Part shown: positions 1 to 60,795 of the stretch, one piece after another
How the letters are laid out: the number at the start of each line of letters is the position of its first letter
Numbering within the stretch: the first letter of the stretch is position 1
Source of the DNA: Candidatus Dormiibacterota bacterium
Lineage (GTDB): Bacteria; Chloroflexota; Dormibacteria; Aeolococcales; Aeolococcaceae
Reading direction: 5' to 3'
DNA: 60,795 nucleotides
NCBI GenBank assembly: GCA_036495095.1
Contig: DASXNK010000206.1
Location: forward strand, 1-60,795
Position numbers and translations under genes: made by a program
The notes under the pieces: model-generated
Seen by the model: only the letters and a program-made list of their open reading frames with translations
What the model was told of the DNA's origin: nothing
Database searches by the model: none

Positions 1-1026
1 CGGCGGGTTCCAGTTGCCGTGGTGCTGCGGGAAGAACACCTTGGCGCCGATCTCCTCGGCGTAGCGGCGCTCGTCGATCATCCCGTTGACGTAGTTCTGC
101 AGCTCGGCGATGCCGCCGATCTCGACGTCCGGCTGCTTGGAGTCACCGAGGTGACGGAGTGCCGCCTTGACCTCGGCCATCCCCGGCTCGAGCGGATCGA
201 GCGAGCCCGCGGAGCCGTGATGGATGAGGGTGAAGCCCTTCCACCTGAACATGTAGAGCAGGTTCCCACCCTCGTAGTACTGGGTGGAGGCGAAGTCCAC
301 CGCCGACTGCGGCGTCGGCGGGTTCTCCGTGTCGGGGCTGAGGTCGGGGCCGGTGTAGCCCTTGTCACCCTCGAGGCTGCCCGGGTAGGGACGCACCTGG
401 GTGTGCTTGATGTTGAGCACGGTGACGTCGAGGCCGGGCGGCCCCTCGTCGGGCTTGCCGGCCGCGCCCCAGGGCGTGTAGATCGGCGGCTGCACCGGCG
501 AGCCGTAGCTGTCGATGCCGGTGAACGGCTTCCCGGCGGAGTCGCGCACCATCACGCAGGTCGGCGCCGCCAGGCCCTTCATCGCGGCGTCATGGGTGGC
601 GAAATCGCAGACGGGCTGCCCGCCCACCAGCTTCGCCCCGGTCGCCGCGGTGATCCGGCTGGCGTGCCGCATCTGGTCCAGGTGGACGTGGTTCTGGTAG
701 ATGTACTCCGGCTTCGCCGCGATGATGTCGTCGAGCGACGCGGCCGTGGCCTTGTTCGCACCCTCGCTGAGCGAGTCCATCACCGTGGAGTCGAGCAGGA
801 CCACGTGGCCGCCGAACGACGCGAGCCACGTCGTCACGCTGACCCACTTGATCCGGACCTGGTCGGGCGAGTTCCAGCCCGGGCCCAGGAGCTTGGTGCG
901 CATCGCCGTGGTGGGGTCGGACTGGTTCTCCGCGGACACCGCCGCGCTCCCCGCGGGAACCAGCGTGGCAGCGGCGGTGAGCGCCGCAAGCGCCCAGCGG
1001 CCCTTCAGTCGAGATCGCATGTGCAT
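1..1026 (-). CDS. Secreted metallo-beta-lactamase-fold hydrolase, 3' end cut by window edge
   Basis: 342 codons are visible with no stop, so the C terminus lies beyond the left edge. The start is ATG at 1026, with AGGG six bases upstream; ATG at 1020 is an alternative. The N terminus is a signal peptide: basic residues, then an Ala/Leu-rich core ending in AGSAA. Residues 113-117 read HVHLD, the HxHxD metal-binding signature of the metallo-beta-lactamase fold, but the following residue is Gln where the family normally has His. A later HHG near residue 265 and a HHG close to the visible end are further candidate metal ligands. The mature protein is probably a periplasmic or extracellular UlaG-like metal-dependent hydrolase. 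The substrate cannot be told. It is divergent from the lipoprotein gene at 1520. Confidence 0.75.
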   Translation of the reverse strand, partial: MHMRSRLKGRWALAALTAAATLVPAGSAAVSAENQSDPTTAMRTKLLGPGWNSPDQVRIKWVSVTTWLASFGGHVVLLDSTVMDSLSEGANKATAASLDDIIAAKPEYIYQNHVHLDQMRHASRITAATGAKLVGGQPVCDFATHDAAMKGLAAPTCVMVRDSAGKPFTGIDSYGSPVQPPIYTPWGAAGKPDEGPPGLDVTVLNIKHTQVRPYPGSLEGDKGYTGPDLSPDTENPPTPQSAVDFASTQYYEGGNLLYMFRWKGFTLIHHGSAGSLDPLEPGMAEVKAALRHLGDSKQPDVEIGGIAELQNYVNGMIDERRYAEEIGAKVFFPQHHGNWNPP

Positions 1027-1519
1027 GTCATCCCTGTTGGAAGTGGTTCTCACGACGCATCTGCGGACGTTCGCTGTCGTCTCTCCTGGTGCAGAACCTC
1101 CTTCTCCCCTGGTTCACGCGGGAATCGACGGACGCGCGTCTCCAGTCACGTCGACGTCCTCGGACAGGACACCGTCACCGCTCATGGCCCCAGTTGGCAG
1201 GTGGTCCGATGGCAGCGCATGCTAGGCAGCCGCTCGCGGCACCGTCCATACCTGCAAACGCATGGTCTGCTTGTCCAAAAATCCTAGCCCAGGATGGGGT
1301 TTTCGGTATGCATCTGAGCCCACGCACAAATCGCGAGGGGCCCCGATGGGGCACCCGGCACAGCCCGCCCTCGCGCCGCCGTCAGCCCCCGGCACCGCAT
1401 GCTCCGGGTATGTCCAGAGGCTCCAGGTTGCAGTGGACGGTGTCACCGCCGTCTGCACACGGCGGTGGCTCGGAGTGCGCCCTCCCCCGACGGAACGTTC
1501 ACGATACACTGCGCCAGCA
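1027..1519. other. Divergent intergenic region, no gene seen
   Basis: About 490 bases separate two divergent genes. Open frames crossing this stretch on both strands show no family-like protein. One short inverted repeat (ATCCT/AGGAT, near 1284-1298) is followed by a run of T and is a weak terminator-like structure. Both promoters presumably lie here, but I see no convincing -35/-10 pair. Confidence 0.4.
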
Positions 1520-2593
1520 ATGCGCAGGTGGCGACTGCCGATTCTCGTCCTGCTCAGCGTGAGCGTGGCGGGATGCGTGAACGACATCCCCTCCGATCAG
1601 CCGCCCGCGGTGACCGCGCGGCCGGCGCCGAGCGCGGCTCCGCCCTCGCCCGTGCACCTCGTCGTGCTGCAGCGGCACGCGGACCCGGCCGGTGGCGATC
1701 GCATCGCCATCACCGGGCGCGGCGGCCGGCTGGAGGCGGAGGCGACGTTCCGGCCGCCGCCGCCGCCCTCGCGGCCGGAGCCGCAGGTGGCGGCCGGTGC
1801 GGTGCACTTCCTCGACGCCGCCGGGATGGTGCGCCGGCTCTCGCCCGCGGGGGGACCCGCCCAGGCGGTCGCGACCCTGCCCCAGCCCGGCGCGGGCGCC
1901 GTGGACTTCGCGGTGAGCCCCGACGGCGGCCGGGTGATGGCCTCGGTGCTCACCCCGGCTGCCGCCCGCGGCCGGGCGGGCCGGGTGGACCTGCTGCTGA
2001 GCGTCGCCGGCGGCGCCGCGGCGCTGCTGCGGCGGCTTCCGGTCCCCGCCGGGGCGACCACCGCGCTGCGCGTGGCCGGGTGGGACGTGGCCGGGCCGGT
2101 GGTGGTGCCCGACGCCCCGATCACGCCACCGCCGGGCACGGACGGCGGCGGCCTCTGGCGCGGGCACCCCGCCCACGCCGACCTCCGCGGCGCCGTGGGC
2201 CCGCGGCTGGGCGACGCCGCCTGCGCCCTGTCACGGGTGCAGCCGGATGACGGCCTGCTCTGCGTCGGCACCGACGGCGCCGGCGGGTCGGTCGCCGCCG
2301 TCTACAGCGAGGGGCAGCTGCTCCACCGCTTCGCGGGGGTCGGCGCCGCTCCGCTGCTGGCTCCCGGCGGGGAGCGGGTCGCATCCACGTCGGGGGTGGG
2401 ACGCGGCGCGGTCGAGGGCGTCGACGGCCGCACCGAGGTGCTGGCGGCCGCCGCCGGCGCGCCGGTGGCCTGGCTCGACGCCGCCACCGTGGTCGGGATC
2501 GGCACCGGCGGGCTCACCTCGGTGGCGCTCGACCCCACCGGCCGGGTCGTCGAGCTCGGCATCACCGGTGAGGTTGCCGGCGTCATCCGCTGA
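1520..2593 (+). CDS. Secreted lipoprotein, beta-propeller-like
   Basis: 357 residues. ATG at 1520 is chosen because it opens directly on a lipoprotein signal peptide: MRRW, then a Leu/Val core ending in the lipobox VAGC, with Cys at about residue 20. A Pro/Ala-rich linker follows. The rest is rich in Gly, Asp and Val, with repeated short strands typical of WD40/TolB-like beta-propellers (for example 'VSPDGGRVMASVL' around residue 133). No catalytic motif is visible. The open frame extends upstream past 1520, but that part is not protein-like. Function unknown; probably an envelope-anchored binding protein. Confidence 0.7.
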   Translation: MRRWRLPILVLLSVSVAGCVNDIPSDQPPAVTARPAPSAAPPSPVHLVVLQRHADPAGGDRIAITGRGGRLEAEATFRPPPPPSRPEPQVAAGAVHFLDAAGMVRRLSPAGGPAQAVATLPQPGAGAVDFAVSPDGGRVMASVLTPAAARGRAGRVDLLLSVAGGAAALLRRLPVPAGATTALRVAGWDVAGPVVVPDAPITPPPGTDGGGLWRGHPAHADLRGAVGPRLGDAACALSRVQPDDGLLCVGTDGAGGSVAAVYSEGQLLHRFAGVGAAPLLAPGGERVASTSGVGRGAVEGVDGRTEVLAAAAGAPVAWLDAATVVGIGTGGLTSVALDPTGRVVELGITGEVAGVIR

Positions 2594-2594
2594 G

Positions 2595-2642
2595 CCGGGG
2601 GGCGGGCTGGCTCCGCCGGGGGGCGGGCTGGCTCCGCCGGGG
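2595..2642 (+). repeat. 21-bp tandem duplication after the lipoprotein gene
   Basis: Two exact 21-base units at 2595-2615 and 2616-2636 are followed by the first six bases of a third. Each starts CCGGGGGGCGGG and ends GGCTCCG. It begins two bases after the lipoprotein stop codon. The G-rich and C-rich parts could pair, so it may act as a terminator, but there is no T tract. Confidence 0.7.
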
Positions 2643-2659
2643 CGCTGCTTCTGCGCGAA

Positions 2660-2694
2660 TTGGTGATCGTCTATGATGGAATTACTGTGATAAT
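2660..2694 (+). promoter_or_regulatory. AT-rich promoter candidate for the metal module
   Basis: This is an isolated AT-rich stretch in very GC-rich DNA. It holds TGTGATAAT (extended -10, hexamer GATAAT at 2689-2694) and a second possible -10, TATGAT, at 2672-2677. No matching -35 at 16-18 bases is clear. It lies about 40 bases upstream of the first gene of the metal-transport group. Confidence 0.35.
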
Positions 2695-2734
2695 GGCTAT
2701 CAATTTACATGTCATGAGGAGGCCGAAAACCACG

Positions 2735-2929
2735 ATGTCCACGTTCCGTACCTGTCCCCGCTGCGGCCAGTGGCACGGGGCGGATCGCTCCTGCGACCAG
2801 CAGCTCGCCCTCGCAGCGCTGAGCCGGGCCGGCGGCGTCGAGCAACGCGGCGCCGACGTGGCCGAGAACGAGGCGGTGCACCGCTACCGGGCCCGGCGGG
2901 GTCCCCGCGAGGGTACGGTGAACGAGTAA
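2735..2929 (+). CDS. Small CxxC protein at the head of the metal module
   Basis: 64 residues. It opens with a CPRCG knuckle and a third Cys (SCDQQ) 11 residues later, so a zinc-knuckle or metal-binding role is likely. The rest is charged and probably helical. AGGAGG at 2717-2722 sits 12 bases before ATG 2735; an in-frame ATG at 2714 would precede the Shine-Dalgarno and is less likely. It is 38 bases from the next gene, so co-transcription with the DUF5132-like and ATPase genes is plausible. I do not recognise the family. Confidence 0.55.
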   Translation: MSTFRTCPRCGQWHGADRSCDQQLALAALSRAGGVEQRGADVAENEAVHRYRARRGPREGTVNE

Positions 2930-2967
2930 GTAGATCATTAAGGGACACCGCCCATATACTCACCGCC

Positions 2968-3273
2968 GTGGCGAAGCAGTTCGCGAAGGCGGTCGGGGCC
3001 GGCCTCGGATGGGGCGTCGGCATGGGCCTGACGCTGGGCGCGACCGGCAGGCTCGGCGGGGGCCTGCGGCCGCTCCTGAGGTCCGCGATCCGTGCGGGAC
3101 TGGCCGTCTCGGACCGGGTCGCCTCGACCGGGGCGGAGGCGTGGGAGCAGGCCCAGGACCTCTATCACGAGGCCGTCGAGGAGCGCCGCCACGGAGTCGC
3201 CGCGCCTCGGAGCGCGCAGGCCGACGGCAGCAGCGACGGCACCCGGACGCTCTCCATCCCCGGCGGCGGGTAG
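2968..3273 (+). CDS. DUF5132-like small protein
   Basis: 101 residues from GTG 2968. A Gly-rich hydrophobic N-terminal segment (GAGLGWGVGMGL) precedes 'LRPLLRSAIRAGLAVSDRV' and an acidic amphipathic helix ending YHEAVEE. This order (membrane-like helix, then LRP..K/R..I+.G, then a helix ending in Ala/Glu) is the pattern I associate with DUF5132, small proteins found beside heavy-metal P-type ATPases. TATACT at 2955-2960 sits seven bases before the GTG, so the message may be leaderless. The next gene starts four bases after the stop. Role unknown; probably an accessory factor of the transporter. Confidence 0.6.
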   Translation: MAKQFAKAVGAGLGWGVGMGLTLGATGRLGGGLRPLLRSAIRAGLAVSDRVASTGAEAWEQAQDLYHEAVEERRHGVAAPRSAQADGSSDGTRTLSIPGGG

Positions 3274-3277
3274 ATCG

Positions 3278-3817
3278 ATGCAGGTGTCGGCGACCGTGCC
3301 GCACGCCACCTCGTCGCGGCTGCGACTGCGTCTCGAGGGTGACCCCGACGAGGTCGCGGGCCTGCTCGAGCGGGTTGCGAGCACGGCGGCGGCGCACCCC
3401 GGCGTCAGGTCCGTGCGCACCGACCTCCGCACCGGCTCGGCCCTGCTCACCTGGGACCCCGAGCAGCTCGACCTGCCGGCAGCCATCGAGCTGTGCCGCA
3501 AGGCGCACCAGGCGCTCCGCGACATCGCTCCGCCTCAACTCGTCGGCGCCGTCGAGCGGCCGCTCAGCGAGGCCGCGTCGCGGCTGCTGGATCGGGTCTC
3601 CACCGCGAACCGGCGAGTTCATGACGCAACCGGCGGAAAGGTCGACCTGCGCTTCCTGGTGCCGGCGGGGTTCGCGGCGCTCAGCCTGCGCCAGCTGCTG
3701 CGCACCGGGCCGGCGGTCGGGTCGATGCCCTGGTACGCGCTCGCCTACTACGCCTTCGACAGCTTCGTGAAGCTGCACGGCGACGGCGAGCCGTCGCTGC
3801 CGGAGGCGGCGGCCTGA
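3278..3817 (+). CDS. HMA-like ferredoxin-fold protein with C-terminal membrane segment
   Basis: 179 residues. The first 70 resemble the second kind of heavy-metal-associated fold (beta-alpha-beta: 'SRLRLRLEG...GVRSVRTDLRTGSALLTWDP') but lack the CxxC of copper chaperones. The C-terminal third has a hydrophobic stretch (FLVPAGFAALSLRQLL) followed by an aromatic segment, suggesting membrane association. ATG 3278 follows the previous stop by four bases, so the two are translationally close. The first beta-alpha-beta unit resembles the N terminus of the ATPase that follows. The protein may deliver substrate to it or regulate it. Confidence 0.6.
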   Translation: MQVSATVPHATSSRLRLRLEGDPDEVAGLLERVASTAAAHPGVRSVRTDLRTGSALLTWDPEQLDLPAAIELCRKAHQALRDIAPPQLVGAVERPLSEAASRLLDRVSTANRRVHDATGGKVDLRFLVPAGFAALSLRQLLRTGPAVGSMPWYALAYYAFDSFVKLHGDGEPSLPEAAA

Positions 3818-3873
3818 TCGCCACCCTCCCGCGGACGCCGACCGAGGCGGTCGCGACCCGGCTCACCTGCACG

Positions 3874-5901
3874 GTGGCCCACCGCACCGCGACCCGGATC
3901 CGCCTTCGGGTGGCGCGGTGCGACGCCGAGGCCGCCGCCGGGCTCGCCTCCCGCCTCGCCGCCCATCCGGAGGTCGAGGCGGCCCGCTGGTCGGCGGCGA
4001 GCCGGAGCCTGGTCGTCGAGCACCGTCGCGGGCGCAGCGTCGAGGACCTGGTGACGTCGCTGCCCCACCCCGCGCCGGCGACGCCACCGGCGGCACCGGC
4101 AGCTCCGCTCTGGCGCCAGATGCTGCTGCCCGCGGCGGCGATGGCGGCGGGCCTCGCCGGCGCGGCGCCGCTGTCGACCGTGGTGATCGCCGGGTGCGCG
4201 GCCCCGATCGCGCGCCGCGCGGCGCGGAGCCTGGGCCGGCGCCACCTCTCCGTCGACGTCCTCGACCTCGCCGCGGCCGGCATCCTCCTGGCCACCGGCG
4301 ACGTCCTCGCCGCCGGCGCCGGCGTCGGGCTGGTCGAGGTCGGCGAGCGCATTCGCAGCCGCGCCGCCGGCCAGGCGCGGGGAGCGCTGCGCGGCTGGCT
4401 GCGGGCGGATGCGCGCGGGGTGCGCCTGCTCGGCGAGGGCACCGAGCCCCGTGTCCCGGCCGGCCAGGTGCGCCCCGGCGACCGGGTGGTCGTCTACGCC
4501 GGCGAGACCATTCCCGTCGACGGGGAGGTGGTCGCCGGGGAGGGCCTGATCGACACCCGGACCTGGACCGGCGAGCCGATCCCCCGCCGGGTCACCGCGG
4601 GCGTGGAGCTGCTCGCCGGCGCCAGCGTCCACGACGGGCGGCTGGTGATCGCGGTGCGCGCGGCCGGCGGCGACACCCGGGGGGCGCGGCTCGCCGCCGC
4701 CCTCGAGGAGACCCTGTCCGCCACCACCCGGGTCTCCGACATGGCCCGGCGCATGGCCGACCGCTTCGTCCTCCCGGTGGTGCTGGCCGGCGGAGGGGTG
4801 CTCCTCGCCACCGGCGACCTCTCGCGGCTGGCGGCGATGCTCATCGTCGACTTCGGCACCGGGGTGCGCATCTCCATCCCCACCGCGATCCTGGCCGCGA
4901 TGGTCGCCGGCGCCCGCGAGGACATCCTCTTCCGCAGCGGCCGCGCGCTGGAGGAACTCGCCGGCGTCGACACCGTGGTCTTCGACAAGACCGGAACGCT
5001 GACCACCGGGCAGCCGGCCGTGATCGCCGTCGAGGCCGCGCCGGGCTGGAGCGGTGACGAGGTGCTGCGCCTCGCCGCGGCCTCGGAGGGGCACCTTCCC
5101 CATCCCTTCGCCCGCGCCATCCGGCGGGCGGCGCGGCGCCGCGACCTGCGGCCGCCGGAGCCGCGATGGGTGCGGCACCGCTGCGGGGGAGGGGTCGTCG
5201 CCGAGGTCGAGGGCCGCACCGTGGTGGTGGGCGACCGGCGCCTGCTCCTGGATGAGGGGGTGGCCTGCCCCGCGGTCGGTGCGGCGGGATCGTCGCTCGC
5301 CGCGGTGGCCGTCGACGGCCGCTTCGCCGCCTGGATCCGGCTCCGCGACCGGCTGCGTCCGGAGGCGCCCGCGGTGGTCGAGCGGCTGCGCGGGCTCGGC
5401 ATCCGCCACATCGTCATCGCCAGCGGCGACCGGCCCGGGGCCGTCCGTGCCGTCGGCCGCCAACTCGGGGCGGACGACGTGCGGGCGCGGCTCATGCCCG
5501 AGGACAAGGTGCGCCTCGTCCGCGACCTCCGCGACGCGGGACGCCGGGTGGCGGTGGTGGGCGACGGCATCAACGACGCCGCCGCGATGGCCGAGGCCCA
5601 CGCCGGCGTCGCCCTGTCGCGCGGCGCCGACCTCGCCCGCGAGGCGGCGGACGTCGTCCTCGCCGGCGACGACCTCGTCGTTCTCGCCCGCGCCGTCGAG
5701 CTCTCCCGCACCACGATGCGGCTGGTGCGCCAGAACGTGGCCCTGGTCGCCGCCCCCAACGCCGCCGCGCTGGGACTGGCGACGCTGGGGATGATGCCGC
5801 CGCTGCTGGCGACCGCGGTGAACAACGGCTCCACCGTGGTCGCCGCCGCCAACGGCCTCCGGCCGCTCCGCTCCCGCCGGACCGGCCGGCCCCCGGGCTA
5901 G
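3874..5901 (+). CDS. P1B-type heavy-metal ATPase lacking the CPC motif
   Basis: 675 residues from GTG 3874; the frame stays open to about 3814, so the N terminus is uncertain. Seen in order: a Cys-poor ferredoxin-like domain (residues 5-55), membrane helices, TGE of the actuator domain (232-234), 'DFGTG' in the core helix (326-330), the phosphorylated Asp in DKTGT (371), the HP dipeptide typical of P1B pumps (in GHLPHPF), and GDGIND (563-568) of the hinge. In P1B pumps the core helix normally carries CPC, SPC or CPx ligands; here no Cys is present. It is therefore an ATP-driven cation pump of altered or unknown specificity. It overlaps the convergent gene at the stop codon. Confidence 0.85.
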   Translation: MAHRTATRIRLRVARCDAEAAAGLASRLAAHPEVEAARWSAASRSLVVEHRRGRSVEDLVTSLPHPAPATPPAAPAAPLWRQMLLPAAAMAAGLAGAAPLSTVVIAGCAAPIARRAARSLGRRHLSVDVLDLAAAGILLATGDVLAAGAGVGLVEVGERIRSRAAGQARGALRGWLRADARGVRLLGEGTEPRVPAGQVRPGDRVVVYAGETIPVDGEVVAGEGLIDTRTWTGEPIPRRVTAGVELLAGASVHDGRLVIAVRAAGGDTRGARLAAALEETLSATTRVSDMARRMADRFVLPVVLAGGGVLLATGDLSRLAAMLIVDFGTGVRISIPTAILAAMVAGAREDILFRSGRALEELAGVDTVVFDKTGTLTTGQPAVIAVEAAPGWSGDEVLRLAAASEGHLPHPFARAIRRAARRRDLRPPEPRWVRHRCGGGVVAEVEGRTVVVGDRRLLLDEGVACPAVGAAGSSLAAVAVDGRFAAWIRLRDRLRPEAPAVVERLRGLGIRHIVIASGDRPGAVRAVGRQLGADDVRARLMPEDKVRLVRDLRDAGRRVAVVGDGINDAAAMAEAHAGVALSRGADLAREAADVVLAGDDLVVLARAVELSRTTMRLVRQNVALVAAPNAAALGLATLGMMPPLLATAVNNGSTVVAAANGLRPLRSRRTGRPPG

Positions 5902-6278
5902 GCGCTCGCCGCCGGCGTGGCCGTCCGTCCGGAGGTGGACCTCCGCGATGAGCGCGCCGCCGGACGGCGGGTCGTGTGAGCCGTGGTGTCGGCACCCGAG
6001 CGTGCCGTCGACCGGCCACGGGTGGTGGAGGTGCGCCGAGGTTGCGCCTGCCGCCGGCCGGTCGCGCCACCGCGGGACTCGGCGGTGCCGGGGATGCCGC
6101 CGATCGCCTTCTGGAGCAGCGGCGCGGCGGCGACCACGGCGGCGACGGGGGCGCTGAGGACGTCGACCACCCCCAGGGCGGCGGCGCCTCCCATGAACAT
6201 CAGCTGTTTGCGGCTGAGCGACGGGAGCGGCACGGTGATGCTCCGGGAGAACGTGGGCACGGGCACGACGATCTGCAC
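5898..6278 (-). CDS. Small membrane protein convergent with the metal ATPase
   Basis: 126 residues from GTG 6278, with a strong AGGAGG seven bases upstream. Residues 1-25 have a regular alternation of V/P/S/T (possible surface strand). A hydrophobic block (LMFMGGAAALGVVDVL and following, about 26-60) gives one or two membrane segments. The C-terminal half is Arg/Thr/Ser-rich and disordered. Its TAG overlaps the ATPase TAG on the other strand through the sequence CTAG. The position suggests a link with the metal module. No family recognised. Confidence 0.6.
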   Translation of the reverse strand: MQIVVPVPTFSRSITVPLPSLSRKQLMFMGGAAALGVVDVLSAPVAAVVAAAPLLQKAIGGIPGTAESRGGATGRRQAQPRRTSTTRGRSTARSGADTTAHTTRRPAARSSRRSTSGRTATPAASA

Positions 6279-6520
6279 GGTGGACCTCCTCTGTTCAGGA
6301 AGGGGACGAGCGGCGGCGCCGGCCGGTGGCGGCGCCGGGCGACTGGGCGACGCCCGGCCTGCTGAGCATCTTGACCTGCCTCAGCCCGTGCCACGATCGG
6401 AGCCTCCGCCGCAGGTTAAGGTTTTGGTGCAAGGACAATATCATTAAGCATGTAACGCAGCGTGTCGTCGACGAGGGCCCGCGGCCGGGGCCGCGCCGCG
6501 GGGCTGGCATCATCCCGGGC

Positions 6521-7378
6521 GTGGCCTGTGACTGGCTCCTCATCGACGGCTCGAGCCTGATCTTCCGCGCCTTCTACGGCGTCCCCGCGGCGAGCGTGCG
6601 GGCCCCCGACGGCGCCGCGGTGAACGCCGTCCGAGGCTTCCTCGAGAGCCTCGCCCGCCTGGTGGTGCAGCGGCAGCCGCGCCACCTCGCCGTGGCCAGC
6701 GACGAGGCCTGGCGGCCGGAGTGGCGGGTGGCCCTGATCCCCGCCTACAAGGCCCACCGCGCCGACGAGCCGGTTCCACCGGGCCTGATCCCCCAGCTGC
6801 CGGTGATCCGCTCCCTCCTCGACGCCATCGGGGTCGACGTCGCCGGCGTCGCCGAGTACGAGGCCGAGGATGTCATCGCCACCTGGACGGCGCTGGCCCC
6901 GGGCTCGATCGAGGTGGTCAGCGGTGACCGCGACCTGTTCGCTCTCGTCGAGGACCCGCGGGTGCGGGTGCTCTACCCGGAGCGGTCGGGGCTGGCGCTG
7001 ATCGACGAGGCCGAGGTGACCCGGCGGTACGGCATCCCCGGGCGGCGCTACGCCGACTTCGCCGTGCTCCGCGGCGATCCCTCCGACGGTCTCCCCGGTC
7101 TGCGCGGGGTGGGCGCCGGCACCGCCGCGCAGCTGATCCGCCGCCACGGCGGGGTGGAGGAGATGCTCCGTGACGCGCGGGTGAGCGATGCCGACCGCGA
7201 CTACCTGGACCGCGCGATGCGCGTGGTCCGGCCGGTGCTGGACCTGCCCGTCCGCCTCCCCGAAGGCCGTCGCGACGGCTATCCCGCCGACCCGGAGGCG
7301 CTGGCGGAGCAGGCCGCGCGGACCGGGATGGAGAGCACCTGCGCCCGTCTCGTTGCGGCACTGTCGAGGATGCGCTGA
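6521..7378 (+). CDS. 5'-3' exonuclease, Pol I N-terminal type
   Basis: 285 residues from GTG 6521. It matches the 5'-nuclease/flap-endonuclease domain found at the N terminus of DNA polymerase I, here as a stand-alone protein. Seen: the N-terminal 'LLIDGSSLIFRAFYG', 'SDEAWRPEWR' and 'PAYKAHR' of the arch region, 'EYEAEDVIAT' and 'VVSGDRDLF' with the acidic metal ligands, and the helix-hairpin-helix 'GDPSDGLPGLRGVGAGTA'. The polymerase part is absent, as in other free-standing ExoIX/YpcP-type enzymes. Likely role: removal of RNA primers or flaps. No clear Shine-Dalgarno. Free-standing exonucleases are common beside a full polA elsewhere in the genome. Confidence 0.85.
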   Translation: MACDWLLIDGSSLIFRAFYGVPAASVRAPDGAAVNAVRGFLESLARLVVQRQPRHLAVASDEAWRPEWRVALIPAYKAHRADEPVPPGLIPQLPVIRSLLDAIGVDVAGVAEYEAEDVIATWTALAPGSIEVVSGDRDLFALVEDPRVRVLYPERSGLALIDEAEVTRRYGIPGRRYADFAVLRGDPSDGLPGLRGVGAGTAAQLIRRHGGVEEMLRDARVSDADRDYLDRAMRVVRPVLDLPVRLPEGRRDGYPADPEALAEQAARTGMESTCARLVAALSRMR

Positions 7379-7393
7379 CCGGGCGGGGCGTAT

Positions 7394-7420
7394 ACTCACC
7401 ATCACAACAACCACAATCCC
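7394..7420 (+). promoter_or_regulatory. CA-rich element, copy 1 of 2
   Basis: It reads ACTCACCAT, one variable base, then ACAACAACCACAA and a short pyrimidine run. A second copy lies at 14144-14169 on the other strand, with 24 of the first 26 positions the same. This copy is 53 bases upstream of the small gene at 7473 and directly follows TATACT (7391-7396), a good -10. It may therefore sit at the transcript start or in the 5' leader. Confidence 0.55.
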
Positions 7421-7472
7421 ACAGACCCGGACGGCCGGCCGCCCGTGGGCATGGCGCTCGGAGGGCAGAGGC

Positions 7473-7712
7473 ATGATCGACGGGCGTGATCGGGAGGAGC
7501 CGGGCGAGGTCTTCCTGGCGGCGATGGTGGCGAAGGGCGGGATGTGCCCCTTCTGCGACCGGCCGGCGGGCGACGGCGTCAACGGTCACGGGCGCTTCAC
7601 CCTGGCCTGGTGCGCCACCGCGTGGCGGGCCGCCGGAGCCGAGGACCGCTGGCTGCGCGCGCACCCCACCGCGGAGCTCACGCTCCGGCGGGCAGTGCCT
7701 CCGCTGGGCTGA
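7473..7712 (+). CDS. Small CPFC protein of unknown function
   Basis: 79 residues. ATG 7473 follows a GGAGGGCAGAGG purine run. The sequence has CPFCDRP, a Gly/His-rich turn (GVNGHGRF) and a third Cys in LAWCATAW, so a small metal-binding fold is possible. The rest is helical and Trp-rich. The gene has its own leader containing the CA-rich element, separate from the exonuclease gene upstream. Its last 35 bases overlap the 3' end of the opposite-strand gene. Family not recognised. Confidence 0.5.
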   Translation: MIDGRDREEPGEVFLAAMVAKGGMCPFCDRPAGDGVNGHGRFTLAWCATAWRAAGAEDRWLRAHPTAELTLRRAVPPLG

Positions 7713-8733
7713 GCCGGCGCGCCAGGGCGACCACGTCGTCGAGGAGCGCCTGGGCGCCGACGACGTTCGACTCGGCGCCGGAGTTGCCGCTGACCCGGTG
7801 GCCGTCGACGCCGTCGCCGACCCGGCCCGCCACCCGGTCGTAGACCGGCCGGCCCGCGGGGTTCCGTCCGTCGAACCAGCCCCGGGCGGCGGCGGCGAGC
7901 GCGGCGTACCGCGAGTCCCCGGTGACCTCGGCGACCCGACCGAGCACGTGCACGGCCGAGGCGACGTCGTACGGCTGGGTGCGGGGCATGTCGAAGCCGG
8001 CCTCGACGATCCCGGCGAAGACCAGCTCGGCGCTGCGCCGGGCGGTGTCGACGAGGTCGTCGCGGCCCAGCCGGGCGCCGGCGTCGGCGAGCGCCGCCTC
8101 CTGGAGGTGTCCCCAGAGGTGGGGATGGCCGCGCTCGAGCGGCGCGTTCATCAGCATGCCGCCCCGGCGGCAGCCCGCCACCTCGTCGCACCAGGTGGCG
8201 AGCAGCCGGCCGATGCCGCCGTCGTCGGCGCGGTCGGGCAGGGCGAGCGCGGTCATGATGTGGAGCACGCGCACGTCGGGCGGGGCCTCGGCGTCGGCGA
8301 TGTGGGGCAGGCCACGGTGCAGCGCGGACTCGATGCGGGCGTCGTCGAGCACGCGCGACGCCCGCGCCAGCGCCAGCAGCGCCCGAGCCTGCCAGAACAC
8401 GCCCCCGGCCACCGAGGTGCGCGCGTCGCGATTGGCGGTGCCGTCCCAGTCGACGATGAAGTTGACCCAGCGCCCGTCCTCGTCCTGCATCGCGAGCACG
8501 AACTCGAGCAGGCCCTCGCACCAGCGCAGCGCCCAGGGCAGGCGGGTGGCCTCCCAGAGGTCGCAGTACAGCTCGAGCCCACGGGCGGCGTCATCGACGC
8601 AGGCGACGCCCTCGAAGCCGGCCTCGCGCGCCGCCACCGCGGTGTTCGTGGCATCGGAGTACACCGCGAGGGCGAGCGCCCCCGTCCCCAACCCGGTGAC
8701 CGGGCGGCCGAGCCGCGCGATCTGCCTCAGCAC
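7678..8733 (-). CDS. Toroid-fold (alpha/alpha) glycan-processing protein, coupled to the GT4-GH130 gene
   Basis: 351 residues from GTG 8733, which overlaps the stop of the upstream gene, so translation is coupled. The sequence is almost all helix, with repeated pairs such as 'WALRWCEGLLEFVLAMQDE', 'FWQARALLALARAS' and 'HVLGRVAEVTGDSRYAALA', typical of (alpha/alpha)6 toroids. Asp/Trp-rich loops (WVNFIVDWDG; 'SGNSGAESN' near the C terminus) could form an active site. No CAZy family is evident by eye. Coupling to a glycosyltransferase/phosphorylase fusion suggests it acts on the same saccharide, as a hydrolase, epimerase or lyase. Confidence 0.6.
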   Translation of the reverse strand: MLRQIARLGRPVTGLGTGALALAVYSDATNTAVAAREAGFEGVACVDDAARGLELYCDLWEATRLPWALRWCEGLLEFVLAMQDEDGRWVNFIVDWDGTANRDARTSVAGGVFWQARALLALARASRVLDDARIESALHRGLPHIADAEAPPDVRVLHIMTALALPDRADDGGIGRLLATWCDEVAGCRRGGMLMNAPLERGHPHLWGHLQEAALADAGARLGRDDLVDTARRSAELVFAGIVEAGFDMPRTQPYDVASAVHVLGRVAEVTGDSRYAALAAAARGWFDGRNPAGRPVYDRVAGRVGDGVDGHRVSGNSGAESNVVGAQALLDDVVALARRLSPAEALPAGA

Positions 8734-11147
8734 GGGCGCATCTGCTCGAGGATCTCGCGGACGCTGAGATCGGCCGCGGCCATGCAGCTGTCGGCGGCGC
8801 CGTAGTACAGGCGGATGGTCTCGCCCTCGGGGTCGAGGGCGACGTGGCCGCAGGAGAACACGGTGTCGTTGAAGAGCCCGGAGCGCTCGTACGGCTCGGT
8901 GGGCACCAGGATCGGCTCCGGCGAGCGCGCGATCACCCGGCTGGGGTCGTCGGCGTCGAGGAGCAGGCCCCCCATTGCGTAGCGGGTGTCGCGGTCGACT
9001 CCGTGGTAGATCTCCAGCCATCCCTCCTCGACGCGGAAGGGGACGGCGCTCGCGCCGGTGCGCAGCCCGTCCCACATCCCCGGCCGGGGCAGCGCGAGCG
9101 GACGGTGGTCGCCCCAGTGGACCAGGTCCTCCGAGAAGGCGATCCAGATGCCGAGCACCCGCCCGAACGACTGCGGCATCGGCCGGGTGAGTGCCGCGTA
9201 CCGGCCCCCGGGACGGCCGGGGAAGATCACCACGTCCTTGTGGTCGGGCAGGAACATCACCCCCTGGCGCTCGAAGCTGCGGAAGTCGGTGGTGGTGATC
9301 CGGCTGGTGGTGATGCCGATGCGGCTCACCGAGACGTAGGTGATGTGCCAGACGCCGTCGATCAGCGTCGCCCGGGGATCCTCGCAGCCGTACTCCTCGA
9401 AGCGGTTCGCCGGCGAGATCGACGGCGCCTCCTCGACCACGAAGTGGACGCCGTCGCGGCTGCGCGCGACCCGCAGGTGCGACATCTGGGTGAGCAGGTC
9501 GTTGAAGTCGTCGGCCGCCGCGCTGAAGCCGCCGGTGGCGGTCTGGTAGCGGATCGAGCGCGGGTCGCTGAGGTCGAGGCCGGGGAGGTTGCGGGGCAGG
9601 TAGACCTCGACCACCCGCGCCGGGCGGCTCTCGGAGTCGAAGAAGGCGACGCTGACCAGGTCGTCGCCCCGGAAGCCGGCGGCCAGCGGCTGGAGCGTGG
9701 GCTCCTGCCCGGTCAGGTCGAGGGTGAGGGCGCCGGGCGGGGGCGCCGCGCCGAGGCGGGGGCGCTCGCCGACGCGCAGCAGCAGCACCACCTCGTCGCC
9801 GACCTGGGCGGCCGCGGCGTTGAAGACCGACACCACCTCGAGCCCGGGGAGGGAGGGGCTGACGTCCGCAGCGGTCAGGATGGGGTTCTCCGGCAGCCGG
9901 TGCCCCAGGTCCCGAACCGGCGTCGCCAGCGCCGCCCGGCGGGTCTCCGCCGTGGCCTTCCTCCGGGCCGCCATCGCACCCACGATGCCGAGGAACGCCT
10001 GGGCCGACCGCGGCCAGGTGGCATCCCGCGCGTACGCGAAGGCGGCCTGCTCCAGCGCCCGCTTGGCCACCGGGTCGTCGAGGATGGCCACGACCGCACG
10101 GCCGAGCTGGCCGGGGTCGCGGGAGTCGACGAGCACCCCGCGGCCCCCGGCGAGCGCCTCGGTGGCGTGCAGGTACCGGGTCGACACCACCGCCTTGCCG
10201 GCGCCGAGCGCGTAGGAGAGGGTGCCGCTGGTGATCTGGTTCGGATCGAGGTACGGGGTCACGTACACGTCGGTGGCGAGGAGGAGCTCGATGATGTCGC
10301 GCTGGCTCATGTACTGGTCGATGAAGGCGACGTGGTCGTCCATCGCCAGCTGATGCACCCGCGCCACCAGGCCCTGCCGGTACTGCTCGCCCTGCGCGCG
10401 CACCAGGTCGGGATGGGTCTGGCCGGCGACCAGGTAGAGCGCGTCCGGATACCGCGCCACCACCTCGGGCATCGCCTCGATCATGTACTGGAGCCCCTTG
10501 CGCGGGTCGACCAGGCCGAACGTCGAGACGATGGTGCGGCCCTGGACCCCCAGCTTTCGCTTGAGCCGGTGACGTCCGCGCGGCTCGATCGCGGGCATCC
10601 CGTGGGGGATGACCCGCAGCGGCGTGGTGATGTCGTAGTCGGTGGCGAGGATGTCGACCGCGGTCGACGCCATCACGATCACCTCGGTGCTGAGCTCGGC
10701 GATCGCGCGCACCGCGGTGCGCATCGACGGCGACGGCCGGGGGAGCACGGTGTGCATCGTCGTCACCACCGGCTTGCGCAGCTCCTCGAGCAGGGGACGC
10801 AGATGGTCCTCGTACCCGCTCTCGGTCCAGCGGCCGGCGGTGAACGTCGGCTCCGTCCAGGTGCCGTACAGGCCGAACTCGTGCTGCACGTTGACCAGGT
10901 CGGCGTTGGAGGAGTTGATGGAGCGCGCCGCGGCGCGGTAGCTCTCGACATCACCCTGCCGGATCCGCCACCGCACCTCCGACCCGTACGGTCGCAGCAC
11001 CGCGGGCTCGTCGATGGCGGCGAGACGGCAGGTCACCGACGGATCCGCGCCGCGCACCGCACTCACGAGATCGGCGGTGAACGTCGCGATGCCGCAGCGG
11101 CGAGGGATGGCGGAGGAGATGAATGCGATCCGGATGTCAGCCACCAT
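8727..11147 (-). CDS. Fusion of GT4 glycosyltransferase and GH130 mannoside phosphorylase-like domain
   Basis: 806 residues from ATG 11147, with GGAAGG just upstream. Residues 1-400 are a GT-B glycosyltransferase of family 4: 'SSAIPRRCGIATFTADL', 'VVSTFGLVDPRKGLQYMIEA', and the donor-site end 'VTPYLDPNQITSGTLSYALG'. After a beta-rich linker (about 430-540), residues 545-806 are a five-bladed propeller of GH130 type: 'SRDGVHF', 'YGCEDPRATLIDG', 'HKDVVIFPG', 'GMWDGLRTGA', 'YHGVD', 'LYYGAADS'. GH130 enzymes phosphorolyse or hydrolyse beta-mannosides. One chain could thus both transfer and cleave a mannose-containing glycan. Cytoplasmic; no signal peptide. Confidence 0.85.
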   Translation of the reverse strand: MVADIRIAFISSAIPRRCGIATFTADLVSAVRGADPSVTCRLAAIDEPAVLRPYGSEVRWRIRQGDVESYRAAARSINSSNADLVNVQHEFGLYGTWTEPTFTAGRWTESGYEDHLRPLLEELRKPVVTTMHTVLPRPSPSMRTAVRAIAELSTEVIVMASTAVDILATDYDITTPLRVIPHGMPAIEPRGRHRLKRKLGVQGRTIVSTFGLVDPRKGLQYMIEAMPEVVARYPDALYLVAGQTHPDLVRAQGEQYRQGLVARVHQLAMDDHVAFIDQYMSQRDIIELLLATDVYVTPYLDPNQITSGTLSYALGAGKAVVSTRYLHATEALAGGRGVLVDSRDPGQLGRAVVAILDDPVAKRALEQAAFAYARDATWPRSAQAFLGIVGAMAARRKATAETRRAALATPVRDLGHRLPENPILTAADVSPSLPGLEVVSVFNAAAAQVGDEVVLLLRVGERPRLGAAPPPGALTLDLTGQEPTLQPLAAGFRGDDLVSVAFFDSESRPARVVEVYLPRNLPGLDLSDPRSIRYQTATGGFSAAADDFNDLLTQMSHLRVARSRDGVHFVVEEAPSISPANRFEEYGCEDPRATLIDGVWHITYVSVSRIGITTSRITTTDFRSFERQGVMFLPDHKDVVIFPGRPGGRYAALTRPMPQSFGRVLGIWIAFSEDLVHWGDHRPLALPRPGMWDGLRTGASAVPFRVEEGWLEIYHGVDRDTRYAMGGLLLDADDPSRVIARSPEPILVPTEPYERSGLFNDTVFSCGHVALDPEGETIRLYYGAADSCMAAADLSVREILEQMRPC

Positions 11148-11249
11148 ACGCCTTCCCGTGTGCAGGCGTCGAAAACCGAAAAGATCCGGCAGGAGCGGGA
11201 AAACCCGTCCCCGGGCCTGACATTTCAGGGCCGCACGTGGCCCCGCGGT

Positions 11250-11540
11250 TCAGCGGCGGCGGAACCAGGAGCGTCCGGGGCGGTCGGGCGCCTGCTCGTG
11301 GGGGAGGCGTCCGTGCTTCCCGCGGTAGCAGTCCATCTCGCGGGCGATGGTGGCGAGATTCGCCCGGTCCTGCGGCTGCAGCCCGTCGGCGCGCTGCAGC
11401 TCGGCGAGGTATGCGTAGGCGCTGATCTCCGCACGGTGACAGGCGTTGAGGAAGCCGGTCATGTCGCGGCCGCGCGCGGCCTCGGACGCGCGGCGCATCA
11501 GCTCCTGCTTCCTGTCGTCGAGCGTGTTCACCGTATTCAC
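11250..11540 (-). CDS. Small helical protein downstream of the primary sigma gene
   Basis: 96 residues from GTG 11540, with GGAGG eight bases upstream; a second in-frame GTG follows at codon 4. It is charged and helical (KQELMRRASEAARGRDM...), with a short basic tail ending WFRRR. It starts 43 bases after the sigma factor stop on the same strand, so the two may be co-transcribed. No family recognised. Strong Shine-Dalgarno and clean length support a real gene. Confidence 0.55.
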   Translation of the reverse strand: MNTVNTLDDRKQELMRRASEAARGRDMTGFLNACHRAEISAYAYLAELQRADGLQPQDRANLATIAREMDCYRGKHGRLPHEQAPDRPGRSWFRRR

Positions 11541-11583
11541 GGTAGCACCTCCCGAGCGACCGCGGATGACGGCCGCGTACCGG

Positions 11584-12699
<1,116 letters not shown>

Positions 12700-12790
12700 G
12701 GACACCTCCCGCCGATCACTGCGGCGAGCACGCGTGCCCGCCGCAGCGATTCCGGCGGACCCTGTGCGACGCCTCTACGGTTGCGCCGTG

Positions 12791-13168
12791 TCAACGAACT
12801 CCGCTACTGAAGCAGTCGCGGCAGTAGACCGGGCGATCGCCGCGCGGCACGAAGGGAACCCTGGCCACGCCACCGCACGAGGCGCACTTGACCTCGTGCA
12901 TCTCACGCTGGCCACCGCCGTAGCCGCCGCCGCCGCCGCCACCGCCGTAGCCGCCGCCGCCACCGCCGCCGCCGTAGCCACCGTTGCCGCCGCCGCCGGG
13001 CCGGCCGCCGCCACCGCCCCCGCCGGCCGCCTTCCGGGCGCTGCGGCAGTCAGGGCACCGGCTGGGCGCGTTGGTGAGACCGCGAGAGGCATAGAACTCC
13101 TGCTCTCCCGAGGTCCACGTGAAGTCGACGCCGCAGTCGCGGCAATGCAACACCTGATCGGCCGACAT
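12791..13168 (-). CDS. Zinc-ribbon protein with Gly/Tyr-rich middle
   Basis: 125 residues. Residues 9-45 form a ribbon with CRDCG and CPDCR knuckles. Residues 48-88 are almost all Gly with periodic Tyr. The end carries CASCGG and YCRDC. Two Cys4 sites joined by a flexible low-complexity tether suggest a small RNA- or protein-binding factor; the N-terminal ribbon resembles the 'probable zinc-ribbon' family seen in Chloroflexota and others. ATG 13168, GGGAG nine bases upstream. It is the first gene before sigA on the same strand (92 bases apart). Confidence 0.75.
   Translation of the reverse strand: MSADQVLHCRDCGVDFTWTSGEQEFYASRGLTNAPSRCPDCRSARKAAGGGGGGGRPGGGGNGGYGGGGGGGGYGGGGGGGGYGGGQREMHEVKCASCGGVARVPFVPRGDRPVYCRDCFSSGVR
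12912..12992 (-). repeat. Three 27-bp in-frame repeats coding GGYGGGGGG units
   Basis: The triplet TAG (antisense of Tyr TAC/CTA context) recurs at 12921, 12948 and 12975, exactly 27 bases apart, within near-identical CCGCCG/CCACCG units. Each unit adds nine residues of Gly/Tyr. Copy number is likely to vary between strains by slippage. Confidence 0.7.
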
Positions 13169-13265
13169 GGACTAGTTCTCCCGATGGCGCCGGCAGCGCC
13201 GCTGAACTGAAGCTGCGGTAGGCGCGATGGCACCGTTGGCAGCGATGACGCGGAAGCCGCGATCG

Positions 13266-13338
13266 GACACCACTCTGTCGGTAGTGTCTGCCCGCACCTG
13301 GTGTCTCCTGCCTCCCAACGTCATGGACACGCGTGTCC
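13266..13338. promoter_or_regulatory. Cluster of GACAC/GTGTC half-sites
   Basis: The 323-base gap 13169-13491 holds no gene. It contains GACACCAC and GTAGTGTC as 7-of-8 inverted arms (13266-13273 and 13281-13288, 7-base spacer), a perfect 14-base palindrome GGACACGCGTGTCC (13325-13338), and single GGTGTC sites near 13300 and 13384. Repeated half-sites of one sequence in both orientations suggest operators for a dimeric regulator controlling the zinc-ribbon/sigA direction. Confidence 0.45.
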
Positions 13339-13491
13339 GTGCGAGAAGGCAACAACGACCGCGGGCGGGATCACCTCTTCTGAGGTGTCCACCGGCCACA
13401 CTACCACGTTGCCATCACCAGCGGTGGGCCCTCCGAGCTCCCGGCACGCGGTGGGATCATATCGGCTCGGACGGGGCGTCCCGGCGATGGC

Positions 13492-13764
13492 TCAGGTGCC
13501 CTCGGCGAGCCGGCGGTGACCGCCGGCGAGCACCCGGAGGATGTGGGCTCCGGAGGAGTCGAGCACGACCCACCCCTCGAGGGCGAGGTTGGCGAACACC
13601 CGGAGGCACACCTCGGGATCGCCGTCGTGGTGAAGCTCGGGGAAGTCCCGGGTCCAGACCGCGGACCGTCCCTCGGCGAGGAGCTCGGCGGCCCGGCGGA
13701 GGACGTCGGATTCCGCCATCGGCGGCCGGGGGTCCGCGGCCACGTCAGGGCACTCCGCGCCCAT
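13492..13764 (-). CDS. Small protein overlapping the spoVS gene
   Basis: Up to 90 residues from ATG 13764, which lies inside the 3' end of spoVS; ATG 13719 (MAESD) would give 75 residues. The body is a mixed alpha/beta small domain: 'VLRRAAELLAEGRSAVWTRD', an acidic loop 'HHDGDPEVCLRVFANLALEG' and 'WVVLDSSGAHILRVL'. No signal peptide or Cys pattern. Overlap with spoVS suggests translation as a pair. Function unknown. Confidence 0.5.
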   Translation of the reverse strand: MGAECPDVAADPRPPMAESDVLRRAAELLAEGRSAVWTRDFPELHHDGDPEVCLRVFANLALEGWVVLDSSGAHILRVLAGGHRRLAEGT

Positions 13765-14032
13765 CGCGCGCCGGCCGGATCTCGACCACCAGCCGGATCC
13801 CGGTCCGCACCTCGCCGTCGATCTGGATCTCGACGAAGGACGGGGTGCAGCACAGCTCGATGCCGCCGGGGGCGACGTAGCCGCGCGAGATGGCGATCGC
13901 CTTGACCGCCTGGTTGACCGCGCCGGCGCCGATCGCCTGCACCTCGACCCTGCCCGCGCTGCGAATCACGCCCGCGACCGCACCCGCCACCGAGACGGGC
14001 CTGGAGGTCGCCGAGACCTTGAGGATCTCCAC
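13745..14032 (-). CDS. spoVS: SpoVS family protein
   Basis: 95 residues from GTG 14032. The match to stage V sporulation protein S is obvious: it starts with VEILKVSA, then 'SVAGAVAGVIRSAGRVEVQA', 'IGAGAVNQAVKAIAISRGYV' and 'IQIDGEVRTGIRLVVE', full length for the family (about 86 residues). SpoVS is an Alba-like small dimer thought to bind nucleic acid. It is required for septation and coat assembly in Bacillus, but is also found in non-sporulating Chloroflexota and Thermus relatives, so its presence does not prove spore formation. No sporulation genes are nearby. Confidence 0.9.
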   Translation of the reverse strand: MEILKVSATSRPVSVAGAVAGVIRSAGRVEVQAIGAGAVNQAVKAIAISRGYVAPGGIELCCTPSFVEIQIDGEVRTGIRLVVEIRPARDGRGVP

Positions 14033-14143
14033 TGTGACCCCAGGGTGACAGATCCCCCGCCGGAGCGGCGGCCCCGGCGGCCCCGGCGGCCGGCGGCGGG
14101 CGGAAGGCCGCCTCGTGCGGACCCCCGTCCCGGCGGGATGGTA

Positions 14144-14169
14144 GGGTTGTGGTTGTTGTTATGGTGAGT
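14144..14169 (-). promoter_or_regulatory. CA-rich element, copy 2 of 2
   Basis: The minus strand reads ACTCACCAT, A, then ACAACAACCACAA, matching the copy at 7394-7420 at 24 of 26 positions. It points towards spoVS, 112 bases away, and lies just upstream of the plus-strand gene at 14198. It could serve either gene. Confidence 0.55.
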
Positions 14170-14197
14170 GTTGATCGCTGCTCTCGGAGGACCCCGG

Positions 14198-14476
14198 ATG
14201 CCTCGGGCGGAGGCCGTCGAACTGATCGTGCGTGGAGAGAGGGTGCGCCTGCGCAAGGCGGACGTGATGCGCGCGGTGGGTAACGGCGGGTTCGGTGTGG
14301 TCCGGCAGCACGCCGTGGAGATCGACCGGCGGCTCTACCCGGTGAAGGAGGTCTTCGCCCGGGCGACGGGGATCGACGTGCTCGACTTCAACACCACCCA
14401 GGCCCGGGCCGCGCTGCGGCGGCTCGGCTTCGAGGTGCGGACCGTCAGCCCGCTCGGCCATCGGCGCGGAGTCTGA
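14198..14476 (+). CDS. Small conserved protein, unknown function
   Basis: 92 residues. ATG 14198 is set by CGGAGG seven bases upstream. The sequence reads as a small helical DNA-binding-like domain: 'VRGERVRLRKADVMRAV', then 'LYPVKEVFARATGIDVLDFN' and 'TTQARAALRRLGFEV'. The block PVK..A...TG....DF.T..A...LR.LGF recurs in uncharacterised actinobacterial proteins, sometimes in restriction-related ones. That is memory of a pattern, not a search. It is divergent from spoVS. Confidence 0.6.
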   Translation: MPRAEAVELIVRGERVRLRKADVMRAVGNGGFGVVRQHAVEIDRRLYPVKEVFARATGIDVLDFNTTQARAALRRLGFEVRTVSPLGHRRGV

Positions 14477-14552
14477 CGCCCCCCCGCGGCGCCCGCGTCG
14501 CGCCGTCCGCCTCGCCCCTCCAGGGGCATCCGAGAGATCGAAGGGTGTGCAT

Positions 14553-15884
14553 ATGACAATCGCGGTCGACGTCTCCGTCCGCCCCTCGCGCACCAGCGCC
14601 GGGACCGCCGACTACGCCCAGCTCAAACGGCTCATCGCCGCTCGGGGGCTGCTGGAGCGGCGCCCGCTCCGCTACCTGCCGCAGGCGGTGGCGATGATCG
14701 CGGTGCTCGCCGCCCTGGTCGCCGGGATCGGCCTGCTCCGGTCCAGCTGGTGGGTGCTGGTCCTCGCCGCCCCCGCCGCCTTCCTGTTCGGCCAGCTGGG
14801 CTTCCTCGCCCACGAGGCGACCCATAACCAGATCCTCAGGACCTCCCGCCAGAACCACGTCCTCGGCCTCTTCCTCTTCGACCTCTGCCTCGGCGGCAGC
14901 GCCGGCTGGTGGGCCGAGAAGCACAACCTCCACCACGCCCAGCCCAACCGGCTGGGCGTCGACCCGGACATCGACGGCGGCCCGATCGCGGTCAGCCCCT
15001 GCCAGCTCCCCCAGATCACCGGCGTGAGCCGGGTGATCACCCGCCACCAGGCGTCGGCGATCTGGGGGCTGCTCACCGTGGAGGCGGTGCTGATCCGGCT
15101 CCAGACCGCCGGCTACATGCTGCGGCGCTCGGGGCGCAACGCGACCGTCGAGGCGGTCCTGCTGCTGACCCACGCCGCCGCCTACGCCGCGGCCCTGATC
15201 CTCGTCCTCGGGGTGGGCCGGGGCCTGCTCTTCGCCCTCGTCCACCAGCTGCTGCTCGGCCTCTACCTCGGCCTCGCCTTCCTCCCCAACCACACCGGCA
15301 TGACCCTGCTGGAGAAGGACGAGGAGATGGACTTCCTCCGCCGCCAGGTGCTCACCTCCCGCAACCTCACCGCCAACCCGATCACCGACTACCTCACCGG
15401 GGTGCTCAGCTGCCAGATCGAGCACCACCTCTTCCCGACGATGCCGCGCTCCCAGCTCCGGCGGGCCGCGCCGGTGGTGCGCGGGTTCTGCGAGGCGCGG
15501 GGCATCGCCTACCACGAGACCGGTGCCCTCAGGGCCTACGCCGACATCTATCGCCACCTCCGGCTGATCGCGTCACCGCTGCGCGGCAGGGAGGCGCGGG
15601 CGTCTCGGAACGCCCCCATGCCAGGCGACGATGTGGTGAAGCCCGGTCAGATGGCGGCCGGATCTGTCACCGTGGACATGTCTCCTCCCCCCGGATACGA
15701 GGAAAGCACTGTGGACTACGGACTCAAGCTCGTCAAGGTCGGCGGAGAGACGCGCTGGGCGCTCCACGACGGCCGGAAGGTCGTCGGCAAGCTCTTCGAG
15801 ACCTACGGCCAGGCCGCCGCGGAGCGGACCAGGGTGCAGGGCCGCGAGCAGGCGGCGGCCAAGCTCGAGGCACGGGCCGAGTAG
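14553..15884 (+). CDS. Membrane fatty-acid desaturase with extra C-terminal segment
   Basis: 443 residues from ATG 14553 (GAAGGG seven bases upstream). The three His boxes of membrane diiron desaturases are present: HEATH near residue 91, HNLHH near 129, and IEHHLFP near 290. About four membrane helices flank them. The domain ends near residue 345, the usual family length. The frame then continues through a Pro-rich linker into a 57-residue segment (VDYGLKLVKVGGETRWALHD...) unlike desaturases. That segment may be an appended domain or a separate gene starting at GTG 15711. The enzyme probably introduces double bonds into acyl lipids for membrane fluidity. Confidence 0.85.
   Translation: MTIAVDVSVRPSRTSAGTADYAQLKRLIAARGLLERRPLRYLPQAVAMIAVLAALVAGIGLLRSSWWVLVLAAPAAFLFGQLGFLAHEATHNQILRTSRQNHVLGLFLFDLCLGGSAGWWAEKHNLHHAQPNRLGVDPDIDGGPIAVSPCQLPQITGVSRVITRHQASAIWGLLTVEAVLIRLQTAGYMLRRSGRNATVEAVLLLTHAAAYAAALILVLGVGRGLLFALVHQLLLGLYLGLAFLPNHTGMTLLEKDEEMDFLRRQVLTSRNLTANPITDYLTGVLSCQIEHHLFPTMPRSQLRRAAPVVRGFCEARGIAYHETGALRAYADIYRHLRLIASPLRGREARASRNAPMPGDDVVKPGQMAAGSVTVDMSPPPGYEESTVDYGLKLVKVGGETRWALHDGRKVVGKLFETYGQAAAERTRVQGREQAAAKLEARAE
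15711..15884 (+). other. Possible separate 57-residue gene inside the desaturase reading frame
   Basis: GTG 15711 has GAGGAAA six bases upstream, a better ribosome site than chance predicts here. The predicted product is a small beta-alpha protein (VDYGLKLVKVGGETRWALHD, then a Lys/Ala/Glu helix). It is in the same frame as the desaturase with no stop between, so either start could be used, or both. Confidence 0.35.
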
Positions 15885-15894
15885 CCGTCGGTCT

Positions 15895-17508
15895 CTAGGC
15901 GCTGCTCCCCGCCGGTGTCGCCACCGGCGCGGCGGCGGTGCCGGCGCCGCGGATGAGGTCGGCCGCCTTCTCCGCGATGGCGATGGTGGGGGCGTTGGTG
16001 TTGCCCCGCACGATCGTCGGCATGATCGAGGCGTCCACCACCCGGAGCCCGTCCACCCCGTGCACCCGCAGCTCCGAGCTGACGACGGCGCCGGGGTCGG
16101 ATCCCATCCTGCAGGTCCCGGCGGGGTGGTAGTTGGTGAGGGTGCACCGGGCCAGGAAGGCGCGCACATCCCGGTCGGACAGCGAGTCCGGCACCTGGTA
16201 CGGGCTCTCGCAGTAGCGGTCGAGCTCCGGCCGCCCGCCGATCTCCATCAGCAGGCGGATGCCGTCGCTCATGCTGCGCATGTCGTTCGGCTCGGTGAAG
16301 TAGTTGTGCCGGATCACCGGCTTGGCGGTGGGATCCGCCGAGGCGAGCACCACCTCGCCGCGGCTGTCGGGCTTCAGGATGCAGGTGACGATCGTGAACC
16401 CGTGGTCGGGTGGCGCCGTCAGCCCCTCGTCGAGGTACATCACCGGGGCGGCGAGCAGCTGGATGTCGGGCGCCGGCATGCCCGCCTGGGTGCGGTGGAA
16501 ACCACCCGCCTCGGCGATGTTCGAGGTCAGCGGCCCGGTGCCGCTCTCGACGAAGGCCTGCAGGTTCTCGGCGGTGGCGGCGGTGAGCAGCGAGACCGGC
16601 TCGGAGGTGGTCCACACCGCCCCGCAGAGGGGGTGGTCCTGGAGGTTCCGGCCGACCCCGGGGAGGTCGGCGACCACCGGGATCTGCAGGCGGCCCAGCG
16701 CCTCGGCGGGCCCGATGCCGGACAGCATCAGCAGCTGCGGCGAGTTGTAGGCGCCGCCCGCGAGGATCACCTCGCGGCTGGCCCGGAACTCGAGGGTCTC
16801 GCCGAGCCGGCGGCCGGTGACGCCGGTGGCGCGGCCGCCCTCGACGAGCACGCGGTGGACCTGGACCCAGGTCTCGACGGTGAGGTTCGGCCGTCCCATC
16901 GCCGGGTGCAGGTAGCCGATCGCGGCGCTGCAGCGGCGGCCGTCCCGCTGGGTCACCTGGTGGAGGCCGACGCCGTCCTGCTCGGCGCCGTTGAAGTCGT
17001 CGTTCAGGGCCAGCCCGGCCCCCTGGGCGGCCTCGAGGAAGGCCGGCATCATCACGTTCCGGGAGCGGCCGTCGGACACCGCCAGCGGCCCGCCCACGCC
17101 GTGGTACTCGGAGGCGCCGCGCTCGTTGTCCTCCGCCCTCCGGAAGTAGGGGAGGATGCCGTCGTACCCCCAGCCGGCGTTGCCGAGCTCCTCCCACTCG
17201 TCGTAGTCGACCCGGTTTCCGCGCATGTAGATCATCGCGTTGCACGACGAGCAGCCGCCCAGGGTCCGGCCCCGGGGGAGGTAGATGCGGCGGCCGTTGC
17301 AGAGCGGCTCGGGGGCGCTCGAGTAGTCCCAGTCGAGCGCAGTCTTGAACAGGCCGCCGAAGGCCACGGGGACGTGGATGCTGTCGAGGGTGTCGGGTCC
17401 ACCGGCCTCGACCACCAGGACGCTGACGTCCGGGTCCTCGCTCAGCCGCGACGCCAGCACGCAGCCGGCCGACCCCGCCCCCACGATGATGTAGTCGTAC
17501 ACGGTCAT
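15895..17508 (-). CDS. GMC-family FAD oxidoreductase (choline dehydrogenase-like)
   Basis: 537 residues from ATG 17508, behind repeated AGGAG. FAD-binding Rossmann motif 'YIIVGAGSAGCVLASRLSE' at 5-23, GMC signature 1 around 'LPRGRTLGGCSSCNAMIYMR', signature 2 'GAYNSPQLLMLSGIG', and the active-site end 'NYHPAGTCRMG' plus 'GNTNAPTIAIAEKAA'. Such enzymes oxidise primary alcohols, some through to the acid. It is the last gene of an operon with an epoxide hydrolase (32 bases upstream) and a histidine kinase, suggesting that its substrate is the diol produced by the hydrolase. Cytoplasmic or membrane-peripheral. Confidence 0.9.
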   Translation of the reverse strand: MTVYDYIIVGAGSAGCVLASRLSEDPDVSVLVVEAGGPDTLDSIHVPVAFGGLFKTALDWDYSSAPEPLCNGRRIYLPRGRTLGGCSSCNAMIYMRGNRVDYDEWEELGNAGWGYDGILPYFRRAEDNERGASEYHGVGGPLAVSDGRSRNVMMPAFLEAAQGAGLALNDDFNGAEQDGVGLHQVTQRDGRRCSAAIGYLHPAMGRPNLTVETWVQVHRVLVEGGRATGVTGRRLGETLEFRASREVILAGGAYNSPQLLMLSGIGPAEALGRLQIPVVADLPGVGRNLQDHPLCGAVWTTSEPVSLLTAATAENLQAFVESGTGPLTSNIAEAGGFHRTQAGMPAPDIQLLAAPVMYLDEGLTAPPDHGFTIVTCILKPDSRGEVVLASADPTAKPVIRHNYFTEPNDMRSMSDGIRLLMEIGGRPELDRYCESPYQVPDSLSDRDVRAFLARCTLTNYHPAGTCRMGSDPGAVVSSELRVHGVDGLRVVDASIMPTIVRGNTNAPTIAIAEKAADLIRGAGTAAAPVATPAGSSA

Positions 17509-17539
17509 CTCCTCTCCTCTCCTGGTGCCGGGATCGTGA

Positions 17540-18445
17540 TCAGCCGGCGTGCGCGGGCACGGGCGAGCCGATGAAGTCGAGGACCAGACGGTTCACCTCG
17601 TCGGGCCTCTCCAGCTGCATGAAGTGCCCGCAGTCCTCGAGCACCTCGACCCGGCACTCGGCGGTGCAGTAGGCGGCGCCCTCGTGGAAGTGCTCGGGGA
17701 TGAAGAGGCCGTCGTCGGCACCGGCCATGAACAGCGCCGGGGCGCCGAGGTTCTCGCCGGTGGTCGCCATCTGGGCCTCGATGAGGTCGTCCGACTGGCG
17801 GGTGCCGTCGACGGTGCATCGGTAGTAGCCGACCGCCGCCTCGAACACCTCGGGGCGCGACAGCATGGCGCGGATCCGGGCCATGTCGTCGGGGTCGATC
17901 GCCAGCCCCGGTGACCAGTCGCGCCAGATGTTCTCGATGGCGGCGCAGTCGTCCCCGCTGAACGACATCTCGTAGATGCCGGGCAGCTGGAGGTACCACA
18001 TGTACCAGGAGCGCTTCATCTGCTCCCAGTCGGTGATCAGCTTCTGGAACGCGAGCGCGTTCTGCGGGACCGCCATGCAGACCACCTTCGCCATCCGCTC
18101 GGGAGCGAGGATGCCGGCGCCGCAGGAGGCGACCGATCCCCAATCGTGACCGATGATCACCGAGCGCTGATCGCCGCCGAGGGCGTCGAGCAGCGCCAGG
18201 GCGTCCAGCGCCAGGGTGGCGCACTGGTACTGGTTGTCGGGGGCGAGGCCGGTGGGGTGGTAGCCGCGCATCCACGGCGCCACCGCGTGCCAGCCGGCGG
18301 CGGCGAGGGCGGGGAGCATGTGCCGGAAGGTGGGCGCGTGGTCGGGGAAGCCGTGCAGGCAGAGCGCGAGCGGACCTCCCTTCGGCCCCGCGTCGATGTA
18401 GGCGAAGTCGATCCCGTTGGCGTGGACGCGTCCCGTCGGCTCCAT
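17540..18445 (-). CDS. Epoxide hydrolase-type alpha/beta hydrolase
   Basis: 301 residues. Oxyanion motif HGFPDH at 31-36; nucleophile Asp101 in GHDWGS. The Asp (not Ser) and the Trp after it are typical of soluble epoxide hydrolases and separate it from esterases; fluoroacetate dehalogenases have Arg there. The acid is probably Asp244 (AGADDG) and the base His274 (DCGHF). ATG 18445 starts six bases after the kinase stop. Expected reaction: epoxide + water -> vicinal diol. A haloalkane dehalogenase remains possible. Middle gene of the operon 19876->15895. Confidence 0.85.
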   Translation of the reverse strand: MEPTGRVHANGIDFAYIDAGPKGGPLALCLHGFPDHAPTFRHMLPALAAAGWHAVAPWMRGYHPTGLAPDNQYQCATLALDALALLDALGGDQRSVIIGHDWGSVASCGAGILAPERMAKVVCMAVPQNALAFQKLITDWEQMKRSWYMWYLQLPGIYEMSFSGDDCAAIENIWRDWSPGLAIDPDDMARIRAMLSRPEVFEAAVGYYRCTVDGTRQSDDLIEAQMATTGENLGAPALFMAGADDGLFIPEHFHEGAAYCTAECRVEVLEDCGHFMQLERPDEVNRLVLDFIGSPVPAHAG

Positions 18446-18451
18446 GTCTGC

Positions 18452-19660
18452 TCACCCCCTGAGTGATCTGCTGTCGATGTCGTCGTCGTGGCGCGGGATG
18501 GTGCCCCGCAGGGTGGTGCCGCCGTCCTGGTTGCGCACCAGGTCGAGCTCGCCGCCGACCCGCTCCAGCCGCCGCCGGAGCGATGCGATGCCGTAGTGGC
18601 GGCCGTCGCGGGGCAGGTCGCAGGGCACGATGTCGTCGGGCAGCCCGCAGCCGTCGTCCTGGACGAGCACGTCGGTGCCCTCCGGGCCGTGGTGCAGGGT
18701 GACCAGCACGCTGGTGGCGCCGGCGTGCCGGGCGGCGTTGTGCAGCCCCTCGCGCACCACCGCCAGCAGCGCCGCCTCCTGCTGCGCGCTCAGCGCCACC
18801 GGCGGCCCGATCACGGCGAGGTCGGCGGGCAGCCCGGTGCAGTCGGAGAAACAGCCCACGTCGACCCCGATCGCGGCCGCCAGCCCGTCCCCGGCGCGCG
18901 CCGGGGCGAGGGCGTGCAGCGCCTCGCGCAGCGACGAGGCGGCGCGCGAGGCCTGGGCCTCGACCAGCTCGAGCTGCGCGGCGAGGTCCTCGGCGGCGGG
19001 ATCCAGCCCGGCCCGCGCCCGGTGGGCGGCGGCCCCGATGCCGAAGAGCAGCGGGGCGACGTGGTCGTGGAGGTCTCGGGAGATCCGCTGCCGCTCGGCC
19101 TCGACGCCGAGCCGCTGGGCGCGCTCGGCGTGGAGGGCGGCGCCGAGGGCCGGGCCGGCGGTGGCGGCGAGCTCGCGGGTCACCGCGGCGACCCGGTCGC
19201 CGAGGTGGCCGGCGGAGCGGTTCACGGAGTAGAGGACGCCGATCACCTGCTCGCGGAAGCGCAGCGGCACGCAGACGATGGCGTGGACGCCCTCGCCCCG
19301 CACCACCCGGTCGATCAGATCCTCGGAGACCTCGGGCTCGGTGCCGAGGTCGGCGACCGCCACCGGCCTGCCCGAGCGCAGCACCCGGCCGCCGGCGCCG
19401 TCGCCGGCGCGCACCCGGAGGCCGCGCACCTCCGCGGTGCGCACCCGCCAGGCGCCGCGCATCACCAGCAGCTCCGGCTCCTCGCGGATCGCCATCGCGG
19501 TGGCGTCGGTGGCGGTGATCGCCCCCAGCGCACGCGCGGTCCGGGTGGCGATCACCGCGGCGTCGAGCAGTCCGACGATGCGCCGAGAGGCCCGCGACAG
19601 CCGCACCATGTCGTCGATCGCCAGCCCGGCGCGGTCCTCGACGGCGCTGCGGCGGCCCAC
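18452..19660 (-). CDS. GAF-domain sensor histidine kinase, HisKA_3 (NarX/DesK-like) type
   Basis: 402 residues from GTG 19660. A GAF domain covers about 25-185 ('GDGAGGRVLRSGRPVAVADL', 'HAIVCVPLRFREQVIGVLYS'). The dimerisation helix carries the phospho-acceptor His in 'ERQRISRDLHDHVAPLLFGI' (about 213-232). The ATPase domain has the N box 'REGLHNAARHAGAT' and G boxes 'VQDDGCGLP' and 'HYGIASLRRRLERVGGE'. No membrane helix: it senses a cytoplasmic ligand through GAF. No receiver-type response regulator is adjacent; the LAL protein next door has a LuxR HTH but no receiver. It starts four bases after the small upstream gene. Confidence 0.85.
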   Translation of the reverse strand: MGRRSAVEDRAGLAIDDMVRLSRASRRIVGLLDAAVIATRTARALGAITATDATAMAIREEPELLVMRGAWRVRTAEVRGLRVRAGDGAGGRVLRSGRPVAVADLGTEPEVSEDLIDRVVRGEGVHAIVCVPLRFREQVIGVLYSVNRSAGHLGDRVAAVTRELAATAGPALGAALHAERAQRLGVEAERQRISRDLHDHVAPLLFGIGAAAHRARAGLDPAAEDLAAQLELVEAQASRAASSLREALHALAPARAGDGLAAAIGVDVGCFSDCTGLPADLAVIGPPVALSAQQEAALLAVVREGLHNAARHAGATSVLVTLHHGPEGTDVLVQDDGCGLPDDIVPCDLPRDGRHYGIASLRRRLERVGGELDLVRNQDGGTTLRGTIPRHDDDIDSRSLRG

Positions 19661-19663
19661 CAG

Positions 19664-19876
19664 CTACAGCAGACCGGGGAGGGGCCACTCCTCCCGGTCG
19701 TCCGGGAGCGGCTCGGCGGCGGGGTCGAGCGGCGGTGGCTCGAGCAGGCTCAGCAGCTCCATCCAGCCGCTGAACGGCATCGCGTGGACCGCGCCCCCCC
19801 GCCGGAGCAGGCCCTCGACGCGGTTGTCCGCGGTCCGCCGCAGATCGATGACGTAGCGCACCGCCGACCTCGTCAT
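19664..19876 (-). CDS. Small protein leading the kinase/epoxide hydrolase operon
   Basis: 70 residues from ATG 19876. Short beta strands ('VRYVIDLRRTADNRVEGLLR', 'AVHAMPFSGWMELLSLLEP') and an acidic Pro-rich tail. It resembles small uncharacterised proteins with a '..L.R..GR..PFSG..EL...LE' pattern in Actinobacteria and Chloroflexota (from memory). The stop is three bases before the kinase GTG. It is the first gene after the shared promoter, with a very short predicted leader and no Shine-Dalgarno. Confidence 0.55.
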   Translation of the reverse strand: MTRSAVRYVIDLRRTADNRVEGLLRRGGAVHAMPFSGWMELLSLLEPPPLDPAAEPLPDDREEWPLPGLL

Positions 19877-19897
19877 CCGGGTTCGTCCGACGCCGCG

Positions 19898-19989
19898 ATC
19901 GTAGGCGGGCGGCGGCCGGGTGACGACACGGGGGTCCGTAGTTCACTGCGGCGCCACGGTCGCGCCCGACCCACGGAAACCGGTGGGCG
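19898..19989 (-). promoter_or_regulatory. Shared regulon promoter, copy B (small protein-kinase-epoxide hydrolase-GMC operon)
   Basis: Three blocks in the direction of transcription. First, CGCCCACCGGTTTCCGTGGG and following (from 19989), an imperfect palindrome. Second, TACGGACCCCCGTGTCGTCA (from 19940). Third, a -10-like TACGAT (19903-19898) followed by CGCGGCGTC. The same three blocks occur at 22841-22931 with spacings of 49/48 and 37/37 bases. The -35 position reads TCGTCA, weak, as expected for an activator-dependent promoter. The distal block begins directly after the stop of the LAL gene. Confidence 0.75.
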
Positions 19990-22779
19990 TCAGCTCTGGA
20001 TGAGCCGCGCCGCCAGCTGGCTCCTCGAGCCCACCCCGAGCTTCGAGTAGATGTTCTTCAGGTGGTACTCGACGGTGTTGACGCTGACCACCAGCTGGGC
20101 GGCGACCTCCCGGTTGCTCAGCCCCTGCGCCACCCGGCGGGCGACCGCGAGCTCCTGGGGGGTGAGGCTCGCCCGCACCCCGGCGCCGCCCGAGGCGCTG
20201 ACCACCCCGGCCACGGCGAGCTCGCGGTCGACGGCCTCGAGGTAGGGCCGGGCGCCGAGCTGGAGGAAGCGCTCCCGGGCCGCCCTCAGGTGTGCCACCG
20301 CCGCCGCCCGCTTGCCGGCGCGGCGGAGGAAGCGGCCGTGGGCGGCCTCCAGCCGGGCCCGGTCGAAGGGGATGGACACCGCCTCGGCGTGGCCGTGGCC
20401 GGCGTGGAAGGCGGCGGTCGCGGCATCGCCGCGCCGGCGCGCCGCCTCGAGGTTGCCCCGCACCCGGGCGGCGTTGACCAGCGCCGAGCGCCGCCCGCGG
20501 GCCGCCGCCCGTTCCTCGAAGGGCACCAGCACCGCCTCGGCCTCGTCGAGGCGGCGCAGCCCGATCAGCGCCTCGGCGAGCAGCTCCTGCCAAGGCCACC
20601 GGCCGCCGGGCTCGTCGATGCCCTCGCGGTCGGGCATGTCCCGGATCGGCAGCAGGGCCTCGACCACCGCCGCGTGGTCGGCGCCGGCGGCGGCGATCTG
20701 GGCACGGGCGATGCCGACGTCGGCGACGCTGTTGTCGTCATCGATCATCCGCGCGTACCGCGCCGCGGCGTCGGCGTGGGCGTGGGCGGCGGCGGAGTCG
20801 CCGCGGCCGGCGAGGGGCGCGGCGGCGGTGGCGTGGGTCCAGCTCAGCGTCCAGACGTGGTCGGCGTCCTCGCACAGCGAGGTGGCCAGGGTGGCATGGG
20901 CGATGGCGTCGTCCCACGCCCCGAGCCGGTACTCGACCGCCCCGAGGAAGCAGATGCTCGCGAACTGCATCATGAAGGGGCCCCAGCGTGCCGCCGCCGG
21001 CGCCAGCGCGGTGAAGTCCTCGCAGGCGCCGGCGAGGTCGTCGGTCATGAAGCGCATCAGGCCGCGCGCGTACATCGGCTGGACGTCGTCGGCGCCGAGG
21101 TCGCGCGGTGACCGGGGGAGGAAGGCGATCTCGCTCAGCCCCTCCTCGGACCGGCCGGCGTAGGCGAGCCCGTAGGCGAGGGTGTACCAGGGCGCGAGCT
21201 GCTGGCTCGTGCCCGCCGCCGCGGCCAGGGCGCGGCGCGCCCAGGTGACCAGCTGCGGGCCCCGCGAGCGCCGCACCAGCACCAGGGCGACGTCGGAGGC
21301 GATCTTGCTGGCGAGCTGCCGGTCGCCGCCGGAGTCGCGCGCCTCCCAGGCGGCGAGGAGCAGCTTCTCGCCCTCGACCGGGCGGCCGGAGTGGAAGGCG
21401 AGGCGTCCCAGCAGGTAGCGCGGGTAGGGGCCGTCCGCACAGCCGCGGACCTCTCCCGCGAAGGCCGCGGCGCGGGCCACCTCGCCGCCGACGAGCAGGA
21501 GGTCGACGCTCTCGAGCAGGCGCCGCTCGCGTCCCTCGCCGGGCGGGCTGAGCCGGCTCGCCCGCAGCATCGCCGCCGCCGCCCGGGGGGTGGCACCCCG
21601 GCCCGCCTCCCGCCGCGCGTAGTCGGCGAGGTCGCCGGCGAGCACCTCGTCCTCCTCGAACGCGGCCGCGCTCCGGTGGAACAGCGACGCCGACTCCTCG
21701 CCGATCAGCTCGGCGGCGCGGAGGTGCAGCGCCGCCCGCCGCGCCGGCCCGATGTCGTGGTAGACGGCCGCCCGGGTCAGCGCATGGGGGAAGGCGACGG
21801 CGTGCTCGCTCTCGAGGTTGCGCGGCTCCAGCAGCCGGGCCGCCATCGCGCCCTCGAGCGCGGTCAGCGGCTCGTCGACCCCGCCGAGGCGCTGGGCGAG
21901 GGCGAGCGGGCACTGCAGGCCGAGCACCGAGGCGGCGACCACCAGCCGGCACACGTCCGGGGAGCAGCCGGCCAGCCGGCTGAGCACCTGCACGCTGAAC
22001 GAGCGCGGCGAGGGGAGGGGCGCGTCGGAGGCGCGGAGCAGCCGCTCCAGGGGCAGCTCCTCGAGCAGCGCGCGGACGTGGAGCGGGTTGCCGCCGGAGT
22101 GGTCGCGGAGCTGCTCGGCGAGCTCCACCGGCAGGTTGCCGGCGATGACGCCGCTGGCCAGCTCCTGGAGCTCGGTGGCGTCGAGGCCGCGCAGCCGCAG
22201 GTGGACGCCGCGCTCGCCGGTGAAGAGCCGGCGCAGCCCCTCGGGGAGGCGGGCATCCTCGTCGCGGATGGCGACGACGGCGAGGACGCGGTCGGCCTGG
22301 AGCCGCCGCAGCGCGAAGAGCAGGGCGAGCAGCGAGGGCAGGTCGGCCCACTGGGCGTCGTCCACGACCACCGCCACCGGGCCGTCCGCCTGGAGACGGC
22401 CGAGCAGGTCGACCAGCGCGGCGCCGATCGTGAACGCCTCCGGGCTCTGGGAGGACGTCTGGCCGAGCGAGGCGAGCTCGTCCGGCAGCGGCACCCGGGC
22501 GGAGCGGGCCAGCTGCTCGGCGACTCCGTAGGGCAGCAGGTGCTCCTCGTGCTCGCCGCCGGCGCGGAGCACGCGCACCCCGGTGGCGCCGGCGAGGAAG
22601 CGCTGCAGCAGGGTGGTCTTGCCCATCCCCGGAGCCCCCTCGACGAGCACGAAGCAGGGGCTGCCCCCGTCCGCCTCCTCCAGCGCCACGCGCAGCAGGC
22701 CGAGCTCATCCAGCCGCCCGACGAAGGCCTCCGCCCGCAGCCAGCGCCCCTCCCGCGTCCCGGTGGTCCCGGTGCTCAC
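19990..22779 (-). CDS. LAL-type LuxR family transcriptional activator
   Basis: 929 residues from GTG 22779. AAA/STAND ATPase domain at the N terminus with Walker A GAPGMGKTT (48-56) and Walker B 'VAVVVDDAQW' (about 135-145). Helical tetratricopeptide-like repeats fill 400-850. A LuxR-type helix-turn-helix ends the protein ('LTPQELAVARRVAQGLSNRE', 'NTVEYHLKNIYSKLGV'). Such LAL (MalT-like) proteins bind a small ligand and ATP and then activate catabolic operons. The gene lies between two operons that start with the same promoter, one copy touching its stop codon and one upstream of its start, which makes it the obvious candidate activator. Confidence 0.92.
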   Translation of the reverse strand: MSTGTTGTREGRWLRAEAFVGRLDELGLLRVALEEADGGSPCFVLVEGAPGMGKTTLLQRFLAGATGVRVLRAGGEHEEHLLPYGVAEQLARSARVPLPDELASLGQTSSQSPEAFTIGAALVDLLGRLQADGPVAVVVDDAQWADLPSLLALLFALRRLQADRVLAVVAIRDEDARLPEGLRRLFTGERGVHLRLRGLDATELQELASGVIAGNLPVELAEQLRDHSGGNPLHVRALLEELPLERLLRASDAPLPSPRSFSVQVLSRLAGCSPDVCRLVVAASVLGLQCPLALAQRLGGVDEPLTALEGAMAARLLEPRNLESEHAVAFPHALTRAAVYHDIGPARRAALHLRAAELIGEESASLFHRSAAAFEEDEVLAGDLADYARREAGRGATPRAAAAMLRASRLSPPGEGRERRLLESVDLLLVGGEVARAAAFAGEVRGCADGPYPRYLLGRLAFHSGRPVEGEKLLLAAWEARDSGGDRQLASKIASDVALVLVRRSRGPQLVTWARRALAAAAGTSQQLAPWYTLAYGLAYAGRSEEGLSEIAFLPRSPRDLGADDVQPMYARGLMRFMTDDLAGACEDFTALAPAAARWGPFMMQFASICFLGAVEYRLGAWDDAIAHATLATSLCEDADHVWTLSWTHATAAAPLAGRGDSAAAHAHADAAARYARMIDDDNSVADVGIARAQIAAAGADHAAVVEALLPIRDMPDREGIDEPGGRWPWQELLAEALIGLRRLDEAEAVLVPFEERAAARGRRSALVNAARVRGNLEAARRRGDAATAAFHAGHGHAEAVSIPFDRARLEAAHGRFLRRAGKRAAAVAHLRAARERFLQLGARPYLEAVDRELAVAGVVSASGGAGVRASLTPQELAVARRVAQGLSNREVAAQLVVSVNTVEYHLKNIYSKLGVGSRSQLAARLIQS

Positions 22780-22840
22780 CGGCCAACGGTAGCATCGGCC
22801 GCAGCGACGCCGAGATCGGCCTCGGGGGGAGAGCCGGGGC

Positions 22841-22931
22841 GGCCCACGGGTTTCCGTGAGCCGGGCCGCCGCCCGTCCCGGCGGTGACTACGGACGCCGG
22901 TGTCGCCATCGGGCGCATCCCTTCGTAGGAT
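22841..22931 (+). promoter_or_regulatory. Shared regulon promoter, copy A (diiron oxygenase/2-oxoacid dehydrogenase operon)
   Basis: Block 1 GGCCCACGGGTTTCCGTGAG at 22841-22860; block 2 TACGGACGCCGGTGTCGCCA at 22889-22908; block 3 TAGGAT at 22926-22931 followed by CGCCGCGTC. Identity to copy B is about 22/26, 17/20 and 13/15 over the three blocks. The DNA between blocks is not conserved, so selection on the blocks is likely. Block 1 is also about 60 bases upstream of the divergent LAL start and may autoregulate it. Confidence 0.75.
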
Positions 22932-22964
22932 CGCCGCGTCCGGATGCCACGGGGAGTCGGTGTG

Positions 22965-24491
22965 ATGATCAACACGGTCGAGGCCCACCAGCGAGTCAAG
23001 GACCTGGAGTGGTCGCCGTCGTACACGGTCCCCCGCGATCGCTACCCCACCAAGTACCGGATCCCCCCCAGGACCAAGGACCCGTTCCGCACCCTGATCC
23101 GCGACTACTGCTCGATGGAGCAGGAGAAGGACGACCGCCAGTACGGCTCGCTCGAGGACGTCCTCGCCCGCACCGACGCCCCGCAGCACACCGAGCGCCG
23201 CTGGCTGGAGATCCTCAAGGCGGTGCTGCCGATGGTCAACTTCGCCGAGTACGCGGCGATGAAGAGCTGCGCCCAGCTGGTCGACACCGTGTCCAACCAG
23301 GAGCTGCGCCAGGGCTACCAGGCCCAGATGATCGACGAGGTCCGGCACACCCATCAGGAGATGTACCTGAGCCGCTACTTCGCCAAGCGCGCCCCCGACC
23401 CCGAGGGCTTCGCCCAGGGGCAGCGCTTCAAGGGCCAGAACATCTTCGGCCGGGCCTCGCGCAGCGCCTTCGAGACGTTCTTCATGGGCGACCCGATCGA
23501 GGGGGTGATGAACCTCCAGGTGGTCACCGAGACCGCGTACACCAACCCGCTCTTCGTGGCCATGACCGAGATGGCCGCGGCCCAGGGCGACCAGGTCACC
23601 CCCGGCGTCTTCCTCAGCATCCAGTCGGACGAGGCCCGGCACATGGCCAACGGCTACAGCACCCTGGCCGCGGTCATCTCCGACGCCGCCAACCACGAGT
23701 ACCTCCAGGACGACTTCGACCGCGGTTTCTGGCGGCAGCACAACTTCCTCGACACCTTCCTCGGCGCCGTCTACGACTACTCGCAGGTGCAGCGCGGCGC
23801 CAGCTACCACGAGCGCTGGCGGGAGTGGGTCGGCGAGGACTGGGCGGGCTCGTTCATCGCCAAGCTCGAGCCCTTCGGGCTGCGGGCGCCGAGCGATTTC
23901 GCCCTCGCCGAGCAGCGGGTGCCCTGGATGTCCCACAGCATGTTCATGGTCGCGGTGGGCGGCTGGCCGCTGATGTACTGGCGGCAGTCGCCGCTCACCG
24001 ACGCCGACATGGAGTGGTTCGAGGAGAAGTACCCGGGCTGGTACGACAACTACGGGTGGTTCTACGAGGGCATGCGCGAGATGCAGGAGCCCGGATCGGG
24101 CAACCCCTTCCTGCTCTTCCCGGAGATGCCGCCGGTCTGCCGGGTCTGCCAGCTGCCGTGCATCCTGCCCCGCCTCGACATCAACGACCTCCGCATCAGG
24201 GAGCACGCCGGGCGGCGCCACGCCTTCTGCTCGGCGCCGTGCGAGCGGTTCTTCGACCAGGAGCCGCTGCGCTATCTCGGCTACCGGAGCTTCTGGGAGA
24301 TCTGGGACGGCACCGGGCTCGACGAGTACATCGTGAAGCAGGGGATGCTGCGGGCCGACGGGAAGACCCTCATCCCCCAGCCGCACCTCTCCGACGACCC
24401 GAGGATGATGTGGACGCTCGACGACATCCGGGCGCTCGACTACGAGATCCGCGACCCGCTGCAGAACCCCGACTCCATCTATCTCATCTAG
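22965..24491 (+). CDS. Soluble diiron monooxygenase, hydroxylase alpha subunit (PrmA/MimA-like)
   Basis: 508 residues from ATG 22965 (GGGGAG eight bases upstream); an earlier in-frame ATG at 22944 would fall almost at the predicted transcript start. Diiron ligands by family pattern: Glu95 (NFAEYA), Glu125 and His128 (DEVRH), Glu189 (TETAYTN), Glu223 and His226 (SDEARH). The C-terminal third has CRVCQLPC and FCSAPC, the YHS-like Cys cluster of propane/toluene monooxygenase large subunits, and 'KTLIPQPHL' near the end. Family members hydroxylate alkanes or epoxidise alkenes with a beta subunit, coupling protein and reductase. None of these is in the window. Confidence 0.88.
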   Translation: MINTVEAHQRVKDLEWSPSYTVPRDRYPTKYRIPPRTKDPFRTLIRDYCSMEQEKDDRQYGSLEDVLARTDAPQHTERRWLEILKAVLPMVNFAEYAAMKSCAQLVDTVSNQELRQGYQAQMIDEVRHTHQEMYLSRYFAKRAPDPEGFAQGQRFKGQNIFGRASRSAFETFFMGDPIEGVMNLQVVTETAYTNPLFVAMTEMAAAQGDQVTPGVFLSIQSDEARHMANGYSTLAAVISDAANHEYLQDDFDRGFWRQHNFLDTFLGAVYDYSQVQRGASYHERWREWVGEDWAGSFIAKLEPFGLRAPSDFALAEQRVPWMSHSMFMVAVGGWPLMYWRQSPLTDADMEWFEEKYPGWYDNYGWFYEGMREMQEPGSGNPFLLFPEMPPVCRVCQLPCILPRLDINDLRIREHAGRRHAFCSAPCERFFDQEPLRYLGYRSFWEIWDGTGLDEYIVKQGMLRADGKTLIPQPHLSDDPRMMWTLDDIRALDYEIRDPLQNPDSIYLI

Positions 24492-24505
24492 GCGAGGATT
24501 GGCGG

Positions 24506-25546
24506 ATGGCGGACGCGAGGCCGGCGGTCGAGCCGGAGGCGGCGAACCCGGCCGACCGGGAGGACTGGCGCGGCCTGCTGGTGGAGATGATCCGGGCGCG
24601 CCACTGGTCGACGCGCCTCTTCAACCTGCAGCGTCAGGGCAGGATCGGCACCACCGCGCCGATCGACGGCGAGGAGGCGGCCGTGGTGGGGTCGGCGGCG
24701 GCGATGGACCCGGCCACCGACTGGGCGGTGCCCCAGTACCGCGAGCCGGTCGGCCTCGGCCGCTTCGGCGACGCGGTGCTCCTCCACACCCTCCTGTACC
24801 ACTCCGGCCACCCCGACGCGGGCGGCTACCCGGCCGACGTGCGGGTGTTCCCCACCCAGATCTCGATCGCCGCCCAGATCCCCCACGCGGTCGGGCTGGC
24901 CTGGGGGATGCGGCTGCGCGAGGAGCCCGGCGTGGTGCTCTGCTACTTCGGCGACGGCGCCACCTCCGAGGGCGACTTCTACGAGGCCGCCAACCTCGCC
25001 GGGGTGGTGCGGGCGCCGGTGATCCTGCTCTGCGTCAACAACGGCTGGGCGATCTCCACGCCGGTGCGCGAGCAGACCGCCGCCGGCTCGGTGGCGGCGA
25101 AGGCCGTCGCGGTGGGCATCGCCGGCGAGCGGGTCGATGGCAACGACGTGCTCGCCGTGCGGGCGGCGACGGCGGCGGCGCGGAGGCGGGCGGCCGCGGG
25201 CGAGGGCCCAACCCTCATCGAGGCGGTCACCTACCGGATGGGGCCGCACACCACCGCCGACGACCCCACCCGCTACGTGCCCGCCGAGGAGCTCGAGAGC
25301 TGGCGCGCCCGCGACCCGATCGCCGGTTTCCGCCGCCATCTCGAGGAGGCCGGGGCCTGGGACGCCGACCGGCAGCGGGCCGCCGAGGAGGAGGCCGACC
25401 GCCGCTTCGACGCCGCCCTCGCCGCCGCCGAGGCGACCCCGCTCCGCACCGACTGCTTCATCGACTCCGCCTATGCATGGCCGACCCCCGAGCTGGAGCG
25501 CCAGCGGCGCACCATCCAGGACGCCGCCACCGGGGAGGGCCGCTGA
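24506..25546 (+). CDS. 2-oxoacid dehydrogenase E1 alpha subunit
   Basis: 346 residues. The thiamine-diphosphate site is clear: 'CYFGDGATSEGDFYEAANLA' then VNN about 28 residues after GDG. 'LQRQGRIGTTAPIDGEEAAV' and 'FPTQISIAAQIPHAVGLAWG' fit PdhA/BkdA1-type E1 alpha. ATG 24506 is 15 bases after the monooxygenase stop. It decarboxylates a 2-oxoacid and passes the acyl group to the E2 lipoyl arm. Whether the substrate is pyruvate, branched-chain oxoacids, acetoin or a new compound cannot be told from the sequence; the operon context argues for a dedicated catabolic substrate. Confidence 0.9.
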   Translation: MADARPAVEPEAANPADREDWRGLLVEMIRARHWSTRLFNLQRQGRIGTTAPIDGEEAAVVGSAAAMDPATDWAVPQYREPVGLGRFGDAVLLHTLLYHSGHPDAGGYPADVRVFPTQISIAAQIPHAVGLAWGMRLREEPGVVLCYFGDGATSEGDFYEAANLAGVVRAPVILLCVNNGWAISTPVREQTAAGSVAAKAVAVGIAGERVDGNDVLAVRAATAAARRRAAAGEGPTLIEAVTYRMGPHTTADDPTRYVPAEELESWRARDPIAGFRRHLEEAGAWDADRQRAAEEEADRRFDAALAAAEATPLRTDCFIDSAYAWPTPELERQRRTIQDAATGEGR

Positions 25547-26532
25547 TGCCGGTGATGACGATGCTGGAGGCGATCCGGCACACCCTCCACGAGGAGATGG
25601 CGCGCGACCCTCGGATGATGGTGCTGGGCCAGGACGTCGCCGCCCTGGGCGGCGTCTTCCGCGCCACCGAGGGGCTGCGCGACCGCTTCGGCGCCGGCCG
25701 GGTCGTGGACATGCCGCTCGCCGAGGCGGTGATCGTCGGCGCCAGCCTGGGCCTGGCCTGGTCGGGGATGGTGCCGGTGGCGGAGATCCAGTTCCTCGGC
25801 TTCACCCAGCAGGCCTTCCACCAGGTGGCCGGGCAGCTGGCCCGGATCCGCGCCCGCACCGGCGGGATGCGCGGCTGCCAGGCGACCATCCGCGCCCCCT
25901 TCGGCGGCGGGGTGCGCGCCCCCGAGCTCCACTCCGACTCGCTGGAGGCGCAGTTCGCCCAGTGCCCGGGGTTGAAGATCGTCGCCCCGGCCTCGGCGGC
26001 CGACGCCAGGGGGCTGCTCGCCACCGCGATCCGCGACCCCGACCCGGTGCTCTACCTCGAGCCGCTCCGCGGCTACCGCGCCATCAAGGACGAGGTGCCG
26101 GAGGGCGAGCACACCGTGCCCTTCGGGCAGGCGCGCGAGGTGCGGCCCGGTGACGACTGCGTGATCATCGCCTGGAGCGCGATGGTGCAGACCTGCGTCC
26201 GTGCCGCCGCCGAGGTGGAGGCGGCGACCGGGGCCTCGATCGGGGTGCTCGATCTCCGCACCCTGGTGCCCCTCGACGTCGAGAGCATCGTCGCCGCCGC
26301 CCAGCGGGCGGGCAGGGTGGTGGTCGCCCAGGAGGCGCCGCCGACCGCGGGCTTCGCGTCCGAGGTGGTGACGGTGGTGCAGGAGAACGCCTTCTACTCG
26401 CTGGAGGCGCCGGTGGCGCGGGTCAGCGGCTTCGACACCCCCTACCCGCCGGGGATGCTCGAGGAGCACTGGCTGCCGGGCAGCCGCCGGGTCGCCGCCG
26501 CGGTGCGGCGCACCCTCGAGGCCCGGGCGTGA
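25546..26532 (+). CDS. 2-oxoacid dehydrogenase E1 beta subunit
   Basis: 328 residues. ATG 25546 overlaps the E1 alpha stop (TGATG), a sign of fixed stoichiometry. Typical blocks: 'MMVLGQDVAALGGVFRATEG', 'DMPLAEAVIVGASLGLAWSG', 'HSDSLEAQFAQCPGLKIVAP', and a C-terminal transketolase-like domain 'VLDLRTLVPLDVESIVAAA'. 'RVVVAQEAPPTAGFASEVV' and 'RVSGFDTPYPPGMLEEHWLP' match the PdhB/BkdA2 family. Forms the alpha2beta2 E1 with the upstream gene. Confidence 0.92.
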   Translation: MPVMTMLEAIRHTLHEEMARDPRMMVLGQDVAALGGVFRATEGLRDRFGAGRVVDMPLAEAVIVGASLGLAWSGMVPVAEIQFLGFTQQAFHQVAGQLARIRARTGGMRGCQATIRAPFGGGVRAPELHSDSLEAQFAQCPGLKIVAPASAADARGLLATAIRDPDPVLYLEPLRGYRAIKDEVPEGEHTVPFGQAREVRPGDDCVIIAWSAMVQTCVRAAAEVEAATGASIGVLDLRTLVPLDVESIVAAAQRAGRVVVAQEAPPTAGFASEVVTVVQENAFYSLEAPVARVSGFDTPYPPGMLEEHWLPGSRRVAAAVRRTLEARA

Positions 26533-27776
26533 GCACGGTCGAGTTCCGGCTCCCCGACCTCGGGGAGGGGCTGGAGGGTGCGGAGATCGTGAGCTGGCTG
26601 GTCGAGGAGGGCGCCACCGTCGCCCGCGACCAGCCGCTGGTCGCGGTGTCCACCGACAAGGCGGTGGTCGAGCTGCCCTCGCCGGTCGCGGGCCGGCTCG
26701 GCGCCCGCCGGGGCGTCGAGGGCGAGCTCATCCGCGTCGGCGAGGTGATCGCGGTGATCGAGGCGGTGGCCGCACCGGCGGCGGCGGACAACGGCGTGCC
26801 CGCGCGCCCCGCCGCGACCGCCGCGGCCGTCGCGACCGCCACGACCACCGCCGCCCCCGGCCGGCCCCGCGCCGCGCCGGTGGTGCGCCGCCTCGCGGTC
26901 GAGCTGGGCGTGGCCCTGGAGTCGGTGGCCGCCAGCGGGCCCGAGGGCCGCGTCCTCGCCGACGACGTCCGCCGCGCCGCCGCCCGGGGCGCCGGGCCGC
27001 CGGCCCCGCCGCCGGCTCCGCTCGCCTCCCCGCCGCCGCCACCGCGGCCCGCCGCCACCGGGCTCGGCCAGGCCGCCCCCGGCCGGCACCGGCTCACCGG
27101 GGTGCGGCGGCGCACCGCCGAGGTGATGGCCGCCGCGTGGTCGACGATCCCCCACATCGCGAACATGGACGAGGTCGACGCCACCGAGCTGCTGGAGGCG
27201 CGCACCCGGCTGCGCCGCGCCGCCGGCGCCGGCGCCGGCGCCGAGCTGATCGGCATCGTCCCCCTGCTGGTGATGGCGGCGGTGCGCACCCTGCGTCGCT
27301 TCCCGCTGGTCAACTCCACCCTCGACGCCGCCGCCACCGAGGTCGAGGTGCACGCCGACGTCCACATCGGGCTGGCGGTCGCGACCGCCGACGGCCTGGT
27401 CGTGCCCGTCATCCATCACGCCGACCGCCGCGACCTGCTCGACCTCGCCACCGAGGTCGAGCGCCTCGCCGCCGCGGCGCGTGGCCGCACCCTGCGCCGC
27501 GAGGAGCTCACCGGCGGCACCTTCACGATCAGCAACTACGGCAGCCTCGGCGGCGCGCGGTTCTCGATCCCGATCATCCGGCCCCCGGAGGTGGCCATCC
27601 TCGGCTTCGGCAGCATCGCCCCCCGGCCGCTGGTGGTCGACGGCGAGGTGGTGGCGCGGCCGGTGCTGCCCTTCTCGGTGACCGTCGACCACCGCGTCCT
27701 CGACGGCGACGTGGTGTGCGCGTTCAGCGCCGCCCTCGCCGCGACCCTCACCAACCCCATCAGCCTCCTCCTGTAG
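26529..27776 (+). CDS. 2-oxoacid dehydrogenase E2 (dihydrolipoamide acyltransferase)
   Basis: 415 residues from GTG 26529, overlapping the E1 beta stop. One lipoyl domain (1-78) with the modified Lys in 'STDKAVVELPSP'; an Ala/Pro-rich swinging linker; an E1/E3-binding domain around 'APVVRRLAVELGVALESV'; a second linker; and the catalytic core from about residue 190 with 'GTFTISNYGSLGGARFSIPI' and the active-site DHRVLDGD near the end. One lipoyl domain only, as in BkdB-type E2. Transfers the acyl group to CoA. Confidence 0.93.
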   Translation: MSTVEFRLPDLGEGLEGAEIVSWLVEEGATVARDQPLVAVSTDKAVVELPSPVAGRLGARRGVEGELIRVGEVIAVIEAVAAPAAADNGVPARPAATAAAVATATTTAAPGRPRAAPVVRRLAVELGVALESVAASGPEGRVLADDVRRAAARGAGPPAPPPAPLASPPPPPRPAATGLGQAAPGRHRLTGVRRRTAEVMAAAWSTIPHIANMDEVDATELLEARTRLRRAAGAGAGAELIGIVPLLVMAAVRTLRRFPLVNSTLDAAATEVEVHADVHIGLAVATADGLVVPVIHHADRRDLLDLATEVERLAAAARGRTLRREELTGGTFTISNYGSLGGARFSIPIIRPPEVAILGFGSIAPRPLVVDGEVVARPVLPFSVTVDHRVLDGDVVCAFSAALAATLTNPISLLL

Positions 27777-27784
27777 GCGCGATC

Positions 27785-29170
<1,386 letters not shown>

Positions 29171-29190
29171 ACCCGATGAGGAGCAGGGAC

Positions 29191-30570
29191 ATGGCGACGA
29201 GCGCCGCGGTGGCCGAGCTGAGGGAGCGTCTCGGAACCCGCCTCACCACCTCCGACACCGAGCTCCAGGCGCACGGCCGCGACGAGTCGTACCACCGGCC
29301 GGTGGCTCCGGAGGCGGTCGCCTACCCGGAGAGCACCGAGGAGGTGGCGACGGTGGTGCGCACCTGCCACGCCCACGGCGTCCCGATGGTGCCGTACGGC
29401 ATCGGCACCAGCCTCGAGGGCAACATCGCCGCGCTCCGCGGCGGGGTCAGCATCGACCTGTCCCACCTCAACCGCATCGTCACGGTGCGTCCCGACGACC
29501 TCGACGTGACCGTGCAGGCGGGCGTGACCCGCCGCCAGCTCAACGACGTGCTCCAGCCGCAGGGGTTCTTCTTCCCCGTCGACCCGGGCGCGGACGCGAC
29601 CCTCGGCGGGATGGCCTCGACCGGCGCCTCGGGGACCACCACGGTGCGCTACGGCACGATGCGGGAGAACGTGCTCAGCCTCACCGTGGTGCTCGCCGAC
29701 GGCCGGGTGGTGCGCACCGCGCGGCGCGCCCGCAAGTCCTCCGCGGGCTACGACCTCACCCGCCTCTTCGTCGGCTCGGAGGGGACCCTGGGGGTGATCA
29801 CCGAGCTCACCCTGCGGATGTACGGCACCCCGGAGGCGATCTCCGCGGTGGTCTGCAGCTTCCCCACGGTCGAGGCGGCGGTGCAGACGGTGATCCGGAC
29901 CATCCAGATCGGCATCCCCGTCGCCCGGGCCGAGCTGCTCGACGCCGTCGCCGTCGACGCCGTCAACCGTCACAGCGGTCTCGACCACGCCGTCGGACCC
30001 ACCCTCTTCCTCGAGTTCCACGGCAGCCCCGCCGGGGTGCGCGAGCAGGCCGCCGCGGTGGCCGAGATCGGTGCCGAGCACGCCGCCGGCGAGACCCGCA
30101 CCGCCACTCGCGCGGAGGACCGCAACCGGCTCTGGCGGGCCCGCCACGAGGCCCTGTACGCGCTGCTCGCGCTCCGCCCCGGGTCGCGCGGGGTGATCAC
30201 CGACGTCTGCGTGCCCATCTCCGGCCTCGCCGCCTGCATCGCCGAGACCCGGGCCGACCTCGAGGCCTCGACCCTGCTCGCGTCGATCGTCGGCCACGTC
30301 GGCGACGGCAACTTCCACACCGTGTTCGTCGTCGACCCCGGCGGCGACGCCGAGATCGAGGAGGCGCGCAACCTCAACCGCCGGATGGTGGAGCGCGCCC
30401 TGGCGGCGGGCGGCACCTGCACCGGAGAGCACGGCATCGGCCACGGCAAGCGCGAGTTCCTCCGCGCCGAGCACGGCACCGGCGTCGACGTCATGCTCGC
30501 CATCAAGCAGGCCCTCGACCCTCTGAACCTGATGAATCCGGGGAAGGTGGTCGGCCCCGACGAGGGCTGA
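29191..30570 (+). CDS. FAD-linked 2-hydroxyacid dehydrogenase (GlcD/D-lactate dehydrogenase type)
   Basis: 459 residues; ATG 29191 is chosen because GAGGAG lies eight bases upstream. PCMH-type FAD domain: 'AVAYPESTEEVATVVRTCHA', 'VPYGIGTSLEGNIAALRGG', 'GADATLGGMASTGASGTTTV', 'GSEGTLGVITELTLRMYGTP'. C-terminal cap with 'HVGDGNFHTVFVVDP', 'CTGEHGIGHGKREFL' and the family ending 'LDPLNLMNPGKV'. It oxidises a D-2-hydroxyacid (lactate, glycolate, 2-hydroxyacyl) to a 2-oxoacid, exactly what the E1-E3 complex encoded before it would consume. Last gene of the operon. Confidence 0.9.
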   Translation: MATSAAVAELRERLGTRLTTSDTELQAHGRDESYHRPVAPEAVAYPESTEEVATVVRTCHAHGVPMVPYGIGTSLEGNIAALRGGVSIDLSHLNRIVTVRPDDLDVTVQAGVTRRQLNDVLQPQGFFFPVDPGADATLGGMASTGASGTTTVRYGTMRENVLSLTVVLADGRVVRTARRARKSSAGYDLTRLFVGSEGTLGVITELTLRMYGTPEAISAVVCSFPTVEAAVQTVIRTIQIGIPVARAELLDAVAVDAVNRHSGLDHAVGPTLFLEFHGSPAGVREQAAAVAEIGAEHAAGETRTATRAEDRNRLWRARHEALYALLALRPGSRGVITDVCVPISGLAACIAETRADLEASTLLASIVGHVGDGNFHTVFVVDPGGDAEIEEARNLNRRMVERALAAGGTCTGEHGIGHGKREFLRAEHGTGVDVMLAIKQALDPLNLMNPGKVVGPDEG

Positions 30571-30805
30571 CCGGGGCCCGGTGTCGCGGACCCGCGGCGG
30601 GTCGGTCCCGACAGCGACGGACGTGTCAAGGGACGTGAGCTCCGTGTCACCGGACGGTGACGGGGGTGGGCGGACACGCCCCCAGGTCCCTTCGACGCCG
30701 ATATCCGGCATAGGGTGTCGCCAGAAGGCGCGGACCGGTGCTGGAGTGCCGGATCACACACCCGTACAGGTGGCGGTGAGCTGGCGCCCGGACCGAGAGG
30801 AAACC

Positions 30806-32143
30806 ATGATCAGACGGAAATTGACGATGGCGGGTGTCGCCCTGCTGGCGGTCGGAGTCGGCGGCCTCGTGGTGCCGACGCGGGTGCACGCGGCGGTCGG
30901 TCCGGTGGCGCACATCTTGCTCTCGATCGATCCGACGCACCTGTCGGTGGACCCGCTCAGCGGCAGCAACATCGCCGGATACAGTGTGACCGCGACCGAT
31001 GCCGGTGGCGCCGGTGTGGCTGCCGCCACCATCGTCCTGCACAGCAGCGTCGCGAGCGGGCTGGGTGTCACCTTCGGCTCGGTGAGCGACGACGGGAACG
31101 GCGCCTACAGCGGAGGCCTCAGCTCCGGCACGAGCCCCGGGGCGGAGAACATCACGGCCACCAGCGGGGGAATCACCTCCAACACCGTCGTGCTGACCCA
31201 GTTCGGGCCGGCGACCACCATCGCGGTCACCCTCAGCCCAAGCTCCATCCCCGCGGATGGACAGGCCACCAGCGTCGCCACCGTCACCGTCCGCGACGCC
31301 GGGGGAAACGGCGTGTCCAACGAGAACATCAGCCTGAGCGGTGACGCCGCGCAGGCCGCGATCGGCACGGGGACGGACAACGGAGACGGCACCTACACCT
31401 TCGTGCTGACCGCGCCGACACATCAGGGCGTGGACGGCCTCACCGCCGACGACATCGTGAACAACGCGCCGACCATCAGCAGCCAGCTGGTGACCCTGAC
31501 GGAGACCGAGTCCACCGTGGAGAAGTTCGTCCACAGCGCCTACTTCACCCTTCTCGGCCACGACGTGGACCCGGGCGGGCTGACCTACTGGGTCGACGCG
31601 ATCAACAGCGGCACCCCGCGCACCGCGCTGGCGTCGGCCCTCGCCACCTCTCCCGCCTACCGGACCCGGGTCATCGGCGGCACCGGCGCCGACAGCTTCT
31701 ACCAGTTCTACCTGGGCCGTCCCTCGGATCTCAGCGGCGTCGACTATTGGGTCGGCCAGATGGCGTCGGGCATGACCTTCGAGCAGGTCCGGCTCCGGTT
31801 CGTCGGCTCGCCCGAGTACTTCACCCATCACCAGAGCGATCCGTCGAAGACCATCGACGCGCTGTACACGGACGTGCTCGGAAGGTCCGACACCAACGAT
31901 CCCGGCAAGGCCTACTGGATGGCCAACTTCAACGCCACCACCATCGCCGCCCAGTTCCTCTTCAGCCCGGAGGGACGCGCCCACCTGGTCGACGGCGACT
32001 ACAACCTCATCCTCCGCCGGGCGGCCGATGCGCAGGGTCAGTCGTTCTGGACGGGCCGGCTGCTCAGCGGCGCCAGCGACGAGAACATCATCACCCTGAT
32101 CCTCGGGTCCCAGGAGTACCTGGACAACGACCTCACCCACTGA
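30806..32143 (+). CDS. Secreted protein with two Ig-like (invasin-type) domains and DUF4214
   Basis: 445 residues. ATG 30806 follows GAGAGG and opens a Sec signal peptide (MIRRK, hydrophobic core, cut after VHA near 30). Residues 35-135 and 140-235 are two Big_1-like Ig domains with the typical 'DGNGAYSGGL' and 'DNGDGTYTFVLTAPTHQG' turns. From about 245, DUF4214 repeats follow: 'FVHSAYFTLLGHDVDPGGLTYW', 'FYQFYLGRPSDLSGVDYW', 'LYTDVLGRSDTNDPGKAYW' and 'YNLILRRAADAQGQSFW'. Bacterial Ig plus DUF4214 proteins are surface or secreted and often bind glycans or other cells. A strong terminator follows. Confidence 0.85.
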   Translation: MIRRKLTMAGVALLAVGVGGLVVPTRVHAAVGPVAHILLSIDPTHLSVDPLSGSNIAGYSVTATDAGGAGVAAATIVLHSSVASGLGVTFGSVSDDGNGAYSGGLSSGTSPGAENITATSGGITSNTVVLTQFGPATTIAVTLSPSSIPADGQATSVATVTVRDAGGNGVSNENISLSGDAAQAAIGTGTDNGDGTYTFVLTAPTHQGVDGLTADDIVNNAPTISSQLVTLTETESTVEKFVHSAYFTLLGHDVDPGGLTYWVDAINSGTPRTALASALATSPAYRTRVIGGTGADSFYQFYLGRPSDLSGVDYWVGQMASGMTFEQVRLRFVGSPEYFTHHQSDPSKTIDALYTDVLGRSDTNDPGKAYWMANFNATTIAAQFLFSPEGRAHLVDGDYNLILRRAADAQGQSFWTGRLLSGASDENIITLILGSQEYLDNDLTH

Positions 32144-32159
32144 CCCTCCGGGTCGGGCA

Positions 32160-32190
32160 GGGGGCGGCACCTCGGTGGTGCCGCCCCCTT
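32160..32190. terminator. Bidirectional intrinsic terminator
   Basis: A perfect 12-bp stem (GGGGGCGGCACC at 32160-32171 with GGTGCCGCCCCC at 32177-32188) and a 5-base loop lie between convergent genes, followed by only TT. It can serve the secreted protein gene and the TetR gene. Confidence 0.8.
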
Positions 32191-32206
32191 CGTGTGTCCC
32201 CCGCGG

Positions 32207-32869
32207 TCAGCCGCCCGCCCCGGCCGGGCCGGCTCCGAGCACCGCGGCGGTGAGCCAGCGGACGATGTCGGGGGCGAGCTCGGCGAGGGGACGATCGGGG
32301 CTCCGCTCCAGGCGGTCGCAGGCCAGCTCGCGCACCGCGTGGACGAAGCCGAGGTAGGCGCTCTCGGGCAGCGCGCCGAGCCGCGGGTCCTGCTCGCGCA
32401 TCCACTCGTGGCGCTCCCGGAGCAGGGTGGCGAAGGTCGCGTACATCGCCGCCCTCCGGCGGCGCGCCTCCGGACCGGCGCCGCCGATCTCGACGAGGAA
32501 GGCGCGGGCGCAGGCGGGCTCGGCGTCGAGGGTCCCGAGGTAGGCGTCCAGGGTGTCGGCGATGAACCGAGGCCAGTCGCCGGCGGCGAGGGTCACCTCT
32601 GCCATCCGGGCGAGCAGCGCCCGGGCGAAGGCGTCGTAGGCGGCGAGGAAGCACTCCTCGCGGTCGCGGAAGTGCTCGTAGAAGCGGTTCGGGGCGACCC
32701 GCGCCCGGCGCGCCACCTCGGTGATCGTCAGCCCCGCGTAGCCTCGCTCGGCGACCACCGTGGTGACCGCGCCGAGCAGGCGGCGGCGCTGGGACGCGGC
32801 CACCTCGTCGCGGGTGAGGCGGTGGCGCCCGTGGGGGAGCGAATCGGCGGGGCCGAAGATCGAGCTCAC
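32207..32869 (-). CDS. TetR family repressor, divergent from a secreted lipase
   Basis: 220 residues from GTG 32869 (GAGGG eight bases upstream). N-terminal helix-turn-helix 'LTITEVARRARVAPNRFYEHF' region at about 45-65, after 'RRRLLGAVTTVVAERGYAGL'. The C-terminal ligand domain ('FIADTLDAYLGTLDAEPACA') is of the usual TetR length. A perfect palindrome sits 20 bases upstream of its start and upstream of the divergent lipase, so it probably represses both. Ligand unknown; fatty acids or a lipase product are plausible. Confidence 0.88.
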   Translation of the reverse strand: MSSIFGPADSLPHGRHRLTRDEVAASQRRRLLGAVTTVVAERGYAGLTITEVARRARVAPNRFYEHFRDREECFLAAYDAFARALLARMAEVTLAAGDWPRFIADTLDAYLGTLDAEPACARAFLVEIGGAGPEARRRRAAMYATFATLLRERHEWMREQDPRLGALPESAYLGFVHAVRELACDRLERSPDRPLAELAPDIVRWLTAAVLGAGPAGAGG

Positions 32870-32888
32870 TGGTTGACCCTCAGCCTAT

Positions 32889-32906
32889 GGATAAGATAGC
32901 TTATCC
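32889..32906. promoter_or_regulatory. Perfect inverted repeat, TetR operator candidate
   Basis: GGATAAG and CTTATCC are separated by ATAG, in the 85-base gap between the divergent TetR and lipase genes. The centre is AT-rich and could overlap a -10 on either strand. Size (18 bases) and placement fit a TetR-dimer site. Confidence 0.7.
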
Positions 32907-32954
32907 CAATCCTCGGGGCTCGTGTCCACCACCACCGGAACGGGGGTCGAAGCC

Positions 32955-34175
32955 ATGCTCGGGACGTCCTGGCGAGCCGGGCTCGCAGCCGCGGTGACGG
33001 CCGCCGCCGCACTGGTGGGAGGGCCGGTGGCCGCCGCCCCCGCCGCACCCGCCGCACCCGGGGGCACCCCGCCGCCGCCCGACCAGGACCCCTTCTACCG
33101 GCCCGCGGGCGCGATCGCCGGGCTGCCGCCGGGGACCATCCTCGGCTCCCGGCAGGTCACCGTCGCCGCTCTCGGGGTGCCGGTGCCGGTCGCCGCCTGG
33201 CAGCTGCTCCACACCTCGACCGACACCCGCGGCGCGGCCGAGGCGGCGGTCGCCACCGTCCTGCTCCCGGGGACGCCGGCACCGGCCGGCGGCCGTCCCC
33301 TGGTCTCGTACCAGGTCGCGGAGGACAGCCTGTCGACCGCCTGCGCCCCCTCCTACGAGATGCGGCTCGGCCGGGAGGCGGAGGAGCCGCTGATCGCCCA
33401 GGCACTGGCCCAGGGCTGGGCGGTGGTGGTCCCCGACTACGAGGGCCCGGGGTCGCAGTGGACCGCCGGCACCCAGGCCGGCCACGCCGTCCTCGACGCC
33501 ATCCGCGCCGCCGAGCGCTTCGCCCCGGCGGGCCTCGCCGGAGCCGGGACGCCGGTCGGGCTCTGGGGCTACTCCGGGGGCGCCCAGGCCACCGCCTGGG
33601 CCACCGAGCTGCAGCCGGGCTACGCGCCCGAGCTGCGCATCGCCGGGGCGGCCGAGGGCGGGGTGCCCCCGGACATCGCCCAGGTCGCCCGCGCGATCGA
33701 CGGCGGGCCAGCCTCCGGACTCTACTTCGGCGCCGCCGTGGGTCTCAGCCGCGCCTATCCCGAGATCGGAGCGCCGTCGTTCCTCAACGAGAAGGGGAGG
33801 GCCGCCTTCGCCCGGATCGGCGGCGAGTGCATCGACCAGTTCGCCCGCGAGTACGCGTTCCAGCGGCTGGAGGACTACACCACCGTCGGCGATCCGCTCG
33901 CGCTGCCGGCGGTGCAGCGGGTGGTCGCCGAGGACCGTCTCGGCCAGCGCACCCCGGCGGCGCCCCTCCACGTGTACCACGCCGCCCTGGACGAGCTCAT
34001 CCCGGTCGCCGGGGTGCGCGCCCTGGTCGCCGGCTACTGCGCGGCCCACGTCGCCGTCGAGTATCGCGAGGACCTGCTCGGCGACCACGTCAGCCTGGCG
34101 GCGACCGGTGCCCCCGAGGCGGTCGCCTACCTCGCCGCCCGCTTCCAGGGCCTGCCCGCTCCCCGCACCTGCTGA
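32955..34175 (+). CDS. Secretory lipase (fungal LIP-like family), signal peptide
   Basis: 406 residues from ATG 32955; GTG 32922 would add 11 residues before the signal peptide. Signal: RAGL...AAAVTAAAALVGGPVAA, cut near 35, then a Pro/Ala-rich spacer. Alpha/beta hydrolase: nucleophile Ser in 'LWGYSGGAQATAWA', acid in 'VYHAALDELIPV', base in 'LLGDHVSLA'. 'VVVPDYEGPGSQWTAGTQAG' and 'GAAEGGVPPDI' are typical of the secretory lipase family that cleaves triacylglycerols. Extracellular. Divergent from, and probably repressed by, the TetR protein. Confidence 0.85.
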   Translation: MLGTSWRAGLAAAVTAAAALVGGPVAAAPAAPAAPGGTPPPPDQDPFYRPAGAIAGLPPGTILGSRQVTVAALGVPVPVAAWQLLHTSTDTRGAAEAAVATVLLPGTPAPAGGRPLVSYQVAEDSLSTACAPSYEMRLGREAEEPLIAQALAQGWAVVVPDYEGPGSQWTAGTQAGHAVLDAIRAAERFAPAGLAGAGTPVGLWGYSGGAQATAWATELQPGYAPELRIAGAAEGGVPPDIAQVARAIDGGPASGLYFGAAVGLSRAYPEIGAPSFLNEKGRAAFARIGGECIDQFAREYAFQRLEDYTTVGDPLALPAVQRVVAEDRLGQRTPAAPLHVYHAALDELIPVAGVRALVAGYCAAHVAVEYREDLLGDHVSLAATGAPEAVAYLAARFQGLPAPRTC

Positions 34176-34221
34176 CCCCCGGTCGACGGACCCCGGGGCG
34201 GCCGTGATCTGATAACGCGCC

Positions 34222-35028
34222 ATGGCCACACTCGACGAGATCACCTCCGGCGCCCTTCGCGGCTGGCTCGACGGTCCCTGCGGGGTCGAGATCACCAGCA
34301 TCACCCGGTTCAACGTCCCCGGCGCGGAGGTGGCGCTGCGCAATCCCAAGCTGGACCCCGGCTTCCGCGAGACCCTGGAGGCGGTCACCGGGGACATGAC
34401 CTTCCGCACCGAGGGCGAGCAGCGGGACGCCGACCATCGGCGGGTGCGCATCCGCATGATCAGCGGCGGCAGCGAACAGAAGCGGTGCGACGTGGTGAGC
34501 GCCGGCCGCGAGGCCGCCTACTCCCGCGACGGGCGGCGCTTCGGGAGGCTGCGCTCGTCCATCTCCCCGGCGGAGACCGAGCTGGCGATCCGCCCGCTGC
34601 TCGACCTCGAGCACGACCACGAGTGGGCGCCGACCCCCGAGGGGGCCCGCCGGGCGGTGCTCGGCCACGACGACGTCGCCGCCATCGTCGACCTCGAGCG
34701 CATCCTCGGCCCCCGCTCTCAGGCGGTCGCCGCGGCCACCGTCGAGGTGCGCTGCGACGAGGACCACGCCGAGCTGCTCCTCGAGCTGGTGATCGCCCCG
34801 ACCGCCGAGGCGATCCAGGCGGCGGTCGAGGAGGTGGGCGAGACCCTCGAGGAGGAGGCGTCGGAGGGGGTGAGCTCGATCACCAGCACCCACGCGCGCT
34901 GGAGCCGGAGGGAGGTCGAGCCGATCGCCCTCCCCGAGCTCAGCCTCTCGATCCCGGAGATGGGCACCCTGCGCCACGTGTTCTCGCTGGTGCCCGCGAG
35001 CCGCACCGGGGGCCGCCGCCGCCGCTGA
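34222..35028 (+). CDS. Hypothetical protein, no family recognised
   Basis: 268 residues from ATG 34222; GATAAC 11 bases before it may be a -10 of a nearly leaderless transcript. No signal peptide and no membrane helix. Mixed alpha/beta, strongly acidic in 175-220 ('VEVRCDEDHAELLLELVIAP', 'EEVGETLEEEASEGVSSITS'), basic at the end (RTGGRRRR). The duplicated feel of 'VEITSITRFNVPGAEVAL' and later strands could mean two similar lobes. Convergent with the EF-G gene. Confidence 0.65.
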   Translation: MATLDEITSGALRGWLDGPCGVEITSITRFNVPGAEVALRNPKLDPGFRETLEAVTGDMTFRTEGEQRDADHRRVRIRMISGGSEQKRCDVVSAGREAAYSRDGRRFGRLRSSISPAETELAIRPLLDLEHDHEWAPTPEGARRAVLGHDDVAAIVDLERILGPRSQAVAAATVEVRCDEDHAELLLELVIAPTAEAIQAAVEEVGETLEEEASEGVSSITSTHARWSRREVEPIALPELSLSIPEMGTLRHVFSLVPASRTGGRRRR

Positions 35029-35039
35029 GCGACGGCGGC
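35018..35039. terminator. Weak stem-loop at the 3' end of the hypothetical gene
   Basis: A 7-bp stem GCCGCCG/CGGCGGC with an 8-base loop overlaps the stop codon at 35028. There is no T tract. It could help separate the two convergent genes. Confidence 0.3.
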
Positions 35040-35057
35040 AGCCCTCCGCGCGACGGA

Positions 35058-37154
<2,097 letters not shown>

Positions 37155-37327
37155 GTGCGTGCTCCAGGGGTCGGTGGGTGAGAGAAGGCAGCCCGGCAGG
37201 GACGCGCCCGAGTCGCCGGCACCAGGGGGAACGCTACAGGTTCCGGCGAACCTGCGGTCGTCCGTGACCCGCCTGCGGTGACCCGTGACCCCATCGTTCC
37301 CAGTGACGGGGTGCTTCAATCCGGACC

Positions 37328-37741
37328 ATGGACAGCGATGTCGTCACCCCCGGCGGGATCTCGATCCCGGCCTCGGCGCTGACCTGGCGCTTCTCCCACG
37401 GCACCGGGCCCGGGGGCCAGGGGGTGAACACCACCGACAGCCGGGTCGAGATGTGGGTCGACGTCACCGGGCTGGAGGCCGGTCCCGGTGTGATCGACCG
37501 GGTTCGCGGCGTGCTCGGCGATCGCCTGCGCATCGTGGTGACCACCGAACGCTCGCAGCTGCGCAATCGCGAGGAGGCGGTGCGCCGCCTCGTCGAACGC
37601 CTCGACGCCGCCGCCGTGCCGGAGCGGCCGCGCACCCCGACCCGGCCCACCCGGGCGTCGGTGAGGGCGCGCCTGGACTCGAAGAGGCAACAGTCGCAAC
37701 GCAAGTCCGATCGACGTGGCACCGGCGAGGATGTCGAGTAG
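37328..37741 (+). CDS. arfB: Peptidyl-tRNA hydrolase ArfB (YaeJ), ribosome rescue
   Basis: 137 residues, the usual length. The GGQ motif is in '[20 protein letters not shown]' (about 21-40), and the basic C-terminal tail '[16 protein letters not shown]' is the part that enters the empty mRNA channel of stalled ribosomes. Release factor domain I (codon recognition) is absent, as expected for ArfB. It releases nascent chains from non-stop ribosomes. Followed by an ABC-F gene 155 bases later. Confidence 0.92.
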
Positions 37742-37896
37742 CCGGTGACTGCTATCCTCGGGGAGGTCCACGGTGGCCGGCACGTGTCCGGCAACCGTCG
37801 ACGAGCGGTCGGTGGCGCCGCGACGGACCCCGCGACGCCAGATCGCTCACCTCACAACCGCCGGTCCCGGCCGGCTCTCATGGGAAGTTCACGCAC

Positions 37897-39507
37897 GTGC
37901 TCGCTCTTTCGGAGGCTCGCATCGAGCTGGGAGACCGCGTCCTGCTCGAGGACGCCACCCTCGTCATCGGTCAGGGCGAGAAGGTGGCCCTCGTCGGCGC
38001 CAACGGCATGGGCAAGACCACGCTGCTGCGTGCCATCGCGGGCGACGGCGTGCTCACCTCCGGCAGCGTGAGGATCCCCCATCAGAGCGCGTACCTGCGC
38101 CAGGAGACCTCCCGGCTGGAGGGCGACCACGAGCAGCTGGCGGTGGAGTACCTGGTCGAGGCCAGCCCGCTCACCGCGGTGAGCCGCGAGATGGACGCCC
38201 TGACGGCGCGGATGGGCGAGACCGAGGGCGCCGAGCTCGACGACGCCATCACCCACTTCAGCGACCTCCAGGAGCGGTTCGTCCGCGAGGGCGGGTACGA
38301 GCTGGAGTCCACCGCCGAGCGCATCGCCGCGGGGGTCGGGCTCGACGAGGAGGCGCTGCTGACCCCGCTGAAGTCGCTCTCCGGCGGCCAGCGCCGGCGC
38401 CTCGACCTGGCCCGGCTGCTGCTCGTCGGCGGCGACCTGCTGATCCTCGACGAGCCCACCAACCACCTCGACATGACCGCGAAGCGGTGGGTGATGAACT
38501 TCCTCCGCGAGACCGACGCCACCGTGCTGGTGGTGAGCCACGATCTGCAGCTGATGGACACCGCGTTCGACCGGGTGCTGGCGCTGGAGAACGCGCAGAT
38601 CGATGCCTACCGGGGCACCTACTCGGACTTCCTCCGGCAGCGCGCCGAGGCCGAGGCGAATCGTGCCCACGCGGCGCGGTCGCTGGGCCGCGAGGCCTCC
38701 CGCCTCGAGGAGACCAAGAAGATCTTCTCCAAGGGCAACGCCACCCACGCCACCAAGCGGCGGGCGCTGCAGCGCCGCATCGACTCGCTCAACCAGCGGC
38801 TCAGGGAGCACGCGCCGCCGGTGCGGCGCCGGCAGCTGAGGGTGCGCTTCCCGGAGCCGCCGCGGGCCGGCGACCAGGTGCTCGAGGTGACCGGGCTCAG
38901 CAAGAGCTTCGGCGATCACCGGGTGTTCGACGGCGTCGAGTTCCTGGTGCAGCGCGGCGACGTGCTGCTCCTGGTCGGTGTCAACGGCGCCGGCAAGACC
39001 ACCCTGCTGCGCTGCCTCGCCGGGCGCGAGACCCCCGACTCCGGCCAGGTGCGCCCCGGCGCCAACGTCGAGATCGGCTTCTACGCCCAGGAGCACGAGG
39101 ACATCGTCCCCGGCCGGTCGGTGCTGGAGAACCTCCGCACCGGCGTGCAGACCGCGTCCGAGTCCGAGCTGCGCTCCGTGCTCGGGCACTTCGGGCTCGT
39201 CGGCGACGTCGCCGGGCAGGACGCGGGGACGCTCTCCGGCGGCGAGAAGACCAAGCTGGCGCTCGCCCGTCTGATGGTGGCGCGGGCGAACCTGCTCCTC
39301 CTCGACGAGCCGACCAACAACCTCGATCCCCAGTCGGTCGAGGCGCTGCTGGCCGCGCTGCAGCACTACGAGGGCACCCTCATCCTGGTGAGCCATGACG
39401 CCGAGTTCGTGTCCCAGCTCGCGCCGGAGCGGGTTCTGCTGCTGCCGGAGAGCCGGATCACCCACTTCGACGAGCGCATCCTGGAGATGATCCCGCAGCG
39501 CGCCTGA
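37897..39507 (+). CDS. ABC-F family ATPase (ribosome-associated)
   Basis: 536 residues from GTG 37897; the open frame upstream is not protein-like. Two ABC cassettes with no membrane domain: Walker A GANGMGKTT and GVNGAGKTT, signatures LSGGQRRR and LSGGEKTK, Walker B DEPTNHLD and DEPTNNLD. The interdomain linker ('AARSLGREASRLEETKKIFS', 'RALQRRIDSLNQRLREHAPP') is long and helical, as in ribosome-binding ABC-F proteins. Could be a translation factor (EttA/Uup-like) or an antibiotic-protection protein; sequence alone does not decide. Confidence 0.9.
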   Translation: MLALSEARIELGDRVLLEDATLVIGQGEKVALVGANGMGKTTLLRAIAGDGVLTSGSVRIPHQSAYLRQETSRLEGDHEQLAVEYLVEASPLTAVSREMDALTARMGETEGAELDDAITHFSDLQERFVREGGYELESTAERIAAGVGLDEEALLTPLKSLSGGQRRRLDLARLLLVGGDLLILDEPTNHLDMTAKRWVMNFLRETDATVLVVSHDLQLMDTAFDRVLALENAQIDAYRGTYSDFLRQRAEAEANRAHAARSLGREASRLEETKKIFSKGNATHATKRRALQRRIDSLNQRLREHAPPVRRRQLRVRFPEPPRAGDQVLEVTGLSKSFGDHRVFDGVEFLVQRGDVLLLVGVNGAGKTTLLRCLAGRETPDSGQVRPGANVEIGFYAQEHEDIVPGRSVLENLRTGVQTASESELRSVLGHFGLVGDVAGQDAGTLSGGEKTKLALARLMVARANLLLLDEPTNNLDPQSVEALLAALQHYEGTLILVSHDAEFVSQLAPERVLLLPESRITHFDERILEMIPQRA

Positions 39508-39520
39508 GCGCATCCCCCGG

Positions 39521-40309
39521 TCAGCGCAGCGCGGACACGTCCCTTCCGGCGGCCCCGGGCCGGACGAACAGCCGGGTCGCGAGCATCCCGAAGACGAAGC
39601 CGCCGATGTGGGCCCAGTAGGCGACGCCGCCGTTCACCTGGGTGCCCAGCCCGCCGACGCCGTGGAAGAGCTGGAGGACGAACCAGCCTCCGAGCACGAT
39701 CACGGCGGGGAGGCTGACCGGGATGATGAAGAAGATCAGGGTGATCACCCGGGCCCGCGGGAACATCACGAGGTAGGAGCCGAGGACGGCGGCGATCGCC
39801 CCCGAGGCGCCGAGCGTCGGCACCACCGAGTCGGGCGCGAAGGCGAGCTCGAGCGCGGACGCGGCGAGGCCGCCGAGCAGGTAGAAGACCAGGAACCGGA
39901 GCCGGCCGAGCCGGTCCTCGACGTTGTTGCCGAAGATCCACAGGTAGAGCATGTTGCCGCCGAGGTGCAGCCATCCCCCGTGGAGGAACATCGAGGTGAG
40001 CAGCGAGAGCAGCCAGCTCTTGTGGGGGCACAGATCGCGGAGCGCCTGCTGCACGTCGGCCGCCTCCGACGAGGTGGCGCCGAACTGGCTCTCGATCGCC
40101 TGGACGGCCCCGGGGTCGTCGGCGAGGTCGGTGTGGTGGCTCACCTCGTAGGGGATCTCGGCGTGGCAGAAGAAGAAGGCCTGCTGCTGGCCCGGGGTGC
40201 CGTGCAGGGTCGGCTGCCAGAGCAGGAACACGGCGACGTTGGCCACGATGAGCGCGAGGGTGACCCAGGCGAAGCGGCTGGTCGGGTTGATGTCGCGAAT
40301 CGGCAGCAC
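39521..40309 (-). CDS. Rhomboid family intramembrane serine protease
   Basis: 262 residues from GTG 40309. Six or seven membrane helices. The catalytic Ser is in 'TLGASGAIAAVLGSYLVMFP' and the His in 'YWAHIGGFVFGML'. 'MFLHGGWLHLGGNMLYLWIF' is the conserved L1/TM2 block with HxxxxHxxxN. An extra soluble segment lies between TM1 and TM2 (about 38-95, acidic). Cleaves membrane-anchored substrates; targets unknown. Convergent with the ABC-F gene. Confidence 0.9.
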   Translation of the reverse strand: MLPIRDINPTSRFAWVTLALIVANVAVFLLWQPTLHGTPGQQQAFFFCHAEIPYEVSHHTDLADDPGAVQAIESQFGATSSEAADVQQALRDLCPHKSWLLSLLTSMFLHGGWLHLGGNMLYLWIFGNNVEDRLGRLRFLVFYLLGGLAASALELAFAPDSVVPTLGASGAIAAVLGSYLVMFPRARVITLIFFIIPVSLPAVIVLGGWFVLQLFHGVGGLGTQVNGGVAYWAHIGGFVFGMLATRLFVRPGAAGRDVSALR

Positions 40310-40408
40310 GTCGGGCGAAAGGATATGCGGGCGGTGCCGGCGGCCGCAGACCCGCGCGATGGTTGCGGATTGAATCGAACGGTGCGATACCCCGCCGATT
40401 CCACCCCG

Positions 40409-40420
40409 ACGATTAATCGT
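40409..40420. promoter_or_regulatory. 12-base palindrome in an AT-rich island
   Basis: ACGATTAATCGT is a perfect palindrome in the 229-base gap between the divergent rhomboid and secreted protein genes, followed by TTTCCTAACC. It may be an operator or part of a promoter for the gene at 40539. Confidence 0.35.
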
Positions 40421-40538
40421 TTCCTAACCTGCGACAGCACAAGACCGTGGCCGCAGACCCGTTCGAACTCAAGGGCACCCATCACGGTGCCCCAGGAATA
40501 CGTGCACCAGCAACTGGGATTCAGGGAAGGAATCGGAC

Positions 40539-41579
40539 ATGCGAACACGACTCGTCCGCTGCGCTGTCGCGGCGGCACTCGCCGGCATCGTCGGGACCGG
40601 CGCCGTCGCCGCACCCGCGATCTCGGTGAGCGCGAAGAGCAGCAGCCACGCGCCGCTGCCGACCGCCCCCAAGGGCTACAGGGTCTCGGTCTTCGCGCGC
40701 GCCACCACGGCGTTCAGCAATCCCGACTCGCTCGTCGCCACCGGGAGCAGGGTCTACGTCGGGTACCAGAACGTGACCGCCAAGGACGGCACCGACGGCA
40801 GGTCGAGCACCGTCGTCGAGTACACGCTCAGCGGCAGGCTGCGGCGCACGTTCTCGGTGCCCGGCCACGTCGACGGGCTGCGCCAGGATCCCTCCACGGG
40901 GCTGCTCTGGGCGCTCTCGAACGAGGACGCCAACCCGCGGCTGACGATCATCGATCCGAGCACGGGCAGCACCACCGGCTACACCTTCGCCACCCCCCCG
41001 CACGGCGGCGGGTACGACGACCTGGCGTTCCTCGGTGGCAAGGTCTACCTCACCGCCTCCAACCCGCCCGACCCGAACACCTTCCCGGCCCTGGTCAGCG
41101 CGACCCTGTCCGGCACCACCGTGGTGGTGATCCCGGTGCTGATGGGCAACGCCACCGCCACCGACCTGGTGACCCACACCAGCGTCACCCTCAACCTGAT
41201 CGACCCGGACTCGCTCTACGTCACCCCGTCGGGCGACCTCCAGCTCGACAACCAGGCGGGCGGCGAGCTGATCTTCATCCACAACCCGGGCCCCGGTCAG
41301 ACCGTGACCCGGCTGGGGATCGGCAACGCGATGGACGACACCATCCTCCCGACCAGCGCGTCAGGCCGCCTGCTCGTCTCCGACACCGGCGGCGGCGCCG
41401 TGTACTCGATCAGCTCCAAGCACTTCGACACCACCCTCTACTACTCGGCGGCTCCCCAGGACTCCGGGGTCTCCGGGTACGTCGGGCTCGTCAACCCGAC
41501 CACCGGGGCGAACACCCCGCTGATCACGGGGATGCGCGGCCCCCACGGTGAGGCCTTCCTCCCCGCCTCCAACAACTGA
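40539..41579 (+). CDS. Secreted beta-propeller protein
   Basis: 346 residues. ATG 40539 with GGAAGGA eight bases upstream. Signal peptide: MRTRLVRC, an Ala-rich core, cut near AAPA (about 27). The rest shows six or so strand-turn repeats (SMP-30/NHL-like): 'PDSLVATGSRVYVGYQNV', 'VDGLRQDPSTGLLWALSNED', 'YDDLAFLGGKVYLTASNPPD', 'RLLVSDTGGGAVYSIS'. No catalytic residues can be assigned. Extracellular or periplasmic. A strong terminator follows. Confidence 0.75.
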   Translation: MRTRLVRCAVAAALAGIVGTGAVAAPAISVSAKSSSHAPLPTAPKGYRVSVFARATTAFSNPDSLVATGSRVYVGYQNVTAKDGTDGRSSTVVEYTLSGRLRRTFSVPGHVDGLRQDPSTGLLWALSNEDANPRLTIIDPSTGSTTGYTFATPPHGGGYDDLAFLGGKVYLTASNPPDPNTFPALVSATLSGTTVVVIPVLMGNATATDLVTHTSVTLNLIDPDSLYVTPSGDLQLDNQAGGELIFIHNPGPGQTVTRLGIGNAMDDTILPTSASGRLLVSDTGGGAVYSISSKHFDTTLYYSAAPQDSGVSGYVGLVNPTTGANTPLITGMRGPHGEAFLPASNN

Positions 41580-41596
41580 CTCCTCCGCGTGACCCG

Positions 41597-41624
41597 GGGC
41601 CGCCGCCGGAGACGGCGGCGGCCC
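41597..41624 (+). terminator. Intrinsic terminator with GNRA tetraloop
   Basis: Perfect 12-bp GC stem (GGGCCGCCGCCG at 41597-41608 with CGGCGGCGGCCC at 41613-41624) closed by GAGA. No T run (TCTC follows). Placed 17 bases after the propeller gene. Confidence 0.75.
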
Positions 41625-41758
41625 TCTCGCCCTCCCCGGCCAGGGGAGGGCGGCCTCCCCCGCCCGGAGGTCACACCGTCCCGCTGAGGGGTCTTCCGGT
41701 GGCCTCCCGGTGGGTTCGACAATGGGTGCACGGGATGGGATCGAGGGCGGACGATCGA

Positions 41759-42433
41759 ATGAGCACCCAGGACACTCGTGACGCGGCGACCGTGTGGGCG
41801 ACCGGAGCGGTCGTCCCACTTCCGTTCGGCAGGCCGGCGGGCGACGTCGCCCTCCTCGCCGCCTACCGGGAGGGCGACGTGCGCGCCTTCGAGATCCTCT
41901 TCGAGCGTCATCACGGTCGCCTGCGCGCCCTGAGCCTGCGCTACCTGGCCGATGCCGGCGAGGCGGAGGACGTCGTCCAGGAGACCTTCATCCGCCTGCT
42001 GCGCGTCGCCGACCAGGTCGGCGAGGGCTTCAAGGTGATGGCGTGGCTGCACCGGGTGGCCGCCAACCTCTGCCTCACCGCGCTGCGGCGGCGGGGACGG
42101 GTGCAGCTCGTGGCCGGCGACGAGGAGTGGCTCCTCGCCGCCCGCGACCCGCACCGGGAGCGCCAGCCCGACCAGGCCTTCGAGATGGGCCAGGCCCGCG
42201 ACCGGATCGTCCGGGTGGCCGGCAACCTGCCCGCCCAGCAGCGCGCCGTGCTGCTCCTGCGCGAGATCGAGGGCCTCTCCTACGGGGACATCGCCGCGCG
42301 GCTGGGGATCAGCCGCGGAGCGGTGGAGTCGCTCCTGTTCCGCGCCCGGCGGCGGTTCAAGCGGGAGTACCTGCGCCTCGACGCGATCGGCGGCGCCCGC
42401 CCGGTCTCGCTCCTCGAGCCCCGGGTCGCCTGA
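41759..42433 (+). CDS. ECF-type RNA polymerase sigma factor
   Basis: 224 residues from ATG 41759. Region 2: 'ALLAAYREGDVRAFEILFER' and 'LADAGEAEDVVQETFIRLLR'. Region 4: 'NLPAQQRAVLLLREIEGLSY' and 'IAARLGISRGAVESLLFRAR'. The spacing is that of group-4 sigma factors. No anti-sigma or zinc-binding gene follows, so control must be by other means or in trans. The C-terminal 20 residues are an unstructured extension. Confidence 0.9.
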   Translation: MSTQDTRDAATVWATGAVVPLPFGRPAGDVALLAAYREGDVRAFEILFERHHGRLRALSLRYLADAGEAEDVVQETFIRLLRVADQVGEGFKVMAWLHRVAANLCLTALRRRGRVQLVAGDEEWLLAARDPHRERQPDQAFEMGQARDRIVRVAGNLPAQQRAVLLLREIEGLSYGDIAARLGISRGAVESLLFRARRRFKREYLRLDAIGGARPVSLLEPRVA

Positions 42434-42445
42434 CTCGGGGCGCGC

Positions 42446-42476
42446 TTGACTTCGAGCGCGCTCGAAGTCCTAGGGT
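42446..42476 (+). promoter_or_regulatory. MerR-type promoter with 19-bp spacer and perfect operator
   Basis: -35 TTGACT (42446-42451) and -10 TAGGGT (42471-42476) are 19 bases apart, the over-long spacing that MerR proteins correct by DNA distortion. The spacer is filled by a perfect 22-base palindrome (42448-42469; arm GACTTCGAGCG). The ATG of merR follows the -10 by seven bases, so the transcript is probably leaderless. Confidence 0.85.
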
Positions 42477-42483
42477 GGTTCCC

Positions 42484-42849
42484 ATGATCGCCACCCTCTC
42501 CATCGCCGAGGCGGCCCGCGACCGCCGCCTCTCCCCCCACACGCTGCGCTACTACGAGCGCGCAGGGCTGCTGGACGCGGTGCCCCGCGACGGCGGCGGA
42601 CGGCGCCGCTACACCGGGGCCGACCTCGACCGCGTCCACTTCCTCCAGCGGATGCGCCGCACCGGGATGCCCATCCGGCTGCTCCGCGAGTACATCGAGC
42701 TGGTGCGGCTGGGCGACGCCACCACCGCCCGCCGGCTGGAGATGCTGGAGGACCACCGCGCCGACGTCCTGCTCCAGCTCGAGGAGCTGCAGGACGCGCT
42801 CAGCGCCATCGACCACAAGATCTCGCTCTACCGCAGGGAGACCGCATGA
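42484..42849 (+). CDS. MerR family regulator of the aldo/keto reductase gene
   Basis: 121 residues. N-terminal winged helix '[20 protein letters not shown]' with '[20 protein letters not shown]', then the dimer helix. No Cys, so not a metal sensor of the classical type; it resembles the MerR group (AdhR/NmlR-like) that responds to electrophiles or aldehydes. Stop overlaps the reductase ATG (ATGA). Autoregulated through the operator directly upstream. Confidence 0.9.
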
Positions 42850-43865
42850 GCATCGCCACCCGACAGCTCGGCACCACCGGGCTCACCGTCAGCGCCGAGG
42901 GGCTGGGCTGCATGGGCATGAGCGCCTTCTACGGCACCGGCGAGAGCCGCGACGACGCCACCTCGATCGCCACCATCCACCGTGCTCTCGACCTCGGCGT
43001 CAGCTTCCTCGACACCTCGGACGTCTACGGTCCGCACACCAACGAGGAGCTGGTGGGACGTGCCATCCGCGGCCGCCGCGACGAGGTGCAGCTGGCGACC
43101 AAGTTCGGCATCACCCGCGACCCGGCCACCGGCGAGCGCGGCTTCCGCGGCGATCCGGCGTACGTCCACGGGGCGTGCGACGCCTCGCTGCGCCGGCTCG
43201 GCGTCGACCACGTCGACCTCTACTACCTCCATCGCGTCGACCCCGCCGTCCCCATCGAGGAGACCGTCGGGGCGATGGCGGAGCTGGTCGCGGCGGGCAA
43301 GGTCCGCCACCTCGGGCTGAGCGAGGCGGCCGCCCCCACCCTTCGCCGGGCCGCCGCGGTGCATCCCATCACCGCGCTGCAGAGCGAGTGGTCGCTGTGG
43401 AGCCGTGACCTCGAGGACGAGGTGCTCCCCACGGCGCGCGAGCTCGGCATCGGCATCGTCCCCTACAGCCCGCTCGGTCGCGGGTTCCTCACCGGTGCGA
43501 TCTCCTCGCCCGACGAGCTCGCCGCCGGCGACTTCCGCCGCACCATGCCGCGCTTCACCGGCGACAACCTCCGCCGCAACCTCGACGTGGTCGCCCGGGT
43601 TCGCGAGCTCGCCGCCGAGAGGGGGTGCACCGCCGCCCAGCTCGCCCTCGCCTGGGTGCTCTCGCGGGGTGAGGACGTGGTCCCCATCCCCGGCACGAAG
43701 AGCCCAGGCCGGCTCGAGGAGAACGCCGGCGCCCTCGAGGTCACCCTCACCGCCGCCGACCTCGCCCGCATCGAAGACGTGGCCCCGGGCAGCGCCTTCG
43801 CCGGCGACCGCTACGAGGACATGCGCTTCGTCGGCGGCATCACACCGGAACGGGCGGCGGTCTGA
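42846..43865 (+). CDS. Aldo/keto reductase
   Basis: 339 residues. Tetrad residues by family: Asp and Tyr in '[18 protein letters not shown]', Lys in 'QLATKFG', His in 'DLYYLHRVD'. '[15 protein letters not shown]' and '[16 protein letters not shown]' form the NADPH site. Typical of the AKR11/13-like group of bacterial reductases. Co-transcribed and overlapping with a MerR regulator, so probably induced by a reactive carbonyl that it reduces. Confidence 0.92.
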
Positions 43866-43881
43866 CCGCCGGTTGCGCCGG

Positions 43882-43893
43882 GTTGACGTCAAC
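43882..43893. promoter_or_regulatory. 12-base palindrome GTTGACGTCAAC
   Basis: Perfect palindrome 17 bases after the reductase stop, in a 273-base gap without genes. It could be an operator or part of transcript-end structure. Confidence 0.3.
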
Positions 43894-43927
43894 TCGCGCA
43901 GGAACCCGGCAGCGCGGTTCGTCATAG

Positions 43928-43953
43928 GGAGGTCCATCTACCCCTGGACCTCC
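43928..43953. other. Perfect 9-bp RNA hairpin, possible structured transcript
   Basis: GGAGGTCCA and TGGACCTCC enclose the loop TCTACCCC. The left arm contains GGAGG. It is followed at 43960 by a terminator stem. The pair of structures may be a short attenuator-like leader or the 3' end of the reductase transcript. There is no open frame between them. Confidence 0.4.
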
Positions 43954-43959
43954 GCGGAG

Positions 43960-43995
43960 CCCCGCCGTCGCCACCGAGAGGGCGCGGCGGGGTTT
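43960..43995 (+). terminator. Intrinsic terminator
   Basis: CCCCGCCG (43960-43967) pairs with CGGCGGGG (43985-43992), with inner pairs CGCC/GGCG, followed by TTT. Ends the MerR/reductase transcript before the next promoter. Confidence 0.65.
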
Positions 43996-44076
43996 CGGCG
44001 TTCCCACGGCGATCACCGCGCCGGGGCTCGGGCGGCGACCCGGCCAGGCCCCGGAGCCCGGCCTGGCGCAGGCGTG

Positions 44077-44120
44077 TTGACGCGGCCGGGGCGCGCTGGT
44101 ACCTTACTGGCGCGCAGGTA
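44077..44120 (+). promoter_or_regulatory. Promoter and TetR operator of the FAD oxidoreductase gene
   Basis: -35 TTGACG (44077-44082), 17-base spacer, -10 TACCTT (44100-44105). The operator TACTGGCGCGCAGGTA (44105-44120) covers the start of transcription. The same sequence with one change (minus strand TACTGGCGCGCAAGTA, 46069-46054) lies upstream of the TetR gene, and the flank AATC is also shared. Confidence 0.8.
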
Positions 44121-44138
44121 GAATCCACGGAGATGCGC

Positions 44139-45488
44139 ATGAGCACGGCACCGGCGGGCTGGGACACGCTCGTCATCGGCGCCGGCGCCGGGGGGCTCGC
44201 CGCCGCCGCGCTGCTCGCCCATCGGGGCCACCGCACCCTGCTCGTGGAGGGCCGCGACCGGGTCGGCGGCCGGGCCTCGAGCGTCGACGAGGACGGCTTC
44301 ACGGTGAACACCGGCGCCATCGCCATCGAGTACGGCGGCGCCCTGGAGGAGGTCTTCCGCACCGTCGGCGCGCCCTTCGACATCCGCGTCCCCGATCCCG
44401 CCACCCTGTTCCGGTTGCGGGGACGCGACGTCGACATCGCCAGCGGCGGGTGGGGGAGGCTGGTCAACGGCCTCACCCGGAAGGGCGCGGGGCTGCTCGG
44501 TGACCTCGGCCGCGCCCGCGGCGGCGACATGCCGGACCCGGGGCTGTCGGTGCGGGCATGGCTCGACGGCTACACCTCCAGCCGCACCCTGCACGCGATC
44601 TTCCGCAACCTGTGCGCCGCGATCTTCGCGGTCAACAGCGAGGAGATGCCGGCCCGCGCGTTCCTCACCTACTTCGTCCAGAAGGGCGCGTTCCGCAACT
44701 TCGGCTTCTCGCCGGCGGGCACGCTCGGGCTGATGCGCGGCCTCGCGGACGCGGTCGAGCGTCACGGCGGCGAGGTGTGGCTGGACAGCGAGGTGCGCGC
44801 GCTCCACGTCGAGAACGGCCGGGTGCGCGGCGCCACCGTGATGCGCGGCGGCGCCGCGGTCGAGGTGGAGGCCGAGGTGGTGATCAGCAACGCCGGGCCG
44901 GAGGCGACGGTCGCCCTCTGCGGCCGCGAGCACTTCGACGCCGGCTACCTCGCGCGCATGGACCGCGACCTGCGCTCCACGGCGAACATCGTCGTCAACC
45001 TCGCCAGCCGCGAGCCGTTGATCACGGCGCCCGGGATCGTCACCTTCGGGATCACCCGGCGGCTCTGCAACATGGCCAACCTCACCGCGACCTGCCCCGA
45101 GCTCGCGCCCCCGGGGTGGAACCTGTACGTCGCCTACGGCGTGCCGGTGCCCGCGGTCGGAGACTTCGACGAGGAGCGCGAGGTGGCGCTCACCCTCGAT
45201 GACCTGCGCGACCAGGTTCGGGGCTTCGAGCGCAGCGCGCGGATCCTCTCGGTGCGGGTGATGCGCGGCACCTGGCCGGCGCAGCGGAGCGTCGCCGGAC
45301 TCGACCTCCCTCGTGAGACCACCCTCGCCAACCTCTGGAACGTGGGTGACGGGGTGCGCGAGTACGCCAGCGGTGGCATCCAGGCGTGCGCCGAGGGCGC
45401 GCGGCTGGTGGTCGACGCCCTGTCAGCGCCGGGCGCTGCTCCGGCGCGCGGGCAGCGACCGTCGCTGGTGCAGGCTGAACACCGCTGA
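44139..45488 (+). CDS. Phytoene desaturase-like FAD-dependent oxidoreductase
   Basis: 449 residues from ATG 44139, placed six bases after GGAG; an ATG two codons earlier lies inside it. N-terminal FAD motif 'LVIGAGAGGLAAAALLAHRG' with 'LLVEGRDRVGGRASSV', and the C-terminal flavin end 'LWNVGDGVREYASGGIQACA'. This is the amine oxidase/carotenoid desaturase superfamily. No carotenoid genes are nearby, so the substrate is open. The last 66 bases overlap the convergent TetR gene that probably represses it. Confidence 0.82.
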   Translation: MSTAPAGWDTLVIGAGAGGLAAAALLAHRGHRTLLVEGRDRVGGRASSVDEDGFTVNTGAIAIEYGGALEEVFRTVGAPFDIRVPDPATLFRLRGRDVDIASGGWGRLVNGLTRKGAGLLGDLGRARGGDMPDPGLSVRAWLDGYTSSRTLHAIFRNLCAAIFAVNSEEMPARAFLTYFVQKGAFRNFGFSPAGTLGLMRGLADAVERHGGEVWLDSEVRALHVENGRVRGATVMRGGAAVEVEAEVVISNAGPEATVALCGREHFDAGYLARMDRDLRSTANIVVNLASREPLITAPGIVTFGITRRLCNMANLTATCPELAPPGWNLYVAYGVPVPAVGDFDEEREVALTLDDLRDQVRGFERSARILSVRVMRGTWPAQRSVAGLDLPRETTLANLWNVGDGVREYASGGIQACAEGARLVVDALSAPGAAPARGQRPSLVQAEHR

Positions 45489-46043
45489 CCACTGGGTGGC
45501 GACGTCGCGGGGGCTCAGCGGGCCGCCGGGCCGCAGCCAGCGATAGGTCCAGTTGCACATGCCGAGCAGCCCGCGCGCGATCACCCCGGCATCGGCGCCC
45601 TCCACCCCGCGGGCGTCGAGCACCTCGCGGACCAGGCCGGTGAAGCGCTGGGCGTACTGCTCCTCGAGGCGCCTCGACTCCTCGCCCGCGGCGCTCATCA
45701 CCGCCTCGTTCTCCTGGAAGTAGATGGTGAAGATGTCGCGCTCGCGGGCGATGAGGTCGATCAGCGACGCGATCGCGGTGGTGAGCTGCTCCTCGGGGTC
45801 GTCGCTGGAGGCGATCGCCGCCTCGAGGTCGGCGACGCCGACGTGCATCGCGCGGGTGAGCAGCTCGGCCAGCACCGCCTGCTTGTTGCGGAAGTAGTAG
45901 TAGAGAGCGGCGCGGGTGATGCCGAGCCGGGCGCCGACCTCCTCGAGGGTGCCGCCGTGATAGCCGCGTTCGCGAAAGACGCGCGCGGCCGCCTGCAGGA
46001 TCTCCTCGGCGCGGCCCTGCGGGGGCGTGACGGTGTCCGGCAT
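45423..46043 (-). CDS. TetR family repressor of the FAD oxidoreductase
   Basis: 206 residues from ATG 46043. HTH region 'GYHGGTLEEVGARLGITRAA' and 'LYYYFRNKQAVLAELLTRAM' (about 25-65), then a TetR C-terminal domain. No Shine-Dalgarno: TACAAT ends seven bases before ATG, so the mRNA is probably leaderless. Its 3' end overlaps the target gene tail to tail by 66 bases. The shared 16-base operator argues for control of both genes. Confidence 0.88.
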   Translation of the reverse strand: MPDTVTPPQGRAEEILQAAARVFRERGYHGGTLEEVGARLGITRAALYYYFRNKQAVLAELLTRAMHVGVADLEAAIASSDDPEEQLTTAIASLIDLIARERDIFTIYFQENEAVMSAAGEESRRLEEQYAQRFTGLVREVLDARGVEGADAGVIARGLLGMCNWTYRWLRPGGPLSPRDVATQWSAVFSLHQRRSLPARRSSARR

Positions 46044-46049
46044 GGGGAG

Positions 46050-46069
46050 ATTGTACTTGCGCGCCAGTA
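46050..46069 (-). promoter_or_regulatory. Promoter and operator of the TetR gene
   Basis: Minus strand: operator TACTGGCGCGCAAGTA (46069-46054) runs into the -10 TACAAT (46055-46050). Binding would block RNA polymerase, consistent with autorepression. Confidence 0.75.
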
Positions 46070-46084
46070 GGGAATCCCGCCGGA

Positions 46085-46597
46085 TCAGACCGCGGACGGG
46101 CCCGCCCCGTTGCGCTCGAGACGGTACCCCTCGCCGTAGAGCGTGGTGATGCGGAAGGGCAGGCGGCCGCGCCGCTCCAGCTTCGACCGGAGCAGGCTCA
46201 CGTGCACCCGCACCGCGCGGCCGTCGGCGCTGCCGGGCTCGGGCCACACCGCGGCGAGCAGGTCGGCGGCGCTGAGGGTCCGCCCGGCCTGGTCGAGGAG
46301 ATGGGCGAGGAGGTCACACTCGCGGCGCGAGAGCGGCACCGGCTCGCCGCCCACGATCGCCCGCCGGGTGTCACGCTCGAGCCGGAAGTCGAGCGGTGGC
46401 GACCCGGGACGCCTGCCCAGGGTGGCGGAGGCCGCGGCGAGCATCGCCTGCGCCTCGTCACGCTGGCGGGTGAGGGCCTCGTTCTCGGCGCGCAGCAGCT
46501 CCAGGTCGCCGAGCAGCGCCCGGGTCATCCGGGCGACCTCGGTGGCGGTGGCGAGAGCGCCCGGGCCGCGCGCCTCAGCGACGGCTCTGGGCGCCAC
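46085..46597 (-). CDS. OmpR/PhoB-type DNA-binding protein without receiver domain
   Basis: 170 residues from GTG 46597; ATG at codon 24 is an alternative. Residues 15-60 form a coiled coil ('LLGDLELLRAENEALTRQRD'). Residues 70-165 are a winged helix of the response-regulator effector family: 'VPLSRRECDLLAHLLDQAGR', 'AADLLAAVWPE', 'VRVHVSLLRSKLE', 'ITTLYGEGYRLE'. No phospho-acceptor domain, so it is a one-component factor dimerising through the coiled coil. Its start lies inside the upstream 41-residue membrane-protein gene, suggesting coupled translation. Confidence 0.82.
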   Translation of the reverse strand: MAPRAVAEARGPGALATATEVARMTRALLGDLELLRAENEALTRQRDEAQAMLAAASATLGRRPGSPPLDFRLERDTRRAIVGGEPVPLSRRECDLLAHLLDQAGRTLSAADLLAAVWPEPGSADGRAVRVHVSLLRSKLERRGRLPFRITTLYGEGYRLERNGAGPSAV

Positions 46598-46700
46598 GCA
46601 CCGCCATCATCACCAGGATCACGATGAGCAGGGCGACGACCACCCCGGCTCCGAAGATGAGGCCGACGATCTTTCCGACCAGGGCAAGCGGCTCGAGCAT
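46575..46700 (-). CDS. 41-residue single-pass membrane protein
   Basis: ATG 46700 has GAGGAG six bases upstream. The product is MLEPLALVGKIV, then a long hydrophobic helix (GLIFGAGVVVALLIVILVMM) and a basic end AVRGAQSRR: one membrane helix, positive end inside. Its last 23 bases overlap the start of the winged-helix gene. A small membrane partner for a DNA-binding protein could tether or regulate it. Confidence 0.65.
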   Translation of the reverse strand: MLEPLALVGKIVGLIFGAGVVVALLIVILVMMAVRGAQSRR

Positions 46701-46710
46701 CGGATGCTCC

Positions 46711-46735
46711 TCACATGAGAACGCAGTTCACATGA
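46711..46735. repeat. Two TCACATGA direct repeats in a promoter region
   Basis: Exact octamers at 46711-46718 and 46728-46735, 17 bases apart, within the 117-base gap between the divergent 41-residue gene and the gene at 46818. The second extends to a near-palindrome TTCACATGAA. Candidate binding sites for the winged-helix protein. Confidence 0.45.
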
Positions 46736-46817
46736 AATCTGCTACAGCATGTACCACTATACCCGACGTACAAGGTGTGGGATGGGCCGCCGGTTCAGCC
46801 GGAATGGAGGCACGACG

Positions 46818-47276
46818 ATGACGGCATCGCGGTTCGAGGGGACGCTCCAGCCGGGGCCTGGCGGGGGCGCGTTCGTGAACCTCCCCCCGGCGGCGCTCGC
46901 CGGGCTGGGCGGCGGCACCCGGCTGCGGGTGCGCGGCACCCTCAACGGCGTCGCCTTCCGCAGCTCGACGATGCCGGTGGGTGGGGGCGCCGCGTGCCTC
47001 GGGGTCCACAGGGCCACCCGCGAGGCCGCCGGCGCCGGCCTCGGCGACACCGTGATGGTGGAGATCGAGGTCGACGAGGCGCCGCGGGAGGTCGAGGTGC
47101 CGCCCCCGCTCGCCCGCGCGCTGGCGGCGGAGCCGGCGCTCCAGGCCGCCTACGACCGGCTGGCGCCGAGCCGGCGGCGCGAGCTGGCGGGCTCGGTGGC
47201 CGAGGCCAGGCGGGACGAGACCCGCGACCGCCGGGTGGCGAGGATCGTCGAGCAGCTGCGCGCGGGACTGGAGTAG
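46818..47276 (+). CDS. YdeI/DUF1905-type small protein
   Basis: 152 residues from ATG 46818, GGAGG seven bases upstream. N-terminal half (1-85) is a DUF1905-like beta barrel ('GGTRLRVRGTLNGVAFRSST', 'AAGAGLGDTVMVEIEVDEAP'). C-terminal half is the YdeI/OmdA helix pair ('LAAEPALQAAYDRLAPSRRR', 'RRVARIVEQLRAGLE'). These proteins are widespread, soluble and of uncertain function. Divergent from the membrane protein/winged-helix pair. Confidence 0.75.
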   Translation: MTASRFEGTLQPGPGGGAFVNLPPAALAGLGGGTRLRVRGTLNGVAFRSSTMPVGGGAACLGVHRATREAAGAGLGDTVMVEIEVDEAPREVEVPPPLARALAAEPALQAAYDRLAPSRRRELAGSVAEARRDETRDRRVARIVEQLRAGLE

Positions 47277-47282
47277 CCGGGA

Positions 47283-48632
47283 TCAGCCGGCGGCGCGATC
47301 GCCTCGGAGTGGCGGCGCCGCCGCCGCGCTCGCCGGTGCTCGATCGAGCCGCACCCGGACGCCGTGGCGCGGCGGGACCAGGGTGACCACCTGCCGCCGC
47401 GCCGGCTCGAGAGTGGGGCTGGCGGCGCGCAGCCGCACCGAGGTGAGCACGGTGCGCAGCACCACCCGCATCTGCATGGTGGCGAAAGCCGCCCCCAGGC
47501 AGCGCCGGGTGCCGCCGCCGAAGGGCAGCCAGGCGTAGGTGTCGGGCCGGCGTTCCAGGAAGCGCTCGGGCCGGAAGGCGAGCGGCTCCGGGTGGAGCTC
47601 CGGGCGGCGCTGGAGCAGGTGGATGCTGAGCACGGCGACGACTCCGCCGGGAAGCTCGACGCCGTCGACGGTCGCCGGCGCGCGGAGGTGACGGCCGATC
47701 TCCGGCACCACCGGGCGCAGCCGCAGCGCCTCGCGGATCACCGCATCGAGCAGCGTCTCGTCGCCGCCGGCGAGCTCGGCGGTGAGCCGCTCCAGCACCG
47801 CGGGGTGGTGGAGGAGGAGGTCGACGGTCCACGCCAGCGCCGCCGCGGTGGTCTCGTGCCCGGCGACGAGCACGGTGACCAGCTCGTCGTGGACCTCGAC
47901 GTCGCCGAGCCCCGAGCCGTCGGGCCGGCGCGCCTGCAGGAGCAGGGAGAGGACGTCCCCACGCCGCTCGGCCCCGGCGGCGGCGCGGCGCTCGCGGATG
48001 GTGGCGAGCACCGCCTCGCCGACCCGCGCCCGGGCGGCGACGAACCCCGCCCAGGGGGTGAGCCGGCCGAGGTCGCGGCGGAACGCGGGCAGGATCAGCA
48101 GCCGGCGGGCGGCGTAGCCCAGCAGGCTGGAGACCGCCGCGCGCAGCTCCGCCAGCCGTCCGCCCTCGACCCCGACGACGGCGCGGAGGATGACCTCGAG
48201 GGTGATCTCCCGCAGCCGGTCCCACATCGACAGAGGGACGCCGACCGGCCAGGACTGGACCGCTGTCCGGGTCACCTCGGCGATCAGCTCGGCGTGCTCA
48301 CGGAGCCGCTCGCCGTGGAACGGCGGCAGCATCAGCCGCCGCTCCTCGAGGTGGCGGTCGCCATCGAGCAGCAGCAGCGAGTTGGCGCCGAGCACCGGCC
48401 CGAGGTCGTGGGCGTTGACGTCGCCGGCGGTGGCCTGGTCGGGAGCCGCGGCGAAGATGTCCCGCGCCGCCTCCGGGCTGCTGAAGCAGACCAGGGTGTG
48501 GCCTCCGGCGAGGTGGAGGGTGAAGCTCTCACCGTGACGGCGCCGGCAGGCGTCGAGGAAGGCGATGTTGTGAAAGGCGAGCAGGTACGCCTGGGCGGCG
48601 GCGGGCAGCCGGGGTCCGGGCGGCAGCGGCAT
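47283..48632 (-). CDS. Cytochrome P450
   Basis: 449 residues from ATG 48632. I-helix 'VLVAGHETTAAALAWTVDLL' (AGHETT oxygen-activating motif), ExxR in 'AVIREALRLRP', meander 'FRPERFLERRP', and heme-binding 'FGGGTRRCLG' with Cys378. Length and the N-terminal 'PLPPGPRLP' hinge resemble class-E (CYP4/CYP102-like) bacterial P450s; no membrane anchor. No ferredoxin or reductase gene is adjacent. Substrate unknown. Confidence 0.93.
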   Translation of the reverse strand: MPLPPGPRLPAAAQAYLLAFHNIAFLDACRRRHGESFTLHLAGGHTLVCFSSPEAARDIFAAAPDQATAGDVNAHDLGPVLGANSLLLLDGDRHLEERRLMLPPFHGERLREHAELIAEVTRTAVQSWPVGVPLSMWDRLREITLEVILRAVVGVEGGRLAELRAAVSSLLGYAARRLLILPAFRRDLGRLTPWAGFVAARARVGEAVLATIRERRAAAGAERRGDVLSLLLQARRPDGSGLGDVEVHDELVTVLVAGHETTAAALAWTVDLLLHHPAVLERLTAELAGGDETLLDAVIREALRLRPVVPEIGRHLRAPATVDGVELPGGVVAVLSIHLLQRRPELHPEPLAFRPERFLERRPDTYAWLPFGGGTRRCLGAAFATMQMRVVLRTVLTSVRLRAASPTLEPARRQVVTLVPPRHGVRVRLDRAPASAAAAPPLRGDRAAG

Positions 48633-48711
48633 GGGGCGCCGGATCCTAGCACCGCCGCGGACGCGACCCGCCCGCGCGAGACGATCGAGCGACCAACAGG
48701 GACGCCACCGT

Positions 48712-49584
48712 CTACGGAAGCGACGTCCGGGCGTTGACGGTGGCGATCACGTACGAGACCGTGTTCTCGAAGTTCGGCCGGTCCTCCTCGCCGGCGTAGA
48801 GATCGATCTCACGGCTGCCGGCGGCCTTCCCGCTGCGGTCGTCGACCACCCAGTCCGGCCCCGACAGCCGGCCGCAGTCGGCCGCGGCGGGGGGCCGCCC
48901 GGTGGTGCTGTCGAGGCCGCAGTCGAGCACCCTGAGGTGGGTGCCGAGGGGCACGCCCTCGTCGGCGGCCGCGGAGACGAACGGCCGCAGCGGGTTGCCG
49001 TTGGCGTCGCTGGCGGAGGTGTCGATCGAGAAGCCGCCCTGGGCGTCCCAGGCGAGGTACCTGCCCCTGTAGCTGCCCTTCTGGGTGATCCGGCCGGTGC
49101 CCTCGTCCTTCACCCTGGCGACGAAGTCGGCGGGGTAGTTGCCCAGCTGGGTGGTGCCGTTGCTGCACTCGTCGGCGTTGAGGTCGCAGCCGGTGACCGC
49201 CACCGGCGTCCCGGTGTGGAACGACTCCACCGCCGTGTAGTAGACGGTCAGCCTCCAGCCCGCGGGCGCCGGCCCGCCGGCCGCGGCGGGCGCCGCGGGC
49301 GCGGACGCCACCGCGACGGGAGCGTGGCCGCCCGCCGGGGTGGTCGCGGCGTGCTGTCCGACGGCGCCGGGCTGCGCTGTCGCCGGGCTCTGCGCGCCGG
49401 AGCCGGGGATGGCGGCGCCACCGCCGCCGGCCCCGGGCGCGTCCGGGGACCCGGTGGCGGTGATCGAGGCGCCGCCCTGGTCGGCGCGGGACCCGGCGTT
49501 CGCGCTGCCGCCGGGTGAGGAACTGCCGCAGGACACCGCCGCGGCACCGAGGACGGCGATCAGCAGGGCATGGCGTCGGGACAT
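48712..49584 (-). CDS. Lipoprotein with 3D-like (Asp-Asp-Asp) domain
   Basis: 290 residues from ATG 49584; AGGAAGG upstream. Lipoprotein signal peptide ends AVSC (Cys near 19). Residues 20-110 are a Gly/Ala/Pro-rich spacer. The folded part (about 112-290) has 'WRLTVYYTAVESFHTG', 'VPLGTHLRVLDCG', 'WVVDDRSGKAAGSREIDLYA'. The series GTHL..V...G, VDDR, G..IDLYAG resembles the 3D domain of cell-wall lytic transglycosylases and Rpf-like proteins. Likely acts on peptidoglycan at the cell surface. Confidence 0.7.
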   Translation of the reverse strand: MSRRHALLIAVLGAAAVSCGSSSPGGSANAGSRADQGGASITATGSPDAPGAGGGGAAIPGSGAQSPATAQPGAVGQHAATTPAGGHAPVAVASAPAAPAAAGGPAPAGWRLTVYYTAVESFHTGTPVAVTGCDLNADECSNGTTQLGNYPADFVARVKDEGTGRITQKGSYRGRYLAWDAQGGFSIDTSASDANGNPLRPFVSAAADEGVPLGTHLRVLDCGLDSTTGRPPAAADCGRLSGPDWVVDDRSGKAAGSREIDLYAGEEDRPNFENTVSYVIATVNARTSLP

Positions 49585-49685
49585 GTCAACACCGCCTTCC
49601 TGTGATGTGGAACGCGCGCCGTCGATCCGATGCGTGCCCCGGTTCAACGCCCCGCTCCGCCCGGATCTTGCGCGCCCCGCTCCCC

Positions 49686-50126
49686 TCAGTCGCCCCCGGT
49701 GGCGTGGAGGCGGCCGCCGCGGCGGACCACCGCGAGCATCCCGCGGACGGTGCCGCGCCTCCTCTCAGGGCGGCCGATCAGCTCGCGCTCGCCCTCGCAC
49801 CGGCTGCCGGACACGGCCTCGAGATAGGCGACGACACTGACCACCCGCGGGGTCACCGCCGGCGACCCGATGAGGTCGAGCCCTCGGTCCTGAGCCCCCG
49901 CGTGGGTGAGCCCCAGCGCGTCGGAGAAGAGCTGCGCGGACACGGTCGCGCACGCGTCCCGCGCCGACTCGTGGTAGAGCCACTCCGGGTCGAGGACGAT
50001 CGCGGGGCGCCGGACCGCGGCCCAGTCGGCGGACTCGGCGAACACCCGGAGGCTGCTCTCGTGGTGGCGCGCCTCGGCCCAGAGGACGCGCGGCGTCACC
50101 GTCCTCGCCGAGGACGTCAGTGCCAT
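49686..50126 (-). CDS. Hypothetical protein
   Basis: 146 residues from ATG 50126 (GGGGA eight bases upstream); the frame stays open further upstream but loses protein character. Helical, with two Trp-rich motifs ('RVLWAEARHHESSLRVFAES', 'VLDPEWLYHESARDACATVS'). No signal peptide or membrane helix. C terminus is basic and Gly-rich. Family not recognised. The 198-base gap to the cupin gene holds only the cupin promoter. Confidence 0.55.
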   Translation of the reverse strand: MALTSSARTVTPRVLWAEARHHESSLRVFAESADWAAVRRPAIVLDPEWLYHESARDACATVSAQLFSDALGLTHAGAQDRGLDLIGSPAVTPRVVSVVAYLEAVSGSRCEGERELIGRPERRRGTVRGMLAVVRRGGRLHATGGD

Positions 50127-50259
50127 GCCCGGATCCCCGCCAGCATGAGATTCCACCTCCAACCCTGGGCCCAATGCTGACCGAACCGTCAGCGGAGTCC
50201 ATCCTCCCCGCGGGGGGTTGAGCCTCCCCCCGTTCCCCACCCCGCGCCCACACCGGCCC

Positions 50260-50287
50260 TTGATTGCCGCCGGGGTCAGCGGATAAT
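50260..50287 (+). promoter_or_regulatory. Sigma-70-type promoter of the cupin gene
   Basis: -35 TTGATT (50260-50265), 16-base spacer, -10 GATAAT (50282-50287). The start codon is 38 bases after the -10. One of the few near-consensus housekeeping promoters in the window. Confidence 0.7.
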
Positions 50288-50324
50288 GGCTGGTCAGGTC
50301 CAGCCACTTCCGGGAGTACCGAGC

Positions 50325-50804
50325 ATGAGCGAGGCGACGGCGGCACGCGACGCGACACGGAACGCAGAGCTGAAGGACACCTACATCCACACCGACGGCG
50401 AGCAGTGGCTGCCCTTCGGCGACACCGCCGGGATCGAGTTCAAGCTGCTCCGTGTCAGCCAGGAGACGGGCACGGTGACCCTCCTCTTCAAGTGTGCGCC
50501 CCAGTCATCCTTCGCGCGTCATCGCCACCTCGGCGCCGGCGAGTACCTGATGGTCTACGGCGAGATGGACGTGCGCGGCGGCGCCCGGGCCGGTGGCATC
50601 ACCGCGGTCGCCGGCGACTACGGGTACGAGCCGAACGGGATCATCCACGACTCCACCGAGTTCCCCAAGGAGACGGTGTTCTACTTCACCAACTACGGTC
50701 CCATCCAGTTCATCGACGAGGAGGACAACACCGTCTTCGTCCTGGACTGGAAGGGCCTGCTCGACCTGGAGGCGGCGATGCGCGGTTCGCTGCAGCCGGT
50801 CTGA
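50325..50804 (+). CDS. Cupin, 2,4'-dihydroxyacetophenone dioxygenase-like
   Basis: 159 residues from ATG 50325, GGGAG nine bases upstream. A single cupin barrel: 'SSFARHRHLGAGEYLMVYGE' carries the metal ligands (HRH...E), and 'DYGYEPNGIIHDS' the fourth His. The start 'YIHTDGEQWLPFG' and end 'NTVFVLDWKGLLDLE' match, from memory, the 2,4'-dihydroxyacetophenone dioxygenase family, most of whose members have unknown substrates; ChrR-like cupins are related. Confidence 0.75.
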   Translation: MSEATAARDATRNAELKDTYIHTDGEQWLPFGDTAGIEFKLLRVSQETGTVTLLFKCAPQSSFARHRHLGAGEYLMVYGEMDVRGGARAGGITAVAGDYGYEPNGIIHDSTEFPKETVFYFTNYGPIQFIDEEDNTVFVLDWKGLLDLEAAMRGSLQPV

Positions 50805-50819
50805 TCCGGGTGACCTGAC

Positions 50820-51683
50820 TCAGACAGCGACCGGAGTTTCCGACACCAGCCGCTCCATCGCGGCGCGGGAGGCGGCGTCCGCCGGGATGCAGGCCATGAC
50901 CCGGCAGTCGGGGGCCTCGGAGAGGCGCAGGCTGACCGCATCCAGGGTGACCAGGCCCTCGCGGGGGTGCAGGTAGCGCTTGGTCTTGGAGACGGGGCTG
51001 GCGACGTCGTGCCGCTCCCACATCTCGTGGAAGTCGGCCGACGCCGTCCGCAACCGCTCGACCAGCTCCATCCAGTGGGGCTCGCCGACGTGGCGGGCGA
51101 GGGCGGCGCGGAACTGGGCAGCCACCCAGGCGGCGTCGCGCGGCCAGTCGAGCAGCAGGCCGCGCCAGGCCGGGTCGGTGAACATGAGCCAGAGGATGTT
51201 CCGGTCGGCGGAGGGCAGCCGGGCGAAATCGCAGACCAGGGCGGCCTCGGCGCGGTTCCAGGCGACGACGTCGTAGCGGGCGTTGATCACGTACGCGGGG
51301 CACGGATCGAGCTCGTCGAGCATCGCCTGCACCGCCGGCGGCACGGTGTCGAAGGCCGCCGCCACCGGCTCGGCGTCGACCCCGGCCAGGGTGTTGAGGT
51401 GGATCCGCTCGGCGGCGTCGAGGCGGAGCGCGCGGGCGATCGACTCGAGGACCTGGCGGCTGACGCTGATCTCGCGGCCCTGCTCGAGCCAGGTGTACCA
51501 GGTGACCCCGACCCCGGCGAGCTGGGCGACCTCCTCCCGCCGCAACCCCGGGGTGCGCCGCCGCAGGCCGTTGGGCAGGCCCACGTCCTCGGGGCCGAGG
51601 CGGGCCCGTCTCGACCGCAGGAACGCGGCCAGCTCCTTTCGGCGGGCGATGGCGACGCAGCGGCTCCGGGGGGTGGCACCCAT
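50820..51683 (-). CDS. XRE-type regulator with MmyB-like ligand domain
   Basis: 287 residues from ATG 51683 (GTG 51692 is possible). HTH in residues 10-75: 'LAAFLRSRRARLGPEDVGLP', 'RRTPGLRREEVAQLAGVGVT' and 'WYTWLEQGREISVSRQVLES'. The PAS-like ligand domain (about 100-285) has 'CPAYVINARYDVVAWNRAEA', typical of the MmyB/MLTR family that binds fatty-acid-like ligands. TATCAT ends 11 bases before the ATG, so the leader is very short. Divergent from an MFS exporter it probably controls. Confidence 0.88.
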   Translation of the reverse strand: MGATPRSRCVAIARRKELAAFLRSRRARLGPEDVGLPNGLRRRTPGLRREEVAQLAGVGVTWYTWLEQGREISVSRQVLESIARALRLDAAERIHLNTLAGVDAEPVAAAFDTVPPAVQAMLDELDPCPAYVINARYDVVAWNRAEAALVCDFARLPSADRNILWLMFTDPAWRGLLLDWPRDAAWVAAQFRAALARHVGEPHWMELVERLRTASADFHEMWERHDVASPVSKTKRYLHPREGLVTLDAVSLRLSEAPDCRVMACIPADAASRAAMERLVSETPVAV

Positions 51684-51789
51684 GACTGCCACTATGATAC
51701 GCCAGGTAAGCTACCGGTGCCAGGAAGAATTGCTACTAGGATAACCAGACTTCTTGTACCACTCTGGCGGCGGCCTCAGAGTGGCCCGC

Positions 51790-53274
51790 ATGGTCACCGA
51801 GCTGGAATCCCGACCCCATCCCGCCGTCACCGCCGTGGGTGTCACCGAGCTGCTCCTCGCTCGGCCGACGCCCCCGGCGTCCGCTCCCGCCTCCCCTCCG
51901 TGGGCGGCCCTCGCCGTCGTGCTCATCGGCCTCCTCATGGCCGTCGGCGACTTCTTCATCGTCAACGTCGCCCTCCCCAGCATCGCCTCCACCCTGGGCG
52001 CCGGCCCCGCCGGTCTCGAGCTGGTGGTGGCGGGCTACGGGGTCGCCTACGCCACCGGGCTGGTCACCGGCGGCAGGCTGGGTGACAGCCTCGGCCGCCG
52101 CCGTCTCTTCCTCCTCGGCATCGCCGGCTTCACCCTGACCTCGGCGGCATGCGGGCTGGCGCCGAGCATCGCCACCCTCGTGATCGCCCGCATGCTCCAG
52201 GGCGTCGCGGCGGCGGCGATGGTGCCGCAGGTGCTCGCCACCATCCAGGCGAGCTTCTCGGGCGCGGCCCGGCAGCGGGCGCTCGGTGTCTACGGCGCCA
52301 CCCTCGGCGCCGCCACCGTGGCCGGGCAGCTGCTCGGCGGGGTGATCGTCGCCGCGAACCTCGCCGGCCTCGCCTGGCGGCCCGCGTTCCTCGTCAACGT
52401 GCCGGTCGGGCTGATCGGCCTGGTCGCCGCCTGGCGGGTGCTGCCCGACACCCGGAGCGCCACCCCGCAGCGGCTCGACACCGCCGGCGCGGGGCTCCTC
52501 GCCCTCGCCGTCGTCGCCCTGCTCGTCCCCCTCACCACCGGGCGGGAGCTGGGCTGGCCGCTGTGGTCGTGGCTGCTGCTCTCGTCGGTGCCCGAGCTCG
52601 TCGCCGCCTTCCTCCTCTGGGAGCGGTGGCTGGAGCGCGCCGGCGGCGAGCCGCTGCTTCCCCCGAGCCTGCTCGGGCACGGCGCCCTGCGCACCGGGCT
52701 CTGCGCGGCGGCGCTGTTCAGCCCCGCCTTCGGCGGCTTCTTCTTCACCACCGCGCTCTCCCTCCAGCGCGGCCGCCACCTCGGCCCGCTCGCCGCGGGG
52801 ATGGTGATGGTCCCCTTCGCGGTCGCGTTCCTCCTCGCCTCCGTCGGCGGCAGCCGAATCGCCGGCGCCCAGGTCCGCCGGGTCATCGCCGGCGGGGCGC
52901 TGCTGGTCGCCGGCGGGTACCTGGCGCTGGGGGTCATCGCCTGGCGTGACTTCGCGGGCGAGAGCTTCTGGATCCTCGCCCTGCCGATGGCCGTGGCCGG
53001 CCTCGGCCAGGGGCTGGTCGTGCCCCAGCTCTTCGGCATCGTCCTCGCCGGGGTGCCGGCCGCCCGGGCGGGAACCGCCAGCGGCGTGCTGATGACCGCC
53101 TTCCAGGCCGGCCTCGCCGTCGGCGTCGGCGTCCTCGGCCTCGTCTTCCTCGGCCTGCTCGGACCCGCGGGCGCCGCCGGTGACGTGCAGTTCTCGACCG
53201 CCAGCGGGGCGGTGTACGCCCTGGAGGCCCTGCTCGCCCTCGGTGGCGCGGTGGTCTGCCGCCGGCTGGTCTGA
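51790..53274 (+). CDS. MFS drug-exporter-like transporter (DHA2 family)
   Basis: 494 residues from ATG 51790; GTG 51781 is in frame. About 13-14 membrane helices. Motif A 'GRLGDSLGRRRLFLLGIAGF' after TM2; 'FFIVNVALPSIASTLGAGPA' in TM1 is typical of the EmrB/QacA (DHA2) group; TM5 motif C region 'GATLGAATVAGQLLGGVIVA'. Drug/H+ antiporter by family; substrate unknown. A 106-base gap separates it from the XRE regulator; a short inverted repeat GGTA-AGC-TACC (51705-51715) lies there. Confidence 0.88.
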   Translation: MVTELESRPHPAVTAVGVTELLLARPTPPASAPASPPWAALAVVLIGLLMAVGDFFIVNVALPSIASTLGAGPAGLELVVAGYGVAYATGLVTGGRLGDSLGRRRLFLLGIAGFTLTSAACGLAPSIATLVIARMLQGVAAAAMVPQVLATIQASFSGAARQRALGVYGATLGAATVAGQLLGGVIVAANLAGLAWRPAFLVNVPVGLIGLVAAWRVLPDTRSATPQRLDTAGAGLLALAVVALLVPLTTGRELGWPLWSWLLLSSVPELVAAFLLWERWLERAGGEPLLPPSLLGHGALRTGLCAAALFSPAFGGFFFTTALSLQRGRHLGPLAAGMVMVPFAVAFLLASVGGSRIAGAQVRRVIAGGALLVAGGYLALGVIAWRDFAGESFWILALPMAVAGLGQGLVVPQLFGIVLAGVPAARAGTASGVLMTAFQAGLAVGVGVLGLVFLGLLGPAGAAGDVQFSTASGAVYALEALLALGGAVVCRRLV

Positions 53275-53350
53275 CCCGGGCGGGATCCGCGGCACGATCG
53301 CCGCGGATCTCGACCGGCGGCGGATCCGCCGGGCGGCTTACTCTGACGGC

Positions 53351-55600
53351 ATGAGCACCGGGGCTCCGGCCGGACGCGGCCGGCTTCGCGTCTACCTCGG
53401 CGCCGCGCCGGGGTCGGGGAAGACCTTCGCCATGCTGCGCGAGGGCCGCGAGCGGGTGTCCGCCGGCGAGGACGTGGTGATCGGCTTCGTCGAGACCTAC
53501 GGCCGCCCCCGGACGGTGCAGGCCACCGGCCGGCTGGAGGCGGTGCCGCTGCTCCAGGTGCCGTACCGCGGGACCGTGCTCCCGGAGATGGACCTCGACG
53601 CGGTGCTGCGACGCCGCCCCCAGGCCGTGCTCGTCGACGAGCTCGCCCACACCAACGCGCCGGGGCTGCTCCATCCCAAGCGCTGGGAGGACGTGGAGAC
53701 GCTGCGCGAGGCGGGCATCGACGTCGTGACCACGCTGAACGTGCAGCACATCGAGAGCGTGAAGGACCTGGTCGAGCACATCACCGGCATCGCCGTGCGC
53801 GAGACCGTGCCCGACCGGGTCATCGACGGAGCCGACGAGATCCACTACATCGACATCGCGCCCGAGGCGCTGCGCAAGCGGATGCGCCACGGCAACATCT
53901 ACGCGGCCGAGAAGGTCGAGACCGCGCTCGGCAACTTCTTCCGCCCCGGCAACCTCGCCGCGCTGCGCGAGATCGCGCTGCGGCTGGTGGCGCAGCGCTC
54001 GGGGGACGGCCGCGGCGAGGTGCGCCCGCCTCCCCAGGACGTGCTCGTCGCCATCTCGGTCAGCGACAGCTCGGAGGCGCTGATCCGTCGCGGGGTGCGC
54101 ATCGCCCGCCGCTTCGGCGGCCTCTGCACGGTGGTCACGGTGGTGCGCTCGGCGGAGGCGTCACACGAGGCGGTGGGCCGGGCCCGGGCCCTCGCCGACC
54201 TGCTCCAGGTCTCGCTGATCGTCCGCGAGTCGGCCGACGTGCCCCGGGAGGTGATCAGGGTCGCGCAGGAGCTGGACAGCCGCCACCTGGTGGTCGGCGA
54301 GTCGCCGAACGAGCGCTCGCTGTGGCGGCGGGTGCGGCCCGCGCTGCTCGACCGCGTCGTCGACGAGCTCCCCGGCGTCGACGTCCACGTCATCGCCCGC
54401 TTCGAGGGCGCCCGGCGGCGCCAGCCGGCCGCCGCCCCGCGGGTCGCACAGCGCCGCCTTCCCGAGCAGCTGCTCCGCGACCTCGCGCCGCGGCGCGGGG
54501 GGCTGCGCGTCTACCTCGGGTACGCCCGGGGCTGCGGCACCACCTCCGCGATGCTCGAGGAGGGCCGCCGCCGCCGGGAGCGGGGCACCGACGTCGTCGT
54601 CGCCGCCGCCACCACCTCGGGACGCAGCGAGTGCGAGGGCGCGCTGGCGGGGCTCGAGGTGCTCGGCGCCGACGGGGAGGCGTCGCCGCCCGACCGCCTC
54701 GACGTGCCGTCGGTGCTCCGGCGCAGCCCCGACGTCGTCTGCATCGACGACCTCGCCGGCCCGGACGTCGACGGCCACACCCGTGCCGAGGTGGTCACCC
54801 AGCTCCTCGACGCGGGCATCACCGTGCTCGCCACCCTGCACCTCGGCGACGTGCGCAGCACCGTCCGGGCGCTGGGGGGGCCGGGCAACGGTGAGCGCCC
54901 GCTGGTCGACGACTCGGTGCTCGACCTCGCCGACGAGGTGGAGCTCGTCGACGTCGTGCCCTCGGTGCTCGACGACCGGCTGCGCCGCGGCGACATCGTC
55001 CCCGCGGCCGAGGTCGAGGGTGCGCAGCGCGGGGAGTTCCGGCCCGAGCTGCTGATGAGGCTGCGGACCATGAGCTTCCGGCTCATCGCCCAGCACACCG
55101 ACCGCCGGCTGGTCGCGTACATGCGCGAGCGCAGCATCGAGCGGCCCTGGGAGGCGCGCGCCCGGGTGATGGTCTGCATCCCGCCCCGCCCCAACCTGGA
55201 CAAGCTGATCCGCCGCGCCGCCAGCCTGGCGGGCAGCCTCGACGGCGAGCTCCGCGTGGTGACGGTGCACACCCGGCAGCGCTCCGAGGCGGAGCAGGCG
55301 CAGCTCGACGCCTACGCCGCGCTCACCGCCGAGCTCGGCGGCGAGTTCGTCACCCTCCACGACTCCGAGGCGGCGCGTGCGCTCGCCGGCTATGCGAAGC
55401 AGATCCTCGCCACCGAGATCCTGCTCGGCCGCGGCCGGGACGAGCACGGGCACTGGTCGAAGGGGACGGTGCACAAGCTGGTGTGGATGCTCAGCGAGGT
55501 GGACATCCACATCCTGGCGCGGCGCCGCTCCGACGAGCGCCCTGTGGCCATCCGGGGCAACGCGACCCAGCCGCGGAGGCTGCCGCCGGCGGGGGTCTGA
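53351..55600 (+). CDS. Tandem KdpD-like sensor domains with universal-stress domains, no kinase
   Basis: 749 residues from ATG 53351. First unit: KdpD N-terminal domain (about 10-215) with Walker A 'GAAPGSGKTF' and 'VLVDELAHTNAPG', then a universal-stress-protein domain (about 230-365, 'DVLVAISVSDSSEALIRRGV'). Second unit: the same order (about 385-740), but Walker A is changed to GYARGCGTT (no Lys) and the second motif to 'CIDDLAGPD'. Full KdpD would add four membrane helices, GAF and a histidine kinase; all are absent. No kdpABC or kdpE nearby. It may be a soluble ATP- and c-di-AMP-binding sensor. Confidence 0.85.
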   Translation: MSTGAPAGRGRLRVYLGAAPGSGKTFAMLREGRERVSAGEDVVIGFVETYGRPRTVQATGRLEAVPLLQVPYRGTVLPEMDLDAVLRRRPQAVLVDELAHTNAPGLLHPKRWEDVETLREAGIDVVTTLNVQHIESVKDLVEHITGIAVRETVPDRVIDGADEIHYIDIAPEALRKRMRHGNIYAAEKVETALGNFFRPGNLAALREIALRLVAQRSGDGRGEVRPPPQDVLVAISVSDSSEALIRRGVRIARRFGGLCTVVTVVRSAEASHEAVGRARALADLLQVSLIVRESADVPREVIRVAQELDSRHLVVGESPNERSLWRRVRPALLDRVVDELPGVDVHVIARFEGARRRQPAAAPRVAQRRLPEQLLRDLAPRRGGLRVYLGYARGCGTTSAMLEEGRRRRERGTDVVVAAATTSGRSECEGALAGLEVLGADGEASPPDRLDVPSVLRRSPDVVCIDDLAGPDVDGHTRAEVVTQLLDAGITVLATLHLGDVRSTVRALGGPGNGERPLVDDSVLDLADEVELVDVVPSVLDDRLRRGDIVPAAEVEGAQRGEFRPELLMRLRTMSFRLIAQHTDRRLVAYMRERSIERPWEARARVMVCIPPRPNLDKLIRRAASLAGSLDGELRVVTVHTRQRSEAEQAQLDAYAALTAELGGEFVTLHDSEAARALAGYAKQILATEILLGRGRDEHGHWSKGTVHKLVWMLSEVDIHILARRRSDERPVAIRGNATQPRRLPPAGV

Positions 55601-55642
55601 CTATAGTTCTGGGCGGGTTCAGCGCACGGAACGGAGGAGACC

Positions 55643-56425
55643 ATGACGACCGCCGACACCAGCGCAGCGCCCGTCATCGCCGAGCGGCGTGACGGCGTGC
55701 TCGTGATCACCCTGAACCGCCCCGGGGCGCGCAACTCCGTCGACGCCGCGGTCGCCGCCGGCGTCGCCGCGGCGCTCGACGAGCTCGACGCCGACAGCAC
55801 CCTCCATGCGGGGATCATCACCGGCGCCGGCGGATACTTCTGCGCGGGCATGGACCTCAAGGCCTTCGTCCGCGGCGAGTCGCCGCGGGCCGGCGACCGG
55901 GGCTTCGCCGGGATCTGCCAGCGTCCGCCGGAGAAGCCGATCATCGCCGCGGTCGAGGGCTTCGCGCTCGCCGGCGGCCTGGAGATCGCCCTCGCCTGCG
56001 ACCTGGTGGTGGCCGCCCGGGGCGCGCGGCTCGGCATCCCGGAGACGAAGCGCGGCCTGGCCGCGGCGGCGGGGGGCCTGCTCCGCCTCCCCCGGCGCAT
56101 CCCCTACCACGTCGCCATGCAGATGGCGCTGACCGGCGAGCCGATCACCGCCGAGCGCGCCTACGAGGTGGGCCTGGTGGTCGAGCTCTGTGAGCCCGGC
56201 GCCGCCCTCGACGCCGCGCTGCGCCTGGGCGGGCTCATCGCCGCCAACGGGCCGCTGGCGGTGCGGGTGTCGAAGCAGGTCATCCGGTCCGCGATGGACT
56301 GGGACGAGTCGGAGGCCTGGACCCGGCAGAGCGAGCTGGTCGGCCCGGTGTTCTCGTCCGCCGACGCCCGCGAGGGCGCGGTGGCCTTCGCCGAGAAGCG
56401 GCCGCCGGTCTGGCAGGGCCGCTGA
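55643..56425 (+). CDS. Enoyl-CoA hydratase/isomerase (crotonase) family protein
   Basis: 260 residues; GGAGGAG before ATG 55643. Crotonase core: 'VLVITLNRPGARNSVDAAVA', oxyanion-hole 'YFCAGMDLKAF', 'PIIAAVEGFALAGGLEIALA', 'ARGARLGIPETKRGLAAAAG'. The catalytic Glu pair of true hydratases is not obvious ('RGLAAAAGG' where many have GL.PGAGG), so it may be an isomerase or other CoA enzyme. No adjacent beta-oxidation gene. TATAGT shortly after the previous stop may be a -10. Confidence 0.88.
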   Translation: MTTADTSAAPVIAERRDGVLVITLNRPGARNSVDAAVAAGVAAALDELDADSTLHAGIITGAGGYFCAGMDLKAFVRGESPRAGDRGFAGICQRPPEKPIIAAVEGFALAGGLEIALACDLVVAARGARLGIPETKRGLAAAAGGLLRLPRRIPYHVAMQMALTGEPITAERAYEVGLVVELCEPGAALDAALRLGGLIAANGPLAVRVSKQVIRSAMDWDESEAWTRQSELVGPVFSSADAREGAVAFAEKRPPVWQGR

Positions 56426-56537
56426 GCTCGACAACGTCGCGACTGCAGCGAGAACGGCATCATCGGACCCTGTTGACACCCGCTGACGGAGGCCGCACCA
56501 TGCGGGCAGTCGAGCAGCTGGGATTCGGGGACAGGCA

Positions 56538-56765
56538 ATGTACGATGCGTTCACGCCGATCAGTGTGACCCGCTTCTGCGGCGCGAGCGGCTGCGGCTGC
56601 CCCGAGCTGCTCGTCCAACCAGACGCGGTCGCGGAGCGCCGGGTGGTCATCACCGACGACTTCGGGCAGCGCATCCAGATGAGCCCCGACCAGCTGCGCG
56701 ACCTCCTCGAGCAGGCGCGCCGCGGCTCCCTCGACGGTGTCCTCGAGGCGGCGCTCCAGGGCTGA
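56538..56765 (+). CDS. Small Cys-containing protein
   Basis: 75 residues from ATG 56538 with GGGGACAGG upstream. Pattern 'CGASGCGCPELLV' followed by 'VVITDDFGQRIQMSPDQLRD' and 'LLEQARRGSLDGVLEAA'. A Cys4-less small metal or redox site is possible (three Cys within eight residues). Similar short proteins with C....C.CPE...V.I.DD.G occur in Actinobacteria (from memory). Function unknown. Confidence 0.6.
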   Translation: MYDAFTPISVTRFCGASGCGCPELLVQPDAVAERRVVITDDFGQRIQMSPDQLRDLLEQARRGSLDGVLEAALQG

Positions 56766-56786
56766 CATCCGCCAGCAGGCCGGGCG

Positions 56787-57641
56787 TCACAGCCGCCGCC
56801 CCAGCCCGGCCACGGGCGCATCGCGCTCGCGGCGGGCCATCACCGCGAAGTGGAGCAGCGTGGTGGTGCCGAGCAGCGGGACGCCGAGGGCGAGCGCGAC
56901 CGGTCCCACCGGCCCGTCGACCGACCGCACCACCAGCAGGACGGCGAGCACCGCTCCGGTCAGCAGGGTGTTGCGCTTCCCCCACTCCGTCGCGGTCAGC
57001 TCCGGGCGTCGCCCGGCGAGCTGGTAGGCGATGCCGAACAGCAGCGGCCCCAGGTAGCGCGCGAGCATCAGGCCGCCGAGCCAGGCGGGGACGATGCCGA
57101 GGGCGACGTTGCCCACCGCCGCCATCGAGAAGAACACGCAGTCCATCACCGGGTCGAGCGCCTGCCCCAGGCGGGTGACCGGGCCGAATCGGCGCGCGAT
57201 CCAGCCGTCGAGGAGGTCGAACAGCGCGGCGATCGCGCCCACGGTGCCCCAGAGGATGAACCCGAGCCGGTGCGGGGTGGAGAGGAGGGCGCAGCAGATC
57301 AGCCCCGCACAGCTGTAGGCGCGCAGCGCGGTGAGGCCGTTGGGCACCCCGAGGCGGTCGACGAGCGCGCCCTCCGGCGTGGTCAGCAGCGCCGCGCCGG
57401 CCAGGGGCACCGCGGTGACCGCCATCCACCAGACGATCCCGGCGAGCCCGGCGATCAGCGCCGCGCGCGGCGACTGCAGCTGGGCCACGCCCACCGCGAA
57501 CGCCTCGGTGAGCACCAGCCCGAGCAGCCCCCAGGCGGCGAAGGAGCGGCGCAGCCGCGGGCTGCCGCGGAGACGGTCGCGAGAGCCGGCCCACAGCCCG
57601 GCGAGGCCGGTGAGGCCGCGGCCGTCCTCGAGGTGGCTCAC
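56787..57641 (-). CDS. CDP-alcohol phosphatidyltransferase family membrane protein
   Basis: 284 residues from GTG 57641, which overlaps the MurA stop (GTGA). Six or more membrane helices. The signature Asp-x2-Asp-Gly-x2-Ala-Arg-x8-Gly-x3-Asp-x3-Asp is complete in 'DLLDGWIARRFGPVTRLGQ' and the following 'ALDPVMD'. Enzymes of the family swap the CMP of CDP-diacylglycerol or CDP-alcohols for an alcohol in phospholipid synthesis. Product (phosphatidylglycerol, inositol or choline type) is not clear. Coupled to murA, so linked to envelope synthesis. Confidence 0.85.
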   Translation of the reverse strand: MSHLEDGRGLTGLAGLWAGSRDRLRGSPRLRRSFAAWGLLGLVLTEAFAVGVAQLQSPRAALIAGLAGIVWWMAVTAVPLAGAALLTTPEGALVDRLGVPNGLTALRAYSCAGLICCALLSTPHRLGFILWGTVGAIAALFDLLDGWIARRFGPVTRLGQALDPVMDCVFFSMAAVGNVALGIVPAWLGGLMLARYLGPLLFGIAYQLAGRRPELTATEWGKRNTLLTGAVLAVLLVVRSVDGPVGPVALALGVPLLGTTTLLHFAVMARRERDAPVAGLGRRL

Positions 57642-58927
57642 CTCAGCCAGCGGCTGGCCTCGACCGGGCGGGTGACCTGCTCGACCTGGGCGCCGAGCAT
57701 GCGCAGCTTGTCGACCAGCGCCTCGTAGCCGCGGTCGAGGTGGTAGACGTCCTCGATCTCGGTCACGCCCTCGGCGCAGCACGCGGCGATGACGAGGGCG
57801 GCGCCGCTGCGGATGTCGAGCACCCGCACCAGGGTCCCGCGCAGCTGCGAGGGTCCGTGGACGATGGCGCTGCGCCCGTCGATGGTCACCTCGGCGCCGA
57901 GCCGGCGCAGCTCGTCGACGTGGCGGAAGCGGTTGTCGTGCACCGCCTCGCTGATGGTGCTGGTGCCCTCGGCCTGGGTCATGAGGGTGACGAACTGGGG
58001 CTGGAAGTCGGTGGCGAACCCGGGGTGCGGCCAGGTGGTCACATCCACCGCGCGCAGGGTCCGCTCGCGGTGCACCCGCACGTGGGTGGTGCCCTCCTCG
58101 ATGTCGCAGCCCGCGGAGCGCAGCTTGTTGATCAGCGGGCGCACGTCGGCGGGCGCGAGCTGCTCGAGGGTGACGTCGCCACCGGTGGCCGCGGCGGCGA
58201 CCATGTAGGTGCCCGCCTCGACGTAGTCGCTGGTGACGCTGTGGCGCACTCCGTGGAGGAGGCCGCCGCCGCCCTCGACGACGATCTGCTCGGTGCCCGC
58301 GCCGGTGATGCGCGCACCCATGCCGTTGAGGCAGCGGGCGAGGTCGACGACGTGCGGCTCGCGCGCCGCGTTGCCGATCGCGGTGATGCCCTCGGCGAGG
58401 CAGGCGGCCATCATCAGGTTCTCGGTGCCGGTCACCGTCGGCATGTCGAGGTCGACGCGGGCGCCGTGCAGCGGCAGCCGCGCGCTGGCGACGTAGCTGT
58501 TGTCGCTGATGTCGACGGTGGCACCCATGGCGCGGAGTCCGACGAGGTGCTGGTCGAGGCGGCGCAGGCCGATGTCGTCGCCACCGGGGCGGGGGATGAG
58601 CGCCCGGCCGGTGCGGGCGAGCAGTGGTCCGAGCATCAGCACCGAGCCGCGCAGCCGCCGTGCCAGCTCGGGGTCGGGGTGCACCGACGGGGTCTGGTTG
58701 GCGCGCAGCCGCCAGGTCGAGCCCCGCGCCTGGTCGACGCCGACGCCGAGGTCGCGCAGCATCGCGCCCATGGTCTCGATGTCCTCGATGCAGGGCACGT
58801 TGCTCAGCTCGACCGGCTGATCGGTGAGCAGGCAGGCCGCCATCGCCGGCAGCGCGGCGTTCTTGCTGCCCGAGGCGGCGACGGTGCCCTGGAGGCGCTG
58901 CGGCCCGGTGATGCGGAGCAGGTTCAT
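57638..58927 (-). CDS. murA: UDP-N-acetylglucosamine 1-carboxyvinyltransferase, Asp-type active site
   Basis: 429 residues from ATG 58927. First committed step of peptidoglycan: transfer of enolpyruvate to UDP-GlcNAc. Family blocks: 'LQGTVAASGSKNAALPAMAA', 'RRLRGSVLMLGPLLARTGRA', 'SDYVEAGTYMVAAA', 'DIRSGAALVIAA'. The catalytic loop normally reads PGGC; here it is RPGGDDIG, Asp117 in place of Cys115 (E. coli numbering). Asp at this place keeps activity but prevents covalent attack by fosfomycin, as known in Mycobacterium and Chlamydia. The gene overlaps a CDP-alcohol phosphatidyltransferase. Confidence 0.93.
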   Translation of the reverse strand: MNLLRITGPQRLQGTVAASGSKNAALPAMAACLLTDQPVELSNVPCIEDIETMGAMLRDLGVGVDQARGSTWRLRANQTPSVHPDPELARRLRGSVLMLGPLLARTGRALIPRPGGDDIGLRRLDQHLVGLRAMGATVDISDNSYVASARLPLHGARVDLDMPTVTGTENLMMAACLAEGITAIGNAAREPHVVDLARCLNGMGARITGAGTEQIVVEGGGGLLHGVRHSVTSDYVEAGTYMVAAAATGGDVTLEQLAPADVRPLINKLRSAGCDIEEGTTHVRVHRERTLRAVDVTTWPHPGFATDFQPQFVTLMTQAEGTSTISEAVHDNRFRHVDELRRLGAEVTIDGRSAIVHGPSQLRGTLVRVLDIRSGAALVIAACCAEGVTEIEDVYHLDRGYEALVDKLRMLGAQVEQVTRPVEASRWLR

Positions 58928-58982
58928 GGCCGCCAAGGGTACGCCGTCGAGGCGGGCGCCCTCACGGGCGCCCGCAGCTGTC

Positions 58983-59840
58983 TCAGGCTCTCGCGGCGCC
59001 CAGGCAGACGTGCACCATCCTGATCCGGCCGCCGTCCGCCTCCACCACCATCGCCACGGGACGGTTGAAGGCGGCGCCGGAGGCGGTGCGCCCGCGGGCG
59101 TCGAAGTCGACGGTCACGCTCGCCCCGGCGCCGTTCATGCGCTCGATGCTCAGCGTCTGGGTGCGCACGTTGGCCTGCAGCCAGGCGAGGAAGCTCCGCA
59201 GCTGGGCGGTTCCCCGGTGGCAGACCAGGAACCCGTCGAGGGGGAAGAACAGGAACGCCTCGGGGACGAAGAGCTCGGCGATGGCCTCGGCGTCGCCCGC
59301 GTTGACGCGCTCGACAAGCTCGGCCGCGAGCTCACCGGCGTTCGGCGTCGCCGGTGCCGCCGGCCGTGCCAGCACCGCGGTGGCGGCCGCCGCCACCGCC
59401 GCGCGGGCGGGGCTGCTCGGCGGGACGGCGATCAGCGGGCGGCGGTCCTGCGCGCCGCGCTCGCGGTGGGCGTGATAGTGGTCGGAGACCTGCTGCCAGG
59501 AGGTGGCGTTCACCCCGCCCGGAAGCGGCGTGGTGCCGTCGAAGTAGCGGATTGCGCCGGAGGTGGCGTTGCGGTACTCGCCGGGGCTGACCACGCTGCC
59601 CGCGGCGAAGCGCACCGGGTGCCGCGGCGCCTCGGGCACGGCGCCGTGCGGCGGGGTGGGGGCGGCGCTGGTCTGCACCACCCGGTAGTGGTCGGCGACC
59701 TGCTGCCAGGACGACGAGTTGGTGCTGCCGGGCAGCGGCGTGCCGCCGTCGAAATAGCGGGTCCGGCCGTTGCCGGTGCTGCGGTAGAGCCCGGCGGGCA
59801 CGACGCTGCCGGGGGGAAAGCGAACCGGTCGAGTTGCCAT
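58983..59840 (-). CDS. Two ~48-residue repeats plus SnoaL/NTF2-like domain
   Basis: 285 residues from ATG 59840 (MATRPV). Residues 4-50 and about 74-120 are two copies of a small unit: '.PVRF..GSVV..G.YR...', 'RYFDG.TPLPG..N..SWQQ' and 'V.DHY'. An Ala-rich linker follows. The C-terminal 120 residues are an NTF2-like/SnoaL fold ('AELVERVNAGDAEAIAELFV', 'MVHVCLGAARA'). The repeat slightly resembles the YjzC small-protein fold. No signal peptide. Function unknown. Confidence 0.7.
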   Translation of the reverse strand: MATRPVRFPPGSVVPAGLYRSTGNGRTRYFDGGTPLPGSTNSSSWQQVADHYRVVQTSAAPTPPHGAVPEAPRHPVRFAAGSVVSPGEYRNATSGAIRYFDGTTPLPGGVNATSWQQVSDHYHAHRERGAQDRRPLIAVPPSSPARAAVAAAATAVLARPAAPATPNAGELAAELVERVNAGDAEAIAELFVPEAFLFFPLDGFLVCHRGTAQLRSFLAWLQANVRTQTLSIERMNGAGASVTVDFDARGRTASGAAFNRPVAMVVEADGGRIRMVHVCLGAARA

Positions 59841-60017
59841 GACGATTGACACCTGGTGGACGGGCGGGCGGCGCCCCGGTGCGTCACCGGAGCAGGTCTG
59901 CCGGAACGACCACCGTGCGGCGCACAGCGGTCGGCGCCTATCCCCAGGGAGGCAGCCAGCTCACCCAGCGAATGCCCGTCTTCATCCGGTCAGGGTAGCA
60001 GCCGGTTCCCATCGTGG

Positions 60018-60040
60018 ATACGCCTGACGCGTATTCGTCA
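60018..60040. promoter_or_regulatory. Two overlapping inverted repeats
   Basis: ATACGC-ctgac-GCGTAT (60018-60034) and TGACG-cgtatt-CGTCA (60025-60040) overlap by half, at the 3' end of the WYL fragment. Could be a terminator-like stem or an operator for the 59840 gene. The 197-base gap has no gene. Confidence 0.35.
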
Positions 60041-60646
60041 CGTGGCATCACCGTAGAGCGCGGTGAGCCCCCGGGCGATCTCGCGCATACGGTCGCGCAC
60101 CGCGTCCGGCGACACCACCTCGACGTCGCCGGCGAAGCCCGCCAGCATCGCGGCGGCGGCGTTCGCGCCGGGGAAGCGGAGGCACATCCCCGTCCAGCCG
60201 GGGCGATCCAGCTCCTCGCAGCGCGACTCGAGCCGCGCGCGCATCATGGTGCGGATCGTCGCCACCGACCCGTCGCGCACCCGGGCGGTCACCGTCAGCG
60301 GCTCGCCGCGCCGCTCGAAGGCGGCGCGGGCCCGCTCCCAGGACGCGCCCACGTCGAAGTCGGGGGGACGCTGCGACACGCCGGGAGCGGGGGAGAGGTC
60401 GTGGATGCGCGACACCCGGAAGGTGCGCATCCCGCCGTCGTGGAGCGCCAGGAGGTACCACGCGCCGCCCTTCTGCACCAGGCCGTGGGGGTCGACGAGG
60501 CGGCGGGGGCCGGGCCCGTCGCCGTGGTCGTAGCGGAGCCAGAGCAGCCCGGAGCCGCGCACCGCCTCGCGGAGCGCGGCGAGGTGGGCGGCGCGCTCGC
60601 CCCGCTGCCACCATCCCGCGGGGTCGACGTGGACGCCGGAGCGGTG
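60038..60646 (-). pseudogene. WYL-domain regulator, C-terminal part only
   Basis: About 200 residues of a YafY-type regulator C-terminal half: 'RSGVHVDPAGWWQRGERAAH', 'LAALREAVRGSGLLWLRYDH', 'DPHGLVQKGGAWYLLALHDG', 'FRVSRIHDLSPAP' (WYL domain) and the WCX extension ending 'EIARGLTALYGDAT'. Upstream of about 60646 the minus strand stops being protein-like, so the N-terminal helix-turn-helix is missing. The missing middle part appears on the opposite strand, starting at the same place. The family binds nucleotides or RNA ligands and regulates, for example, phage defence and DNA damage genes. Confidence 0.75.
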
Positions 60647-60664
60647 GCCGCGGTCGGCCGCGGC
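60647..60664. repeat. Inverted repeat at the WYL breakpoint
   Basis: GCCGCGG (60647-60653), spacer TCGG, CCGCGGC (60658-60664). It lies exactly where the coding strand of the WYL regulator switches. Confidence 0.7.
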
Positions 60665-60795
60665 GGGGGATGGCAGCTGATCGAGGGCTACCGCACCGAC
60701 CTCACCGGGCTCACCGAGGAGGAGGCACGCGCCCTCTTCCTGGTCGCCGGCCCGGCCGCCGCCAGCGGGGTCGACGTCGCCCCCGCCGCCCACTC
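60647..60795 (+). pseudogene. WYL regulator, N-proximal part on the opposite strand, cut by window edge
   Basis: 49 codons: 'AAVGRGGGWQLIEGYRTDLT', 'GLTEEEARALFLVAGPAAAS' and 'GVDVAPAAH'. 'RGGGW.L..GYRT.LTGLT..EA.ALFL' is the conserved piece between the HTH and the WYL domain of YafY regulators. It reads towards the right edge, opposite to the C-terminal part at 60038-60646. Either an inversion broke the gene, or this is a fold-back join in the assembly. Confidence 0.65.

Follow-up and report, generated by a model that had tools for sequence, protein, structure and literature searches.

Paired inverted operators at two catabolic promoters as a candidate docking site for a MalT-like LAL regulator in an uncultured soil bacterium

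Results

Two promoters on either side of a gene for a MalT-like regulator of the LAL type are proposed, with a probability of about 0.8, to be activator-dependent promoters of the sigma-70 type with paired operators for the product of that gene. They lie in a stretch of 60,795 nucleotides (the window), which corresponds to contig C206 in a genome of 4.4 Mb and 216 contigs. Judged from sequence, the element shared by the two promoters is very probably the docking site of the MalT-like activator, because a third copy in the same genome and two copies in a sister species adjoin related genes. The LAL protein is the most likely binder, since LAL paralogues that share its distinctive recognition helix are found together with the element.

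Shared Blocks of the Two Window Promoters

The right promoter, on the plus strand, consists of block 1 (CCCACGGGTTTCCGTGAG, 22843-22860), block 2 (CTACGGACGCCGGTGTCGCCA, 22888-22908) and a -10 block (TAGGATCGCCGCGTC, 22926-22940) whose hexamer, TAGGAT (22926-22931), predicts a start near 22938. The left promoter, on the minus strand, has block 1 (CCCACCGGTTTCCGTGGG, 19987-19970) just beyond the stop codon of the LAL gene, followed by block 2 (CTACGGACCCCCGTGTCGTCA, 19941-19921) and a -10 block (TACGATCGCGGCGTC, 19903-19889) with the hexamer TACGAT (19898-19903) and a start expected near 19891. Measured from start to start, blocks 1 and 2 are 39 bases apart at the right promoter and 40 at the left, and block 2 is 38 bases from the -10 at both. 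With zero mismatches, each block pattern matches exactly two places in the 4.4 Mb genome, namely the window promoters.

An initial description made from the letters of the window (the sequence-only reading) had reported three shared blocks at both promoters, and direct reading locates all of them. Its spacings of 48 versus 49 and 37 versus 37 bases were taken between other reference points, and the one-base difference between the promoters is reproduced. Its observation that the DNA between the blocks differs, while blocks and spacings are kept, is also borne out. Two points are narrowed. The operons diverge from each other as described, but the LAL gene (19990-22779, minus strand) lies on the strand of the left operon, so that only the right operon diverges from it. 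The long -10 block is seen at both window promoters, but the extension GATCGC-x-GCGTC is absent from the general element (the third copy, described below, has TAGCAT), whose -10 reduces to TANNAT.

A Single Imperfect Dyad Underlies Blocks 1 and 2

The promoter had been described as an array of three blocks; all three are present, but the first two are related to each other. Blocks 1 and 2 both represent one imperfect dyad, YACGG-N4-CSGTG, inverted relative to each other and with their axes separated by 44-45 bp, and the promoter is for this reason regarded as a two-operator promoter. Block 1 corresponds to the distal operator, which on the other strand reads TCACGGAAACCCGTG at the right promoter (minus-strand reading of 22843-22860) and CCACGGAAACCGGTG at the left (plus-strand reading of 19970-19987), with CTACGGAAACCCGCG as a further reading. 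The proximal operator lies within block 2 (CTACGGACGCCGGTGTCG, 22888-22905, plus strand; CTACGGACCCCCGTGTCG, 19924-19941, minus strand), and the block 2 readings are CTACGGACCCCCGTG, CTACGGACGCCGGTG and CTACGGACTGCCGTG. All bases but one in the readings of both blocks fit the dyad.

At a single window site, block 1 agrees with block 2 at 10-11 of 16 positions, and such a comparison is weak by itself because ∼2%-19% of random stretches reach as much. The case for the dyad, weak at any one site, rests on the consistent register in all copies and on the diverged fifth copy, in which GACCACGGA...CCGTG is common to both blocks. It counts against the reading that block 1 of this copy has a spacer of 3 bases, not 4. 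A 14-letter dyad pattern (YACGGAMNNCSGTG) has nine matches in the genome, five of which are known operators, and the reversed control has four. The additional single-operator matches were set aside: those on C16, on C79 at 29115 and on C178 look coding, and the one on C47 may be intergenic and is without a partner.

When the first base of TANNAT is numbered -12, the proximal dyad is centred at about -42.5 and occupies the place of the -35, with no -35 hexamer; the axis of the right distal operator is at about -87. The distance from ACGGA to the -10 is 36, 36, 37, 37 and 36 bases at the five sites. In four copies, 37-38 bases separate the distal operator from the proximal one; the fifth has 26, so that the operator has moved by 11-12 bp, or roughly one helical turn. 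With the starts as predicted, a dyad over the -35 at a fixed distance from the -10, and no good -35 hexamer, is the arrangement of class II promoters of the LuxR/MalT type. The presence of more than one operator per promoter, as in MalT-type promoters with several boxes, is consistent across the set, each single comparison being weak. Such a geometry is expected of a class II activator of the MalT/AlkS type that is aided from a helper site on the same side of the helix. The sequence-only reading had left it at binding of block 1 and/or block 2; as the blocks are inverted copies of one dyad, the LAL protein probably binds both.

Further Copies in the Genome and in a Sister Species

The genome-wide search that had been suggested revealed a third copy on contig C79 (41241), the sole extra match in the genome when two mismatches are allowed in block 2. 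Here, GGTTTCCGTAGG lies 39 bases upstream of block 2 and TAGCAT 39 bases downstream, and the copy precedes a gene for the solute-binding protein of an ABC importer. An inverted repeat, TTGTGCGG...CCGCACAA, lies between the blocks of this copy (L054, ∼8211-8240) and is less perfect in the sister species. The C79 blocks alone, used as an out-of-sample test, score 34/40 and 33/40 at the window promoters, the best of each strand; the maximum in 100 Markov-shuffled strands of 60.8 kb was 27.

The fourth copy, on contig C286 of a congeneric sister species (G008, catalogued as a Chloroflexi MAG), is the orthologue of the C79 site. Between the two species, this site is identical at 15/15 positions in block 1, 17/24 between the blocks, 26/26 in block 2, 8/13 from block 2 to the -10 and 79/165 in the upstream stretch. 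The blocks are thus kept in the relative while the DNA between and upstream of them has diverged, and for this site the conservation asked for at the outset is borne out. In 110 genomes of the class, the combined pattern matches only the genome of the window (three sites) and G008.

A sequence model built from four copies (the two in the window, C79 and the G008 orthologue) recovers three sites in the genome of the window and none else at E≤1. Across the 110 class genomes, its best-scoring new match is on contig C203 of G008 (20.9 bits; the known copies score 81-92). This diverged fifth copy reads CCACGGAATCCGTGGG, then GACCACGGACACCCGTGTCGCCA, then TAGGAT, and sits on a short contig with no LAL gene in view. 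The gene that follows encodes a protein of 63 aa, 51% identical to the 70-aa protein encoded behind the left promoter, and the model had been built without knowledge of this homologue. With three sites in one genome and two in one sister species among the 110 class genomes, the motif is not randomly spread; random spread would have spoken against the sequence-only reading.

All of the evidence is drawn from a pair of congeneric species, and the sister genome is 67% complete. In it, the right operon was not found intact, and G009, of the same genus and 68% complete, has neither the element nor a LAL of this group. A shorter pattern searched in 400 genomes of the phylum, a sample without G008, gave only the sites of the window genome and one match in G104. 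This sole match outside the genus lacks the GTGTC half and, with reversed-pattern controls matching at a similar rate, was dismissed as chance. No element was found at other di-iron monooxygenase loci (C116 and C196 of the same genome; C50, C184 and C149 of the sister; two Gammaproteobacteria MAGs). Likewise, there is no convincing element near LALs of 36%-45% in other genera and classes, and none near those of 40%-45% in other classes.

A LAL Subfamily Accompanies the Element

The LAL gene encodes a MalT-like STAND protein of 929 aa, the proposed binder. Its N-terminal ATPase domain (AAA_16, 4.4e-18; Walker A GAPGMGKT), its C-terminal GerE helix-turn-helix (HTH; 6.5e-17, residues 871-923 of 929; helix SVNTVEYHLKNIY) and its length of about 900 aa place it in the LAL family. 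It does not qualify as a MalT orthologue by NCBIfam PRK04841, scoring 30.7 bits against a cut-off of 537 and in the HTH part only.

Relatives matching at 61% are encoded on C79 and, in G008, on C286, which also carry the third and fourth copies. The next closest LAL in the window genome reaches only 31%-32%. The recognition helix of the group at 61%-64% is VVS[VL]NTVEYHLKNI[YF], while the other LALs examined in this genome have SPRTVEYHL[HRG]KVF. The element and this LAL subfamily co-occur in both species of the class that have either, and they share a contig at two of three kinds of locus. This association supports the earlier proposal that the LAL protein contacts the blocks at both promoters.

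G008 has two other relatives on other contigs, at 64% and 45%. No element was found alongside the 64% LAL, whose contig breaks off at its 5′ end. Downstream of the 45% LAL (C396), a solute-binding protein is again encoded, along with a homologue of the 70-aa protein. A block-1-like sequence, GGTTTTCCGTGGGG (L062, 6622-6607, minus strand), lies about 40 bases past the stop codon of this LAL gene, a position that corresponds to that in the window. It is followed by a run of Ns, with no clear block 2 found, and we regard it as suggestive.

Beside the LAL of the third locus lies the gene for a PucR-type regulator, which could act there; neither this regulator nor the kinase of the left operon was found to be common to the element loci. 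The LAL paralogue and the PucR-type regulator are clustered with genes for alcohol, lactate/malate and aldehyde dehydrogenases and a BMC shell protein (C79, L059, 5432-10971), possibly representing a microcompartment pathway.

Genes behind the Promoters

The right operon, on the plus strand, begins with the alpha subunit of a soluble di-iron monooxygenase hydroxylase (22965-24491), whose closest solved relative is the methane monooxygenase hydroxylase alpha. It continues with 2-oxoacid dehydrogenase E1 alpha (24506-25546), E1 beta (25546-26532), E2 (26529-27776) and dihydrolipoamide dehydrogenase (E3, 27791-29170) and probably ends with an FAD-linked 2-hydroxyacid oxidase/dehydrogenase (29191-30570). 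The operon has no beta, gamma, regulatory or reductase gene to go with the alpha subunit. A second alpha gene that looks equally alone is found on C116 (69%), and C196 has two PF02332 genes in a row. Directly behind the right operon is a gene for Invasin_D3/Big_1 Ig-like domains with DUF4214 repeats (30581-32143).

The left operon, on the minus strand, encodes first the small 70-aa protein (19664-19876), which matches no Pfam or NCBIfam family, then a sensor kinase with GAF, HisKA_3 and HATPase domain matches (18452-19660), an alpha/beta hydrolase resembling haloalkane dehalogenases and epoxide hydrolases (17540-18445) and a choline-dehydrogenase-like GMC oxidoreductase (15895-17508). No response regulator accompanies the kinase among the window genes scanned. 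Together, the operons may plausibly oxidise a small organic substrate via a hydroxy acid and an oxo acid to an acyl-CoA. Elsewhere in the window, one protein combines a glycosyltransferase with a GH130 mannoside phosphorylase domain (8727-11147, minus strand), and a long protein with a KdpD sensor domain and a Usp domain has no Pfam kinase domain match (53180-55600).

The 70-aa protein occurs above noise three times in the 110 class genomes, in this genus only, and each time it either follows the element or shares a contig with a LAL of this group. MalT is known to have partners of the feedback inhibitor or co-sensor type, MalY and Aes. By analogy, the small protein might be such a partner of the LAL protein, and promoter, LAL and small protein might form one transferable switch that serves various catabolic operons; we regard this as a rather doubtful proposal.

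Discussion

Proposed Mechanism

In the proposed mechanism, inducer and ATP would open the LAL protein and lead to its multimerisation. The multimer would bind both operators together, roughly on one face of the helix, with the proximal operator (block 2) standing in for the -35 and the distal operator (block 1) as its inverted copy 44-45 bp upstream, and would recruit RNA polymerase to the TANNAT -10. The predicted regulon comprises the monooxygenase/2-oxoacid dehydrogenase operon, the small protein/kinase/hydrolase/GMC operon and the branched-chain-type ABC importer on C79. If the LAL protein activates at all elements, one signal would therefore induce both window operons and the importer. 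The binding, the activation, the inducer, the start sites and any cross-control by the LAL paralogue on C79 are all steps that we infer.

Alternative Explanations

The sensor kinase of the left operon raises the question of whether its partner, a NarL-type response regulator, binds the operators, with the LAL gene merely nearby. A regulator of this type would have a GerE HTH like that of the LAL protein, NarL-family dimers too bind inverted repeats, and the kinase resembles NarX, MadS and MctS. Mycobacterium NBB4, moreover, has a LuxR regulator and a kinase that accompany a group 6 di-iron monooxygenase cluster (PMC8784404). This explanation is nonetheless improbable: the window genes scanned include no response regulator, and the third locus has a LAL and a PucR regulator instead, leaving the LAL as the shared neighbour of the element. 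Some other common regulator, encoded elsewhere, might equally bind the element, with the LAL gene an extra target or a bystander. The fifth copy, on its LAL-free short contig, would allow this, as would the fact that LAL contact is itself deduced. The co-occurrence of element and LAL subfamily in two species, on one contig at most kinds of locus, argues against it, as does the lack of both in G009 (68% complete), and we give this idea a similarly small chance.

The likeness of the two promoters could also be a trace of recent intergenic duplication, with no shared regulation behind it. The window sites are separated by 3 kb, and their likeness in the -10 region extends further than that of either to the third site, but the blocks are also present on a different contig and in the sister species. 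Recent duplication is rejected because the DNA between the blocks has diverged while blocks and spacings are kept, and its probability is minimal. Hardly more credit is due to the notion that an alternative (ECF) sigma factor recognises block 2 and the -10 block as its -35 and -10. The -35 region is conserved and CGTC is found beyond the -10 in the left, right and fifth copies, but the third and fourth (C79-type) copies are without CGTC, and the ECF promoter, which calls for it in all copies, is rejected on that ground. Moreover, TANNAT is a -10 of the sigma-70 type, and block 2, a dyad of 18 bp, exceeds the length of a -35 and recurs inverted upstream as block 1.

Significance and Comparison with Known Systems

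Activation by the LAL protein through paired operators, the preferred reading, yields a candidate LAL operator defined at the sequence level, together with a small regulon, from uncultured soil bacteria of a lineage for which we know of no regulator-operator pair. It also links a methane-monooxygenase-like subunit, a 2-oxoacid dehydrogenase, the kinase/hydrolase/GMC operon and a distant importer in one likely pathway and offers a compact promoter for the heterologous study of how LAL proteins use two operators. AcoK of Klebsiella pneumoniae is an ATP-binding MalT-type regulator of acetoin catabolism whose operon includes E1, E2 and E3 of a complex of the 2-oxoacid dehydrogenase type. The window LAL is likened to it by description, and the window operon is not assigned to acetoin.

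AlkS of Pseudomonas putida GPo1 recognises an inverted repeat of ∼20 bp at the monooxygenase promoter PalkB, and is, like the regulator proposed here, a LAL/MalT-type activator of a monooxygenase operon acting through an inverted-repeat operator (PMC8784404). Its targets are the membrane hydroxylase AlkB and its own promoter, in contrast to the soluble di-iron alpha subunit, the 2-oxoacid dehydrogenase and the importer found here (PMC8784404). E. coli MalT forms multimers, and its binding to the MalT boxes is cooperative (PMC4381067). Like the window LAL, it is an ATP-binding STAND protein with a C-terminal GerE HTH, and like the element, its promoters have several boxes (PMC4381067, PMC10427625), but the boxes, GGGGA(T/G)GAGG as quoted elsewhere (PMC7567727), are unlike those found here.

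MalT of Actinoplanes sp. SE50/110 activates many genes around its own via a palindrome, TCATCC-N5-GGATGA, that overlaps the -35 (PMC7567727). There, as in the window, a MalT-like LuxR regulator is encoded within the gene region that it controls (here by proposal), with the target promoters clustered around it, and the motif is kept in related genera (PMC7567727). The 3′ end of the operator is ∼34 bases before the start, compared with ∼36 here (PMC7567727). The operator sequence differs (YACGG-N4-CSGTG here), as do the target genes, and in the portion of the report consulted each promoter has one palindrome, whereas here there are two, inverted and at fixed spacing (PMC7567727). On these comparisons, the present system convincingly appears to work like the known MalT and AlkS switches, its own features being the sequence of the operator and the pairing of two inverted sites in helical phase.
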